From an uncultured Verrucomicrobia subdivision 3 bacterium (GTDB taxonomy: Bacteria; Verrucomicrobiota; Verrucomicrobiia; Limisphaerales; UBA11358), in NCBI GenBank assembly GCA_903917705.1, contig CAIXBQ010000012.1:24921-88920 (forward strand): a DNA stretch of 64,000 nucleotides, given 5' to 3'. Below are positions 1 through 64,000 of this stretch, in pieces (position 1 is the stretch's first letter; the number at the start of each line of letters is the position of its first letter). Made by a program: the position numbers and the translations under genes. Under the pieces are notes generated by a model, which saw only the letters and a list, made by a program, of their open reading frames with translations, did not search any database and was not told where the DNA came from.

Positions 1-1188
1 GTAGTCCGACTGCCACGGCGCCGGCAGCCGGTCGTTCCAGATGCCCTGCAAATTTGCCGGCAATCGCGCCGGGCGGCGGGAGCTACTCATCAGCAGATAC
101 CGGCCGAATTGAAAATGCAAGGCCACCAAGCCGGGATCGTTGGCACCCTTCCGGATGGCGGCGAGCCGCGCATCGGTGGGCAGCTTTTCCAGCGCCGGGT
201 CGGCCGTGCCAAGTTGCACGGAGACGCGATTGAACATGGCGCGGTGTTCGACCAGATGCGCTTCGAGCAATTGCGCCCATGATTTTTTTGCCGCCTTGGC
301 AAGAATCGCGTCGCAGATTTTCGCCGGCACAATCGCGCGGTCAAAGTTCATTTTGGCCAGGTTGTAATCTGTCGCGGCGGTGAAGAGGAGGACCGCCTCG
401 GTCGCGCCTTTGATATGCATCTGGTTTTCCTCGGCCAGCACGGCCCCTCGATCCACTTGCGCGAGCAAGCGGCCGGCAAATTTCATGTGCGCGCCGCCGG
501 GGCCGTGACCGCCGGGTTTTCCAGCGTGACCGCCGTCCTGGCCCTCCACATCCATGACCTGCCCATCGAGTTGCAGCCGCCCGCCAGCCGCAGCCTTCAC
601 CACGGCGTCAAGTTCGCGCGTGAGGCTCGCCTTGAAGTCGAGCGTGCCCGGCTGATCCGTTGTGACCCGGACCACCAGCACATCATCCGGCGCGGAAACC
701 AAGACCTCGCGCGTGATCGTGGCGCTGCCGCTGCGATAACTGACGCGGGCCAGTCCGTCGGCCAGTTGCAGTTCGCGCCGGTAAGCCGAGTTGGTTTCCG
801 CGCCGCCAAAATCCAGCCAGAGGTCACCCAGCGGCTGGTAGGAGCGGAAGCAGGTGGGCGTGGCGGTGAGATGGGCCAGTCCGTAGGCGTGGGCCTCGGC
901 ATTTTTTCCGGCGAAAATCAGCCGGCGCACTTCGGCGAGATGATTTGAAAAGTTTTCGGGATACGCGTCAACGGGACAACCGCCCCAAAGACTTTCTTCA
1001 TTGAGCTGCATACGCTCTTTGGCACCGCCGCCAAAAACCATCGCGCCCAAGCGCCCGTTGCCCAGCGGCAGCGCCTCGTTCCAATTCGCGGCGGGCTGGT
1101 TGAACCAGATCCGCGGCGGCTCTTGAGCAGCGGCAGTCAAGGTCAGGCACACCCACCCGACTGCAAAAAGAAAACGGCTCTTTTCCAT
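1..1188 (-). CDS. GH95-type alpha-L-fucosidase, partial (runs off left window edge)
   Basis: Minus-strand frame from ATG at 1188 reads MEKSRFLFAVGWVCLTLTAAAQEPPRIWFNQPAANWNEALPLGNGRLGAMVFGGGAKERMQLNEESLWGG; signal peptide followed by the GH95 PLGNGRLGAMVFGG...LNEESLWGG signature; open to position 1, so absent from the ORF track. Confidence 0.85.
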   Translation of the reverse strand, partial: MEKSRFLFAVGWVCLTLTAAAQEPPRIWFNQPAANWNEALPLGNGRLGAMVFGGGAKERMQLNEESLWGGCPVDAYPENFSNHLAEVRRLIFAGKNAEAHAYGLAHLTATPTCFRSYQPLGDLWLDFGGAETNSAYRRELQLADGLARVSYRSGSATITREVLVSAPDDVLVVRVTTDQPGTLDFKASLTRELDAVVKAAAGGRLQLDGQVMDVEGQDGGHAGKPGGHGPGGAHMKFAGRLLAQVDRGAVLAEENQMHIKGATEAVLLFTAATDYNLAKMNFDRAIVPAKICDAILAKAAKKSWAQLLEAHLVEHRAMFNRVSVQLGTADPALEKLPTDARLAAIRKGANDPGLVALHFQFGRYLLMSSSRRPARLPANLQGIWNDRLPAPWQSDY

Positions 1189-1218
1189 GAAGAATGAATT
1201 CACCGCCCCCCTCGTTCG

Positions 1219-2703
1219 TTACTCATCGCTGGCATTCTTGTCTTTGGCGGCGGCATCCCGTTTGGGCGTGACGTAAGGCCCAGTGCCTTCGCCGGCCCAC
1301 GCGAGATCGGCCTTCATCGCGGGGTGGTCGGCATAGGGGTCTTTGAATTTTTTTGCATAGTCCGTCAAGGCTCGTGCCAGTTCGCGCATTGGCTCGCGCG
1401 ACCGGGGTTCGGAGAAAATGTTTTTCATCTCGAACGGGTCCTGTTCCAGATCGAACAAGTCCGGATCATGGTCGGGATAGACGACGAACTTGAATCGGGT
1501 CGACACAGCCATGAGCCAGTGGCCATAGGCGTTGCGGGAAAACACCACGTTCTTCCAATCCGCCGGCGCTTGGCCGCTGAGAAATAGCGCGGCGCAGTCA
1601 CGACCCTCGTCGTGTTCGTCGCGTGGCAGACCGAGCAGACTTAAAATAGTTGGCTTGAAGTCCACGGTGTCGAGCGCGTCGTGGAGAACGGTTCCGGGGC
1701 TGATTTTCCCCGGATAATCGATGATGAACGGAATGCGCGCGGAGGCCTCGTAGGGATAGCCTTTATTGATGAGGCTGTGTTCGCCGGCCATCTCGCCGTG
1801 GTCGGACGTGAAAATGACGATGGTGTTGTCCAGCACGCCGGCGGTTTTCAGCGCGTCGAGGATTTTGCCGACGTTGTCGTCAATGCACTTCACCATGCCG
1901 AAGTAGCGGGGCATGTTTTTCATGATCCCCTTGCCATTCGCCGAGCTGGGCAGGTGGAAATTGTAATTTGTGAACATCGTGTCATAAGGCGGCCGCACGG
2001 TGTTGGGATCGTGCGGGTCGGGAATGGCGAGCATGAAACAAAAGGGTTCATGCTGATGGGCCTGGATGAACGCCACCGCTTTGTCGGCCAGAAAATCAGT
2101 GGTGTAGGACTTCGCATCCGCCCCGGCGACGGCATAGGTCGGCGCACCTTTCGGGTTGCGGGCCTTGACCGCCGGGCCATTGGTGGTGTCTTCGAGCTGC
2201 TTCAAATGGCCACGGTTGAACATGTAACGGTTGTCGGTAAAACCCAAATGGCGGGCAGGCGTCCAGCCGGGCCGGGCGGGGCCATCCACGTGCAGCTTGC
2301 CGGCGTAGCCGGTCGCATAGCCGTTGCGGCGGAGGACCTCGGCAAACGTCAACACGTCATCGCGCAGAGCCATGTCGTTGGCGGGGGCGCCGGTGTTCTG
2401 TGGGTAACAACCGGTGAGAAAGGAGGCACGCGACGGCGTGCATACCGGCGAGGCGGCATAGAACCGATCGCAGATTACGCCGCGCCGAGCCAGCGAATCA
2501 ACGTGCGGCGTCTCAACCGCAATGCCGTCGCCCCAGACGAACGCCTCCTCCTTTGACAGCAGTGCCCGGTAACAGCCGAGGGTGCGGAAGTTTTGCTCGT
2601 CGGTGTGGATGATGAGCAGGTTGGGTTTGGCCGCCCAGGCTGCACCAGTCACGGCCAGCAACCCCGCACCGACGGCCATCAACCGCGAAACGTTTGATTG
2701 CAT
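1219..2703 (-). CDS. Sulfatase (S1 family, formylglycine-dependent)
   Basis: PNLLIIHTDEQNFRTLGCYR N-terminus, CTPSRASFLTG formylglycine motif (codons at 2428-2442), TSDHGEMAGEH; N-terminal signal peptide. Confidence 0.92.
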   Translation of the reverse strand: MQSNVSRLMAVGAGLLAVTGAAWAAKPNLLIIHTDEQNFRTLGCYRALLSKEEAFVWGDGIAVETPHVDSLARRGVICDRFYAASPVCTPSRASFLTGCYPQNTGAPANDMALRDDVLTFAEVLRRNGYATGYAGKLHVDGPARPGWTPARHLGFTDNRYMFNRGHLKQLEDTTNGPAVKARNPKGAPTYAVAGADAKSYTTDFLADKAVAFIQAHQHEPFCFMLAIPDPHDPNTVRPPYDTMFTNYNFHLPSSANGKGIMKNMPRYFGMVKCIDDNVGKILDALKTAGVLDNTIVIFTSDHGEMAGEHSLINKGYPYEASARIPFIIDYPGKISPGTVLHDALDTVDFKPTILSLLGLPRDEHDEGRDCAALFLSGQAPADWKNVVFSRNAYGHWLMAVSTRFKFVVYPDHDPDLFDLEQDPFEMKNIFSEPRSREPMRELARALTDYAKKFKDPYADHPAMKADLAWAGEGTGPYVTPKRDAAAKDKNASDE

Positions 2704-2751
2704 GTAATCAATTTAATCTAAATTAGAGGCGCCCAATAGAATAATGCGAGT

Positions 2752-5700
2752 TTACTGAATCTTACGCGCGAAGGCCGCGCCGGAAACGATGCCCCGGAGC
2801 GCGCTGACCGGAATGCAGTTCCGGATGGTCATCTGAAAATTTTCCTGCACGCCCTGCTCCTCGTCGTAATAAACCGACTGCGTGTTGTCCACCACGCCGA
2901 TGACGGCGCCGGTCTCGTCGCACACCGGCGCGCCGCTGGAACCTTTGGCAAAATCCGCCGTGATGCTCATGAAACGAACCAACCCCTTGCGGCCTTTCTG
3001 CTGGGTCTGACGCGAGACAATGCCGGTGGAGGCCGCAAAGAGATGCTGGCTGGGATTGCTGACGATCACCACGGGAGTTCCGGCGGGCGCATCCGCCCGG
3101 GCGAGCGGGACGGGCGTGTAGCCATCACCACCCACCTGTAACACCACGAGGTCCTCGACCGGGTCGCAGGCCAGAATGTCTCGCACGGCACAAATGTGTC
3201 CGTCCCGGGTGAGCACCGACAGGCCAAGCCCATTGGTGCGGCTGCTGCCGAGCACATGAAAGCTGGTGACGAACGCGCCCGATTTGGTGATGAAAAAACC
3301 GCTCGCAGTGCTCATGCTCACCTTTTCCCCCGTGCTGGCTTGACGGAAGCAAACAACGAGACCAACAGAAGGCTCAAGGCAGGCAACGACACCGGCGGTG
3401 TCCAGCTTGCGGGACGACGGCGCGGGCAGTTTCAAACCGCACGACTTGGCATCCAATCGGTCGCCCCAATTGGCAAGGATGCCGGGCTGCTTCAGAAGTT
3501 TGCGGCCTTCGATTTCCAGAAACTGCATGGACGCCGCATCATTGATCGGCTCGCCCAGCCGGGGCGGGGCCGGCGGATTCAGTCCCCGCACCATCACGGC
3601 TGAGGTGCGATTAGTGGCTCGAACCGAAGAATCCGGCCGGGGTAAAGTTGACGCCGGCGATTTGGCTTTTCTATATGTTTCAAGATCGGTCTGGAGTCGT
3701 TGCCGGATTGTTTTGTCAGTGTCGGCGGGCGATTCGCTGATTGCCTTGGTCTGAAGTTCAACGGCCATTTCATTGTCACCTTGAAGCATTTTCACGCGCG
3801 CCAGGGTCAAGGTGAAACTATGGCCGGTTGGCCCGCCCTGCGCATACCCGTCCTGCGCAAGTTTGGCCGCGAGGGCGAGGGCGGGACCTTTCACGTTCGG
3901 GACGTGGGCGAGTTTATCCGCGATGGTCAATTGCACAATGAGTTCATGCGGATTGGACGCCATCACGTCATTGGAAAACTTGACGGCGCCGTCGAAGTCT
4001 TGCCGGGCGATGAACAGGTCCAAACGCGAAAGCTGATACATCAGCCGGATGGTCGCCGGTTCGAAGTTTTCCGTCGCCTTGTCGATCTTGGCCAGCGTGG
4101 CCTCGGCCGCTTCCCATTGCGCGGCGGCGAGCTGGCGCGAAAAACCAACCTGCAGTGAACGCAACTGGCCGGCAACGGTGTTGGCCGACTGCTTTTCCTC
4201 ACGGGCCGCCGCTTGGGCCGCCTTTTGCAGGTCAAACTTGCCGGCCAGGACATCTTCCACCAGAGCCGGTGTCAAATTCATGGGATGCCCAATCCAGACA
4301 ATCCGGCCCTGCTGGTTCACGATGAAGGCGGAGGGAATTCCATTCTGCCCCGAGGCCGTCATCCAGGTGTCGGCCATCGCCCCCTTGCCGCCACCGGTCT
4401 TGTCATCCAGCGCCACGCGGTAGGACATTTTGTCGCCCATCCGCTTTACAAATGGCCCCGGCAGCGCATCATCCTGCTCCCAGCAATCCTGCCCGATTAT
4501 GACCAGATTCTTATCCTTGAATTGCTGATACAGTTCGTTGAGGTGCGGGATCGAGGCCCGGCACGGGCCGCACCAGGTCGCCCAGAACTCCACGATGTAA
4601 ACCCGGTTGCTGGCAAACTCCGTGACCGGCTCGCCTTGAATCCATTTGCCGCACGCCAGCTTCGGGGCCGGGTCGCCAACCTTGAGCCGGGAGCTGCCCG
4701 CGGACTGCGGTTCTGGAGCGGCGGTTGGTGGTGAAACCGTTTCGCCGGCGGCCGGGTCGGCGTCTTTGCTGGCAAACGTCTTGCCGGTGACGGTGGTGAG
4801 CGCCTTTTCGATGGCGGGTGCCAGCGCTTGGCCGCGAATCGTGTCGTCCGCGAGTATGGCACCGGTGTTGCCGTCCACCAGGATCATGTGCGGAATGGCC
4901 CGGATGCCATAGAGTTTAGCCACTTCCGCCTCCCAGAACTTGCCGTCGCAGACCTGCGGCCAGGTCATGTTTTTCCTTTTGGTGAAGTCGGCGAGCAGCG
5001 GCACACCTGCTTCGCGGTCCAGGCTGATGCCGAGGATTTCCAGGCCCTGCTCGTGATATTTTTCGTAAGCCTTCGCCACATTGGGAACTTCCGCAATGCA
5101 CGGGCCGCACCACTGGGCCCAGAAATCCAGCAGCACGACCTTGCCCTTGTAATCGCCGGGAAACTTCACCGTCTTGCCGTCGGTGCGCCGGGCGGTGAAC
5201 TCGGGCGCCTTCCGGCCGGGGCTCAGGTTGGGGCCGGCCGACGCCGGCTTCGCAACGGCCACGATTTGTAAGGTGCCATCGGGAGTCAGATTGGTCATGG
5301 CCCACCATTGGTCGTCCACCTCGAACGGCCGGAATACGCTGAAGCTGGTGCCTTTGCCGAGGGACCGGCCGGTGTTCGTTACGTCCAGCCAGAGCAAAGG
5401 CGTGGTCATGAGACTTCCGCCGAGGTGGAAATCGCCCGCACCGCTCCCATCCTCCAGCACGGCCGGGATGACTTTGCCGCCAAGCTTGACTTCCCCCGCC
5501 ATGCCAAAATCGCTGTAATGATACAGCTTGGGCGGCAATGCGCTGCCGCCCCAGGTTTCAGGCCCGTAAAAATTGACCTGCCCGCGTCTCGGCCCGGAGG
5601 CGAAGGGAATCACCACGGTGGCGCGGCCGCTCCACGAAGTACTATCGCCGCCGTCCTGGCCCACATAAATTCCATTGGTCCAAGTGCAGGGTGGATCGTC

Positions 5701-6063
5701 GGTGAAATCACCGTTGGCATTGCCATCCACGAACAGGCGCTGCGTCTGGTTGTCGGCAACATCAAGGATGACGCCGATGGTGACGGCGGCATTGGACGGA
5801 CCCATTTCAAATGCTCCGTAAAGCGGTGCGTGCAGGCCAGCCGGTGCCTGCTTGAAACCGGCCGGCACCTGGGCGGAAAGGCCGATGGCGTGAGGCCGCT
5901 GTCCGCTGACAATTTGATGGATGCCTGATTCCTGCCATTTGAAGTGGTAGGTTTCCGGCTCTTGCGCCCAAAGCGGCAAGCCGAGCACCAAGACGAGTGC
6001 GCATAAGCCGGATCCCGCGCGCGAGGTGCTGAAAAACCCGGCCGGTAGTGGATTTGATTTCAT
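2752..6063 (-). CDS. Secreted multidomain protein: two TlpA-like thioredoxin domains (WAQWCGPC, WATWCGPC), helical repeat region, C-terminal trypsin-like (S1) serine protease domain
   Basis: Signal peptide ...GLPLWAQ; two WCGPC redox motifs; C-terminal SGFFITKSGAFVTSFHVLG / DPVEDLVVLQVGG / GSSGAPVCDETGAVIGVVD matching His/Asp/Ser triad regions. Confidence 0.85.
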   Translation of the reverse strand: MKSNPLPAGFFSTSRAGSGLCALVLVLGLPLWAQEPETYHFKWQESGIHQIVSGQRPHAIGLSAQVPAGFKQAPAGLHAPLYGAFEMGPSNAAVTIGVILDVADNQTQRLFVDGNANGDFTDDPPCTWTNGIYVGQDGGDSTSWSGRATVVIPFASGPRRGQVNFYGPETWGGSALPPKLYHYSDFGMAGEVKLGGKVIPAVLEDGSGAGDFHLGGSLMTTPLLWLDVTNTGRSLGKGTSFSVFRPFEVDDQWWAMTNLTPDGTLQIVAVAKPASAGPNLSPGRKAPEFTARRTDGKTVKFPGDYKGKVVLLDFWAQWCGPCIAEVPNVAKAYEKYHEQGLEILGISLDREAGVPLLADFTKRKNMTWPQVCDGKFWEAEVAKLYGIRAIPHMILVDGNTGAILADDTIRGQALAPAIEKALTTVTGKTFASKDADPAAGETVSPPTAAPEPQSAGSSRLKVGDPAPKLACGKWIQGEPVTEFASNRVYIVEFWATWCGPCRASIPHLNELYQQFKDKNLVIIGQDCWEQDDALPGPFVKRMGDKMSYRVALDDKTGGGKGAMADTWMTASGQNGIPSAFIVNQQGRIVWIGHPMNLTPALVEDVLAGKFDLQKAAQAAAREEKQSANTVAGQLRSLQVGFSRQLAAAQWEAAEATLAKIDKATENFEPATIRLMYQLSRLDLFIARQDFDGAVKFSNDVMASNPHELIVQLTIADKLAHVPNVKGPALALAAKLAQDGYAQGGPTGHSFTLTLARVKMLQGDNEMAVELQTKAISESPADTDKTIRQRLQTDLETYRKAKSPASTLPRPDSSVRATNRTSAVMVRGLNPPAPPRLGEPINDAASMQFLEIEGRKLLKQPGILANWGDRLDAKSCGLKLPAPSSRKLDTAGVVACLEPSVGLVVCFRQASTGEKVSMSTASGFFITKSGAFVTSFHVLGSSRTNGLGLSVLTRDGHICAVRDILACDPVEDLVVLQVGGDGYTPVPLARADAPAGTPVVIVSNPSQHLFAASTGIVSRQTQQKGRKGLVRFMSITADFAKGSSGAPVCDETGAVIGVVDNTQSVYYDEEQGVQENFQMTIRNCIPVSALRGIVSGAAFARKIQ

Positions 6064-6083
6064 GTTATGGAAGCCCCTTCAAT

Positions 6084-7271
6084 TCACTTGGACGCTGACG
6101 CTGGCGGCAGCTTGCCCGCTTGGTAAGCCTCAAGCACGGCTTGGTATTGTCGACGGGTGGCTTCGGGCGTTTTGTCCGATAACTCGGCCAGCATCTTGGT
6201 TTGATATTCCACCGCCTTCGCCTGGTCTCCCTGGATCATCTTCACTCGGGCCAGAAGCGAAAGGAAAATGTTGCCAATCTGGCCACCGCTCGCATACCCG
6301 GTTTGTGCGGCTTTTTCGGCCAGATCCAGCGCCGGCCCTTTCAGCTCCGGAAGGTTGGCAAACTCGGCGGCGATGGTTAGCTGGACCGAGATATCACGAG
6401 GGCTGGATTCCAGCGCGGCGGTGCCGATTTTGACGGCTCCGTCCAAATCCTTCCTGGCCAGCAAGAGGCGCATGCGCATCAGGCTCGGTCGCGCATTGGT
6501 GCCCGGTGACTGGCTGTGCGCCAGACTGTCCAATTTGATCAGCGTGGCCTCGGCTTCGTCCCACTGGGAAGCGGAGAGCTGGCGGTTGAAGGCAACCTGG
6601 AGCGACCGGACTTGGCTGGCCAAAGCCTGATTTGCAACCTGCTTCTCGCGCTCAACCGCCTGAATTTTAGCCGCCTTTTGCAGGTCGTGCTTACCCGCCA
6701 GAATATCTTCAAGCAGACCCGGATCCATTTTCATGGGATGGCCCATCCAGGCGATTTTGCCTTGCCGATCCACGATGAAGGCGGAAGGAATTCCGTTCTG
6801 CCCGGAGGCCGCCATCCAGGTCCCGGCCATCGCACCCCGCCCGCCGCCGGTCTTGTCATCCAGCGCGACACGATAGGTCATCTTTTCGCCCATTTTCTTC
6901 ACGAACGGTTCCGGCAGCGCATCATCCCGCTCCCAGCAATCCTGGCCTATGACGATCACATCCTTGTCCTTGAATTGCTGATACAATTCATTGAGATGCG
7001 GAATCGACGCCTTGCACGGACCGCACCAGGTCGCCCAGAACTCCACGATGTAAACCTTGTTGGTCGCGAACTCCGTGACCGGGTCGCCCTGAATCCACCT
7101 GCCCATCGCTAGCTTCGGGGCGGGATCGCCGACGCTGAGGAGCGGGCGGGCCGGGTGGTTCGTTTCTGCGGCGGCGGTCGGATCGGTGACCTGGTCAGCC
7201 GCCTTGGCCGAGGTTAAGGCGGCGACCATTGCCAGCAACGTCATGGTGAGTTTGGATGTTTTTGAGTGCAT
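6084..7271 (-). CDS. TlpA-like thioredoxin domain protein with helical/TPR-like C-terminus
   Basis: VEFWATWCGPCKASIPHLNELYQQF; signal peptide; collinear with the middle of the 1103-aa ORF. Confidence 0.85.
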   Translation of the reverse strand: MHSKTSKLTMTLLAMVAALTSAKAADQVTDPTAAAETNHPARPLLSVGDPAPKLAMGRWIQGDPVTEFATNKVYIVEFWATWCGPCKASIPHLNELYQQFKDKDVIVIGQDCWERDDALPEPFVKKMGEKMTYRVALDDKTGGGRGAMAGTWMAASGQNGIPSAFIVDRQGKIAWMGHPMKMDPGLLEDILAGKHDLQKAAKIQAVEREKQVANQALASQVRSLQVAFNRQLSASQWDEAEATLIKLDSLAHSQSPGTNARPSLMRMRLLLARKDLDGAVKIGTAALESSPRDISVQLTIAAEFANLPELKGPALDLAEKAAQTGYASGGQIGNIFLSLLARVKMIQGDQAKAVEYQTKMLAELSDKTPEATRRQYQAVLEAYQAGKLPPASASK

Positions 7272-7289
7272 AGAGCTGTTGGTATCAGG

Positions 7290-8573
7290 TTATTTCTTTT
7301 TTCCAGCCAGCGCCTTTTCGATGGCGGGCGCGAGGGTTTCGCCGCGAATTTTGTCAGCGAGGATCAAGCCCGTGTCGCCGTCCACCAGCACCATGTGCGG
7401 GATGGATTGGATACCGTAGAGTTTGGCCACTGCTGCGTCCCAGAATTTGCCGTCGTAAACCTGCGGCCAGGGCATGCTCTTTTTTTTGGTGAAATCGCCC
7501 AGCTTCGTTTCCCATTCCGCTTTGTCGAGGCTCACACCCAGCACTTCCAGTCCGCGGTCGTGGAAGGTCCCGTAGTTCCTGACCACGTTGGGCAATTCGG
7601 CCACGCACGGACCGCACCAGGTCGCCCAGAAATCCAATAGCACCACCTTGCCGGCATAGTCACCGGGAAACTTCACCGTCTTTCCGCCAAGCAATTTGCC
7701 GGTGAACGCCGGCGCTTTTTGGCCCGGACTCAAATCCACCGCTGGCGCGGCGGCCTTTGGCACCGGCTGGCTGGACGCCACGATCTGAAAGTCGCCGCCC
7801 AGGGTGAGATTGGTGACACACCACCATTTGCCGTTCACTTCAAACGGCCGCTGGGCCGGGGCGGTGTAGCCCAGCCGGTGGGTTCGTGGATTCGTGATAC
7901 CCAGCCACAAACTGGGGTTCGCCATCGGATCCTGATCCAGCCGGAAATGGCCCAGATTGCCTGAATCCTCCAAAATCGCCGGGATGATCTGCCCGTCGAT
8001 TTTCACATCGCCCGCCAATCCGTAGTCGGTATAAAACATGAGTGCCGGGGGGGCGGGTTTGTGCCCGCCCGTTTGGCCGATATAGAATTTCAATTTCCCG
8101 GGGCGCAGACCACCGGCAAAAGGGATGCTCACCATGGCGTCGGCTTTAAACTCAACCTTTTCAGCCCCATCGCGGGTGATATAGGTCTTGTTCGTGCAGA
8201 CGCACGGCGGATCGTCGGTGAAATCGCCGTTGGCGTTGCTGTCCACGAATAGACGGGTGAGCTGACCGTCCGGCGCATCGGCAATGATGAGGAATGTGGC
8301 CGGGGCATTCGGCGGGCCAAGCTTGATGGCGCCATAGAGGGGGGCGCGCAAACCTTCCGGGGCGCGCTTCAGTCCTTCCGGCGCCCCGGAATGAATCATC
8401 ACGGCGGCAGGCCGTTCGCTGGTATCCTGCTCGTGAACGCCGGAGGATTGCCACGCGAGGTGGATCGTGTCCTGGGCCCAGAGCGGCAAACCGAGGAGCA
8501 GGGTGAGAGCGATCAAGCCGGCACCCGCGAGGACAGAGTTAGCGGCAGGCATTGAAGTTTGATTGGATTTCAT
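7290..8573 (-). CDS. TlpA-like thioredoxin domain protein with N-terminal beta-rich domain
   Basis: VVLLDFWATWCGPCVAELPNVV; FVDSNANGDFTDDP acidic loop; signal peptide; collinear with N-terminus of the 1103-aa ORF. Confidence 0.85.
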   Translation of the reverse strand: MKSNQTSMPAANSVLAGAGLIALTLLLGLPLWAQDTIHLAWQSSGVHEQDTSERPAAVMIHSGAPEGLKRAPEGLRAPLYGAIKLGPPNAPATFLIIADAPDGQLTRLFVDSNANGDFTDDPPCVCTNKTYITRDGAEKVEFKADAMVSIPFAGGLRPGKLKFYIGQTGGHKPAPPALMFYTDYGLAGDVKIDGQIIPAILEDSGNLGHFRLDQDPMANPSLWLGITNPRTHRLGYTAPAQRPFEVNGKWWCVTNLTLGGDFQIVASSQPVPKAAAPAVDLSPGQKAPAFTGKLLGGKTVKFPGDYAGKVVLLDFWATWCGPCVAELPNVVRNYGTFHDRGLEVLGVSLDKAEWETKLGDFTKKKSMPWPQVYDGKFWDAAVAKLYGIQSIPHMVLVDGDTGLILADKIRGETLAPAIEKALAGKKK

Positions 8574-8591
8574 AGAATTACAGCAGTTGAA

Positions 8592-10592
8592 TTATTGGCC
8601 GGTGCTTTTGCCCACCGGTAAGGACTCACGGCTTAATCTGGCCGTCGAAGGGGCGAGCAAGACTTTCCCCCAGGTGTTGGTTCCCCCGGCCGGCTCCAGA
8701 CTCAATCGCAGGCGATAGCCACCGCCCGACGGCTTGTCCGGCAGCCGGAGGATATAGATCTCATTGGTGGGACGGGTTCCGGTAAAACCCTCATGCCGGT
8801 CGCCGGCCACCACCTGGCGGTCTTGCAGCAGCTCGGCCGCGTGCAAATAAACCCCGTGGCTGCCCCGGGCATAAACCGGCATTGCCAGCAATTCGCCGGC
8901 GGCCGCCAGTTGCGGCGGCACATCGAATTCCAGATTGGTCGCGCCGGCGGCGAAACTGCCCGGATCCCATTCGCCGACCTTGTCCGCCAGGTCGGATGGA
9001 TGGTAATGAATCCCGAGCCGGGCCAGCCGGGGGAGCTGGGCCCGCGCCCGGCGCAGATAATCAGGCCACTCGCCGCGATTGTCCGGCGACCAGCCGCGTT
9101 CGGCAATCGCCAGCAGGCGCGGGTATAATTGCCGGTCCACCCGCTCCGGCTCGCGATCGATGTGGGACCAGAAATTCGCCTGCAAACCCAGCACATGCCG
9201 CGCCGCCCCGGGCGGAATGCCGGCCACCGGATCAAAGGAAAAAACGCGGGCGGAATCGGTCGTTGACTGGGCATAGTCGAAGTAACAATAACCCGTGGGG
9301 CTCATCACGACCTCGTGCCCCGCCCGGGCGGCGGCGGTTCCGCCCTTCACCCCGCGCCAGCTCATGACCGTCGCGTTCGGCGCCAGGCCCCCCTGCAGTA
9401 TCTCATCCCAGCCGATGAGTCGTTTGCCGTGTTTTTCCACCAGTTTTTCCACGCGCCGGATGAAGTAGGATTGCAATTCCTCCTCGTCCTTCAGCCCCTC
9501 CGCTTTCATCCTGGCCTGACATTTGGCGCAGGCGTGCCAGGCCGTCTTCGGCACCTCATCCCCGCCGATATGGATATACGACCCGGGAAATATGTCCGCG
9601 ACCTCGGCCAGGACCTGGTCGATGAATTCAAAGGTGGCGTCGTTGCCGGCGCAGAACACATTGACGTTGACGCTGGGGCCCTTGAAAAAGGGAAATATTT
9701 CAAACGGTCCGCCTGTGCAGGAAAGCTCCGGATAACCCGCCAGCGCGTCCAGACTGTGGCCGGGCATCTCGATCTCCGGGACGATGGTGATATGGCGGGC
9801 GGCGGCGTAGTTGACGAGCTCCCGCATCTGCGCCTGCGTGTAGAAACCCTGATGCGACGGCGGTTCGCCGTATCGGGCGGGAAAGAACGCGCCTTTGCGG
9901 GTCAGTTCCGGAAACGCCTTGATTTCCAGCCGCCAGCCCTGATCGTCGGTCAAATGCAGGTGCAGGACATTCAATTTGTAAACGGCCATCCGGTCGATCG
10001 TCTGGTGGAGATACGCCACCGACTGGAAAGTGCGGCTGCAATCAAGCATCAGCCCGCGCCATTGGAAGCGCGGCTGGTCGGTGATGTTCACGCCGGGAAT
10101 TTGCCATTTCACACCGGGAAAAACCTTGGAAGAAAAGCTTTCGGGAGGCAGCAATTGCAGCAGGGTCTGGCCGCCATAAAACACGCCGGCGGCTGCACCG
10201 GCGCGAATGGTGATTCGCTCCGGCGTCACCACCAATGTGTATCCCTCCGGAGAAACATTGGTGTCCTGCTCTTTCACCAAGCGGATGATCCCCGCCGGGG
10301 CTTTGCCGGAGCTGCCGGTGGCCAAAGTCAGTCCGGTGGCCCGCGCCAGCTGTTCTTTAAGCAGCCCCGCTTCCGGCGCAAACGCGCTGTCCGCCTCGAT
10401 GCGACAGCCCGGCGTAAGCAGGAAGGAGCCGGAGGTCACCTGCTGCCGGACCGGTTGCGGCACCACGGACAGTTCCCCGGCAGAAAGGAACTCCGGACTG
10501 AAGAGGCAGACCACGGCCGCCAATATCACCCAACCGGATCCCAGGTTGGTCGGGGTTGCCGGAGCATGCTTTTCTAGCCGGATATTATTCAT
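8592..10592 (-). CDS. GH20 beta-N-acetylhexosaminidase
   Basis: HLHLTDDQGWRLEIKAFPELT, IHIGGDEVPKTAWHACAKCQARM (catalytic D-E), signal peptide; start at 10592 preferred (GGAG upstream); ORF track extends to 10652. Confidence 0.92.
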   Translation of the reverse strand: MNNIRLEKHAPATPTNLGSGWVILAAVVCLFSPEFLSAGELSVVPQPVRQQVTSGSFLLTPGCRIEADSAFAPEAGLLKEQLARATGLTLATGSSGKAPAGIIRLVKEQDTNVSPEGYTLVVTPERITIRAGAAAGVFYGGQTLLQLLPPESFSSKVFPGVKWQIPGVNITDQPRFQWRGLMLDCSRTFQSVAYLHQTIDRMAVYKLNVLHLHLTDDQGWRLEIKAFPELTRKGAFFPARYGEPPSHQGFYTQAQMRELVNYAAARHITIVPEIEMPGHSLDALAGYPELSCTGGPFEIFPFFKGPSVNVNVFCAGNDATFEFIDQVLAEVADIFPGSYIHIGGDEVPKTAWHACAKCQARMKAEGLKDEEELQSYFIRRVEKLVEKHGKRLIGWDEILQGGLAPNATVMSWRGVKGGTAAARAGHEVVMSPTGYCYFDYAQSTTDSARVFSFDPVAGIPPGAARHVLGLQANFWSHIDREPERVDRQLYPRLLAIAERGWSPDNRGEWPDYLRRARAQLPRLARLGIHYHPSDLADKVGEWDPGSFAAGATNLEFDVPPQLAAAGELLAMPVYARGSHGVYLHAAELLQDRQVVAGDRHEGFTGTRPTNEIYILRLPDKPSGGGYRLRLSLEPAGGTNTWGKVLLAPSTARLSRESLPVGKSTGQ

Positions 10593-10687
10593 CGGAAAAT
10601 CTCCTGCCCGGATCATTTCCAGCGTCGGCAACATGGTGGTGGGTTCGGTCATCTTGGAATTTGATAATGCTCATCGGCGCCTGTCCA

Positions 10688-12244
10688 CTAATTACGGGTG
10701 TGGCCGCTTTGGATGGCCTCCTCGAGCCGGGCGGCGAGACGCTTGACGATCTCCGGCTGGGCTTCGGCCAAATCCTTGCTTTCCGCCAGGTCGTTTTCCA
10801 AATCATACAGCTCGTGCCGGCCATCCGTCCGGGCGATCAACTTCCATTGGCCCACCCGGATCTGCTTGGCGCAGGCAGGATGGCTGGGCACGCCGCTCTG
10901 GGTGATCACATGGTCGCGCACCGGCTGGCGGGGGTCGCGAAATACCGGCAGGAGATTCACGCTGTCCGGCGCGGCGTTGGTGGGCAACGACACCCCGGCG
11001 ATGGCAGCCGCCGTGGCCAGGCAATCCACCAGGGCCACCACCTGGTCGGAAACGGCCGCCGGCGGAATCACCCCCGGCCAGCGGGCCATGAACGGAACCC
11101 GGGTGCCGCCCTCGTAGGGTGTGACTTTGAAGCCGCGCAAGGGGCCGTTCACCCGATGCCCGAATTCCTTTTCCTGCCAGGCGTATTCACCCCCCGCACC
11201 GTTGTCGCTGGCCAGAATGACCAGCGTATCATCGGCCAGCCCGAGTTCTTGCAGCGTGTCCAGCACCTGGCCGACGCACCAGTCAAACTGCTGCACCGTG
11301 TCGCCGCGCTTGCCGCACTGGCTGGTGCCGTTGAAGCGCGGATTGGGGGCCAGCGGGGCATGCACATCGTGGGTGGCAAAGTAGAGGAAGAAGGGTTTGC
11401 TCCGGTTCGTCCGGATGAACGCCAGGGCCTTGCTGGTAAGGGTGTCCGCCAGTGAATCGTCCTGCCAGAGCGCCGCACGCCCCCCGGTCATGAAGCCGAT
11501 GCGGCAGATGCCGTTGATGATGGTGCCGGCGCGGATCTCATCCTCGCCCCGGTGCGTGGGACGCACCAGCTCAAGATGCGTTTTCGCCGTCGGACTGTCG
11601 CCCAGGTTGGCTTTGAAACTCAGGTGGATCGGGTCGTTGGTATCCAGATTGACCACCCGGTGGTTCTCGACATAGACGCACGGGACGCGGTCGCCGGTGG
11701 CGGGAACCAGGAACGAATAATCGAAGCCGAGCGTGCGCGGGCCGGCATCGATTTCGTGATTATAATCCGTCGGCCCCCCGCTGCCCAAGCCAAGATGCCA
11801 CTTGCCGACCACCGCCGTCTGGTATCCCGCCTGCTTAAGGACCGAGGCGATGGTGGGCATATTGGTGGAAATGCACAGCGGGGCGTCGCCCGGTAGTATA
11901 TGGGTGCCCGCCCGGCGCCACGCGTATTGGCCGGTCACCAAGGCATAGCGCGTGGGGGTGCACGTGGCCCCGGTGGCGTAACCGGAGGTGAACCGCACGC
12001 CCTGGGAAGCAATCTGGTCCACGTGCGGCGTTTTGATTTTGGTTGCACCGTAGCAGCCAAAATCGCCGTAGCCGAAGTCGTCGCCCAAGATGATGACGAT
12101 ATTCGGCTTCGCTTTTTCGGCGGCCCCGACCGCGGATTCACCGCCCCCCAGCCAAACCAGCATCGCCGCCAGCCCCGTCGTGAGGTATCCAAAACCGGCC
12201 ATCATCGGCCGGGCCTTTGCCAAGAATAAGATTGATAATTTCAT
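10688..12244 (-). CDS. Arylsulfatase (S1 family)
   Basis: PNIVIILGDDFGYGDFGCYGATKIKTPHVD, CTPTRYALVTGQ (11948-11962), VVGKWHLG, LASDNGAGGEY. Confidence 0.92.
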   Translation of the reverse strand: MKLSILFLAKARPMMAGFGYLTTGLAAMLVWLGGGESAVGAAEKAKPNIVIILGDDFGYGDFGCYGATKIKTPHVDQIASQGVRFTSGYATGATCTPTRYALVTGQYAWRRAGTHILPGDAPLCISTNMPTIASVLKQAGYQTAVVGKWHLGLGSGGPTDYNHEIDAGPRTLGFDYSFLVPATGDRVPCVYVENHRVVNLDTNDPIHLSFKANLGDSPTAKTHLELVRPTHRGEDEIRAGTIINGICRIGFMTGGRAALWQDDSLADTLTSKALAFIRTNRSKPFFLYFATHDVHAPLAPNPRFNGTSQCGKRGDTVQQFDWCVGQVLDTLQELGLADDTLVILASDNGAGGEYAWQEKEFGHRVNGPLRGFKVTPYEGGTRVPFMARWPGVIPPAAVSDQVVALVDCLATAAAIAGVSLPTNAAPDSVNLLPVFRDPRQPVRDHVITQSGVPSHPACAKQIRVGQWKLIARTDGRHELYDLENDLAESKDLAEAQPEIVKRLAARLEEAIQSGHTRN

Positions 12245-12366
12245 TTATGATTACTGACGCCGGGTTGCATTTTCCCATAAGCGGCGCCCCGACCACGGCC
12301 GGCGCAGCGGCAAAGTCTAAGCGGCAGCCGGAACCGTGGCCAGCCGGCTGACCCGCGCGGGTTTAT

Positions 12367-12399
12367 CCGGGCCGGGAAAGAGCCGTCTTCCCGGCCCGG
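12367..12399. other. Strong hairpin, 12-bp perfect stem, just downstream of the giant repeat protein gene
   Basis: CCGGGCCGGGAA (12367-12378) / TTCCCGGCCCGG (12388-12399), 9-nt loop; no convincing T-tract. Confidence 0.55.
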
Positions 12400-12412
12400 C
12401 TGCCACCGTGCT

Positions 12413-15400
12413 TTACGGCGCGGTGATGAGATAGAACTGCTGTGATTGATTCGTTGCGGTTGAATCTGTGAACGTCACCGGACCGGCCCCAAACAGGCCG
12501 GTGGCCAACACCGACCAGCTTGCCCGCGGCGTGGTCAGGTTCGTGCTGGCGATGACCTTGTAGGTCTCGCCCGCCGGACCACTGAAGGTCAACTGGAAGC
12601 CGCCGCCGCCCAGGGTGAGGCTGCCGCCCACAGTCGGCGCCACCAGCGCGTTCACGGTCAAGGTCCCCAGCGCCGACGTGCCGCCAACTCCGTTGGTGAC
12701 CGCCACGGTATAGTTCCCGGACTGGGTTGTGGCCAGGTTGGTCAGCGTCAGCGTGGCGTTCGTGCCGCCGGCGATGACATTGGTGTGGTTGTCATACCAC
12801 TGATAAGTGAACGGCGCGGTGCCGGCCGTGACATTCGCCGTGAACAACACCGGGCTCATCGCAAACACATTCGTGCCGGCCGGGGTGACATTCACCACGG
12901 GCGGCACGCCCACAGAGGTGACGGCGAGTTTCACAGCGGAGCCGGTGTTGAGCAGGTTGGCCGTCACGCCCGACGGCAGCGTGCCCAGCTGAAGGCCGGC
13001 GAAGCCGTTGGTGCCGCCAATCGAACCCGTGTAAGTGATCAGCGTATTCGTGCCGACCACAAAGCTGCCGTCAAGGAGGTTGACGATGTTGGTGCCGTTC
13101 ACGTTGAGCGTCATAGCCGCAATCGTGCCACCGGCCGCAATCTTAAAGCTACTGTAAGTCACCACATTGGAGGTGTTGCCCAAATTCAAGGTGGGGACGG
13201 TCAGGGTGTTGGCATAATTCGCGTCGCCGCCCTGGATGATGCCGCCAGCCTGAAGGGTGACGGTTCCGCCCACCATGCCTGATCCACCAAAGGTTGCATT
13301 GGGGCCCACGGTCACAGGGGAATTCGCCGTGGAGCCATTGACCAGCAATGTACCGGCGTTCACCGTGGTGCCGCTGGTGTAGCCGTTGATGCCGGCGAGG
13401 GTCCAGGTGCCGATGCCGTCTTTGGTCAGGCCAAAGGCTGCGGCGTTGGTGCCGTTCGTGACCGAGCCGCTGATATAGCCGTTGCCAATGCCGCCCAGAT
13501 CCACCTGCCGGGATGTGTTGGTCGAGCTAATGATTCCCGAAAGAATCAGCAAACCGGCATCCGACTGGAGAAGGATCCCATTGCCGCCGGTCGACGGTAC
13601 CTTCAAGTCGCTGAGAATCGTGTTCGTGCCGGAAACATTCTCGATTTGGGGCAACCCTCCGCCCCCAAACGTGTTCTCAGATTTGAAGGTAGTGAAGGTG
13701 TTTGTAATGGTGTTCACCCCGGTCATCGCCAGTTGCAGTGTGCCGCTGCCCGTGCCTGAGCTGTTGACCGTGATCGAACCGGTTCCCATCGCGCCCGGAC
13801 TCGTGACCTGCACGACACCGCCGTTGTTCTGGATAATCAGGCCCCCCGCGAAAGTGCTGTTGGTAGCGGTCAGCACCGTTGTGCCGGCATATTGCTTGTA
13901 AAGAGTCGCACCCCCGCTGATCGCGCCTGTGATCACGCACGTCATGTTGGTGGGCGGGTTAAGCTGCAACAGCAGGCCGGAACCGGAGCTTACATTGCCC
14001 GGCAGCGAGCCGTTGTAGCTATTGCCGTCGCCAACGCACAAAGTACCGCTATTGAAATACGTTCCGCCGGAATAGGAGTTGTTCGTGCTCAACAAGTAAA
14101 CGGTGGAAGATCCGTTAATCGTGAGACCGCCCGTCCCGCTGATCTGGCCTTTGTAGGAAGGACCAGATGAACCACCGCCCAAGGTTAGCATATTGCCATT
14201 ATTATTGATGTTACCAGCGACCGTCCACGAGACGGCGTTGGAAATCGTGCTGGGAGCCGTCAGGGTGATATTTCCCTGCTGAACTGAACTGGCGGCACTG
14301 TAGCTGCCCATCACGCCGCCGTTCAGGGTCACGGGCAGGGTGTTGGTCATGACGCCATACAGGTAGAGCGCAGCACCCGGTTCCACGGTGAACGAGCCGC
14401 TCCCGGTCGTCGCGCCGCGCGCCATGGCCAGTGTGCCCTGGCCGACGTCAATCAGGCCGTTGTTTGCCAAAGTGCCATCCACTTCCAGATAAACAAAATT
14501 ACCGTTGGTTTTGGTCAGCGTTGCGGTGCTGGCGACGGACACCGTCGCGCTCGGAGCAGAAACGGCACGCACATCAAATTCATAGACGCCGCCGATGTAG
14601 CTGTTCGCATTCACCGTCAGGTTGCTCAATGCACTCCCCTGTGCCGCGCCGTTGTTGACCAGCCAGCCGCCGTTCAAGATGACCTTGGCGGAGCCGGTAA
14701 GGTTGACCCCGTTGATATCCAGCGTGCCACCGCTGTTGACAGTCGCGCCCGCGCCGCCAGCCGCGCCGAGGGCGGTGGTGCTGCCCGCCAGCACGATCCC
14801 GTTGTTGATGGTGGTGGGCCCGGTGTAGGCGTTCGCCCCGGAGAGCGTGACCGCACCGGCTCCCGACTGGACGACGCTGCCGGTGCCGCTGATGTTGTTG
14901 GCAACGGTTGGGGCGTCGGGACGGTTGAGGGTTAACTGGCTGTTGTTGACGATGTCGCCCGTGACACTGCCGCTGGAGGACACGCCATCGCCAATCTGCA
15001 ACGCGCCGCCCTGCACCGTCGCGCCCGATACGAACGCCGGGTCCGCCGTAACAATCAGCGTACCGTTGCTGACCACCGTGCCGCCGGAATAGGTGTTGGC
15101 CGTGGCCAGCGTCAGGTCGCCCGTGCCGCTCTTGACCAGGCTCGTCGAGCCGGCAATGCTGCCGCCGCCGCTGAAGGTGTAATTCTGCGACGCATTCACG
15201 ATGATGCTGTTGGGCAGCAGGGGGGCCGTCAGGTTGATGGCGGGGGTGTTCGAGCCACTGTCATTGAACAGCACATAGTCGCCGCTGTAAAAAGTGTCGG
15301 GGCTGCCGGAGTTCGACCAGTTTATGGTGGTCGCCAGATCCCAGACGTTGCCGCTCCCGTCGCCCTGCCAGGTTAGCGTTCCAGGAACGCCACCGGTGCC

Positions 15401-18400
15401 GACCGTGATCGTAATGTTGGTGGTTCCGACATTGAGCGTCACATTGCGATAATCCTTGTCCAGCGCGAAACTGCCGGTGTTGTTAAACGCGTTGGGGCTG
15501 CTGACCAGCGTGTAGGTGCCGGGAGCCGTGAAGCCTGAGAGGAAGGTCAGCGAAATGTAGGTCGGTGCGCCGGCGTTATTCAGTGTTCCCGCCACATAGA
15601 GTTGACTGTTGGGGCTGGAGATGTTTGCTCCCAGACCCAAGGTGAGCGTCCCGCCGTTGAGCGTCAGGTCGTTGTTGAGCGTGAGTGTGCCCGCCGCCCC
15701 GGCGCTCCCGGGGGTGATGAATGAGCCCGTTGACATGTTAACGCTGCCGTTGACTACGCCCGCGCCACCCACCGTCTGGCCGGAACTCAAGGTATAACCG
15801 CCTCCCAGCGGGGAAACATCAAACACCGCATTGGTGGACACCGAGACCAGACGATTCGCCAGCGAACCGCTTAATGACAGGGTGCCGTTGTTGACATAGA
15901 CTGGGCCGGTGGCAGTGTTGGCCCCAGCCAGCACCAACATGCCCAGACCGGTCATGGTCAGGCTCCCGCTGCCGGCGACGATAGTTGATGAGTCAAATGT
16001 GTTCGTCGTGCCGATGTCAAGTTGCGCCGTGGGTGTTCCACTGATGCCCAGGTTAAAGGTCGCTCCAGACGCGGTCAGGTTGGTGCCGGGATAATTTTGA
16101 ATCGTGCCGCCGTTCCAATTAATGGTGCGCGTCGCCGTGCCGGCTCCAGGCTGAATCGTCTGGGCCTGCAGCGTCGCGCCATTGAACATGTTCACGATGG
16201 CGCTGACCGTTCCGGTGAAATTCTGCTGATCGCCCATCGTCAGCGCCCCCACCAGCACGGTCCCGCCATTGATATTCAAAACGCCCGTCTCGGAGCCGCC
16301 GGAAGCGTCGCTTCCCAGCCGCTGGCCGAGGATGATGTTGGTGGCATCCAGCAAACCGCCGCCCATGACCAGGGTGCCGACCGAACCGATGTTGCCGCCG
16401 GAGCCAAAACCGCTCTCGCCGAGCAGGGCCGTGCCGATGTAGGCATCCAGCACCGCGACCCCGCTGACGCCGTTGACCAGGTTCAGCGTGCCGATTGCCG
16501 GTGTGTAATTGCTGTTGTCAAATGCGCCGAGATTCAGCCTGGCCCGCGACACGCCATCCGCCGCCCGTATTTTCAGCGTCGGACTGGCTAATCCGCTTAG
16601 GAAATAGACGTTTCCATAGGCCTGACTGTTGCCAATTGTGAGAGTATTGGCGTTAATAGTGTTGGCCTGGCCCATATATAGATTGCCGGCGTTTTCGCTG
16701 CTGGCAGCGGAAACATTTCTTCCCGCGAGAGCCACGCCGAAGGTGGCGGCGGTGATGGTGTTGGTTTTGGCCAGCGTGAGGGTACCGGTGGAAATGCCGC
16801 TCACGCCCGTCAAGCGACCGCCGACGGCAAAAGTCAAAGCCGGCCCGCTATACACCATCGTTTCCAACCCGGACAGGTCGAGCGTCTGCGCGTTGTTCGC
16901 GGCGGACGAGCCCAGTTGGAAGTTTTGGGCGCCCAGATTGAGCGTACCGCCGGCCCCCGCGTTGGTGGCCGTGATTCCATCTGCGAGCGTCAAGTTGCCG
17001 AGCGTCTGGCTGACGCCGGCCAGGGAAAGAATACCCGCGCTGGAAAAGTTGACCGTACCCGCCGGCAGCCGGTTGTTGCCGCCGCTCAATGCCAGCGTGC
17101 CGCCGCTGATGGTCGTGGCGCCGGTGTAATCATTGGCCGTGGCCAGGTACAGTGTTCCAGTGCCGCTTTTGGTGAGGCTGGCGCTGCCACTTACTTTGCC
17201 GGTGCCGCTGAAGGTGTAGTTATTGGTCGAGTTCACGGTCACGCTGGCCGGAGTCAGGATCGTGGTCAGATTGATCGCAGGTGCGTTGGACCCGGTGTTG
17301 TCAAAGATCACGCTATCCGACGGGTAGAAGATGGTGGAGTTGCTGCTGTAAAGCCAGTTGGCCGTGGCCGCCACGTCCCAGGCGTTGGCCGTTCCGTCGC
17401 CCTTCCACGTCAGGTTAAAGGATGAGCCGCCGGCGCCGACCACCAGCGTCAGGGTCGTACCATTGTTGACCAGCGTGACATTGCGATACGGATAAGTCGT
17501 GCGGTCCAGCGCAAACGTCCCGCCGCCGGTGATGCCCGACCCGGTGGTGATCAGGGTGTAAGCGCCCGCGCTCAGGCTGCCGCTGAGATAATTCAGCGAA
17601 ACCAGGTTGTTGCCGGTGACCGTCAATCCGCCGGCAATCACGATCTGGTCATTGCCGCTGTTGGTGGCCGAGCTCAAATCGAAGATATTCGTGCAATTGG
17701 CAAACGTGGCCGAGTTGGCGAAAGTCAGCGTTCCGGCCGCGCCCGCGCCGCCGGGAATCACCCGACCATGGGCATTGATTGAGAGATTCCCTTTGACTGC
17801 GCCGGAGCCGCTCAGCGTCTGTCCTGCGCCCAAAGAAACGCCGCCGCCGGTGACATCCAGCGTCGCGCCGGAAGCCACGCTGACCACCGGTGTGTTGGGC
17901 AGCGCGCCGTTGGCCCCCAGGATCAGCGTGCCGCTGCTGATGGTGGTGTTGCCGCTGTAATTGTTGGTGCCGTTCAAGGTCACATTCGTGGTGCCTTGTA
18001 CCGTGAGGGAATAGGCGCCGTAGATGCCGTTTGTGTCCGCCGTCGTCAGAAGGTAGGGAATTGCCTGGTTCTGGAAGGTCACATTGCACCCGGTCACGCC
18101 CGAGGCTGTGATCGTGATATTGCTGCGCAACACCGCCGTCCCGGTAATGGACTTGTCGGCAAAGAAGACATTGGTGCCTGCCGCCTTCACGGTGCCATAA
18201 TTCATCCCGCTAAAATTCGCCGAGGTGGTGTCGCCGTTCGCCCAGTTTCCGTCCGTGGTGCCGCTCCAATATCCCGTCCCGTCCCGCAGTTGGATGAGAT
18301 TCACCTGGGGAACGTGTTTGACGGAAGCCGCCGTGACCGGAGCCACCATGTTGAATGGCTGGATGGTCGCGTCGGCGGTAAAGGTCCCGATGGTATAATG

Positions 18401-18967
18401 TCCCACGCCGCCCGCCGCGTTCACCGAGTTGAACGCGAGCGAAACAGTGTTGCCGCTCCCCCCGTCGCTCACATTGTTGGTGCGCGGCTCGCTCGCCCGC
18501 GGGTCGCTGGACCAGACCTGGACCGCATACTGGCGGCCGATGATCAAATTGGTCAGCGTCACCGTCCCCGTGGTCGAAGCAGAGGCGCTGCTCGGTGGCC
18601 CATAAATCGATCCCTTGAGAAGATTGGTATAGACCGCCGGGAGCGCGGAAAAAGGCGCTGTGCTGGAGTAAAAGGCCGAAGCATTGACAGAGCCAAAGCC
18701 GGAGAAGTTGAGATAGGTGCCCACCGCGCCGCCAGTGGCGCTGGCGGCGGTGAAGGCGACGCCGTTGAGCGTGCCGGCTGTGCCAAACGTGTAAGCGGCC
18801 AACCCGGTGCCGCCGAGGCTTACGTCGCTGGCCGCCGAACAAGTGCCCGGCGCGCTGAACGTGATGGTGGCCGCCGGGGCGGACCCGCCGCCCAGCAGGA
18901 GGGTGAAAGCGAGCAACCCCGCCGCGAGGGCGGACTGCCGGTTCAGGGGATTTGCTGTTTTATTCAT
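12413..18967 (-). CDS. Giant secreted autotransporter-associated beta-strand (PATR) repeat protein with C-terminal Ig-like domain
   Basis: Many GTGTLYLATANDYTGATTISGGTLAL-type repeats; start MNKTANPLNRQSALAAGLLAFTLLLGGGSAPAA at 18967 gives a signal peptide; ORF track start 19123 overlaps the upstream pseudopilin. Confidence 0.85.
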   Translation of the reverse strand: MNKTANPLNRQSALAAGLLAFTLLLGGGSAPAATITFSAPGTCSAASDVSLGGTGLAAYTFGTAGTLNGVAFTAASATGGAVGTYLNFSGFGSVNASAFYSSTAPFSALPAVYTNLLKGSIYGPPSSASASTTGTVTLTNLIIGRQYAVQVWSSDPRASEPRTNNVSDGGSGNTVSLAFNSVNAAGGVGHYTIGTFTADATIQPFNMVAPVTAASVKHVPQVNLIQLRDGTGYWSGTTDGNWANGDTTSANFSGMNYGTVKAAGTNVFFADKSITGTAVLRSNITITASGVTGCNVTFQNQAIPYLLTTADTNGIYGAYSLTVQGTTNVTLNGTNNYSGNTTISSGTLILGANGALPNTPVVSVASGATLDVTGGGVSLGAGQTLSGSGAVKGNLSINAHGRVIPGGAGAAGTLTFANSATFANCTNIFDLSSATNSGNDQIVIAGGLTVTGNNLVSLNYLSGSLSAGAYTLITTGSGITGGGTFALDRTTYPYRNVTLVNNGTTLTLVVGAGGSSFNLTWKGDGTANAWDVAATANWLYSSNSTIFYPSDSVIFDNTGSNAPAINLTTILTPASVTVNSTNNYTFSGTGKVSGSASLTKSGTGTLYLATANDYTGATTISGGTLALSGGNNRLPAGTVNFSSAGILSLAGVSQTLGNLTLADGITATNAGAGGTLNLGAQNFQLGSSAANNAQTLDLSGLETMVYSGPALTFAVGGRLTGVSGISTGTLTLAKTNTITAATFGVALAGRNVSAASSENAGNLYMGQANTINANTLTIGNSQAYGNVYFLSGLASPTLKIRAADGVSRARLNLGAFDNSNYTPAIGTLNLVNGVSGVAVLDAYIGTALLGESGFGSGGNIGSVGTLVMGGGLLDATNIILGQRLGSDASGGSETGVLNINGGTVLVGALTMGDQQNFTGTVSAIVNMFNGATLQAQTIQPGAGTATRTINWNGGTIQNYPGTNLTASGATFNLGISGTPTAQLDIGTTNTFDSSTIVAGSGSLTMTGLGMLVLAGANTATGPVYVNNGTLSLSGSLANRLVSVSTNAVFDVSPLGGGYTLSSGQTVGGAGVVNGSVNMSTGSFITPGSAGAAGTLTLNNDLTLNGGTLTLGLGANISSPNSQLYVAGTLNNAGAPTYISLTFLSGFTAPGTYTLVSSPNAFNNTGSFALDKDYRNVTLNVGTTNITITVGTGGVPGTLTWQGDGSGNVWDLATTINWSNSGSPDTFYSGDYVLFNDSGSNTPAINLTAPLLPNSIIVNASQNYTFSGGGSIAGSTSLVKSGTGDLTLATANTYSGGTVVSNGTLIVTADPAFVSGATVQGGALQIGDGVSSSGSVTGDIVNNSQLTLNRPDAPTVANNISGTGSVVQSGAGAVTLSGANAYTGPTTINNGIVLAGSTTALGAAGGAGATVNSGGTLDINGVNLTGSAKVILNGGWLVNNGAAQGSALSNLTVNANSYIGGVYEFDVRAVSAPSATVSVASTATLTKTNGNFVYLEVDGTLANNGLIDVGQGTLAMARGATTGSGSFTVEPGAALYLYGVMTNTLPVTLNGGVMGSYSAASSVQQGNITLTAPSTISNAVSWTVAGNINNNGNMLTLGGGSSGPSYKGQISGTGGLTINGSSTVYLLSTNNSYSGGTYFNSGTLCVGDGNSYNGSLPGNVSSGSGLLLQLNPPTNMTCVITGAISGGATLYKQYAGTTVLTATNSTFAGGLIIQNNGGVVQVTSPGAMGTGSITVNSSGTGSGTLQLAMTGVNTITNTFTTFKSENTFGGGGLPQIENVSGTNTILSDLKVPSTGGNGILLQSDAGLLILSGIISSTNTSRQVDLGGIGNGYISGSVTNGTNAAAFGLTKDGIGTWTLAGINGYTSGTTVNAGTLLVNGSTANSPVTVGPNATFGGSGMVGGTVTLQAGGIIQGGDANYANTLTVPTLNLGNTSNVVTYSSFKIAAGGTIAAMTLNVNGTNIVNLLDGSFVVGTNTLITYTGSIGGTNGFAGLQLGTLPSGVTANLLNTGSAVKLAVTSVGVPPVVNVTPAGTNVFAMSPVLFTANVTAGTAPFTYQWYDNHTNVIAGGTNATLTLTNLATTQSGNYTVAVTNGVGGTSALGTLTVNALVAPTVGGSLTLGGGGFQLTFSGPAGETYKVIASTNLTTPRASWSVLATGLFGAGPVTFTDSTATNQSQQFYLITAP

Positions 18968-19026
18968 GTTGTTCGTTGGTTGGTTTATTGGTTGGCTAAC
19001 TGAAATTTGGAATATTTCGGGTTGGT

Positions 19027-19803
19027 TCATGGTTTGGCGGCCAGTCCGGCAAGGCTGGCCGTTGGGATTGTGCTGGTATCCTCCTGATAAAAATAGGCGA
19101 TGCGGGCGCCGCCGGTGTTCCATGTGTGCAGATAATACATATCCGTGAACCGGACCCAGCGCGCCGATCCGTCACAAAAGCTCTCATTCCCGCCCGCTGG
19201 AATCATGCCGCCGTTCCGGTGCTGCGGCATGTCCATGTAGGTCTCCCGCGCCGTCCCTCCCGTCGTGTCCACCCCGCCCCAACTGCCGTTGATCTTCATC
19301 ACCGTGTCCGCCGCCATGCACCAGCTGGGCTTGGACTGGCCCAATTTCACCGGACTGCACGATTTGAAGGTGCCCGCCGTATTCATCCAGGTCGAGATGC
19401 CGCCAAAATACTGGAAGCCGATGGTCCACTGGTCATAGAACGATTCGTAAACGGGCAGTTTGGGGCGGTCCGGACAGGTCCAGACGCTGGGCGTGTTGGA
19501 GACAACCGCCAGTCCCACGGTCTTGGCCACCGAGGGCGTGATCGGATCCAGGGCGATCTGCACCAGGGCCGTGCGAACGGGAATCACCAGGTCATTATTG
19601 TCGCCCGCATACACCGTCATACCCAGGGTTAGCTGCTTGAGATTGCTCAAGCAGACGGCGCGCTTGCCTTTCTCCTTGGCCTTGGCCAAAGCCGGCAACA
19701 GCATCGCGGCCAGAATCGCGATGATGGCGATGACCACCAGCAATTCGATGAGGGTGAATGCGCGGGGCGTTTTCTTTCTGGTCCAGTCAGTCGCGGTTGT
19801 CAT
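19027..19803 (-). CDS. Type II secretion/type IV pseudopilin-like protein
   Basis: [45 protein letters not shown] prepilin N-terminus; [14 protein letters not shown] near C-terminus. Confidence 0.9.
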
Positions 19804-19842
19804 GATGATTAATTGGGTTGTTCTTGGTATAGATTCAGGGCG

Positions 19843-20661
19843 TCAAATTGGCCAGGCGAGGCTCCAATAATAAGTCAGCAAATTGTTTAGTTTGGATTTT
19901 TCAGCATGTCCGTCCGCCATCGAGAGGATGATCCGGCCCGAATTATAAATGCCGCTGCCGGGTGGAACATTGCCTTTGGGGATGCTGGCGGTTCCATGCC
20001 GGGCAATGCCTATCCGCCCCAGGCCGGTGTTGCCCAGGTCATCCCCCTGATAGACATTCTGCGGCAGCGGATCCGTCGTCCGGACATAGGAGCGAAACAT
20101 GATTGAATCCGAAAAGAAAGGCGTCAGCGTGGGATTGCGAATACCGGAGTCCTTGTTGAAATGCTGCGGGGGCGCATCGCCGGTCGAGTCGCCGGTGACA
20201 CACCAGCCGTTCAGCGAATAGCTTCCCTGCAGCGTCAAGCCGGCACCCGTGGCGGCACTGTTCCAGGGATAATCCGCCGTGCCGCCATAACCGGATATCT
20301 GCGTATTTGGCGAAGCCCACGAACTGATCGGACTGACTGCCGGCGCCAACGGGCAGCAGCGTGACCCCTCTTGGACATTGTAGTTGACCGCCAGCCGCTC
20401 CATCCACAACGTATGGCCGGTGGCAGGGTCCACCAAGCTCATCAGAACCCCCTGATTGTCATTGTTATACATGGTGTTTGCCAAGGCAAACTGCTTGAGG
20501 TTGTTCAGACATTGGGCGTCCTTTGCCTTGCGCTTGGCCGACGCCAGCGCGGGCAGGAGCATCGCGGCAAGTATCGCAATGATGGCGATGACCACCAGCA
20601 GCTCAATCAGGGTGAATCCTGGGAGCTGCTGCTTACCGTTCGAATCAGTCAAGGCATTCAT
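19843..20661 (-). CDS. Type II secretion/type IV pseudopilin-like protein
   Basis: [46 protein letters not shown]-terminal [13 protein letters not shown]. Confidence 0.9.
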
Positions 20662-20689
20662 AATGTGCCATATCCTTGAACCATGTCGC

Positions 20690-20736
20690 TTTTTGGCGGT
20701 TTTTGGCGCGTTTTGGCGTGTTTTTTCAAGTTTTTT
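20690..20736. promoter_or_regulatory. Phased T-tracts (predicted intrinsic bend) upstream of pseudopilin gene
   Basis: T-tracts begin at 20690, 20700, 20711, 20721, 20731, i.e. spacing 10, 11, 10, 10 bp. Confidence 0.55.
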
Positions 20737-21115
20737 CGGCGCGCGCCGCGGGAACCGGATTCCGGGATTGGGCGAGGGCCGGTATTTGTGGCGGACTGAA
20801 TCCCCCGGTCAAAACCTTGGCCACCACGGCAGTTCGATTGTGCAGGCCAAGTTTCTTATAGATGCTTTTTAAGTGCGAGGTCACCGTGGCGGTCTTCAGC
20901 TCCAGGCCCTCGGCGATCTGCCGGTTGCCGAGGCCTTTCACGAGCAGATCCAGAACCTGCTGCTCCCATCGGGTCAATTCGTGACTTGACCGCTTATAAG
21001 CGCTCGCGGCCGCTTGTTCATTAATGGCTATCATATTCAATGCTGTCCCAACGATCACCATTCCCAGACGGACAAAAGAGCCGGGAAAGATGCGCTTTCC
21101 AAGCATCAATGCCAA
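20726..21115 (-). CDS. Small LuxR-type HTH regulator without receiver domain
   Basis: [57 protein letters not shown]. Confidence 0.8.
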
Positions 21116-21121
21116 ACCGGC

Positions 21122-24100
21122 TCAAGGATAAACCAGGCGGAAAAACTCCGTCGGTTTGGCCGCATCCATCGGGATGGACATCTGGTTGGTGGCGGCGGAA
21201 CCGATGACGGTCATCCAGTCATTCGTGTTGCTGCTGACACCCGCCGCCAGATTGTTGGTCTGCACCAGCAACCGCCAGCCGGTGTGGTCAGCCGGCCAGG
21301 CCAGGTTGAGATTGCCGCCGCTCACGGTGGTCACGATGTTGGTCGGGTTGGTGGCGATCGGCGGCGCCGCCGCCGTGACCGCCAGTTGCACGGCACTGCC
21401 GGTGTCCAGCAGGTTCGCCGTCACGCCCGCCGGCAGGGCTCCCAGCTTGAATCCGGCAAAGCCGTTGGTGCCGCCCAGCGTCAGGTAATTGAACAGCGTG
21501 TTTGTGCCAACCGTCAGACTGGCATCAAGAATGGTGACGATGTTGGTGCCGGTCACCTTGAGCGTCGTGGCCGCGATGTGCCCGCCCGTGGCAATTCTGA
21601 ATTTGCTGTAAGTCACCGCGTTGGTGGCGGTGCCCAGATCCAATTCGGTGACCACATTCAGGACGTTGGTATAATTCGCGTCGCCGCCAAGCACGGTCCC
21701 GCCGGCATTAATGGCGGCAATTCCGGAAACCGTGCCCGAACCGCCCAGGGTCGCGTTGGTGAGCACCGTCAACAGGCTGGCGTTCGGTATCTGGCCATCC
21801 CCATCCACCAGCAGCGTTCCCGCGTTCACAATCGTCGGGCCGGTGTAGGTGTTATTGGTAGTCAACTCTAAAATGCCGTTCCCGGTCTTGAAAACGGTGC
21901 CGGTATTCCAAATATAGGAAGCCACCTGCAGGTCGCTTGCGCCCGAACCCCGCGCCACATTGAAGAAGGCCGTCTTGCTGTTCAGATTGAGGCCGCTCGC
22001 GCCCACGATGAGATCCGGCGCACCGCCGCTGGTGACAAAGGTATTCGTGTTTGCAAACACGAAGTTCACCCCGCCATCGGTCACATCCATGATCCCGCCG
22101 CCGTTCGCGTCAAAGGTGATGTTCACGCCGCCGAAGTCATAGCGATTGTTTCCGCCGGAAGTGGACACGCGAAAGGTGGAACCGTTGTTGATGAAAACGC
22201 CACTGCCGTGAAACGTGTTGAAGTTGGGAGTGTCGAGATCCAGCACCCCGCCGTTCACCGTGACGCCGCCGGTAAGGGCAAAGGTGTTGTTGCCGCTAAA
22301 GGTGACAGTGTTCGGGCCGCTTTGGACCACTTTGCCTGCGCCGGAGACAATGTTGTTAACCATCTGGTCTTGCGTTTTATTGAAGTTTAAGGTGCCGTTC
22401 AGCTGCACCGTCAGGCTCCCGCCGATGGCGTCATTGGTGTCCTGCAGCACCAGGGTTCCGCCCTGGACCAGAACGCCGGTGAAATCATTGGTACCGGTGT
22501 TGGCGAGGGTCAGCGAATTGGTGCCTTGTTTGACCAGCGTGACCCCGCCTGTCAAACCACCGGCTCCCGTGAAGGTGTAGGCTTTCAGACTGTTGGTGAT
22601 GGTCAACATCACGGGCGAAAGGGTGTCCGTCAGGTTCACTGCCGTGCGTGCGGCCGTGTCGTCAAAGGTCGCCAGGTCGCCATTGGTGAAGCTGCTGGCG
22701 GTCGCCGAATAGAGCCAGTTGCTGGTGGTGGTAATGTCCCAATCGCCTGTGCTGCCATCTGGCACCACGCCCGTCCAGGTCAGCACGCGCGAAGTGGTAT
22801 AAACCACCGTGATCGTGCCGTTGTAAGCCAGGTTGTTCAGCCAGGTCAGGCCCGGATCCGACAGGGCCGGCAAGGTGACACTGGCAAACGACCCCGCCAG
22901 GGTCGGGGCCTGGAAAAGCGTGAAGGTGGTTCCCACGGTCGGATCGCTGCCGATGCTGGTGACGTTGAGCGTCCCGCCATAGGTGATTGAGTTTGAAGCG
23001 ACCAGCCGGTCATTGGCCGGATTATTGAGTTTGAGGGAAGTGACACCGCTCAAGGTGAGGTTGCTCGAGACCGTCAGGGTGCCGACCGTGCTGGGGTCGC
23101 CCGGCGCCGCAGTGGAACCCGCGGCGATGCTCACCGCGCCCTTGATGCTGCCGTTACCGCTCAAGGTCTGGCCGCTGGCGAGCGACCACAGGCTGAACGC
23201 CGAGACATCAAGAGTTGCCCCGGTGGCGATGGCGATATTGGTGGAAGTCGCAATCGAACCGGTTGCCCCAAGGGCGAGCGTGCCGACGTTGATAAGCGTT
23301 GGACCAGTATAGGTGTTCGTGCCTGAAAGCGTGAGAACGCTCCCGCTGCCACCTATTTTGCTGATGCCGAAGGCTGACCCCCCATCGCCAATGGAACCAC
23401 TGATAGTGCCGGTGCCGCCGGTGCCTTCGCCCATCGTGGAGTTATCCAACAGGGTGACGGACCCTGACACAGTGCCGCCGCCATCCACCCGCAGCGCGCC
23501 AGCATTCGCACCATTGCCGGGGCCCGCGACTTGGATCTGTGCCGGAATCACGACGGTCGTATAAAAGGTCCCGCCACTGGCGATGGCGATGGTGGCGGCG
23601 CTGTTCAAGTTAACCGTTCCACTGGTGATTTCAACCAAGCCGCTGCCGGAAGCGGCCGGACAATTAAGTGTGCCGGTAAAGCCTGACATCACACTCCCCA
23701 AGGTCGTCGGGTAACTATTTTGGAGATTGATATTGAAAATTCCCGATCCGTTGATTGGGTTCGCTACGGTCCGGGCTAGGACATTTCCATTGGCGGTGGA
23801 AAAGTTCACGAGCAGGGTGCCGTTCGAGTTGATGTTGATCGGACCCGAGCCAGCCTGCCCCACGGCATCGAGTTCAAATGTGCCCTGATTGACCACGGTC
23901 GCACCGCCAAAGCCGGAGTTGATATGAGAGAAATGCAGGACGCTGGCGGCGTTGTTTTGAACAACGCTGCCCGCACCGGAAATGGTGTTCCCGATGATTT
24001 CCGGATTGATTTGCACATCGAAGACGAGCGAACCGCCGTTGGCGAGAACGACCGTGCCGGACGGCAAAGATCCATTGGCATCGTTGTTGCCAATCTGCAC

Positions 24101-26092
24101 GGTGCTGTTGGTGTAAACCAATGTGTTCCCCGTGATGGTGCCATAGGCACTGTCATCCACGATGACCAGGCCGCCGTTGGTCGCCGTCAGGTCGCCGACA
24201 ATGGCGTCGCTGGCGGCTTGCAACAGGAGCGTGCCGCCCTGGCCCATAATGCCGCCGGTGAAAGTGTTGGCTCCGCTGTTGGCAATAGTCAGCGAACTGG
24301 TGCCTTGCTTGACCAGGGCGATTCCACCCGTTAAACCGCCGGTGCCGCTGAAAGTGTAAGCCCGACTGTTGTTGCTGATGGTGAGCGACCCGGGCGAGAG
24401 CGTGGTCGTCAGGTTGACATTGGTGGCATACAAACCTGTCGCCGTGTCGTTGAAAACCGCCAGGTCGGCCAGGTTGTAGAAAGTTCCGGCACCCGCGTTG
24501 AACCAGTTGGTGGTGGTCTGCACATCCCAATCGGCCGCGCTGCCATCCGGCACCACGCCCGTCCACACCAGCGTGCGGATGGGGATGGGCCCGTTGGTGA
24601 GCACCACATCGATCGAGGTATTGGCGACATTGTTGGAAAGATAACCATAATAGCCCGCCGGGAGGCTCGACAGACTGAGGTTATAGGAGCCGGAGCCGAT
24701 GGAAGTATATTTGATCAGCGAATAATGCTGGGGATAGCTGAGGAAGCCGGGCAGGGCCGCCACCGCCACCGTGCTGGCACCACCGTAGTTCAAGGTGGTG
24801 GTGGTGACCGCCGGCGACGGGGTGGTGGTGCTGTTCGTCAAAGTGGTGGTGTCCAGGGTCAGACTGGTGGCCACCATCGATCCGCCGTTCAAAATCAAGG
24901 CTTGGCTGCTGCCAACGGTGAAACTCCCCGGAGCCGTCACATCCAGCGTGCCGCCGCCCAGAATGATCTGCGCGCTGTTGGCAATGGAGCCGCTGGCCCC
25001 CAGTGCCAGCGTGCCGGAGCTGACGGTGGTGTTGCCGGTTAGAGTGTTAACGCCGTTAAGCGTGTTGGTGCCGGAGCCGACCTTGGTCAGGTTGCCGGCG
25101 CCGGAAACCACACCCCAAAAGTTGGTGCTGGTGTTGTCGGCACCGAAGCTCAAAGTTTGTCCGCTTGAAATGACTACTGAAGCGCTGGTGCCGGCGGCGT
25201 TATTGGTGCCCGCCAGCGAACCCAGCGTTGTATTCGCCAATATATTGGCCTGAGCGCCAATCAGGGTCATCCGACTTGCCGACGCGTTCACAATCGTGTT
25301 GAAAATGACTTCGGGGGTGGTGCCGGTAGTGCGGGCGAAAGTCAGGTTGCCGCTGCCCCAGCCCGAAGAATGATTCAAAGCCAAACAGCCGGTCGGAACA
25401 CTGGCTGTTTCGTTGATATTGGTGAATAGCAGGTTGCCCGAGTAACCGCTATTGTCGCCGGAAAGGTTGATCTGCCTCCCGGCGGAAGTTCCATTGAAAC
25501 TCGATATAATGGTTCCGGACCCTTTGATGCCGCCCGCGAAAGCCACCGTAACACGACCAGAGGCACCCGCCACATACTGAACCTGGCAATTCCCCAGAAA
25601 CACCGCCGGCTTGTCCAGAGTGAAATCAAAGTTTTGCGATGTAGCAAATCGCGCAAGATAGATTTGGCCGCCATTGTTCGTGAAATTGTTGATGGACTCG
25701 GTCTGCGATCCGCCGCCGGATGAGTTTTTGATCAGCGACAAGACGCCGCCATTGGTCAGGGTCAGACTGTCTCCGCCAAAGGTGGCGCTGCCGATGGGAG
25801 TATTACAGCCGAGCAGGATGGCATTGGTGATGAAATAATTGTTGCCGGCCGAGGGCGCACCGTTAGGAAGCCAGCCCGCGGCCGAGGTCCAATTCGGCAC
25901 CGTCGCACTCAAGGCCACGGCGTTGGTCCAGTAGATATTCGCGGCCTTGACCGCCGGGGCGGCCAGCACGGCGAACAATATCAAGAGCACGCCGGCTTTA
26001 GCAGCGACGCGACTCAATGGCGACGGGAGGGATGGAGTTTTTGGGGTTTTCATATTATTCGCTTTCAGGAATGTGTTGGTGGAGGGTTTCAT
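21122..26092 (-). CDS. Giant secreted autotransporter-associated beta-strand (PATR) repeat protein
   Basis: Repeats such as GSGTNTLNGVNTLTGNTTVSSGTLALGASGSIANSAQIILGGGTLDV; start at 26092 (MKPSTNTFLKANN...) or 26053 (MKTPKTPSLPSPLSRVAAKAGVLLILFAVLAAPAVKA) gives a signal peptide; ORF track start 26587 is probably too early. Confidence 0.85.
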   Translation of the reverse strand: MKPSTNTFLKANNMKTPKTPSLPSPLSRVAAKAGVLLILFAVLAAPAVKAANIYWTNAVALSATVPNWTSAAGWLPNGAPSAGNNYFITNAILLGCNTPIGSATFGGDSLTLTNGGVLSLIKNSSGGGSQTESINNFTNNGGQIYLARFATSQNFDFTLDKPAVFLGNCQVQYVAGASGRVTVAFAGGIKGSGTIISSFNGTSAGRQINLSGDNSGYSGNLLFTNINETASVPTGCLALNHSSGWGSGNLTFARTTGTTPEVIFNTIVNASASRMTLIGAQANILANTTLGSLAGTNNAAGTSASVVISSGQTLSFGADNTSTNFWGVVSGAGNLTKVGSGTNTLNGVNTLTGNTTVSSGTLALGASGSIANSAQIILGGGTLDVTAPGSFTVGSSQALILNGGSMVATSLTLDTTTLTNSTTTPSPAVTTTTLNYGGASTVAVAALPGFLSYPQHYSLIKYTSIGSGSYNLSLSSLPAGYYGYLSNNVANTSIDVVLTNGPIPIRTLVWTGVVPDGSAADWDVQTTTNWFNAGAGTFYNLADLAVFNDTATGLYATNVNLTTTLSPGSLTISNNSRAYTFSGTGGLTGGIALVKQGTSSLTIANSGANTFTGGIMGQGGTLLLQAASDAIVGDLTATNGGLVIVDDSAYGTITGNTLVYTNSTVQIGNNDANGSLPSGTVVLANGGSLVFDVQINPEIIGNTISGAGSVVQNNAASVLHFSHINSGFGGATVVNQGTFELDAVGQAGSGPININSNGTLLVNFSTANGNVLARTVANPINGSGIFNINLQNSYPTTLGSVMSGFTGTLNCPAASGSGLVEITSGTVNLNSAATIAIASGGTFYTTVVIPAQIQVAGPGNGANAGALRVDGGGTVSGSVTLLDNSTMGEGTGGTGTISGSIGDGGSAFGISKIGGSGSVLTLSGTNTYTGPTLINVGTLALGATGSIATSTNIAIATGATLDVSAFSLWSLASGQTLSGNGSIKGAVSIAAGSTAAPGDPSTVGTLTVSSNLTLSGVTSLKLNNPANDRLVASNSITYGGTLNVTSIGSDPTVGTTFTLFQAPTLAGSFASVTLPALSDPGLTWLNNLAYNGTITVVYTTSRVLTWTGVVPDGSTGDWDITTTSNWLYSATASSFTNGDLATFDDTAARTAVNLTDTLSPVMLTITNSLKAYTFTGAGGLTGGVTLVKQGTNSLTLANTGTNDFTGVLVQGGTLVLQDTNDAIGGSLTVQLNGTLNFNKTQDQMVNNIVSGAGKVVQSGPNTVTFSGNNTFALTGGVTVNGGVLDLDTPNFNTFHGSGVFINNGSTFRVSTSGGNNRYDFGGVNITFDANGGGIMDVTDGGVNFVFANTNTFVTSGGAPDLIVGASGLNLNSKTAFFNVARGSGASDLQVASYIWNTGTVFKTGNGILELTTNNTYTGPTIVNAGTLLVDGDGQIPNASLLTVLTNATLGGSGTVSGIAAINAGGTVLGGDANYTNVLNVVTELDLGTATNAVTYSKFRIATGGHIAATTLKVTGTNIVTILDASLTVGTNTLFNYLTLGGTNGFAGFKLGALPAGVTANLLDTGSAVQLAVTAAAPPIATNPTNIVTTVSGGNLNLAWPADHTGWRLLVQTNNLAAGVSSNTNDWMTVIGSAATNQMSIPMDAAKPTEFFRLVYP

Positions 26093-26181
26093 GTGGTTTG
26101 CCTTCGATTGATTTGCAGAGATTTGATGCCGGCTGTCGTTGGGGATTAAGTTGGCTGGATTTGCCAGGATATGATTGTTGT

Positions 26182-26391
26182 TCAGATGATTGGCCCGCTG
26201 ACGGCCAGGCCGCCGGCGAAGGCCAGCAGGAGCGCGCAATAGTCGAGAAATGAAACCGCCCGCACCGGGGCCGGGTTGTTTGCCGGACTGACGACCACCG
26301 GACCAGCCTTTACCGGGGCCGGCTTCACCGGCTTCCCATTTACGGGAAGTTTTATCTTTGGCCGGCGGCGGATGCGGGCAATGCTTTTCAT
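26182..26391 (-). CDS. Possible small protein: basic/proline-rich N-terminus, hydrophobic C-terminus
   Basis: MKSIARIRRRPKIKLPVNGKPVKPAPVKAGPVVVSPANNPAPVRAVSFLDYCALLLAFAGGLAVSGPII; no recognised family. Confidence 0.35.
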   Translation of the reverse strand: MKSIARIRRRPKIKLPVNGKPVKPAPVKAGPVVVSPANNPAPVRAVSFLDYCALLLAFAGGLAVSGPII

Positions 26392-26487
26392 AATTACCAA
26401 CTGCAATCAACACTATCATCTGCCAATGGAAAAAACCTAGTGCAGTTGGTTGAAATCGTAATACATTTCGTTTAAGCTCTCCCTGCC

Positions 26488-27699
26488 ATGCCAGCACCCT
26501 GCAAAGTCGCCATCGTGTCCCGGGTTTGGACGGCTTATATTCACCGGCTGATGCTGGGGGCGCTGTCCTATACGGAAGCGCATCCAAACATTGTCACCCG
26601 CGACTTCCGACTGCCTGAGGATTTCCCCAAAACCGGCGATGCCAATCCGGCATCAGCCTTGAATCAATTGCGGAACTGGCAGCCCGACGGGCTGCTCTGC
26701 ACCCTGGAACCGGAACCGCTGGCGGGGTTGATCCAGGCGCTCCCCCAATCACCGCCCATGGTGAACATGTTCACCGCCGTGCCCACGCCCGCCATGGCGG
26801 TCATCGTCGCCAGACTTTCCGCCATGTTTGAAATAGGCATCCAACATTTGCGCCAACAGGGTCTGCGATCGCTCGCCTACCTGGGGCTGGAAAACCTGCC
26901 GAACCAAAAAGCCCGGAATGACCACTTCCATAAAATCGCCCGGCCGGCCGGTCCCGCCCGGGACATCCTCATTGAAGCCGTAAGCCTGGCCCTGCTGGAA
27001 GACCCCTACGCACCGGTCGCGCCTGTGCCGGCCCGGCTCGCCGCCTGGCTGCGCCAGTTGCCCAAGCCCGTCGGCGTGATTTGTCCCACCCTTGGCGGCG
27101 GCGGCTATCTCATCCGCGTTTGCCATGAATTGGGCTTGCGGGTGCCGGAAGATGTCGCCGTGGTCGGCGCAGATGACGCCGATCTGGCCATTGCCTGCAG
27201 TCCCACCCTCACCACCGTCCTGCCCGCCGCCCAGCAAACCGGCATCGCCGCGATGAAGTTGCTCGACCAGATGATGAAGGGCCAGCCAGCCCCGCCGGAG
27301 ATCGTGCGGCTGGATGCGATGGACCTGCATGTGCGGGAATCCACCGGCTTGAAGCGGGCCGAGATCTGCGACATCGGCGCCGCCCTGGAGTATATCAACC
27401 AGCACGCCGCTCACGGCCTCACTGTGGAACAGGTGATGAAGGAAACCCAGCGTGTGTCCAAGGCGACCTTTCACAAATATTTCCAGGCCGCCACCGGCCA
27501 GACCCCCGGCGAGGCCATCCAGCAACGCCAGCTGGAGGAGGCGCGACGCCTGCTCGCCGGCACCCAGCTTTCCATCGCCACCATCGCCGAATCCTGCGGC
27601 TTCTGCGACAACAGCAGTTTCGCCCGCAGCTTCCGCGCCCTTCAGAAAATGTCCCCGATGGAATACCGCCGGCAGGCGCGGACGACCAGCCAGTCTTGA
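26488..27699 (+). CDS. XylR-like transcriptional regulator (periplasmic-binding-like sensor domain plus AraC-type HTH)
   Basis: VAIVSRVWTAYIHRLMLGALSYTEAHPNI...; DVAVVGADDADLAIACSPTLTTV; C-terminal RLLAGTQLSIATIAESCGFCDNSSFARSFRALQKMSPMEYRR. Confidence 0.88.
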   Translation: MPAPCKVAIVSRVWTAYIHRLMLGALSYTEAHPNIVTRDFRLPEDFPKTGDANPASALNQLRNWQPDGLLCTLEPEPLAGLIQALPQSPPMVNMFTAVPTPAMAVIVARLSAMFEIGIQHLRQQGLRSLAYLGLENLPNQKARNDHFHKIARPAGPARDILIEAVSLALLEDPYAPVAPVPARLAAWLRQLPKPVGVICPTLGGGGYLIRVCHELGLRVPEDVAVVGADDADLAIACSPTLTTVLPAAQQTGIAAMKLLDQMMKGQPAPPEIVRLDAMDLHVRESTGLKRAEICDIGAALEYINQHAAHGLTVEQVMKETQRVSKATFHKYFQAATGQTPGEAIQQRQLEEARRLLAGTQLSIATIAESCGFCDNSSFARSFRALQKMSPMEYRRQARTTSQS

Positions 27700-29144
27700 A
27701 TATTTGGGGCGGGTATTCAAAACCCATTTCGGCTGCGGAGCCCCGGCAGAGCGTCACCAACTCTCTGCGTTCCTGGTCGTGCTGCCGGAGACGAGGATGG
27801 CAAGTCTCTTCCCCTGATCACTCATACCGGATTGCTCGCCCTAGATGCCAGATCGCAATGGCTGGCGGGCAAGTAGTCATCGCCGGCCCGAAACTGGCCC
27901 CGGGTTCGGAGGCACGCTGTCTTCAGGGCCGGCCGCTTCGCATATTCCAGCGTCCCGCATTTGATTGCCATGTTCAACAAATCCCACAATCCGGATTCCC
28001 CAGCGGGCGCGTCTTGATATGGTTTTTTATTTGTTGACCTGTGATGTATTATATGATATTTATACACCGTGTTTGATTTTGGCGAGGCTGGGTTCTGAAC
28101 CTTCCGCCGGGGCCGTTCTTTGACATGTTGAATTTTTGTCGCCTGCCCGGCATGAATCCGGGGCGGTCTTTGCTCGACCCTGTCCGCAATGACCGTCCCG
28201 GATGCCTCCGTCACCCGACGGGGATTGAAAACCTGAATGCCGGGGCGGGTTGGTGGCTTTTGATGCTGCTTTGACTGGTTTCATCCGCGAATATGGCCAA
28301 TGGAATAATCAGGCTTTACCAGCGGTAAAAAATGAAAGTGGTAAAGAAACGGTAAAGTTTTTGATCCTCTATCAAGCACTTACAAAAGTTGAGCCCCGGG
28401 GTGGTAAAGAAAAAGGTAGCGATAAAGTTTTTTGCCTGGTGGCGAAGTTCCCGACCCTTTCCCATTCGCGGCAATTGTTGGCCCGTGCGGCACGCACTTT
28501 CCACTTTCCGCTTTTGTCTTTGCCGATTTCCGCCCTCCGCCCTCTGCCCACTGCCAACTGATTTTTGTCCCAACCCCAGGTTTCAAGTTTCCTTGGTGCC
28601 TTGGTGGTTAAATTCTGTTTTCAGCTTTCAAAATTTCAAAATTTTCATTTTCCGGTCCGGTTTGGTCTGGTTTGGTCCGGTTTGGTCCGGTCCACGGGTG
28701 CCAAACCCGCTTGGAAGAACCCGACCACAAAGTATCCCGGTCAGCTTTTGGCAAAGTTTCAGGCAAAGTTTCAGCCCCGTCTTTTTTTCAACGAAAGCAG
28801 GAAGATCGGTTTCCGCCAAAAAATGCCGGTGCATAGAATCTAATAATTAATACATTTCGTTTAAGCCCCCGCCACCAAACGAACTTCATCGGGGCCGGCA
28901 ACCGGTTGGCTAGCCGCCGGCTGGCTGGATTTTGCGGCGGCGCCGGGGCTGACTAATCTATCGGATTATATTGGCTTTTAGCGGGATAATGGTGAAACCG
29001 CTCGTCGCCACGAGGAAGGTGACAATCGCCTTTCGGGGAATATTCTGATGCCTTGGAACATCCGGAATCGTGCCGGAACCGGCCTAATCCGTCTTGCTCG
29101 ATTTGGCTTGTGCGGCTGGATGGCTAAGGGATAGTTGGTGCCAT

Positions 29145-30305
29145 ATGCAAATCAATCTCCGTTTTCCTCTCACTTCCGTCGCCCTCGGGCTGGCGCTTGG
29201 CCTGATGGCCGGCACCGGCCTACCAGTCACCGCCTATGCCGCCGACGCACCCGCCGTCACAGCTTCGCTGCCGGATGACGAAGCCCAGGCCTGGGCCGAA
29301 GTCCAGACGGCTGGCACACCCATGCCCCGCCCCAAGACTTGGACCAAAACCACACCTCCCACCAAAGAGGAGTTCAAGCAGTGGGAAAGCGAGTCTTCCG
29401 AACATTTCGCCAGGGGTGCCGCAAAAGCCGGCGAATTTATCGTCAAGTTTCCCAAGAGCGAACACGTGGTCGCCGCCCGGATCCAGCAGATTCACAATCT
29501 CTCCGCCTCCACCATGCCGGCACCGAATCCGGAACGCGAGGCTGAGTATGCCCGGCTCATGAACGCGGCGGTGGTGGACCAGACCCTCTCCGAATCCGAC
29601 CGCTTTGATTTGCGCGATTGGAAGCTCCACCGCGAAACCACGCTGGCCGCCCGGGGCCGTGGCGGAATTCCTGAAAAAGTCCTGTCCGACGGATTGGTCG
29701 CGCTGCAAAAAGACTTTCCCAAGAATGCGAAGGTCTATGACATGATGGCGGGCTTTGCGGCGAACGAGCAAAGTCCGGACGCATTGAAAATCGCAAAAAT
29801 TGTCGTCGCCAGTCCCGACGCACCCGCCAAGGCCAAGGCCAAAGCTCAAGTGGTGGTGGACGGCAAAAACTTTAATGCCGCAAAAAATGTCGGCAAGCCC
29901 GTCACGCTCAAGTTCACCGCCGTGGATGGCCGCGAAGTGGATCTGGCCAAGCTCAAGGGCAAGGTGGTGCTCGTGGATTTCTGGGCCACCTGGTGCGGCC
30001 CGTGCGTGGGCGAAATTCCGCACGTCAAGGAGGCTTACGCCAAATACCACGACCAGGGGTTTGAAGTCATCGGCATCAGCTTCGACTACGCCGGCAGCAA
30101 GGACAAACTGATGAAGTTCACCAAAGCCAAGGACATGCCCTGGCCGCAGTATTTCAACGACACCGGCGGCGACAACAAATACGCCGATGAGTTCAACGTC
30201 AGCGCCATTCCCGAGATGTGGCTGATCGGCAAGGACGGCAACCTGGCCGATGCCAATGCCCGCGGCAACCTGGCCGACAAGGTCGCCAAACTCCTCGAAC
30301 TCTAA
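29145..30305 (+). CDS. TlpA-like thioredoxin family protein
   Basis: Signal peptide MQINLRFPLTSVALGLALGLMAGTGLPVTAYA; VVLVDFWATWCGPCVGEIPHVKEAYAKYHDQGFEVIGISFD. Confidence 0.9.
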   Translation: MQINLRFPLTSVALGLALGLMAGTGLPVTAYAADAPAVTASLPDDEAQAWAEVQTAGTPMPRPKTWTKTTPPTKEEFKQWESESSEHFARGAAKAGEFIVKFPKSEHVVAARIQQIHNLSASTMPAPNPEREAEYARLMNAAVVDQTLSESDRFDLRDWKLHRETTLAARGRGGIPEKVLSDGLVALQKDFPKNAKVYDMMAGFAANEQSPDALKIAKIVVASPDAPAKAKAKAQVVVDGKNFNAAKNVGKPVTLKFTAVDGREVDLAKLKGKVVLVDFWATWCGPCVGEIPHVKEAYAKYHDQGFEVIGISFDYAGSKDKLMKFTKAKDMPWPQYFNDTGGDNKYADEFNVSAIPEMWLIGKDGNLADANARGNLADKVAKLLEL

Positions 30306-30311
30306 TAATCC

Positions 30312-31397
<1,086 letters not shown>

Positions 31398-31525
31398 GGA
31401 GCGGAATAATTTGGCGGCGTTCGTCTGCCGGATCACTGAAAACTCTCCGCTTCCGGTCATTCCCATCGCCGGTTCGCCGCTGGGCATTGAAAGTAGAGTG
31501 TTCAGGTTTGCCCGCACCCCAAGTC

Positions 31526-32620
31526 TCATTCCGCCATCTTCGGTGCGCGCCCTGAACCGCCCGCAACATGTCTGCGCCGCGCCTGCACGGAGACGGCGAG
31601 CTGGGCGAGGACAGGGAGGGTTTCCTCCCAGCCGAGGCAGGCATCGGTGATGCTGCGGCCATAGACGAGCGGACCGGCCTGGCCATCCTGCGCGCCGCCC
31701 AAGAGGTGGCTCTCAATCATCACGGAGGAAATGGCGCGTTCACCCGCGGCAATCTGCCCGGCGAGGTCGGCGGCGACCACCGGCTGGCGCGCGGGGTCCT
31801 TGCCGCTGTTGGCATGGCTGCAATCGACCATCAAATGCGGCGGGAGCGAGTATTGCTTGAGCAGGCTGGCGGCGGCGCGAACGTCGGCGGCGGCGTAATT
31901 GGGACCGCTGCTGCCCCCGCGCAGGACGAGGTGGGTATGGTCGTTGCCGGTGGTGCCCATCACGGCGGGGGCGCCTTCGCGGGTGAGCGAGGGAAACCAA
32001 TGGGGCTGGCGCGCGGAGCGGATGGCGTCAATGGCGACCTGGAGGTTGCCATCGGTGCGGTTCTTGAAACCGACGGGCATCGAAAGGCCGGAGGCGAGCT
32101 CGCGATGGATCTGGCTCTCGACGGTGCGCGCGCCAATGGCGCCCCACGAAACCAGGTCGGCATAGTACTGGCCAAGGGTGTTGTCGAGAAACTCGGTGCC
32201 GACCGGCAGGCCAAGGGCGGTGATGTCGGCCAGCAGGCGGCGGGCGAGGCGGAGACCCTGGTTGATCTGAAAGGTGCCGTCACGATCAGGATCGTTGATG
32301 AGGCCTTTCCAACCCACCACGGTGCGCGGCTTCTCAAAATACACGCGCATCACCAACCGGAGATCGGCGGCATAACCGGCGGCGACCGCCACCAGGCGGC
32401 GGGCGTAGTCGAGGGCGGCGGCCGGATCGTGGATGGAGCACGGGCCCACGACGACGAGGAGACGGTCATCCGCGCCGGTCACGATGGCGGCGATTTCGCG
32501 GCGGGCGCGGGCAATGAGCGCCGCGCCGGCATCGTCCAGGGGGATTTCCTCCTCCAGCACGGCGGGCGCAATCAGCGGTCTGGTCGCACGGATGCGCAGG
32601 TCAGCGGTCGGTAAGTGCAT
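31526..32620 (-). CDS. 3-deoxy-7-phosphoheptulonate (DAHP) synthase, class I AroG/AroF/AroH type
   Basis: LLVVVGPCSIHDPAAALDYARRL, MRVYFEKPRTVVGWKGLINDPDRDGTF, GTEFLDNTLGQYYADLVSWGAIGARTVESQ, MVDCSHANSGKDP. Confidence 0.95.
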   Translation of the reverse strand: MHLPTADLRIRATRPLIAPAVLEEEIPLDDAGAALIARARREIAAIVTGADDRLLVVVGPCSIHDPAAALDYARRLVAVAAGYAADLRLVMRVYFEKPRTVVGWKGLINDPDRDGTFQINQGLRLARRLLADITALGLPVGTEFLDNTLGQYYADLVSWGAIGARTVESQIHRELASGLSMPVGFKNRTDGNLQVAIDAIRSARQPHWFPSLTREGAPAVMGTTGNDHTHLVLRGGSSGPNYAAADVRAAASLLKQYSLPPHLMVDCSHANSGKDPARQPVVAADLAGQIAAGERAISSVMIESHLLGGAQDGQAGPLVYGRSITDACLGWEETLPVLAQLAVSVQARRRHVAGGSGRAPKMAE

Positions 32621-32710
32621 AAAATGCGAGTGTGCGGCACGCTGGATGGGAAATCAAGGTGATCGCGGCAGTCCGCCCCGTGGCCGGCAGTCACGGCGGG
32701 TGGAGACCGC

Positions 32711-35700
32711 TCAACCCGCGCGCGCCTTCCGGTGGTTGGCCATGAAATAGAGCAGCGGCACCAGCACCGGCGCGGTGAACATCGAAATCAGGCTGCCCGC
32801 CATCAGCGCAATCGCTAGCCCCTGAAAAATCGGGTCGGTCAGAATCACCGTTGCGCCCGCCACCACCGCCAGCGCCGTCAGCATGATCGGACGGAACCGG
32901 ATCATGCCTGCTTCCACCACCGCTTCGGCCAGCGGATGGCCTTCCGCCAGCCGCATTTCGATGAAGTCCACCAGGATGATGGAATTGCGCACCACAATGC
33001 CCGCGCCCGCCATGAAGCCGATCATGGAAGTGGCCGTGAAAAATGCGTTCATCATCCCATGCGCCGGCAACACGCCGATGAGCGAAAATGGAATCACCAC
33101 CATCACGATCAGCGGCGTGAGGAACGACTTGAACCAGCCGACCATCAATATGTAGATCAACACCAGCACGGCGGCGAACGCCAGGCCGAGGTCGCGAAAC
33201 ACCTCGATGGTAATGTGCCATTCGCCATCCCATTTCAGGGAAGGCTGCTGGTCGCTGAAAGGCAGGGTGGCGTTCAGAATTTTCAACTTCGCGCCGTCAC
33301 CGCCGAATTCCCGAGTGTCGAGTTTTTCCAAGGCGTCATTCATTTTCAAAATGGCATACACCGGGCTTTCCACCACACCCGCCACATCGCCGATGACGTA
33401 GGTGACCGGCATGAGGTTCTTGTGATAAATACTTTTATTGATGATGGTCTGTTTCACCGTCACCAACTCGCGCAACGGCACCAGTGGCGAACCTTGCGGT
33501 TGGCCACCATTGGCAACCAAGCCGGGTTCGGGCAGCGCATTGGCATCGCCGGAACGGACACGGAGCGCGAGCAATTCTTCCGGGGTGCTGCGACTCGCCA
33601 GCGGCAGTTGCAACACGATGTTCACATCTTCTTTTTCGCGCGGTACATGCAGCAAATCCACCGACCCGCCGCCCACGGCGATTTTCAGCGTCTGCGAAAT
33701 CGTCTCCGCGCTGATGCCGTGCAGCGCCGCCTTTTCCTTATCAATGACGAATTCCACTTTCGGCTGGTCGGCCTCGATATACCAGTCCGTGTCCACCACG
33801 CCGGCCGTGGTGTGGAAAACATCAATCACCTTTTGCGCCAGCTTCAAACGGTTTGCTTCGGTAGGTCCGTAGATTTCCGCGACCAGGGTCTGCAGCACCG
33901 GCGGACCGGGCGGCACTTCGGCCACGGCGACCCGCGCGCCGAACTTGGCGGCGATCTCCGCGACACGAGGACGCACGCGCTTGGCGATGTCGTGGCTCTG
34001 GGCCTGGCGCTCGTTTTTGGGGACAAGGTTGATTTGCAAATCCGCCACGTTCGCGCCCCGCCGCATGAAATAGTGGCGGACGAGCCCGTTGAAATTGAAC
34101 GGCGATGCGACGCCCGCATAAATCTCATAATCCGTCACCTCCGGTTCCGTGCGGACGGCGGCGGCGATTTCGCGGGCGCATTGCGCGGTGCGTTCCAGCG
34201 AACTGCCTTCCGGCATGTTCAGGATGATTTGAAATTCACTCTTGTTGTCGAACGGCAGCATTTTCACCTTCACCCAACCGATATAGACCGTCGCCATCGA
34301 AACGAGCAGCAGCACGACCAGTGCCGCCAGAAATTGATACCGCCGTTTCGCGCTGGCAATCAGCGGCGTCATCAGTCCCCGATACATCCGGCCAAAAAAG
34401 TTATCACCGGCTGATGCGTGATCCGGCGCATGACTGTCAGTCGCATGAATTTTCCTCCGCCACTGCAAAATGCGGATGGCCGCCCACGGCGTGACGATGA
34501 ACGAAATCGCCAGCGAGAAAAACATCGCCGCGCTTGCGCCAATCGGAATCGGCCGCATATACGGCCCCATCAGCCCGCCGACGAACGCCATCGGCAGCAC
34601 GGCGGCGATCACCGCGAAGGTGGCGAGGATGGTCGGGTTGCCGACTTCGCCCACGGCTTCTATGGCGACCATGGCGCGGCTGCGTCCCTTGCTTTCCGGC
34701 AGATGAAAATGACGAACGATGTTTTCGACGACAACGATGGCGTCATCCACGAGGATGCCGATGGAGAAGATCAGTGCAAACAGAGTGATGCGGTTCAGGG
34801 TGAACCCGTGGAGATAAAATACGAGCAGCGTCAGGGCGAGCGTCGCGGGAATCGCCAGCAGGACGATGATGGATTCGCGCCAGCCCAGCACGATTAAAAT
34901 GAGGAACGACACGCTGACCACCGCGAGCAGCATGTGCCAAAGCAGTTCGTTGGATTTATCTTCCGCCGTCACGCCGTAATTACGCGTCACGCTGACCTGG
35001 ACATCCGCCGGGATGATGTAGCCCTTGAGCGTATCCACTTTCTTCAAGACCTGCCGGGCCACGGAAATCGCATTCGCACCGGGCCGCTTGGCGATGGAGA
35101 TGGTCACCGCCGGTTCATCGGCGGAAACTTTATTCGCCGCGCCGGAACCGAAGAAGACATACTGGCTGGGTTCTTCCGCCCCGTCTTGGATTTCCGCCAC
35201 GTCGTGCAGATAAACCGGCTTGCCGGAATACGCGCCCACCACCACGTTGCCCACGTCCCGGGCGGTCTGCAAAAACGCGCCGGTTTCCACGATCACTTCA
35301 TGGTTATCGCTGGTCAGGCCGCCGGCGGAATACTGTTTGTTCGCCTGCTGCAACATTGGCACCAGCCCGGCGGGCGAGAGATTGCGCGACGCCAGCCGCA
35401 CCGGGTCGAGCAGCACGCGCACCTGCCGTTGCGCGCCGCCGATGATGGCAGTTTCCGCCACCAGCGGTACTTGCTTGACCGCATCATCCATTTGCGCGGC
35501 CAGCCGTCGCAATGTCAGATGATCGTAATGCGGACTGTGGATCGTCAGCGCCAGAATCGGCACGTCGTCAATCGTCCGCGCTTTGATTAACGGCGTGGAA
35601 ACGCCGTGCGGAATGCGGTCGAAATTCTGCTGCATTTTCTGGTTCAGCTTCACCAGGCTGCTTTCCATGTTCTCGCCGACCTTGAAACGCACGATGACCG

Positions 35701-36013
35701 TTGACTGGCTCTCGCTCGAAGTCGAATAGAGGTATTCCACGCCGGGAATTTCCCAGAGCAGCTTTTCCATCGGGCGCGTAGCGCGTTCCTCGACTTCCTT
35801 GGCGTGAAATCCCGGCAGGGACACCAGCACGTCCACCATCGGCACTTTGATTTGCGGCTCCTCCTCGCGCGGCAGCATCACCACGGCGAACACGCCGAGC
35901 AGCAGCGACGCGATGACGATGAGCAGCGTCAGCTTGGAATCTATGAATGACTGCGCGATACGCCCGGCGATGCCCGAATGCGCGCCCGAGGGATGGTCCT
36001 GGCTCGCTTTCAC
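32711..36013 (-). CDS. RND family efflux transporter permease subunit
   Basis: 1100 aa; [78 protein letters not shown]. Confidence 0.93.
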
Positions 36014-37029
36014 GGTTTGATCGCCACAGGTTGTCCGTCCGTCAAAGCCAGCCCGCCTTCGGTCACCACGGCTTCGCCGGCATTCAAACCGGAAACCACC
36101 TCGGTTTCATCACCAACACGACTGCCGGTCTTGACGAGGCGCAGTTGCGCGTGATTGCCAACGACAACAAAAACCAATTCCATTTGTCCGCGCTGAATCA
36201 CGGCGGCCGCAGGAACGCGAATCGCACTCACCTCGCCAACCGGAACCGCCACCCGCCCGAATTGACCGGACCGCAATCCCGTTGCGCCCGGCAAATCCAG
36301 TTTTACCAGATAGGTGCGGCTGTTGGGATCCGCCGTCGGCGACATTTCAGCGACCGTGCCTTCAATTCCGGTGGCGACGGCGGCAATCCGCACGCCCAGT
36401 TTGTCTCCCAGCTTCACATTGCCGATCAGCGCTTCCGGCACGTCGGCTTCCAGGCGCAGCGTGTCAGGATTTTCCATTTGCAACAGCGGCTTGCCCGGCG
36501 CGGCGAGATCGCCCACGTCGGCGATTTTGCGTGTGATGACGCCGTCAAACGGGGCGACAATCAGGGTGTAGTCGAGCATGGCTTTCGCTTCCGCCTCGGC
36601 CGCGGCGGCGATGCGGAACTTGGATTGCGCGTTGTCGAACTCCGACGACGAAAGGATTTTCTGCCGCATCAAATCCGTGTCGCGTTTCAAATCGTTCTCA
36701 GCCTGTTGCCGGGCGGCGGCGGCTTGATCCAGCCGCGACTTGATTTCATGCGCGTCCACCAGCACGAGCTTTTCACCGGCCTTCACCAACCGGCCGGGGA
36801 CAACCAGCATTTGCCCGATGCGACCGCTGACCTTCGCCTCGATGACCGCGCTCAATTTCGGGCGCACCGTGCCGACGACATCCTCGGTGGCCGCGCGCGA
36901 CTTGCGCTCGACCGTTTGAGTGCAGACGGCGGCGGACGGCAGGTCTGTTTGAGTTTGTTCGGCAGCCTGGTGGCAGCCGGAGAAAAACGGAATTGCCGCG
37001 ACGAGGGTTGAAAGCAGAAGGGGTTTCAT
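36010..37029 (-). CDS. RND efflux periplasmic adaptor (membrane fusion protein), lipoprotein
   Basis: [21 protein letters not shown] lipobox; [61 protein letters not shown]; overlaps permease start by 4 bp. Confidence 0.92.
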
Positions 37030-37045
37030 GGAAAATACAACCCGG

Positions 37046-37279
37046 TCAGGAACAGCAAGAGCTGGCCGACTTTTTCTCGTTGCCACGGCACGACCCGCCG
37101 ACACCAACTTTTTTCAACACGATTTCCAGCGGGCAGAAATTGGTGAACGACGATTGCAGCAGGTTAAAGCCCACAAACGCCGTGAACCAGAGCCAGTTAG
37201 GGCTGTGGTAATGCGCGAGCAGCAGGCTGGCGAGGATAAACGTGCCGGCGAACCGGCGGATGATCAGTTGCAATTTCAC
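37046..37279 (-). CDS. DUF2892-like inner membrane protein with Cys-rich tail
   Basis: IIRRFAGTFILASLLLAHYHSPNWLWFTAFVGFNLLQSSFTNFCPLEIVLKKVG. Confidence 0.8.
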   Translation of the reverse strand: MKLQLIIRRFAGTFILASLLLAHYHSPNWLWFTAFVGFNLLQSSFTNFCPLEIVLKKVGVGGSCRGNEKKSASSCCS

Positions 37280-37323
37280 ACCCCTACCGAGCCGCCAACC
37301 CTGAAAAAGTTACAACCAGTCGC

Positions 37324-37704
37324 TCAGTTTCGTGATTCCACCAGGCGGCGGGCGCGGGCGAATGAACCGAGGTTGAAAGCGCGGGCGTAGCCCAACCGCC
37401 GCAGTTTTTGTTTGGCCAGGCTGCTGCGAATCCCGCTTTGACAGTGCAGCAGTAGAACTTGATTCTTATCCGGCACACGACGCGGCAGGGCGGTTGCAAT
37501 CTCGTCCAACGGCAGGTTGATGGCCGCGGACAGATGGCCAGAGCCGAACTCGCCGGGGCTGCGCACGTCAACCACCAGCGCACCCTGATTCAGATACGCC
37601 CGCGCCGCCCGGGGGGAAATCAGGCCCGACCGCTGGAGGAGAAAAACCACCACGGCCACGCCGCCAAATATCAGCACCGGCGTCCAGTTCCAATTTGTGT
37701 TCAT
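37324..37704 (-). CDS. Rhodanese-like domain protein, membrane-anchored
   Basis: ALVVDVRSPGEFGSGHLSAAINLPLDEI...VLLLHCQSGIRSSLAKQKLRRLGYARAFNLG. Confidence 0.9.
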   Translation of the reverse strand: MNTNWNWTPVLIFGGVAVVVFLLQRSGLISPRAARAYLNQGALVVDVRSPGEFGSGHLSAAINLPLDEIATALPRRVPDKNQVLLLHCQSGIRSSLAKQKLRRLGYARAFNLGSFARARRLVESRN

Positions 37705-37725
37705 AAGTTCTCCGGGAGGGTCGCC

Positions 37726-37971
37726 TCACCGGACCGGAAATTTTTCCTTCCACTTTTTGCGCAAGGCATCGTGCATCTTTTCACGGAATTGCACCGGCAT
37801 CGCATAGGGCTGCCCATCCCGGTAGAGCGTGATGGTCTGGCGGATGTTGTCCACGACCACCTGGCAGGGGTTGCACCCCGCCATGTGTTTCTCGAACTCC
37901 TCGCAGACGGCCGGGTCCACCGTGCCGTCCACGTATTCGTTCAACATCGCCAGCAGCTCTTCGCACTTCAT
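37726..37971 (-). CDS. Zinc-finger (zf-HC2) anti-sigma factor-like protein
   Basis: MKCEELLAMLNEYVDGTVDPAVCEEFEKHMAGCNPCQVVVDNIRQTITLYR (H-x3-C-x2-C). Confidence 0.88.
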   Translation of the reverse strand: MKCEELLAMLNEYVDGTVDPAVCEEFEKHMAGCNPCQVVVDNIRQTITLYRDGQPYAMPVQFREKMHDALRKKWKEKFPVR

Positions 37972-38040
37972 GTTGTTTATCTCCCTATGACCGAGCCGCC
38001 GGGCAGTCAAAAGTTACAGTTTTTCGGGGGAATTGATTTT

Positions 38041-38685
38041 TCATTCGTGGGGGTGGGGCGACCTGACCAACTGACGTCCAGGATCGCCCAGCACACGGGT
38101 CAATTCCTCGCGCAATTGCAGCCGGGCCCGAAGCAGCCGCACCTTCACGTTGGCCTCGCCCAGATCAAGCGCGGCGGCGGTTTCCTGGATGGACAGCCCT
38201 TCCACATCGCGCAGCAGAAAGACCAACCGATGTTTCTCATCCAGTCGTGTCAGCGCATCATCCAGCAGCCGGCGGACCTCATTGCGTTCCACTAGCGCTG
38301 CCGGCGAATGCCGCCAGTCGGCAATGAATTCCGGGTGCGGAATGGAATTCAAGGTTTCGGAAGGCTCCGTGGCCTCTTCCAATGAAACGGTGTTCAAGCC
38401 TTTTCGTTTGCGGATGATTTTGAGCGCCGCATGGCTGGCGATGCGTAATATCCAGGTGGAAAAACTCGCCTCCCCGCGAAAACCGTCCAGATTTTCCAGC
38501 ACGCTCAAAAAAGTCTGCTGGGTGACATCTTCGGCGTCCTGCTCCTGGCGCAGCATGCGCATGGCAAGCGCATAGATCCGCTGCTCGTAGCGGCCGGTCA
38601 GCGCCTCGAATGCCTCCAGATCGCCAGCTTTGGCAAGGCGCACCAGCCCATCATCGGGGGTTTCGGAGGTGGATCGGATAGTCAT
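38041..38685 (-). CDS. ECF-type RNA polymerase sigma factor
   Basis: GDLEAFEALTGRYEQRIYALAMRMLRQEQDAEDVTQQTFLSVLENLDGFRGEASFSTWILRIASHAALKIIRKRKG; region 4 HRLVFLLRDVEGLSIQETAAALDLGEANVKVRLLRARLQLRE; start MTIRSTSE at 38685. Confidence 0.92.
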   Translation of the reverse strand: MTIRSTSETPDDGLVRLAKAGDLEAFEALTGRYEQRIYALAMRMLRQEQDAEDVTQQTFLSVLENLDGFRGEASFSTWILRIASHAALKIIRKRKGLNTVSLEEATEPSETLNSIPHPEFIADWRHSPAALVERNEVRRLLDDALTRLDEKHRLVFLLRDVEGLSIQETAAALDLGEANVKVRLLRARLQLREELTRVLGDPGRQLVRSPHPHE

Positions 38686-38832
38686 CGCAACGGGAAAGCG
38701 TGAGTATATTTGCCGGCTTGGGTGCAGCAAGCGCAACCTTTGGAACCACACCAGTCCTGCCAGCGGCGGCGGGACAAAACTTTTTTCCCGCCTTGTCTGA
38801 TTTGGCATTGGTGCTAGATTAAAGCCATTCAC

Positions 38833-39843
38833 ATGAGCGAAGGCAGCAAACCCCTGAAGATGGTGACGTGTCCCGGTTGCGACGCGAAGACGTTCATCCC
38901 CGGCGATCTGCCGCCGCTGGCCACCGAACCGTGCAAAAAATGCGGCCACTCCATCATGATGCCGATGCAACTCCGGCAATTCGAGCTGCGCAGCAAAATC
39001 GCCTCCGGCGGCATGGGGACGGTCTATCGCGCGTGGGACGTGACGCTGGAACGGCTGGTCGCCGTGAAGCTGATGAAGAAGGAGCTGCTCGACGACCCGA
39101 AGGCGCTCGAGAGTTTTTACCGCGAGGCGCGCGCCTGCGCCCGGCTCAACCATACCAACATCGTCCACATCTACACCTTCGACGAATGGGAAGGCGAGCG
39201 CTATCTAGTGATGGAGCTGGCCGATCAGGGCAGCCTGGACGCGCGGATTGAAAAGCTGCACTCCCTGCAGGAACTGCAGGTGCTGGACATCGGCATCAAG
39301 ATTTCCGACGCGCTGAACATGGCGCTCAAATACGACCTGCTCCACCGCGACATCAAGCCGGGCAACATCCTGTTCAACACCGACCACGAGCCCAAACTGG
39401 TGGATTTCGGCCTGGCCCGCAAAACCGATGCCGAGCAGGACTCGCCGGACATGGTCTGGGGCACGCCATATTACGTCGCCCCGGAAAAAATCAAGCGCGA
39501 GCCGGAAACCTTCCTATCGGACATGTACAGCCTGGGCGCGACCCTTTACCACGCCATCACGGGCCATGTGCCGTTCGACGCGCCGACGCCCGATGAAGTC
39601 GTCATCGCCCAGGTCCAGACGCCGCTGACCCCGCCGAACCTCGTGGTGCCGGAAATCTCGCAGGCCACCAGCGACGCGCTGGCGCGGGCGCTGGCCAAAA
39701 ATCCGGCCGACCGTTTTTTAAGCTACGATGAATTCCGGATGGCCCTCGAGACCGCGCGCAGCGAACTGCTGGTGCGCCAGTACCAGACCCCGGATCAGCC
39801 CCAGCAGCCCAAGCGCATGACCAGCTGGTGGCGCCGCCAGTAA
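38833..39843 (+). CDS. Serine/threonine protein kinase with N-terminal zinc-ribbon-like segment
   Basis: TCPGC...CKKCGH; IASGGMGTVYRAWDVTLERLVAVKLMKKE; LLHRDIKPGNILFNTDHEPKLVDFGLAR; GTPYYVAPEK. Confidence 0.95.
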   Translation: MSEGSKPLKMVTCPGCDAKTFIPGDLPPLATEPCKKCGHSIMMPMQLRQFELRSKIASGGMGTVYRAWDVTLERLVAVKLMKKELLDDPKALESFYREARACARLNHTNIVHIYTFDEWEGERYLVMELADQGSLDARIEKLHSLQELQVLDIGIKISDALNMALKYDLLHRDIKPGNILFNTDHEPKLVDFGLARKTDAEQDSPDMVWGTPYYVAPEKIKREPETFLSDMYSLGATLYHAITGHVPFDAPTPDEVVIAQVQTPLTPPNLVVPEISQATSDALARALAKNPADRFLSYDEFRMALETARSELLVRQYQTPDQPQQPKRMTSWWRRQ

Positions 39844-39850
39844 AAACAAA

Positions 39851-39876
39851 ACCGGCGGACGCTGCCGTCCGCCGGT
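39851..39876 (-). terminator. Rho-independent terminator for the minus-strand gene 39895-40257
   Basis: ACCGGCGGACG-CTGC-CGTCCGCCGGT, 11-bp perfect stem; on the minus strand followed by TTTTGTTTTT. Confidence 0.75.
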
Positions 39877-39894
39877 GAGAAGCTTGCGCCAGTT

Positions 39895-40257
39895 TTATTC
39901 CGCCTTCTTTTTCTTGGCGTTGTGCATCGTGGTGACCTTCAGCTTGTCGCCATCCTTCTTGTAGGAGCCGGCAACACTGTCACCCGCGGCGAAATCCGCC
40001 AGCGTGGCCGGCTTGCCGTCCTTGGTGAGCTTGGTTTCGGAGGTGATGCTAAGCTTCAGCTCCCCGACGGTGATGGTGGCAGCCGCAGTGTCCACGGCGC
40101 TGATCTTGCCATGGAACGGCAGGCCGTGTTTCTTCGCGGGGGCGACCTGGTCGGCAGCCGCCGGCGCGGCCGGGGTTTTGTCGGCCGCGCGGCTGAGCGC
40201 GGGAAGAGCAATCAGAGCCGCGGCGACGATCGAGAATAATGCGATTTGTTTTTTCAT
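39895..40257 (-). CDS. Small secreted protein, unknown function
   Basis: MKKQIALFSIVAAALIALPALSRAADKTP signal peptide; ISAVDTAAATITVGELKLSITSETKLTKDGKPATLADFAAGDSVAGSYKKDG. Confidence 0.75.
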   Translation of the reverse strand: MKKQIALFSIVAAALIALPALSRAADKTPAAPAAADQVAPAKKHGLPFHGKISAVDTAAATITVGELKLSITSETKLTKDGKPATLADFAAGDSVAGSYKKDGDKLKVTTMHNAKKKKAE

Positions 40258-40329
40258 GTGTTTATGTTGAGTGTTAAGTTTTGACCTGAAATCAGACAGA
40301 CGCCGGGGTCGTTTAAAAAGTTTCAAAAT

Positions 40330-40842
40330 TCACCACGCGCCCTCGGTCAGGAGTTCGGCGATGTTTTGCGCCAGATCGGCCGCCAGCAGCGGCAGCGCCT
40401 GCCGTTCGGCGCCGGCCAGATCACCACCGATGTGAACCAGCGTGTGGCCCTTCACATCCTTGTCCAGAAGCAACCGGCCGGAAGCGCGTTCGCGGGCCGT
40501 GACATGGACAATGACATCCACGCGATAATTTTCGGGTGTCGACACGTCCTGATTCAAAAAACCAAGCCCCTGGCGGTCATAATTGCGGATGACCCCGGTG
40601 ACCACCACATCGCCATCACCCTGCGAGGCCAGCCGATAGGTGGCGTCCGTCTGCATCCGTTCCCGCAGGGACTGCGTGAGGGCGGCGCCAAGCCGGGGCT
40701 GATGCGTCTGGTTGTTGAACGGCAACACCTCAATGGTTTTTCCGGCGGCGGCGGAGCCGCTGGCGGGACCGAGGTGGTAGCTCGCGCACCCGGCCAGCCC
40801 ACCGGCAACGAGACAGGAAAGAAAAAGTTTCAGCGCGCGCAT
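40330..40842 (-). CDS. LptE-like lipoprotein (LPS assembly)
   Basis: Lipobox LAGCASYHLGP; IEVLPFNNQTHQPRLGAALTQSLRERM...ADLAQNIAELLTEGAW. Confidence 0.75.
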   Translation of the reverse strand: MRALKLFLSCLVAGGLAGCASYHLGPASGSAAAGKTIEVLPFNNQTHQPRLGAALTQSLRERMQTDATYRLASQGDGDVVVTGVIRNYDRQGLGFLNQDVSTPENYRVDVIVHVTARERASGRLLLDKDVKGHTLVHIGGDLAGAERQALPLLAADLAQNIAELLTEGAW

Positions 40843-40849
40843 GGGCGTT

Positions 40850-41839
40850 TCATTTTTCCGGTGCCGCCGACAAGCGCGGTTTCAAAACCTCGATGCGCTG
40901 CCGCGCCTGGGCGGCCAGCGGGGAGTTGGCGTCCAGCTGCAGCACGTCGTTGTAATACACCACCGCCCCGGCCCATTTGTGACCCTGCTCGTAAAATTGG
41001 GCGATGGCAAAACTGCCGCGCACCTGTTCGGCCTTGAGCTTGACCATGGCCTTCTGGGCGGCGGCCACCCGCTTGTCATCGGGATAAAAGGTGATGAAAT
41101 CGGTGTAGCCGGCGATGGCCTGCGCGGCGGCGCCCTGGTCATATTCGGCGGTGTCAGCCTGTTTTTCCCACGCGACCCCGGCCCGATACATCGCGTCGGC
41201 GGCAATGGCCGGCTGATCGTGGTAGCGGTCAGCGGCGGTCTCGTAGGCCTTCACCGCCTCCGCGTAGTTTTTTTGCTTCTCGCGCGCCGTGCCGATCCGC
41301 AACTGCGCGTGCGGGGCGACTTCGCTATACGGGCCATTGGCCACGATCTTGTCGTAAAGCTTGGCCGTTTCATCCATCGAGGGGTAGAGCGGGATGAGGT
41401 TCCAAACCTTGAACCATTCGCCGCCGAGGAAGCGGTTGGCGATTTCATACTGCCGCCAGAGGACCTCATTATATTGGCCGCTCTTGGGATATTTTTCGAT
41501 GATCTGCTGGTAGGCGTTATAGGCCGCCTCGTCCTTGTGCTGAACCTCGAGGCAGCGGCCCACCAGATACGCGGCGCGCGGCGCGTAGTCGGACAGCGGC
41601 CACATCCGGAGGATGCGGTGCGCGGCGTGGAGGGTGACGGAGTAGGTTTTGTTGGTGAACGCCTGCTCGGCGACCTCCAGCTGCTCGCGGGCATGGGGGC
41701 GCTGCCACTTGCCGGTCGAACCAAAAGGCTCGTAATACCAGCCTTCGCCCGGCACAAATATCAATGGCGCGGGCGATCGCGTTGGCAGCAACACCACCAC
41801 GAGGGCCAGCAAAATCCAGAATCCCAACCGAAGGTTCAT
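40850..41839 (-). CDS. BamD/YfiO-like TPR outer-membrane assembly protein
   Basis: TPR-like repeats; YPKSGQYNEVLWRQYEIANRFLGGEWF...YRAGVAWEKQADTAEYDQGAAAQAIAGYTDFITFYPDDKRV. Confidence 0.75.
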   Translation of the reverse strand: MNLRLGFWILLALVVVLLPTRSPAPLIFVPGEGWYYEPFGSTGKWQRPHAREQLEVAEQAFTNKTYSVTLHAAHRILRMWPLSDYAPRAAYLVGRCLEVQHKDEAAYNAYQQIIEKYPKSGQYNEVLWRQYEIANRFLGGEWFKVWNLIPLYPSMDETAKLYDKIVANGPYSEVAPHAQLRIGTAREKQKNYAEAVKAYETAADRYHDQPAIAADAMYRAGVAWEKQADTAEYDQGAAAQAIAGYTDFITFYPDDKRVAAAQKAMVKLKAEQVRGSFAIAQFYEQGHKWAGAVVYYNDVLQLDANSPLAAQARQRIEVLKPRLSAAPEK

Positions 41840-41880
41840 GCGCGCACGTTAACGGCCAATTCCAAGCAAGTCAAAACCAT

Positions 41881-42387
41881 TCAGCCCCGGTAAACCACCA
41901 GCACGCCGTAGTCGGTCATGATTTTTTGGATGCCCACGTCAAATTGTTCGTAGTTGATGATGTGAACCCCCACGAGGTTCGTCTCGCCGACCTCGTGTAA
42001 AAATTCCGAGACCTTCTCGTCAAACTTATCGTGGCCTGACTCGATGCAAGAGGCGCGACGGATGGTGCGGATGCGGAGCTTTTTGCCGGCGCCCTTCTGG
42101 ACGACCTCCAGCGGCGGTTTCGGCTTGCCGATCAGCGACTCCGCCGGCTTGTCATGGACGGGCACCTTTAAATGCAGCTCCACCTTGGCCGCCGCCGAGG
42201 TGTTGATGGAGCTGGCGGCCGGCACCGGGCCGACGGGCACCACGGGTAGCGAGCCGGTGGTCACCTTGCCGGTGGACGGAATGCTGATGTTTTCCCCGCA
42301 GGCGGGACACTCGATTTGCGAACCGGCCCCGGTCTGGTCCACCGCCAGTTCCTGGTCGCAGTTCGGACAGTTAAAGACGATGTCCAT
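41881..42387 (-). CDS. Zinc-ribbon-containing protein of unknown function
   Basis: FNCPNCDQELAVDQTGAGSQIECPACGENISIPS; conserved-looking C-terminus FEKV/VVYRG. Confidence 0.7.
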   Translation of the reverse strand: MDIVFNCPNCDQELAVDQTGAGSQIECPACGENISIPSTGKVTTGSLPVVPVGPVPAASSINTSAAAKVELHLKVPVHDKPAESLIGKPKPPLEVVQKGAGKKLRIRTIRRASCIESGHDKFDEKVSEFLHEVGETNLVGVHIINYEQFDVGIQKIMTDYGVLVVYRG

Positions 42388-42477
42388 AATTGGAAGGATT
42401 GGAATTGATTCAATGCCAGCCTAAATCCGACCGGCACCACAAACCAGAAAATAATTCACCTCAAATCCGGGCGGCGG

Positions 42478-43734
42478 CTACATCACGCTGTTTAACATGC
42501 CGTTCAACATGCCGGGGTGGGGCGCGGGCTTGATAACCGGTTCCACCACCGGAATCGGCGGCCGCTCGGCGGCGGCAACCACCATCATGGGCACTGCCGG
42601 ATTCGCCTTGGCGGTGCGGCGGATATGGCTGTGGGCGATGTCCAGGCGCTGGCGCATGGCCGGTTTATTGACACTGTAAAGCAGCGCCGTTTCCTCGGTG
42701 ATCAGATCTTCCTCGTAAGCCTTGAGCAAAGACTGCTCGAAGCTGTGCCAGCCGGCGTTGGCGCCGGCCTCAATAATATCGTGCAGGCGCCGGTTTTCAT
42801 TTTCGCCCAGTTCGATGGCTTCGCGCGTGCGCAGGCTGCTGCCCATCAATTCCGTGACCAGCAGCCGCCCGCCGCCCTGTTTCGGCACGAGCCGCTGACC
42901 GATGATATAGCGCAGGGCTCCCGCCAACCGCTCGCGCACCAGTTGCTCCTCATCCTTGCCGAACAGGCCAAGGATGCGGTGGATGGTCTGGCTGGGACTA
43001 ATGGTGTGGAGCGTGCTCAAAACCAGATGGCCGGTCTCCCCGGCGGTGAGCGCAATCTCCATCGTCTCGCGATCCCGGATTTCGCCGACGAGAATGATCT
43101 TGGGCGCCTGCCGCAGCGCCGCGCGGAGACCGTCCGGAAAATTAAAAAAATCGCGCCCCAGCTCGCGGTGGCTGAAGGTGGACTGTCGGTGCGGATGCAA
43201 AAATTCAACCGGGTCCTCCAGCGAGACCACGTGGACCTGGCTGGTGTGGTTGACCTCATTCATCAGCGCGGCCAGCGTGGTGGTCTTGCCATTGCCCGAA
43301 CCGCCGGTGACAAACACGAGGCCGTTCTTTTCCCTGATGATATCGCGGAACGCGGACGGTAGGCCGAGTGATTCCAGGGTGGGGATCTCCGACTGAAGCC
43401 GCCGCATCACCATGGCCAAACTCCCATTCTGCCGGTAAATATTGACGCGAAACCGGCAGGAATTTTCCAGCGCATAACTACAATCGCACGAACCCTGTTC
43501 CGCCAAGTCGCGGAGCAGCTTGCCATTGTGGTTGATGATGACGTGGGCCAGGCTCTCAATGCGCTCGCCCGTCAACACCGGTTCCGGCCAATCAAACGGG
43601 TGCAGTTCCAGCGCGCCGTGCGCCTCCACCTGCGGCGGCATGCCGGCGACGAACAGCAAATCAGAAATGCCCTCGGCGCTCTGGATCATGGCCGTCAGCA
43701 CCCGGTCAAGTTCGATCGTTGTAGTTGTATTCAT
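42478..43734 (-). CDS. pilT: PilT-type twitching motility ATPase
   Basis: VTGGSGNGKTTTLAALMNEVN (Walker A), VHVVSLEDPVEFLH, LRQAPKIILVGEIRDRETMEIALTAGETGHLVLSTLHT; start MNTTTTIEL at 43734. Confidence 0.9.
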   Translation of the reverse strand: MNTTTTIELDRVLTAMIQSAEGISDLLFVAGMPPQVEAHGALELHPFDWPEPVLTGERIESLAHVIINHNGKLLRDLAEQGSCDCSYALENSCRFRVNIYRQNGSLAMVMRRLQSEIPTLESLGLPSAFRDIIREKNGLVFVTGGSGNGKTTTLAALMNEVNHTSQVHVVSLEDPVEFLHPHRQSTFSHRELGRDFFNFPDGLRAALRQAPKIILVGEIRDRETMEIALTAGETGHLVLSTLHTISPSQTIHRILGLFGKDEEQLVRERLAGALRYIIGQRLVPKQGGGRLLVTELMGSSLRTREAIELGENENRRLHDIIEAGANAGWHSFEQSLLKAYEEDLITEETALLYSVNKPAMRQRLDIAHSHIRRTAKANPAVPMMVVAAAERPPIPVVEPVIKPAPHPGMLNGMLNSVM

Positions 43735-43748
43735 AGAGGCCTCCTGGT

Positions 43749-44231
43749 TCACGCCGGTTTTTTCCGGAACAGCTCCCGCGGATCCGCGACGTTCAATTCC
43801 GACAGGTCCAGCCCGCCGCCGGGATTGTTCGCGCACGCAACGGCAAACTGCGCCGCAATTTTTTGCACCACGCCAGCGGCGTAGTATTTGACCACGCCCA
43901 CGCCGGACTGCGATTTGAAGATGACCACCAGCAGGCAATGTTCATCCACGTCCATGATGAACAGGCTGAAGGTTTCGCCCTGCTGGTAGAAACTGTTGAA
44001 TTTCTTCTCGTGAACCAGCCCCGCGATGGTCTGGTTGGCCATGAACGCCCCGGACGCCAGCGCGCCGATGGTGGTGAAATCCAGGCTTTCCGCGTCGCCG
44101 TGGTGGGCCAGTAGAAAACCGCCCTTGTCAATCACCAGCGCGGCAATCGCGTCCGTCCGGGCGACGAATTCACCCAACACGTCGTCGAGCTGGCGGATGT
44201 CGCTCTCAAGTAGCTGTGGCAGAGTGGCCAT
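43749..44231 (-). CDS. Roadblock/LC7 domain protein (MglB-like)
   Basis: LDDVLGEFVARTDAIAALVIDKGGFLLAHHGDAESLDFTTIGALASGAFMANQTIAGLV. Confidence 0.82.
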   Translation of the reverse strand: MATLPQLLESDIRQLDDVLGEFVARTDAIAALVIDKGGFLLAHHGDAESLDFTTIGALASGAFMANQTIAGLVHEKKFNSFYQQGETFSLFIMDVDEHCLLVVIFKSQSGVGVVKYYAAGVVQKIAAQFAVACANNPGGGLDLSELNVADPRELFRKKPA

Positions 44232-44232
44232 G

Positions 44233-44847
44233 TCATGCGTACTGCGGAACGCTTTGGTTGATGAATTTCTGGAGCAGCATCCGCGTGATCATGTTCAGGC
44301 CCTCGAAGACGCCCTCGCACCGGTGCGCGGTGGCTTGGAACGACGGCACCTGCACCTCGCGGTTGTTCAGCAGATACTCCAAATATTCCACCGGCGCGGC
44401 GTTCGGCAGGTCGCGCTTGTTGTATTGCAGCACATACGGTATTTCCGCCAGGTTCAGCTTCAGCGCATTAAGATTGTCCACCAGATTCTGGAAACTTTCC
44501 ACGTTCTCCGGCATTTTCTCATATTGCGAATCCGCCACAAACACGATGCCGTCCACGCCGCGCAGCACCAGCTGCCGGGTGGTGTTGTAAATCACCTGGC
44601 CCGGCACGGTATAAAGTTGAAATTTGGTTTTGTACCCCTTGATCGTCATCGCCTCAATGGGCAGAAAATCGAAAAACAGCGTCCGGTCCGAACTGGTGGC
44701 CAGCGACACGAGCTTGCCCTTGTTGCCGGCCGCCGTCTGGACATGGTCGTGAACCTGCACGAGGTTGGTCGTCTTGCCGCCCATCGCCGGGCCGTAATAA
44801 ACGATTTTAACCTGCAATTCCTTGGTCGCTTGATTGATGATGGCCAT
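44233..44847 (-). CDS. Small Ras-like GTPase, MglA family
   Basis: MAIINQATKELQVKIVYYGPAMGGKTTNLVQVHDHV; DFLPIE, YNKRDLPN; start at 44847. Confidence 0.9.
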   Translation of the reverse strand: MAIINQATKELQVKIVYYGPAMGGKTTNLVQVHDHVQTAAGNKGKLVSLATSSDRTLFFDFLPIEAMTIKGYKTKFQLYTVPGQVIYNTTRQLVLRGVDGIVFVADSQYEKMPENVESFQNLVDNLNALKLNLAEIPYVLQYNKRDLPNAAPVEYLEYLLNNREVQVPSFQATAHRCEGVFEGLNMITRMLLQKFINQSVPQYA

Positions 44848-44852
44848 AATAT

Positions 44853-46565
44853 TTATTGCTGCTTTTTCCGGTCCAGTTCCGCCGCCAGCTGCGCCAGCGG
44901 GGCCGAAGGCAGGCTTTCTCCCGCTCGCCCGAACGCGGCGAAATAAACGGAGCTGACCCGGAAAATTTTCCACGGCACGTTGCCGACGGTGAAATTCACG
45001 TTGTTCAACGCGCCCATCCGCAATTCGCGCGTCGTCTGGTTGACCCGCTCGAAAATCTGCGGCAAAAAAGCCGCCAGCGAATCCGCGTTAAGTCCGGCCG
45101 CCACCTGGCTGGCCACGCAGAGGCCGTCCGGCAGCGACACCACGGCGCCCGCCACGCCGGGCAGCGCCACCGCCCGCGCCACCACCTCCCGGGGATGCGC
45201 CTGCCGGTGGGTGAAATCCGTCTGCGGCACCGCGGGACGCTCAAACTCGCTCTCCGTCTTCGGCGCTTCACCGTTGTCACCCCAGACGTAGAAATTCGTG
45301 TCCGAAGTTTTGCGCTCCGCCACAACCGGCGGCAGCGGTACCGGCGGCGCGGCAGCCCGAACCGGCGACGGCTCCGGGGCCGGGGCCGGGGCCGGGGCAG
45401 CCTGCGGAAAGCCAAAGAACAAATCGGGGATGTCCGCCGAAACCGATACTTTCGCCGGCGCCTTCTGCAAATTTTTCTGCGCCGCGAAAAACATCGGCGC
45501 GATCACCTTCAACGGCAGTTCCAGTTCAAAATCATCATTCGGCGATGCTGGCGAACTGGGCTTGGCCAGCGTGCGGAGCTGTTTCCACGTCATGGTCACG
45601 CGGCCGCGCTTCAGCCCGGCCTCGACCATGGGGCCGGCCAGCGGCACGCTGGCCCCGGCGAGCGTCGACCGGATGATTTCGTTCCTCAATTCCTCCGGCC
45701 AGTTTTCGCAGAGGTCGAAGAGCGCGGCAAAAATCGTCGTCTGCACCGGAGCGGGCGCAGCAATATTTTTCATCGCCATGGGCGGAACCGCATGTCCGTT
45801 GCCGTTGCCATTACCATTACTTGCAGACCGGGCGGGCGATAAAAACGGGATTGCCGGCGACGGCTGCACCGCTCGCGCCGGGAAAGGAACCGCGTACGGC
45901 GGTTGCGGGATGCGCGGCGTCAAAGTCGCGGGCTCCGGCGCAGGCGTGACCGGCGCCGTCACCCGCACCGGAATCGTAACCGGCTGGGGTATGGCCGGCG
46001 GCGTGGCCGACGCGGGCTTGAGCGGCTGCGTGGTGAACGTGACCCCCCGCCCGCGCCCGCCAAACGGCCCGGCAATCTCCTCGTTCACTTCTATTTTTTG
46101 CACCGGCCGGCGGGCAAACAGCGCGGGGTTCAACCGCGAAAGGATCTCGTGCAGCGGCAGACTCACCGACCGGTTGTCGTGTTCGCCGCCGGAATTCGCA
46201 AAAATGCCGGGCGCAAGCTGGCGCAGTTCGCCGAAGGTGATTTTCACCGCGCCAAATGCCAACTGGCTGGTCACGGTCTCGACCGGGACGCAAATCGTCA
46301 TGCCGGCCGGCGGCACGGACATCAGTTTCGCCCGCAATTCCATCGGCAACCCGGCAACCACCGGCGCGAGCGGCAATTCGATTTCATCGGTGCCGGCGGT
46401 TCGCGGCGGGCCGGCAACCGGATTCACCACCGGCGCGGCGGCGGGTGTTGGCGATGGCGCGGCAGCGACCGCAGTTCGCCCGGACGGCGAGGGGCCGCCA
46501 TCGTCAAGCTGGCGCAACAGGCCCCGGAGCAGGCCGGCAAATTTTAGTTTCATCGAGATTGCCAT
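44853..46565 (-). CDS. Large Pro/Ala-rich protein with C-terminal Roadblock-like domain
   Basis: Proline-rich linkers; two similar ELRAKLMSV.../ELRNEIIRSTLAGASVPL modules; C-term ARAVALPGVAGAVVSLPDGLCVASQVAAGLNADSLAAFLPQIFERVNQTTRELRMGALNNVNFTVG. Confidence 0.65.
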   Translation of the reverse strand: MAISMKLKFAGLLRGLLRQLDDGGPSPSGRTAVAAAPSPTPAAAPVVNPVAGPPRTAGTDEIELPLAPVVAGLPMELRAKLMSVPPAGMTICVPVETVTSQLAFGAVKITFGELRQLAPGIFANSGGEHDNRSVSLPLHEILSRLNPALFARRPVQKIEVNEEIAGPFGGRGRGVTFTTQPLKPASATPPAIPQPVTIPVRVTAPVTPAPEPATLTPRIPQPPYAVPFPARAVQPSPAIPFLSPARSASNGNGNGNGHAVPPMAMKNIAAPAPVQTTIFAALFDLCENWPEELRNEIIRSTLAGASVPLAGPMVEAGLKRGRVTMTWKQLRTLAKPSSPASPNDDFELELPLKVIAPMFFAAQKNLQKAPAKVSVSADIPDLFFGFPQAAPAPAPAPEPSPVRAAAPPVPLPPVVAERKTSDTNFYVWGDNGEAPKTESEFERPAVPQTDFTHRQAHPREVVARAVALPGVAGAVVSLPDGLCVASQVAAGLNADSLAAFLPQIFERVNQTTRELRMGALNNVNFTVGNVPWKIFRVSSVYFAAFGRAGESLPSAPLAQLAAELDRKKQQ

Positions 46566-46718
46566 GATTTCACGCTGCTCATTCAACAGCGCAGGGGGTT
46601 TTTAGCAGAATCCGCGCCATGTGCCTGCCGCCTAGAAATCGGGGTCATTTGTCCAACGGTTGGACTGGTAGAGGGGAAATCTGTCCCATTTGCGACGCCC
46701 CCGGCCGGTTTGGCCGGC

Positions 46719-46734
46719 GGGTACGCGGATTGCT
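46719..46734 (+). promoter_or_regulatory. Candidate sigma-54 promoter for response regulator gene
   Basis: GGGTACG-N4-TTGCT with GG (46720-46721) and GC (46732-46733) 10 nt apart, about 75 bp upstream of ATG 46810. Confidence 0.35.
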
Positions 46735-46809
46735 TGCAAATGGGGCATGAAGATTTATTCGCGCTTGAATTCCGGCGCCAACGCGGTTAGCGGTTAGGCA
46801 CCCATCGAA

Positions 46810-47880
46810 ATGGACACCCGGCATAAAATCCTGATTCTCGACGATGACACGGACTGGCTGGCGCTGTGCCGCGAGCTGTTTGCCGCACTTCCCAGCCACC
46901 CGGAAATCCTCACCGCCAACAACGCCAAACGCGCGCTGGCGCTGATCGAAACCGAGCCGGTCCGCCTGCTGGTCTGCGACTTGAAGATGCCGCGCATTGA
47001 CGGTTTGCAGATGCTTGCCATCGTCCGCCGCCGGTTTCCCGAGCTGCGCACCATCGTCCTGAGCGGGCTGGAGGACGAGGACTACCGCGCCCGCGCCTAT
47101 GCCCTGGGCGTGGATTTGTTCTGGCTCAAGACCGAGATGCAGCGCAACTCCAAGCTGTTCGCCGAATGTCTCGAATCCCTCCTCGGCCGCGACAACGAGC
47201 CGGGCTTCCGCGGCATCCAGAGCAAAAGCCTCATGGATATCATCCAGATGGAATGTCTTTCGCGCACCTCCACCGTGCTGCGGATCACGCGCGGGGCGCT
47301 GGTGGCGAAATTGTGGATTCAGGACGGCGAATTGATCGATGCCGAAGCCGACGGCGCGCGCGGCGAACCGGCGTTCCAGCGCCTGCTGGCCTGGAAATCC
47401 GGCACGTTCGAGAATCTACCGCCCGAACCCGACCGCGAGCGCACCATCCAGAAACCCGTCAATGCGCTGCTGCTCGAGTCCGCGCAAACCCTCGATGAAA
47501 CGGCCAATCCCAGCACCGAACCCGCTTCCATCGAGAGCGCCAGCCATCGCAAAACCATGTGGAAACTCGCGCAGCTCACCCGGGAAGGCGCGGAGTTTGT
47601 CATCGTGGTGCCGCCGCCCGGACAGGGCGAGCCGGAGGCGCTCGGCACCCAGCATTTCACCGCGTACGCCGGGTGGGCGCAGCGCGCCGCCGAAATCGCC
47701 AGCTGCCTCGGCGACCGGCTGGAAGCCGGACCGCTCTCGCACATCGCCGGCCAGAATCTCGAACGCCAGGTGCTCCTGCTGCCGCAGGGCGACCGGACCT
47801 TCATGGTCGGCTGGCCCACGGATGCCGAGGGCAACCTGCCGGACAAAAGCCGCAAACTCGTCGCCTCATGGGATTCCTGA
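46810..47880 (+). CDS. Response regulator with C-terminal PATAN/DUF4388 domain
   Basis: HKILILDDDTDWLALCRELF...LLVCDLKMPRIDGLQML receiver; SLMDIIQMECLSRTSTVLRITRGALVAKLWIQDGELIDAEADGARGEPAFQRLLAWKSGTFE. Confidence 0.88.
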   Translation: MDTRHKILILDDDTDWLALCRELFAALPSHPEILTANNAKRALALIETEPVRLLVCDLKMPRIDGLQMLAIVRRRFPELRTIVLSGLEDEDYRARAYALGVDLFWLKTEMQRNSKLFAECLESLLGRDNEPGFRGIQSKSLMDIIQMECLSRTSTVLRITRGALVAKLWIQDGELIDAEADGARGEPAFQRLLAWKSGTFENLPPEPDRERTIQKPVNALLLESAQTLDETANPSTEPASIESASHRKTMWKLAQLTREGAEFVIVVPPPGQGEPEALGTQHFTAYAGWAQRAAEIASCLGDRLEAGPLSHIAGQNLERQVLLLPQGDRTFMVGWPTDAEGNLPDKSRKLVASWDS

Positions 47881-48185
47881 AAAAAATCTTCGGCGCCCGC
47901 GCCGCCGTGCAGCAACTGCCCACCGGCACCATCACGGTGGACCGGCACGGCCACATCGTCACCTCGACCGTGTCCTCGGGCTTTCCGAAAGCCCTGCTGC
48001 AGGGTATCGGGCGCGACGTGCTTGAACTCTTCCGCGAGGCCCGCGTCGCGCAGATGCCGCTCGCGGAGGTCAGCCTGCATTTCGGCAGCCTGCGCATCAC
48101 CGCCCGCGAGCTCCGCGGCGGCGCCATCATTTTCCTGTTCCCGCAAACCGCGTTGCTCCCCACGCCCACCCCGCCCCGCTTATGA
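47868..48185 (+). CDS. Small protein, possibly divergent Roadblock-like
   Basis: MGFLKKIFGARAAVQQLPTGTITVDRHGHIVTSTVSSGFPKALLQGIGRDVLELFREARVAQMPLAEVSLHFGSLRITARELRGGAIIFLFPQ; overlaps upstream gene by 13 bp and the downstream gene. Confidence 0.6.
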   Translation: MGFLKKIFGARAAVQQLPTGTITVDRHGHIVTSTVSSGFPKALLQGIGRDVLELFREARVAQMPLAEVSLHFGSLRITARELRGGAIIFLFPQTALLPTPTPPRL

Positions 48186-48574
48186 ATTCCAAGGATATCA
48201 ACCAGCTCGTCACCCAGATCGAGACCCACATCGAATGCTGGAAGCAGTTCAACCATTTCATCTCGCTCGCCCGCGCCAAGAAATTCGGCGCCGCGGACGA
48301 AAACCATTTTCTCGAGATCAAAAGCATCATCGTGCAGGAGCTGGAGCTCATCTTCGCCAGCGTCGAGGTCGCCTCGCCCACGCGCGAGCAGATCCACAAC
48401 CTCATCGGCAACGCCCCCTCGCTCCGCCATCTGAGCGAGATGGGCGAAGGCGCGCTGCGGGGGCTCGAAACCGAGTGGCACAAGATCTACATCGGCTGGC
48501 ATGCCATCCTCGGCCAGCTCAAGGTCAAGCAGCGCACCGGGGAGAATAAAACCTTCTGGGGCGGCAAAAAATAA
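48182..48574 (+). CDS. Conserved-looking small helical protein of unknown function
   Basis: MNSKDINQLVTQIETHIECWKQFNHFISLARAKKFGAADENHFLEIKSIIVQELELIF; ATGA coupling with preceding gene. Confidence 0.7.
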   Translation: MNSKDINQLVTQIETHIECWKQFNHFISLARAKKFGAADENHFLEIKSIIVQELELIFASVEVASPTREQIHNLIGNAPSLRHLSEMGEGALRGLETEWHKIYIGWHAILGQLKVKQRTGENKTFWGGKK

Positions 48575-48620
48575 TTTTGCGCTTGCCCGCCGCGCGGTTT
48601 TCCCGTCCAAATAGGAATTC

Positions 48621-49412
48621 ATGCACGACTGGCTCATCAATCTCATCCTCGGCGTGGTCGAGGGCATCACCGAATTCATCCCCGTCTCCTCCACCGGCCA
48701 TCTGCTCGTGGCCGAACGGCTGCTGCACGTCGAGAAATCCGACCTTTTCAACATCGTCATCCAATGCGGCGCGGTCATCGCCGTACTGCCGCTGTTTCCA
48801 GAGCGGCTTTACAAATTCGTCTTCGAGCTGCGCCAGAAAGAAACGCTCGATTACCTCCTGAAACTGAGCGTCGCCTTTGTCATCACCGGTGCGGTCGGCT
48901 TCATCATTGATAAAAAAGGCTTCAAGCTGCCGGAAAGCCCCACGCCCGTCGCCATCGCCCTGCTCGTGGGCGGCCTGGCGTTTCTCGCCGTGGAATTTTT
49001 CCTGCGCGGCAAAAAGCTCGGCACGGAAATCACCTGGACCATCGCCGTCGCCGTCGCCGCGGGCCAGCTCCTTGCCGGCACCTGTCCCGGCACCTCGCGT
49101 TCCGGGGCGACCATTGTATTCTGCCTCCTGCTCGGCCTGAGCCGGCCGGCCGCCACGGAATTTTCCTTTCTCGTCGGCATTCCCACGATGCTCGCGGCGG
49201 GCGGCTGGAAAATTTTCAAGACCCTGCACCATCCCGACCTGCTCGCGCCGAAGGAAGACTGGGGGATGCTGGTGCTGACCTCCATTGTGGCCGCAGTCGT
49301 CTCTTTCATCGCCGTGAAATGGCTGCTGCGCTACGTCCAGTCGCACACCTTCAACCTCTTCGGCTTCTACCGGATAGTGCTGGCCATCCTGATTTTTGCG
49401 TTCATCCGGTAA
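48621..49412 (+). CDS. uppP: Undecaprenyl-diphosphatase
   Basis: LGVVEGITEFIPVSSTGHLLVAERLL; GQLLAGTCPGTSRSGATIVFCLLLGLSRPAATEFSFLVGIPTML. Confidence 0.97.
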   Translation: MHDWLINLILGVVEGITEFIPVSSTGHLLVAERLLHVEKSDLFNIVIQCGAVIAVLPLFPERLYKFVFELRQKETLDYLLKLSVAFVITGAVGFIIDKKGFKLPESPTPVAIALLVGGLAFLAVEFFLRGKKLGTEITWTIAVAVAAGQLLAGTCPGTSRSGATIVFCLLLGLSRPAATEFSFLVGIPTMLAAGGWKIFKTLHHPDLLAPKEDWGMLVLTSIVAAVVSFIAVKWLLRYVQSHTFNLFGFYRIVLAILIFAFIR

Positions 49413-49432
49413 CGAAAAATCCCGTTAATCCC

Positions 49433-49503
49433 GGATTCCGAAGTCGGCCGCTTGGGTTTCATCGTAATGCCCCACGCCGAAGGATTGCCAAAGCCCAAAT
49501 CCC
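49433..49503. repeat. Diverged direct repeat, copy A (partner 50328-50399)
   Basis: ggattccgaagtcggccgcttgggtttcatcgtaatgccccacgccgaaggattgccaaagcccaaatc aligns with copy B. Confidence 0.6.
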
Positions 49504-49601
49504 CGCCGCTGCCTCAAATCCCGCCTCAGCCTGAAAGCGGTTCGCCATTCTTGCGGCATTCGTCATTTGAACTTCGGATTTCAGGTTCAGTCAACCCGAC
49601 T

Positions 49602-49906
49602 GCAGAACCTGCCCTCCGGAGGGCAAAATAACCTCTCCGGAGAGGAAATTTTGCGGTCGGGAGGACAAAGTTTCTGGTCGGGAGAGCAAACTTTGTGGTC
49701 GCGAGCCCAAATTTTGGCTCGCGAGGGCAAACGAACCGCTCGCGATGGGAAATTTTGCCATGCCGAGGGCAAAGTTTGTGGTCGGGAGGGCAAAGTTTCC
49801 GCTCCGGAGCGCAAAATTCGCGCTCGCGATGGCAAGCCCTTGCCATCCGGAGGGCAAAATTCACGGTCGCGAGGGCAAAATTTGCCCTCCGGAGGGCACT
49901 TTCCAG
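49602..49906. repeat. 21-bp imperfect tandem repeat (minisatellite), about 14 units
   Basis: Plus-frame translation splits into heptads LPSGGQN NLSGEEI LRSGGQS FWSGEQT LWSRAQI LAREGKR TARDGKF CHAEGKV CGREGKV SAPERKI RARDGKP LPSGGQN SRSRGQN LPSGGHF. Confidence 0.85.
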
Positions 49907-50074
49907 CCTCCCAAGCGGCTATTTTCCGCTCGTTATTGGTTCCAAACTGCTCTAAATCAGCCAGTTAGTCGTCAACAGCCTGATTTTGCCTCAATTGAGG
50001 ACAGTCCTTGCGGACTGGGAACGGTCGGTGTGGGTGTGTTGGCGTGGATGTTTTTGGTTAAAAGAAGAGATTGT

Positions 50075-50237
50075 GCTTTTGACAAGTTTGCCAAAGGGCG
50101 GCGGCTTGGACTCCCTCTCCCCTTCCAAACGGGGAGAGGGCTGGGGTGAGGGGCATTGAATTTGAATCTGTCTTGGCCTCCTCACCCCAACCCTCTCCTC
50201 CTTTAAGGGAGGAGAGGGAGAAAGACTTGTCAAAGGC
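50075..50237. repeat. Nested inverted-repeat element (REP/MITE-like)
   Basis: Outer gcttttgacaagtt (50075-50088) vs gacttgtcaaaggc (50224-50237), 12/14 complementary; hairpins CCCTCTCCCC/GGGGAGAGGG and CCCTCTCCTCC/GGAGGAGAGGG; GGAGAGGGCTGGGGTGAGG vs CCTCACCCCAACCCTCTCC. Confidence 0.7.
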
Positions 50238-50327
50238 ATAATCCCGCAAAAAGGTCCTCCAAATCAGCCGGGATGCTTTGGTCGTCTGACCAGCGGTGTG
50301 GGGCGGCTCTTGGGGAGCTATTATCCT

Positions 50328-50399
50328 GAATTCGGAAGCTGGCAGCTTGGGTTCATTGGAAAATGCCCAATGACGAAGCAATGCCAAGGCTCAAATCAC
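50328..50399. repeat. Diverged direct repeat, copy B
   Basis: gaattcggaagctggcagcttgggttcattggaaaatgcccaatgacgaagcaatgccaaggctcaaatca. Confidence 0.6.
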
Positions 50400-50449
50400 G
50401 GCCGCCTGACAATCGCGGCCACAGCCGGTGGATCAGCCAGCCGGGCGCG

Positions 50450-51043
50450 TCACTTCGCGTTCGGATCGGGAATGAAGATTTTCTTGCCGACGTAAAGCTT
50501 GGTCGCCTCCAGTCCAGGATTCGCCTTGAGAATCTGTGCCGTCGTCACCTTCACATTTTGCTCCCGATATGCCTTGGCGATGAGGCCCAGCGTGTCGCCG
50601 GCCTTCACCGTATATTCGTAGCCGTTCTGCGGCGTCGGCGGCGTAGTGGTGGGAGTGTCATCCGCGGGCTTGACCGGCTTGTGCGCGCGGACGGGCGGGG
50701 CGTCGCCGCTGGCAACCACCTTGCCGATTTTCTCGATGTTTTTGCGGATCATCTCGTTGTCATCCGCGCGCTTCTTGTCGATCTCCTGCACCTGCTCGGC
50801 AAGCTTCTTCAAATCCTCGCGGCTGGCGCTGTCGTTCACCTGCGGGGTGTTGACCTTTTCGCGCAACTCGTTGATTTGAGTTTTCAGGTTTTCAATTTCC
50901 TTGCGCTGAAGTTCGACGGTGTCCGTCAAATCCTTGATCTGGCCGCCCAGCTTTTCGATCTGCTGCTGGGTGGCCGCGTCCTGCCCGCGCACGGCGCAGA
51001 CGGCAAAAGTGAACATCAAAAACCAAAGTGAAATCTTTTTCAT
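50450..51043 (-). CDS. LysM domain protein with coiled-coil region
   Basis: MKKISLWFLMFTFAVCAVRG signal peptide; YEYTVKAGDTLGLIAKAYREQNVKVTTAQILKANPGLEATKLYVGKKIFIPD. Confidence 0.9.
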   Translation of the reverse strand: MKKISLWFLMFTFAVCAVRGQDAATQQQIEKLGGQIKDLTDTVELQRKEIENLKTQINELREKVNTPQVNDSASREDLKKLAEQVQEIDKKRADDNEMIRKNIEKIGKVVASGDAPPVRAHKPVKPADDTPTTTPPTPQNGYEYTVKAGDTLGLIAKAYREQNVKVTTAQILKANPGLEATKLYVGKKIFIPDPNAK

Positions 51044-51103
51044 GCCGGAATGAAAAACCCGAATGCGGTCCGCGTCAAATTTTTTCAGCACGAGGCGCGC
51101 GGG

Positions 51104-52237
51104 TCAATTCACCAGCCGATACCAGTTGTCGCGCTGGTGCGGCTCGTAGCCGAGGTCTTTGATGAGGCGGTGCATGTCCGGCACGGTCATGCAAAAAGTG
51201 GTGCCGGCCTGGGAAACGACGTTTTCCTCGATCATGATGCTGCCGAGATCGTTCGCGCCGAACTTCAGCGCGACCTGGCCGATTTCCAGCCCCTGCGTGA
51301 CCCACGAGCTTTGGATGTTCTCGAAGTTATCCAGGTAAATCCGGCCCAGGGCCTGCGTCCGCAGATATTCCTGCGCGCCGACGGTCGGGGCTTTCAGCTT
51401 GGTGTGCTCGGCCTGAAACGTCCAGCAGATGAACGCGGTGAAATGGGCGGGCTTGATGCCGGCGCCGGTGTGCTCCGCCACGCGCTTCAGCGATTTGTCC
51501 TGCTGCGCGCGCACCCGCTCGAGATGTTCGATGCGATCCTCGATGGTCTCGACGTGCCCAAACATCATCGTGGCCGAGGAATAAAGGCCGAGCCGGTGCG
51601 CGATGTCCATGACCTCCAGCCAGTCGCTGCTCATGGCCTTGAGCGGGGAGATGCGTTCGCGCACGCGGTCCACCAGGATTTCCCCGCCGCCGCCGGGGAT
51701 GGAGCCCAGCCCCGCCGCCTTGAAGTCGCCGATAATCTGTTCGAGCGGCTCGCCGAAGACCTCACGGAAATGCACGAATTCGCTGGGGCTGAATCCGTGG
51801 ATGTTGACCTGCGGAAATTTGTTTTTGATGTGCGCCAGCAAATCGAGATACCACTGCTTGGTCAGCTTGGGATGATGCCCGCCCTGCATGAGGATCTGGG
51901 TGCCGCCGAGCGCGAGCGTCTCCTCGATCTTCTGGTCCATCTCGGCGAGCGTGATGACGTAGGAATCAGCATCCTTCTCGGTGCGGTAGAACGCGCAGAA
52001 CTTGCAATAGACATTGCAGACGTTCGTGTAATTCACGTTGCGGTCCACGTTGTAGGTGACGATTTCGTTGCCGCGATTGCCGTAGGCCCCGGCCTTGGCC
52101 AGCTGGCGGCGGCGATCGGCGAGCGCGCCAAGCTCCTCCAGCGGCAGGGAATAAAGGCGCCTCGCCTCGGCCCCGTTGATCCGGTGGCCGTCCCAGACTT
52201 TTTGCAGCAACTCGTCCAATGACGCGTCGTAAATCAT
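51104..52237 (-). CDS. mqnC: Cyclic dehypoxanthinyl futalosine synthase (radical SAM, menaquinone biosynthesis)
   Basis: VDRNVNYTNVCNVYCKFCAFYRTEKDADSYV; GGTQILMQGGHHPKL; GLGSIPGGGGEILVDRVRERISPLK; SATMMFGHVETIEDRIEHL. Confidence 0.93.
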   Translation of the reverse strand: MIYDASLDELLQKVWDGHRINGAEARRLYSLPLEELGALADRRRQLAKAGAYGNRGNEIVTYNVDRNVNYTNVCNVYCKFCAFYRTEKDADSYVITLAEMDQKIEETLALGGTQILMQGGHHPKLTKQWYLDLLAHIKNKFPQVNIHGFSPSEFVHFREVFGEPLEQIIGDFKAAGLGSIPGGGGEILVDRVRERISPLKAMSSDWLEVMDIAHRLGLYSSATMMFGHVETIEDRIEHLERVRAQQDKSLKRVAEHTGAGIKPAHFTAFICWTFQAEHTKLKAPTVGAQEYLRTQALGRIYLDNFENIQSSWVTQGLEIGQVALKFGANDLGSIMIEENVVSQAGTTFCMTVPDMHRLIKDLGYEPHQRDNWYRLVN

Positions 52238-52281
52238 CGGGATAGATTAGCAGAGATTTTCCCGTTAACAAGCGGCTGTGT

Positions 52282-52830
52282 TCACTGCGCCCGGCAGAAC
52301 TTCTCCGGCGGCAGCTGCGCCAGCGCCTCGCTGGCCGCGCGCAGGATTTCCGTTTTGCCGAGCGCCTGCGCGGCGCGGGCGCGGTGCAGCTGCGCCTCGA
52401 CCATCTGCGGGTCCAGCCGGATCGCGCGCTCCGCGCATTCCAGCGCCTGCGCGTGGCGGCCCAGCTGGCCGTTCAGGCTGGCGAGATTCGTCCAGCCCAG
52501 CTGGCTGGCCGGATCAATCTTCAGCGCCTGCGCCAGGCATTGCGCGGCCTCGGCGGGCCGGTTCAGCGCCTCAAACAACAGTTTGGCGAGATTGTTCCAG
52601 ATCTTGAAATCCGCCGGGTCCAGCTTCAGCGCCTGGCGATAGCTGGTTTCCGCCTCGGCCGACCGGCCCAGCGCCGCCAGCGCGACGCCCTGGTAAAACA
52701 GCGCCTTTGCCTCCGCAGGATTTTCCGCGCGCCACTTTCCGGCGAACGCCAGCACGTCCGGCCAAAGCCCTTTTTCGCAGAGCGCCCGGGCTTGGCCGGG
52801 CCTGGTTTCTAAACTCGATGCCATCGGCAA
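52282..52830 (-). CDS. TPR repeat protein
   Basis: ALAALGRSAEAETSYRQALKLDPADFKIWNNLAKLLFEALNRPAEAAQCLAQALKIDPAS. Confidence 0.82.
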   Translation of the reverse strand: MPMASSLETRPGQARALCEKGLWPDVLAFAGKWRAENPAEAKALFYQGVALAALGRSAEAETSYRQALKLDPADFKIWNNLAKLLFEALNRPAEAAQCLAQALKIDPASQLGWTNLASLNGQLGRHAQALECAERAIRLDPQMVEAQLHRARAAQALGKTEILRAASEALAQLPPEKFCRAQ

Positions 52831-52927
52831 ATTATTTCAACTCTCTGCGCGCATGACAAACCAAACCGCCGCGTCCCCCCGAGTTTGGGGTGGATTTGCA
52901 GCGGATTTCTGCGAAACTGCCTGCCTG

Positions 52928-53410
52928 ATGAAGCCAATCGTAAAATTGTTGCTCGAAGGCGGCAGCCTCAACGCCGCGCAGCTGGCGCAGGTGCTCAAGC
53001 TGTCCGAGGCCGAGGTGAACCGCCAGCTCGACGAGCTGAAAGCGCAGCGCGTGCTGCTGGGTTTCCGCCCCGTGCTGAACCTTGCCCATGAGGATTCCGG
53101 CGTCGTCCGCGCCGTCATCGAGGTGCGCATCACCCCCGAACGCGGCGGCGGCTTCAACCGTCTCGCCGAGCGCATTTCGCGCTTCGACGAGGTGGAATCC
53201 TGCTTCCTCATGTCCGGCGGCTACGATCTGCTGGTGTTCGTCAACGGCGCGAGTCTGCAGAAGGTCGCGGCGTTCGTCTCCGAAAAACTTTCCACGCTCG
53301 AAGGCGTCCTCTCGACCGCCACGCATTTCATGCTGCGAGCCTACAAGGAGCAGGGCTTCATGCTGGAGGTGAAAACCGAGGAGGCGGAAAGGCTCAAAGT
53401 CACGCCCTGA
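52928..53410 (+). CDS. Lrp/AsnC family regulator
   Basis: MKPIVKLLLEGGSLNAAQLAQVLKLSEAEVNRQLDELKAQRVLLGFRPVLN; RAVIEVRITPERGGGFNRLAERISRFDEVESCFLMSGGYDLLVFVNG. Confidence 0.85.
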   Translation: MKPIVKLLLEGGSLNAAQLAQVLKLSEAEVNRQLDELKAQRVLLGFRPVLNLAHEDSGVVRAVIEVRITPERGGGFNRLAERISRFDEVESCFLMSGGYDLLVFVNGASLQKVAAFVSEKLSTLEGVLSTATHFMLRAYKEQGFMLEVKTEEAERLKVTP

Positions 53411-53430
53411 CCGGCTGCTGATTTTGCACC

Positions 53431-54615
53431 GTGCAATCAAACATGGATTCCTCGCGTTACATCGCCAAGCACATCGTCAACCTGCCCAAGTCAGGCATCC
53501 GCGACTTTTTTGAGATCGTGTCAAAGATGAAGGACGTCATCTCGCTCGGCATTGGCGAGCCGGATTTTGACACACCATGGCACATCCGCGAGGCGGCGAT
53601 TTATGCGCTGGAAAAGGGGAAGACGCATTACACCTCGAACCTCGGCCTGATTGAACTGCGCCGCGCCATTCACCACTACGTCGAAAAGAATTTCTCCGTG
53701 AGCTACCGGCCCGAAGACGAAATTCTCGTCACGGTCGGCGTGAGCGAGGCGCTGGATATCGCGTTCCGCGCCCTGGTGAATCCCGGCGACAAGGTGATGT
53801 TTCACCAGCCGTGCTACGTCAGCTATTCGCCGAGCATCACGCTCGTCCATGGCGAGGCGATTCCCGTGCCGACGTACGCAAAGGATAATTTTGCGCTCAC
53901 CGCCGCTGCGCTCCGCGCCGCGTGGCAGCCCGGCGCCAAGCTGCTCGTCCTGAATCTGCCGTGCAATCCCACCGGCGGCACCTGCGACCGCGCGCAGATC
54001 GAGGCCATCGCGAAGTTTGCCGTCGAAAAAGACCTGCTGGTGTTGAGCGACGAGATTTATTCCGAGCTGACCTTTGAAGGGGTTCATACCAGCATCGCCA
54101 GCCTGCCCGGCATGAAGGACCGCACGATTTTCCTGCATGGATTTTCCAAGGCATTCGCGATGACCGGCTGGCGCATCGGCTATGCCTGCGGCCCGGCGGC
54201 GCTCATCGAGGCGATGATGAAAGTGCACCAGTACTCGATGATGTGCGCGTCCATCCTGAGCCAGGAAGCCGCCATCGAAGCGCTTGTGCGCGGCGAGGAC
54301 GGTATGAAAAAGATGCGCGACCAGTATCATCGCCGCCGCGATTTCATCGTGCGCCGGTTCAATGAAATCGGCTTGAAATGCCATCTGCCGCGCGGCTCGT
54401 TCTACGCCTTCCCGGATGTTTCCGTGACCGGCCTCAACGAAAAGGACTTTGCCGTCGGTTTGTTGCAGGCGGAAAAAGTGGCGATGGTTCCCGGCACCGC
54501 GTTCGGCGCGAACGGCTCCGGCTTTTGCCGGGCATGCTTTGCGACGAGCTATGAACAGCTCATCGAGGCGGGCAACCGCATCGACCGGCACGTTCAATCG
54601 CTGGCGAAGAAATGA
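53431..54615 (+). CDS. Class I/II PLP-dependent aminotransferase
   Basis: VISLGIGEPDFDTPWHIREAAIYALEKGKTHYTSNLGLIELRRAI; NLPCNPTGGT; FLHGFSKAFAMTGWRIGYACG. Confidence 0.95.
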   Translation: MQSNMDSSRYIAKHIVNLPKSGIRDFFEIVSKMKDVISLGIGEPDFDTPWHIREAAIYALEKGKTHYTSNLGLIELRRAIHHYVEKNFSVSYRPEDEILVTVGVSEALDIAFRALVNPGDKVMFHQPCYVSYSPSITLVHGEAIPVPTYAKDNFALTAAALRAAWQPGAKLLVLNLPCNPTGGTCDRAQIEAIAKFAVEKDLLVLSDEIYSELTFEGVHTSIASLPGMKDRTIFLHGFSKAFAMTGWRIGYACGPAALIEAMMKVHQYSMMCASILSQEAAIEALVRGEDGMKKMRDQYHRRRDFIVRRFNEIGLKCHLPRGSFYAFPDVSVTGLNEKDFAVGLLQAEKVAMVPGTAFGANGSGFCRACFATSYEQLIEAGNRIDRHVQSLAKK

Positions 54616-54618
54616 AGG

Positions 54619-55071
54619 TCACGCGCCGGGTTGCCGTTTGCAGAGGCGGACGGTTTCGGCCACATTTTCAAGTACCAGCAGAACTTGGGGCATTTTAGTT
54701 TCCGGCAGGAGACAGGCGGTCACCAGCAGGTTCACGGGCACCGGACCCCGGCTGCCGCGTAGCTCCGCGTGGCAAAACTTCCGGCAAGCGTCTTCCCCGT
54801 TCAGGGCCGCCCTGACACTGTTGCGAATGAGACAGCTCTTGCAGGACTTGGATTTTCCACAGCCAGCCGTACCGGCGCAAACGCAATGCAACACCTCCCC
54901 GCCGCGCCGGCGCAAAGCCGACCGGGGCGCGGCGCCGAGAAACGCCTCCGCGGCCACGTTGAAATCCAGAATCCGCACATCCTCGTCCACAATGAAGGCC
55001 GGCAGCGGGAACGCATCAAAAATGGCGCGCCCCCAATGCGCTTGTGAATCAACTTTTTTCAGGCCGTCCAT
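54619..55071 (-). CDS. Stand-alone PAS domain protein with Cys cluster
   Basis: RAIFDAFPLPAFIVDEDVRILDFNVAAEAFLG...LHCVCAGTAGCGKSKSCKSCLIRNSV. Confidence 0.82.
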   Translation of the reverse strand: MDGLKKVDSQAHWGRAIFDAFPLPAFIVDEDVRILDFNVAAEAFLGAAPRSALRRRGGEVLHCVCAGTAGCGKSKSCKSCLIRNSVRAALNGEDACRKFCHAELRGSRGPVPVNLLVTACLLPETKMPQVLLVLENVAETVRLCKRQPGA

Positions 55072-55257
55072 AAATGTTCCCGCTCGAAAAATGATTTTGG
55101 CTGAACCGGCAACCAGATCATTTATCGGGCTTAATTTAGAAGATTATTTCAGAAGCAAATGTTGTCAATAGAAACAAAACAGGGGACATCCTTCATTCTC
55201 TGGCAGGGCATGTGTGGTCTCAGTTGAGAATAGAAAATCCGGCGGGCGATCGATGGG

Positions 55258-55710
55258 TCACATTCTTGCCGGTGCGGCGTGCCGCTTGATGGTCTCCGTT
55301 ATATTTTCGAGGATGAGCAGCACCTGTGGCGTTTCAGTGTAAGGCAACAGACTGGCGGTTACGAGGAGGCTAATGGGCACCACCCCTTTGCTGCCGCGCA
55401 ACTCAGCCTTGTGTAGTGTCCGGCTGGTGGCGCCGCCCTGCATCGCGTAGTTGACGCTGCTGCGGATAACGCAGTCCCGGCACACTTTCGCCTTCCCGCA
55501 CCCCGCCTTTTCGGCATGGATGCAGTGCAGCGCCTCGCCGCCACGACGGAACAGGGCTGAGGCAGGCTCGGCTCCGAGCAATGGCTCCGCGACCGCGTTG
55601 AAATCCAGTATCTGCACATCCTCATCCACGATGAACGCTGGCAGTGGAATCGCGTCGAAGATCGCGCGGCTATATTGCGCCTTCTGTTCGTTTATTTCCT
55701 GGCAGTTCAT
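55258..55710 (-). CDS. Stand-alone PAS domain protein with Cys cluster (paralog)
   Basis: RAIFDAIPLPAFIVDEDVQILDFNAVAEPLLG...LHCIHAEKAGCGKAKVCRDCVIRSSV. Confidence 0.82.
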   Translation of the reverse strand: MNCQEINEQKAQYSRAIFDAIPLPAFIVDEDVQILDFNAVAEPLLGAEPASALFRRGGEALHCIHAEKAGCGKAKVCRDCVIRSSVNYAMQGGATSRTLHKAELRGSKGVVPISLLVTASLLPYTETPQVLLILENITETIKRHAAPARM

Positions 55711-55889
55711 AAACCTGATCCGTAGAGAAAGTTATTTTCAAAACCGTCGGCGGTCCCCGTCTTTCAATCAGTAAAACGACCGTAGCACTGGAAGCCGGGG
55801 CGGTCAAGCGTCCCGGAGCGTGCTCATGGAAGCCGCCGGAAGCGTGTTGAAGCTTGGCGGACGGCGGATAAAGTTTAAACTGTCGGCAA

Positions 55890-56708
55890 ATGAAACCGCC
55901 CCAGCCACAAGCCGCCGCCGCGCGGTTGAAAAAGATTTCCCCACTGCGACCCGCCCTCGCCATCGTCCTCGGCAGCGGATTTCACCACGCGCTGGCGGAA
56001 CTGCACGTGGAGAAAAACGTTGCTTACGCGGACATTCCCGGCTTTCCCCAGCCAACCGTCAGCGGCCACGCCGGCGAGTTGTATTTCGGCCGCCTCGGCC
56101 AGACACCCGTGCTGGTCTTGAGCGGACGCGCGCATTTTTATGAAGGCCATCCGATGGAGCGCGTGACCTTCGCGGTCCGGACCCTCGCGGCCTTCGGCAT
56201 CCGCGACTTGCTCCTGACGAACGCGGCGGGCGGGCTGAATAAAAAATTTCGCGCGGGCGATTTCATGGTGCTGACCGACCATCTCAATCTGATGGGGGTA
56301 AATCCGCTTCGCGGCCCCTCGGCGCCCGGTCTGCCGCGCTTTGTGGATTTGACCGAAACTTACGACGCGAAGCTGCGCGAACTTCTGTTTCGCGCCGGAA
56401 AGCTGGCCCGGCTGAAGCTGCAGCGCGGGGTTTACCTCGCCGTGAGCGGCCCGAGCTACGAGACCCCGGCAGAAATCCGCGCGTTCGCCCGGCTGGGCGC
56501 GGATGCCGTGGGTATGAGCACCGTGCCGGAGGCCGTCGTGGCGCGCCAGTGCGGGTTGAACGTCGCGGCGGTTTCGTGCATCACCAACCTAGCGGCGGGC
56601 ATCAGCCGGAATAATCTGTCGCACGCGGAGGTATTGGAAACGGCGGAACGCGTCAAGCAATCCGGCGCGGCGCTGCTGAAAAACTTTGCGGAACTTTATC
56701 TCCAATGA
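55890..56708 (+). CDS. Purine nucleoside phosphorylase
   Basis: ALAIVLGSGFHHAL, GHAGELYFGRL, SGRAHFYEGHPMERVTFAVRTLAAFGIRDLLLTNAAGGLN, DHLNLMGVNPLRGP. Confidence 0.95.
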   Translation: MKPPQPQAAAARLKKISPLRPALAIVLGSGFHHALAELHVEKNVAYADIPGFPQPTVSGHAGELYFGRLGQTPVLVLSGRAHFYEGHPMERVTFAVRTLAAFGIRDLLLTNAAGGLNKKFRAGDFMVLTDHLNLMGVNPLRGPSAPGLPRFVDLTETYDAKLRELLFRAGKLARLKLQRGVYLAVSGPSYETPAEIRAFARLGADAVGMSTVPEAVVARQCGLNVAAVSCITNLAAGISRNNLSHAEVLETAERVKQSGAALLKNFAELYLQ

Positions 56709-57145
56709 AGAAAAAAGATAAAATCATCGCCGCGCCGCCCCGGCGGCTGTGGGATCAATTGGTCCGTGCGGCGGCCCGGGCGCGCGCCGGCTCAGTGTCG
56801 CCGTATTCCAAATTCAAGGTTGGCGCGGCGCTGCTCACGAACGCAGGCGAAATCATCGGCGGCGCGAATGTCGAGAGCGCGAGCTACGGGTTGACCTGCT
56901 GCGCGGAGCGGGTGGCGCTGTTCAAGGCGCTGACGGCAGGGAAGCATAATTTTGTCGCGGTTGCCGTGGTGGCGCGCTGGGACGGCGGGCCGATGCCCTG
57001 CGGCGCCTGCCGGCAATTGCTCGCGGAATACGCGCCGGACGCCAGCGTGTTCATCGCCGACAGCGATGATTTGAAAAAAATCCGGGCGTTCACCGTGCGC
57101 GGACTGCTGCCGGAGGCTTTTGTCTTCAACCCTGATGCCCCTTGA
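56705..57145 (+). CDS. cdd: Cytidine deaminase
   Basis: SPYSKFKVGAALLTNAGEIIGGANVESASYGLTCCAERVALFKAL; PCGACRQLLAEYAPDASVF; 4-bp overlap with PNP gene. Confidence 0.95.
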   Translation: MKKKDKIIAAPPRRLWDQLVRAAARARAGSVSPYSKFKVGAALLTNAGEIIGGANVESASYGLTCCAERVALFKALTAGKHNFVAVAVVARWDGGPMPCGACRQLLAEYAPDASVFIADSDDLKKIRAFTVRGLLPEAFVFNPDAP

Positions 57146-57187
57146 TATTTGAAAGATTCGTCGTAGTCTGCTCGGTCTGTATTTTTG

Positions 57188-58684
57188 ATGAAACCTGAAG
57201 TTTTTTCTAGATTTGAAAACGCGGCGTGGCCAGCCCTGCTGGTCAGCGCCGACGGTGCCATTTTGATGGCCAACCCGGCGGCGAAAACAGTTTTGGGTCC
57301 GTCGGTGGGCGGCGGTACGGTGCAGTTGACCGCGGTCTGGTCGCCGGAAAATGGCGGCACCGCCGTGGCTTTTCTGGCGCTCTCGGAGACTTCTCCGGCC
57401 GCCCCGGCCGTTTTGAAATTCCGCACGGCCAGCGGAGCGGCTGCCGCCTTTTTGACGGCAATCTGCCGGCTGGAAAGTGACGGCAGAAGATTTTTCGTCC
57501 TGCAATTGCTCCCGTCCCCGGACGCGAAGTCCGCGCCGACGGGCGACGCGGCGCTGAAGCAGAAGCTGGACTGCGTGTTGCAACTGGCGCGAACGGTCTC
57601 GCTGGATTTCAACAACGCGCTAACCGGTGTGCTGGCCCACACTTCGCTGCTGCTCGGCAAAATCGAGGCGGGCCACCCGTGGCGGCACTCGTTGCTGGAG
57701 GTGGAAAAATCCGCGTCGCGCGCGGCGGAAATCGCGGGCGAACTGGCGCTGTTCAGCCGGCAGGAAAAAGAAACCCGCCGCGCACCGGCGGGCAACTTGA
57801 ACCTGGTGGCCGGCCGCTGCGTGGAATTTTTCCAGAACTCGCACGGTCTGCGGTTCTCGTGGCGGTTGGCGCTGGAACGCGGATTGTTCGCGGCCCGGTT
57901 TGACGAGGCGAAGGTGCAGCAGGCGCTGACGAAGGTGCTGGAGAACGCGGTGGAGGCTTTTGGCGGCAGCGGCACCGGCCAGATTTCCGTGCAGACGCGA
58001 AACGTGGAACTCACGGCGGCCACACAGGACCGCAACGTGCGGCTGGCGGCGGGAAATTACGTTTGCGTGGAAATCCAGGACAACGGCCCGGGCATCGAGG
58101 CTGAGGCTTTGCCCCGCGTTTTTGAACCCTTTTTCACGACCAAGCGGGCGCCGCATCGCGGCCTCGGGCTCGCGCTCGTCTATGGCATCATCACCAACCA
58201 CGGCGGCGGGGTGGCGATTTCCAGCCAGGTCGGCAAGGGCGCTTCGGCGCGCGTTTATCTGCCGGCGGAAAAAACCCTCGTCAAGGAATCCGTGGGCGGG
58301 GACAAGGAACTGCGCGGCACCGGCACGATTCTGGTTGTGGATGACGAAAGTCTGCTGCTCACAATGGCCGATACGATATTAACGGACTTCGGGTATCAGG
58401 TTTTGACAGCCAATAACGGCCCGAAGGCGCTGCAAATTCTGGCCCAGCCGGGCACGAAGGTGGATTTGCTCATCACCGACCTGGTGATGCCGGGCATGGG
58501 CGGACGCGAATTGATCGAGCGCATCCGGCAGACCGATCCCGCGCTGCCCATGATGTGCACCAGCGGTTATGTGATGCCGGAGGAAAACCAAGCCGGCGCC
58601 GGCTACCTGCAAAAGCCCTTCACGAGCACCGAGCTGCTGCTCAAGGTAAAAGCGGCGCTGCGCTCGACGTCGGCTGTTGACTAA
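57188..58684 (+). CDS. Hybrid sensor kinase/response regulator, non-canonical phospho-acceptor region
   Basis: ARTVSLDFNNALTGVLAHTSLLL; DNGPGIEAEALPRVFEPFFTTKRAPHRGLGLALVYGIITNHGGGVAISS; ILVVDDESLLLTM...DLLITDLVMPGMGGREL receiver. Confidence 0.9.
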   Translation: MKPEVFSRFENAAWPALLVSADGAILMANPAAKTVLGPSVGGGTVQLTAVWSPENGGTAVAFLALSETSPAAPAVLKFRTASGAAAAFLTAICRLESDGRRFFVLQLLPSPDAKSAPTGDAALKQKLDCVLQLARTVSLDFNNALTGVLAHTSLLLGKIEAGHPWRHSLLEVEKSASRAAEIAGELALFSRQEKETRRAPAGNLNLVAGRCVEFFQNSHGLRFSWRLALERGLFAARFDEAKVQQALTKVLENAVEAFGGSGTGQISVQTRNVELTAATQDRNVRLAAGNYVCVEIQDNGPGIEAEALPRVFEPFFTTKRAPHRGLGLALVYGIITNHGGGVAISSQVGKGASARVYLPAEKTLVKESVGGDKELRGTGTILVVDDESLLLTMADTILTDFGYQVLTANNGPKALQILAQPGTKVDLLITDLVMPGMGGRELIERIRQTDPALPMMCTSGYVMPEENQAGAGYLQKPFTSTELLLKVKAALRSTSAVD

Positions 58685-58711
58685 TCGGCATGGTTATGTT
58701 TAACTCCGCTT

Positions 58712-59593
58712 ATGCAAATCGAAAGTTTGAAGGTTTTCTGCGATCTGGCCGAAACTGAAAGCTTCACCAAGGCCGCGCAAGTCAACAGCGTCACCCAATC
58801 AGCGGTGAGCCAGCAGATCAGTTCGCTCGAGCGCACGTTCAAGTCGCTGCTCATCGAACGCAGCAAAAAGAAGTTCCGCCTGACCCGCGAAGGCCAGGTG
58901 CTCTACGATTACAGCAAGCAAATCATCCAGACTTATGAGTCCCTGGACAGCAAGCTGCAGGAGTTGAAGGACATCATTTCCGGCACCATCCGCGTGGCCA
59001 CGATTTATTCCATCGGCCTGCACGATTTGCCGCCGTATGTCAAAAGCTTCATGAAGAGCTATCCGACGGTGAATGTCCACGTCGAATACCGCCGGGCCAA
59101 CCAGGTCTACGAGGACGTGCTCAGCAACGTCGTGGACATGGGGCTCGTGGCCTATCCCACCAAGGATTCCAAGCTCGAAATCATCCCGCTGCGCAAGGAG
59201 CCGCTCGTCCTCATCTGCCATCCGCAGCATCCGTTCGCCCGGCAAAAGGCCCTCCGCCTCAAGTCGCTCGCGGGCCAGAAGATCATCGGCTTTGAGCCGG
59301 ATATCCCCACGCGCAAGGCGCTCGACAAGATCCTGCGCGAATACGGCGTCGAGGTAAAACACGTCATGGAGTTTGATAACGTCGAGACGGTGAAACGCGC
59401 CGTGGAAATCGACGCCGGCATCTCCATCGTGCCGCTCGGCACCGTCACCCAGGAAATCAACAAGAACACCCTGGCCGCCGTGGAGATTGAAGACGGTGAA
59501 TTTTTCCGGCCGCTCGCCGCCATCTACAAAAAGAACAAGGTGCTCTCGCCCGCGATGAAACAGTTCCTGACGATCCTCAAGGGCACGGTTTAA
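58712..59593 (+). CDS. LysR family transcriptional regulator
   Basis: MQIESLKVFCDLAETESFTKAAQVNSVTQSAVSQQISSLERTFKSLLIERSKKKFRLTREGQVLYDYSKQI. Confidence 0.95.
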   Translation: MQIESLKVFCDLAETESFTKAAQVNSVTQSAVSQQISSLERTFKSLLIERSKKKFRLTREGQVLYDYSKQIIQTYESLDSKLQELKDIISGTIRVATIYSIGLHDLPPYVKSFMKSYPTVNVHVEYRRANQVYEDVLSNVVDMGLVAYPTKDSKLEIIPLRKEPLVLICHPQHPFARQKALRLKSLAGQKIIGFEPDIPTRKALDKILREYGVEVKHVMEFDNVETVKRAVEIDAGISIVPLGTVTQEINKNTLAAVEIEDGEFFRPLAAIYKKNKVLSPAMKQFLTILKGTV

Positions 59594-59613
59594 GCCCCTT
59601 TCCCCTTTCGCGA

Positions 59614-59646
59614 ACGGGCGACGCCAGAAACGTCGCCCGTTTTTTT
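59614..59646 (+). terminator. Rho-independent terminator
   Basis: ACGGGCGACG-CCAGAAA-CGTCGCCCGT-TTTTTT, 10-bp perfect stem directly after LysR stop. Confidence 0.92.
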
Positions 59647-59648
59647 AT

Positions 59649-60764
59649 TCACCGAAACCCTTCGCCGAAACTCCCGTTCCGGTAATTCTGCAGGAACGGC
59701 CTCGGCAGCGGGGGCGGCAGGGGTTCGCCGTGGTTTTCCTCGATGCCGACGGCTTTGATCTCCGCCGCAGACAGGGCGCGGTTGTAGATGGAAATTTCAT
59801 CCAGCAAACCCGAGAAAAAAGCGTTATAAGTCCAGTCGCCCGGATGATCCGTCGGCCGGCGGCTGACCCACAAATCGCCCGTGGTCAGCGGCTCAAAGCG
59901 GCCCCAGGAACCGCGCGCCACCACCACGCCGTTCACATACAATGCCCCCGCGCCAGTGGCCTTGTCGTAAGTCACGGCCACCTGCTGGAACCGGCCCGCC
60001 ACCACCGTGCCCGGCGGGGAGATCAGGCTGTGCGTTTCGCCGTGGTCGCCAACCAACTGTCCCGACAGCACGCCTTGGGAGCCCGGCACGTTGCCGATCC
60101 AAAGTTGCACCCCGATGATTCCGGGCAGCTTCCCGCTCGGATTCCATTCGAGAATGGGATGAAAGCCGTACACATTATTCGGCTTGATCCACGCGCTGAG
60201 AGTCAGGCCATCGCCCGTGCCCGGATTCAAGCCGGCCGCGTCTGCGAGCTTCATGCAAGAACTGGATCCATTCATCACAAACGCGCGGCCCACCTGGCCT
60301 TCGGCAAAAGAAACGTCCGTCAATTCCAGGTCATGGTTCCCGGCGGAATCCTTGCCGCTGTCCTCGCCCGACCACAGCGCCACCAGCCCCGGCCGCAAAC
60401 CCGCCGCGCCGGCAACCGTCACCGACAGCTTCCGGATCGACCCCGCCGCCAGCTCCACCCTGCCGAAGCTCGTCTTGACCCCCAGCGCGGAATCCGCGAA
60501 CGATACCGTCAGCACATCGCCGTTCGCCGTGGTGAGCTTCGCCGAATTCGTCGTCAGACACTCCACCGCGCGCAGGTCTTTGGGCGCCAGCTTGATTTCC
60601 CCGAGCAGCGCGGAATGAAACCGGAAATATTTCCCCGCGCTCTCCCCCACCACGCGCGAACCATCCCTCAACTCCACCGTCAGGCGTGGCGGCGGATTGG
60701 TGTCAGCCGCCTGGACCGCTTGGATAAACAAAAAAATGAGGAATAGAACGGTGATGTTTTTCAT
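59649..60764 (-). CDS. Secreted LamG/concanavalin A-like domain protein
   Basis: MKNITVLFLIFLFIQAVQA signal peptide; GLTLSAWIKPNNVYGFHPILEW...VAVTYDKATGAGALYVNG...LLDEISIYNRALSAAEIKAV. Confidence 0.88.
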   Translation of the reverse strand: MKNITVLFLIFLFIQAVQAADTNPPPRLTVELRDGSRVVGESAGKYFRFHSALLGEIKLAPKDLRAVECLTTNSAKLTTANGDVLTVSFADSALGVKTSFGRVELAAGSIRKLSVTVAGAAGLRPGLVALWSGEDSGKDSAGNHDLELTDVSFAEGQVGRAFVMNGSSSCMKLADAAGLNPGTGDGLTLSAWIKPNNVYGFHPILEWNPSGKLPGIIGVQLWIGNVPGSQGVLSGQLVGDHGETHSLISPPGTVVAGRFQQVAVTYDKATGAGALYVNGVVVARGSWGRFEPLTTGDLWVSRRPTDHPGDWTYNAFFSGLLDEISIYNRALSAAEIKAVGIEENHGEPLPPPLPRPFLQNYRNGSFGEGFR

Positions 60765-60769
60765 CTGAA

Positions 60770-61792
60770 TTAATTCCGGTTGCCGGCCTCGTAATCCTCG
60801 CGAATCTCCGCTTGCGACAGGGCCCGGTTGTAAATCGCCGCCTCGTCAATAATCCCGCTAAAATTATAGGCTGGATAACCTGAAGCTGCCACGCCGCCAA
60901 TCCGGAGTGGTTCGGCCGACGTCACAATCGAACCGCTCGCCGCCATCTGCGCATCCACATGGCCGTTCACATATAGAATAAACATGGAACCATCATAAGT
61001 AACCGCCACATGGTACCAGGTGTTGGGTTGCAAAACGGTTTCGCCATCAAGTGCCAAAAAACCGGCAGGCAGACCGATATCGCCCCGGAAATTTCCCATG
61101 CCCGGATGGGTGGGGCTGTCGCCCACAATTAAATTATACTGCCGCATTCCTTCACGGCCATTGTTCTTGCCCAACAGCAGTTGCGTCCACCGCGCATAAG
61201 GACGTGAGCGCGGATAGAACCAGCCTTCAATCGTCAGTTGCTCGGTGGGGTTCAAAGACGGATGATTCGGCACCGTGATATTATCGATGCCGGTGAAATT
61301 AAATCCCTGGCCCACCTTGGCCGGAACATACGTGGTTCCAGCGGGCACCAAACCGTTATTGCCTCCCACGCTGTCCTCGGCGGCGCCCTCGCCAGACCAT
61401 AAGGACACCAAGCCCTGGTGATGGCTGCCGGCGCTGGCGGTTGACACCGTCAACTTGCGAACGGTATCCAGCGCCAGCTCCACCCTGCCGAAGCTCGTCT
61501 TGACCCCCAGCGCGGAATCCGCGAACGAAACCGTCAGCGTATCGCCGCTCGCCGTGGTGAGCTTCGCCGAATTCGTCGTCAGACACTCCACCGCGCGCAG
61601 GTCTTTGGGCGCCAGCTTGATTTCCCCGAGCAGCGCGGAATGAAACCGGAAATATTTCCCCGCGCTCTCCCCCACCACGCGCGAACCGTCCTTCAACTCC
61701 ACCGTCAGGCGGCAGGCGGGCGGGGCATCGGCGGCGGACGATGCCAGCGCCGTGGCGGCGCAAAAAAGAAGCAGGCCCGGAAGCAATTTCAT
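60770..61792 (-). CDS. Secreted LamG/concanavalin A-like domain protein (paralog)
   Basis: MKLLPGLLLFCAATALASSAADA signal peptide; LTIEGWFYPRS...WYHVAVTYDGSMFILYVNGHVDAQM...IIDEAAIYNRALSQAEIREDY. Confidence 0.88.
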   Translation of the reverse strand: MKLLPGLLLFCAATALASSAADAPPACRLTVELKDGSRVVGESAGKYFRFHSALLGEIKLAPKDLRAVECLTTNSAKLTTASGDTLTVSFADSALGVKTSFGRVELALDTVRKLTVSTASAGSHHQGLVSLWSGEGAAEDSVGGNNGLVPAGTTYVPAKVGQGFNFTGIDNITVPNHPSLNPTEQLTIEGWFYPRSRPYARWTQLLLGKNNGREGMRQYNLIVGDSPTHPGMGNFRGDIGLPAGFLALDGETVLQPNTWYHVAVTYDGSMFILYVNGHVDAQMAASGSIVTSAEPLRIGGVAASGYPAYNFSGIIDEAAIYNRALSQAEIREDYEAGNRN

Positions 61793-61835
61793 GCTCCGAG
61801 CCTGCGCCGGTCGGTTCCTCGCGTCAAGACGCGAC

Positions 61836-62945
61836 TTATTTCAAATTCGCCGGGTTCAATCCCTTCAAATCCTTCGGCAGGAAAATCCCGTCCTTGCGGA
61901 TCAGCTCGCCATCGAACCAGATTTCGCCGCCGCCCCATTCCTTGCGCTGGATCAGCACCATGTCCCAGTGGATGGCGCTGTTGTTGCCGTTCCCGCAATC
62001 TTCGTACGCCTTGCCCGGCGTGAAATGCAGCGAGCCCGCGATCTTTTCGTCGAACAGGATGTCGCACATCGGATTCTGGATGTAGGGATTGAAGCCGATG
62101 GCAAATTCGCCCACATACCGCGCCCCCGCGTCCGTATCCAGGATTTCGTTGAGGCGTTTCGTATTGTTCGAAGTGGCCTTGATGATCTTGCCGTCCTTGA
62201 ACTCCAGGCGCACGTTGTCGAACTTCGTGCCCGCGTACAAGGTCGGCGTATTATATTGGATCATGCCGTTCACCGACGTTTTCACCGGGCAGGAAAAAAC
62301 CTCGCCGTCCGGAATGTTGCGCGTGCCCTCGCATTTTTTCGCGCCGATGCCCTTGATGCTGAAAGTCAGGTCCGTGCCCGGCCCCTTCAGATGGACCTTG
62401 TCGGCCTTGGCCATGCGCTTTTGCAACGGCGTCTGCGCCCGGGCCATCTTGGGATAATCCAGCGTGCACACATCAAAATACAAATTCTCGAACGCCTCCG
62501 TGCTCATGCCCGCCGCCTGCGCCATGCTGGGCGATGGCCAGCGCAGCACGCACCACTTCGTCTGATTGACCCGGTAATCCAGCACCGGGCGGATGATTTT
62601 CGAATACATGTTCATCAACCCCGACGGCACGTCGGAATTTTCGTTCATGTTATCGCTGCCGCGGATGGCGATGTAGGCCTGCATCTTTTTCATGCGGGCG
62701 AGTTCCAGGTCGCGGACCGTGGTGGCGTGGGATTCATTGGTGCCCAGGAGCAGCTCGCGGCCCACGCGCGTGTGGCGCGTCTCCACGAACGGCACCGCCC
62801 CCGCGGCGCGGACGGCGCGGATGAGCTCGACGGTGAACTCATCCGGCACATCAATCATGTCGAGCAGGATGCGTTCGCCCTTTTTGAGCGCGGTGGAGTA
62901 ATTGACGAGAAGTTTCGCCAGCTTGGGATAACGTGGATCGGTCAT
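61836..62945 (-). CDS. M29 family aminopeptidase (thermophilic metalloprotease type)
   Basis: MTDPRYPKLAKLLVNYSTALKKGERILLDM; NIPDGEVFSCPVKTSVNGMIQYNTPT; YVGEFAIGFNPYI; GNGNNSAIHWDMVLIQ. Confidence 0.93.
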   Translation of the reverse strand: MTDPRYPKLAKLLVNYSTALKKGERILLDMIDVPDEFTVELIRAVRAAGAVPFVETRHTRVGRELLLGTNESHATTVRDLELARMKKMQAYIAIRGSDNMNENSDVPSGLMNMYSKIIRPVLDYRVNQTKWCVLRWPSPSMAQAAGMSTEAFENLYFDVCTLDYPKMARAQTPLQKRMAKADKVHLKGPGTDLTFSIKGIGAKKCEGTRNIPDGEVFSCPVKTSVNGMIQYNTPTLYAGTKFDNVRLEFKDGKIIKATSNNTKRLNEILDTDAGARYVGEFAIGFNPYIQNPMCDILFDEKIAGSLHFTPGKAYEDCGNGNNSAIHWDMVLIQRKEWGGGEIWFDGELIRKDGIFLPKDLKGLNPANLK

Positions 62946-62987
62946 AATTTTGAAATTATAAATAAATCTCAATCACTGCGCCATCCC

Positions 62988-63410
62988 TCAAATGTGGGAG
63001 ACGCTTGGGACGACGGGTTTGCCGTAAACATTCCGATAATCACTGTCCGCGAGATAAAAAGCCGCGTCCAAAAAATTTTCCACGGCGGGCAACTCCTCCG
63101 GCGTATTGAGCCAGAACCGGCTCCAGCCCGGCCAGCGTCCGCCCCTGATCTTCAAGCCCGTGCCGGGGGGAATCGCCGTCACCGGCCAGCCCACCGAGAT
63201 GCACACCATGTTGTTTTGCCAGCTCCCCACATGAAATCTGACCTTGAGCCAGTCATCCGGGGTCAACCGCCATTCATGATTCAGGTACTCCAGTTCACTG
63301 CCGCTTTGGCGGGCGTAGCGCCGCATCATCATCGCCACCGTCAAGGCCAGCATACGACAGCGGCCCATGTGGCTCGCCTCCAGTTCGATGGTAAAAGAAT
63401 GTTCCAGCAT
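62988..63410 (-). CDS. Hypothetical protein
   Basis: MLEHSFTIELEASHMGRCRMLALTVAMMMRRYARQSGSELEYLNHEWRLTPDDWLKVRFHVG; the ORF track extension to 63764 runs through repeat DNA and is probably not coding. Confidence 0.6.
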   Translation of the reverse strand: MLEHSFTIELEASHMGRCRMLALTVAMMMRRYARQSGSELEYLNHEWRLTPDDWLKVRFHVGSWQNNMVCISVGWPVTAIPPGTGLKIRGGRWPGWSRFWLNTPEELPAVENFLDAAFYLADSDYRNVYGKPVVPSVSHI

Positions 63411-63450
63411 TTCTCTTTGATGGTGCCCAAGCCGCCAGTCTGGCGGCGCC

Positions 63451-63570
63451 TGATAATATTTTGGGCGATGAGGGCATTCACACCGTCGCCCGCGGCGTTT
63501 TGAGCGCAAAGGAGCGGCCAATGTCAAAAAGCCGCCCCGCTCCCGTGCCCCGATGCCCTCTCCAGTCATG
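63451..63570. repeat. Structured repeat element, copy 1
   Basis: Aligns with 63738-63856 at offset 287 (one 1-nt indel); predicted stems GAGGGCAT/ATGCCCTC and GGAGCG/CGCTCC. Confidence 0.75.
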
Positions 63571-63623
63571 TATACGGCGACTTCAGATTCAAATCCCGGC
63601 CCGCGCGCGGCCGGGGCCGGCGT

Positions 63624-63696
63624 TGGTGGGGCGAGCGTCCTCGCGAGCCGCGGGAGCCGTGGATTTGCCCGGCTCGCGAGTACGCTCGCCCCACCA
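63624..63696. repeat. 27-bp inverted repeat (REP-like palindrome)
   Basis: TGGTGGGGCGAGCGTCCTCGCGAGCCG (63624-63650) vs CGGCTCGCGAGTACGCTCGCCCCACCA (63670-63696), 26/27 complementary. Confidence 0.85.
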
Positions 63697-63737
63697 GCCG
63701 GGTTTCCCAAACCCATCACCGTCCACCCGCGCGGCCC

Positions 63738-63856
63738 TGCTAAAATTTTGGGCGATGAGGACATTCACATCGTCGCCCGCGACGTTTAAGGCGCAAAGGA
63801 GCGCAAGTGTTTGCAAGCCGCCCCGCTCCCTTGCCCCGATGTCCTCTCCGGTGTAT
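63738..63856. repeat. Structured repeat element, copy 2
   Basis: Stems GAGGACAT/ATGTCCTC and GGAGCG/CGCTCC; see copy 1. Confidence 0.75.
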
Positions 63857-63860
63857 GTAC

Positions 63861-64000
63861 TAGCCCGGATATTTCATAGGGGGATTGAACAAAGAAGCGG
63901 CGAGAGCGTCAGAAGGCTTGATATCACTCAGCCAAATGAAAACGCCACTCACCGCTTCTTCAACGACAGACTGTAAGCAGGAGCCCTTGCTCTTTCAAGA
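63861..64000 (+). mobile_element. Possible 5' end of an insertion sequence (IS1380-like?) with transposase start at 63936, truncated by window edge
   Basis: tagcccggatatttcataggggg end-like sequence, then ATG frame MKTPLTASSTTDCKQEPLLFQ resembling an IS1380-type N-terminus; only 21 codons visible. Confidence 0.4.

Follow-up and report, generated by a model that had tools for sequence, protein, structure and literature searches.

A fused gene joining two TlpA/ResA-type thioredoxin modules to a trypsin-like protease, beside separate genes of both module types, in a Verrucomicrobia subdivision 3 bacterium

Described systems and organization of the locus

The described systems closest to the locus are the TlpA/ResA/DsbE thioredoxin-fold proteins (AhpC-TSA, PF00578; Redoxin, PF08534) and the HtrA/Deg proteases (Trypsin_2, PF13365). 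The activity of Escherichia coli DegP is held down by a disulfide between Cys57 and Cys69 of its LA loop, the absence of this bond raises activity, and thioredoxin can reduce it, a redox mechanism described as confined to the Enterobacteriaceae (PMC4339722). Nothing relevant was found in the literature on TlpA proteins with sulfatases or on TlpA-protease fusions.

The window, meaning the whole stretch of 64,000 nucleotides that was analysed, comes from a draft genome that is 66% complete. Three of its ORFs, designated A, B and F, were confirmed exactly at the coordinates below and follow one another in this order on the minus strand. They belong to a minus-strand series consisting of two pilin-like genes, a gene for a 2236-aa PATR-repeat protein, a sulfatase, a GH20 gene, A, B, F, a further sulfatase and a GH95 gene, in which the same-strand gaps are 18 nt between GH20 and A, 18 nt between A and B, and 20 nt between B and F. 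A and B are in the same reading frame, interrupted by one TAA and an 18-nt spacer. The features are as follows.

1..1203, minus strand, GH95 gene, downstream neighbour, cut by the window edge (Pfam)
1219..2703, minus strand, sulfatase gene, downstream neighbour (Pfam)
2752..6063, minus strand, fused gene F, A-type plus B-type plus trypsin-like protease, 1103 aa, one signal peptide
2755..3645, minus strand, F trypsin-like protease without PDZ (Trypsin_2, E 2.2e-22)
3316..3339, minus strand, lost-motif site in F, residues 909-916, A-S-T-G-E-K-V-S where homologues carry C-x2-C-x3-H
3646..4263, minus strand, F B-type TPR-like helical region
4264..4707, minus strand, F B-type thioredoxin domain, 80% aa identity to B, WCGPC at 4561-4572
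4708..4773, minus strand, F linker replacing the stop codon of A and the signal peptide of B
4774..5223, minus strand, F A-type thioredoxin domain, WCGPC at 5098-5109
5224..5961, minus strand, F A-type beta-rich N-terminal domain
5962..6063, minus strand, F signal peptide, resembling that of A (MKSN...GLPLWAQ)
6084..7271, minus strand, gene B, exported protein, 395 aa (ORF)
6087-6731, minus strand, B TPR-like all-helical C-terminal half (weak TPR_19; helical in the model of the F copy, pLDDT 90)
6732-7139, minus strand, B TlpA-type thioredoxin domain, WCGPC at 7014-7025 (Redoxin, E 1.4e-13)
7197-7271, minus strand, B signal peptide, its own
7290..8573, minus strand, gene A, exported protein, 427 aa (ORF, coordinates)
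7293-7733, minus strand, A TlpA/ResA-type thioredoxin domain, WCGPC at 7605-7616 (AhpC-TSA/Redoxin, E 2.6e-20)
7734-8573, minus strand, A beta-rich N-terminal domain with an EF-hand-like D-x-N-x-N-G-D-F-T-D-D loop (AlphaFold2 model of A, pLDDT 81)
8592..10652, minus strand, GH20 beta-hexosaminidase gene, upstream neighbour (Pfam)
10688..12244, minus strand, sulfatase gene, upstream neighbour (Pfam)

An earlier sequence-only reading had described the order A, B, A-B-protease on one strand, with A and B matching successive parts of F, and both observations were borne out. Residues 1-422 of F align with A (233/418 identical, 55.7%, 8 gap columns) and residues 439-806 with B (225/367 identical, 61.3%, 3 gap columns), so that the match is collinear and nearly gap-free; A and B have the thioredoxin core alone in common (27/63). 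A search of the source genome with the A+B stretch returned F at 978 bits and E 2.6e-294, well beyond what chance would give. The A-B junction of F carries no B-type signal peptide, and WCGPC is intact in all four thioredoxin domains, one each in A and B and two in F. These domains are assigned to the TlpA/ResA-type thioredoxin fold by Pfam AhpC-TSA/Redoxin matches over cut-off together with CxxC, and they score below the NCBIfam cut-offs for ResA, TlpA and DsbE (best 130 bits, for F, against 170 for ResA). Foldseek comparison of the AlphaFold2 model matched the thioredoxin part of A to 4grf and ResA, and model comparison likewise placed the thioredoxin domain of B with TlpA/ResA and showed a helical tail. 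The beta-rich N-terminal domain of A had no Pfam match, and the 50 matches listed for it in the fold search were all thioredoxin-like or peroxiredoxin chains. Tandem B genes occur in another genome (G018; L020 336-1418 and 1429-2508), and one of them has lost the catalytic cysteines, with WGAPS for WCGPC.

The sulfatase, GH20 and GH95 genes are clustered around A, B and F (window 1-2703 and 8592-12244), and a sulfated, fucosylated glycan is their probable substrate; locus L193 (7244-11694) is listed with this cluster. The very large PATR-repeat protein is encoded at 12413-19123 of the window, and a second region resembling it lies at 21122-26587. A link of A to the PATR-repeat and pilin-like genes was considered and dropped, since nearness means little in a genome with at least 150 PATR matches (likewise at least 150 in G244). 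Across the other genomes A and B showed no consistent pattern of lying beside sulfatase genes, nor had either any consistently conserved neighbour.

The protease module and its cysteine motif

The catalytic triad of F is intact when aligned with an HtrA-type gene, comprising H936 (3256-3258), D971 (3151-3153) and S1043 (2935-2937). The C-terminal PDZ domain expected of HtrA/Deg proteins is absent from F and from the G261 and G044 proteins, and F falls below the NCBIfam HtrA cut-offs. The nearest solved structures were HtrA2 for F, and Deg5, DegS and HhoA for its relative in G261.

The C-x2-C-x3-H motif is present in every one of the 32 distinct protease homologues compared, its first cysteine lying 26-27 residues ahead of the catalytic histidine. 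F has Ala909, Gly912 and Ser916 at these positions and alone lacks the motif. In the protease tree, which has several long branches and whose topology is what assigns F to the C-x2-C-x3-H family, F is nested beside the G261 protease (100/92), and the missing motif is therefore read as a loss. Conserved Cys875 and widely conserved Cys1083 are retained. A double frameshift was rejected as the cause, since no alternative frame of F restores the motif. Alignment with DegS places the motif before the strand of the catalytic histidine, where DegP has its LA loop, and a redox or metal role for it is plausible.

Trypsin-like proteases with the invariant motif and without PDZ are encoded at loci L166-L180 and L208-L225, another example being L190 9356-10390. 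One protease of the family is fused to DUF3472 (G134, L198 9821-11785), and another runs in frame into an apparent tyrosyl-tRNA synthetase over 763 stop-free codons (G223 C91, L177/L224), which is either a true fusion or an error.

Distribution and origin of the modules

Matches to A (E up to 1e-45) were present in 16 of the 320 genomes of the order, two of them over the thioredoxin part only, and at the cut-offs used B was present in 32/320 and the protease in 16/320; outside this locus the three are almost always separate genes. With the source genome excluded, A and B were found together in 3 genomes against 1.5 expected (p 0.17), no more often than chance allows, and A and the protease in none of the order; A, B and the protease showed no co-occurrence across the order. 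A survey of the order (320 genomes), the phylum (388 genomes) and the surroundings of 80 further B loci detected no second A-B pair and no other fusion of the A-B or A-B-protease type; the order and phylum searches scored the best two candidates per genome, so that a weaker pair may have been missed. The earlier suggestion that A and B work together, for which fusions and pairs in other genomes were to be sought, thus found no support beyond the locus itself.

From gene arrangement, a trypsin-like protease is a better supported partner of A than B is. A 718-aa A-protease fusion is encoded in G052 (L189 9257-11413), and in G244 (L183) A is followed after 48 nt by an HtrA gene (Trypsin_2 plus PDZ) and then by another Trypsin_2 gene. 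Two such links compare with 0.15 expected by a rough hand estimate, which is not a test, from about 18 A genes outside the window, the two genomes having 6 (G052) and 8 (G244) Trypsin_2 matches. The A module of G052 belongs to another A subfamily than that of F, and in the trees the G052 protease is placed far from the protease of F, so the two fusions look independent. The G052 fusion retains C-x2-C-x3-H, which indicates that linkage to a thioredoxin domain is not in itself enough to render the motif unnecessary. Pairs of an HtrA gene with PDZ and a small Trypsin_2 gene are present in G244 (L183 3562-6455), G000 C74, G151 C241, G152 C33 and G153 C25, and in G244 the small protein does not align at the catalytic His and Ser.

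B and the B-type module of F are sisters, both over the whole module (100/100) and over the thioredoxin part alone (100/96). A is not sister to the A-type module of F and groups with G152/G153 of another family (100/99). Forcing the two A modules into a clade was 24-29 log units worse over four data sets/models (AU p 0.0004-0.002); the constraint was also rejected for the N-terminal domain alone (p 0.007), and the thioredoxin domain alone gave AU p 0.23. The source genome has a further A-type copy, on contig C60, whose closeness to the A-type module of F roughly equals that of A. The trees support an origin of F from a duplicate of the neighbouring B and from an A lineage other than that of the neighbouring A. 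In other genomes A and B are commonly separate genes, which supports F as a fusion of later origin over F as the ancestral gene of a fission. Tandem duplication with fusion, as first suggested, therefore stands for B and fails as one event covering both genes, a single duplication of the A-B unit being rejected for A (AU p about 0.002 or less). The A modules are more than generically TlpA-like, as A and its counterpart in F belong to one narrow family, yet the closer kin of A lie elsewhere. At four-fold sites B and its counterpart in F are identical at 39/56 in the thioredoxin part versus 28/59 in the tail (Fisher p 0.023; window 3634-4716 for F and 6084-7271 for B), which is suggestive only of gene conversion between the thioredoxin parts.

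The main rival to this twofold origin is one tandem duplication of A-B, of which one copy fused and gained the protease, followed by transfer of A to the G152/G153 lineage. A transfer out of the source lineage would yield the same tree and hide the sisterhood, and the sister relationship of the B modules, the single frame of A and B with its lone TAA, the patchy occurrence of A in the order (expected of a transferred gene) and the unusually alike signal peptides of A and F (MKSN, GLPLWAQ), a region outside the trees, would all fit. It nevertheless requires that extra transfer, runs against the rejected clade of the two A modules and has to accommodate the equally near copy on contig C60, and we regard it as a serious but rather unlikely history.

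It is more doubtful that F is a decaying or neutral product, its protease drifting and the protein without a special combined role. F has a longer protease branch than its sister (1.15 versus 0.72), three motif residues are gone, and no other genome searched has kept such a fusion; against this, the 3.3-kb frame is open over its full length, the triad and both CxxC pairs are preserved, G+C is even across the three modules, and the protease retains 52-54% identity to its G261 relative. Fission of an ancestral A-B(-protease) gene into A and B by an intervening stop codon, the other origin first proposed, is hardly credible, for although A and B lie in one frame one TAA apart, a common frame is expected by chance in 1 case in 3, in other genomes B and nearly all A genes stand apart, with N-termini that look signal-peptide-like by eye, and B would have had to regain the signal peptide that is missing at the F junction.

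Proposed function and comparison with known systems

We infer, tentatively and with slightly less than even confidence, that the fused F acts as an exported quality-control enzyme, combining redox and protease functions, for the sulfatase and glycosidase genes around it. Its two thioredoxin domains would handle client cysteines in the cell envelope, by reduction or isomerisation, its TPR-like region may help to hold clients, and its protease would remove those beyond rescue. Judging from gene position, exported sulfatases and glycosidases of the same cluster are the likely clients. As F has lost the cysteine loop kept by its relatives, that loop, a putative redox switch or metal site, probably no longer governs its proteolytic activity, which would instead depend on the attached domains or be constitutive. 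A and B would stay as separate redox partners beside F. In favour of this role are the intact CxxC sites and triad, the two further ties of A to trypsin-like proteases, the absence of the motif from F alone and the tight same-strand spacing with sulfatases on both sides. Against it stand the motif kept by the G052 fusion, the retention of Cys875 and Cys1083 in F, the lack of co-occurrence of A, B and the protease across the order, the inconsistent placement of A and B relative to sulfatases in other genomes, and the draft state of the source genome. A broader version, in which C-x2-C-x3-H is the redox switch of an undescribed envelope protease family and this switch moved into the thioredoxin domains of F, is a long shot; it would make A-type oxidoreductases natural partners of the family, which would account for repeated fusion.

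If the quality-control role is correct, the locus is a natural experiment in which disulfide handling and proteolysis are joined within a single exported protein and the unfused counterparts lie alongside for comparison. The loss of a family-wide cysteine motif once, in the one copy that is joined to two thioredoxin domains, was unexpected and is testable, and would allow redox or metal control to be tested directly in HtrA-like proteases from lineages other than the Enterobacteriaceae. The locus also illustrates that genes in a collinear A, B, A-B order do not have to stem from one duplication.

A, B and F belong to known families. Like the TlpA/ResA/DsbE proteins, A, B and both F domains have a thioredoxin fold with WCGPC and are exported; unlike them, A adds an unassigned beta-rich domain, B adds a TPR-like tail, and F joins modules of the two types to each other and to a protease. 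F shares the catalytic triad and trypsin-like core of HtrA/Deg proteases and differs in having no PDZ domain and in coming from a family with C-x2-C-x3-H before the catalytic histidine, which F itself has lost. DegP resembles this family as an envelope protease with cysteines ahead of the catalytic histidine, but its cysteines are 12 apart in a long loop, and oxidoreductases act on it in trans, whereas the thioredoxin domains of F are attached to the protease.
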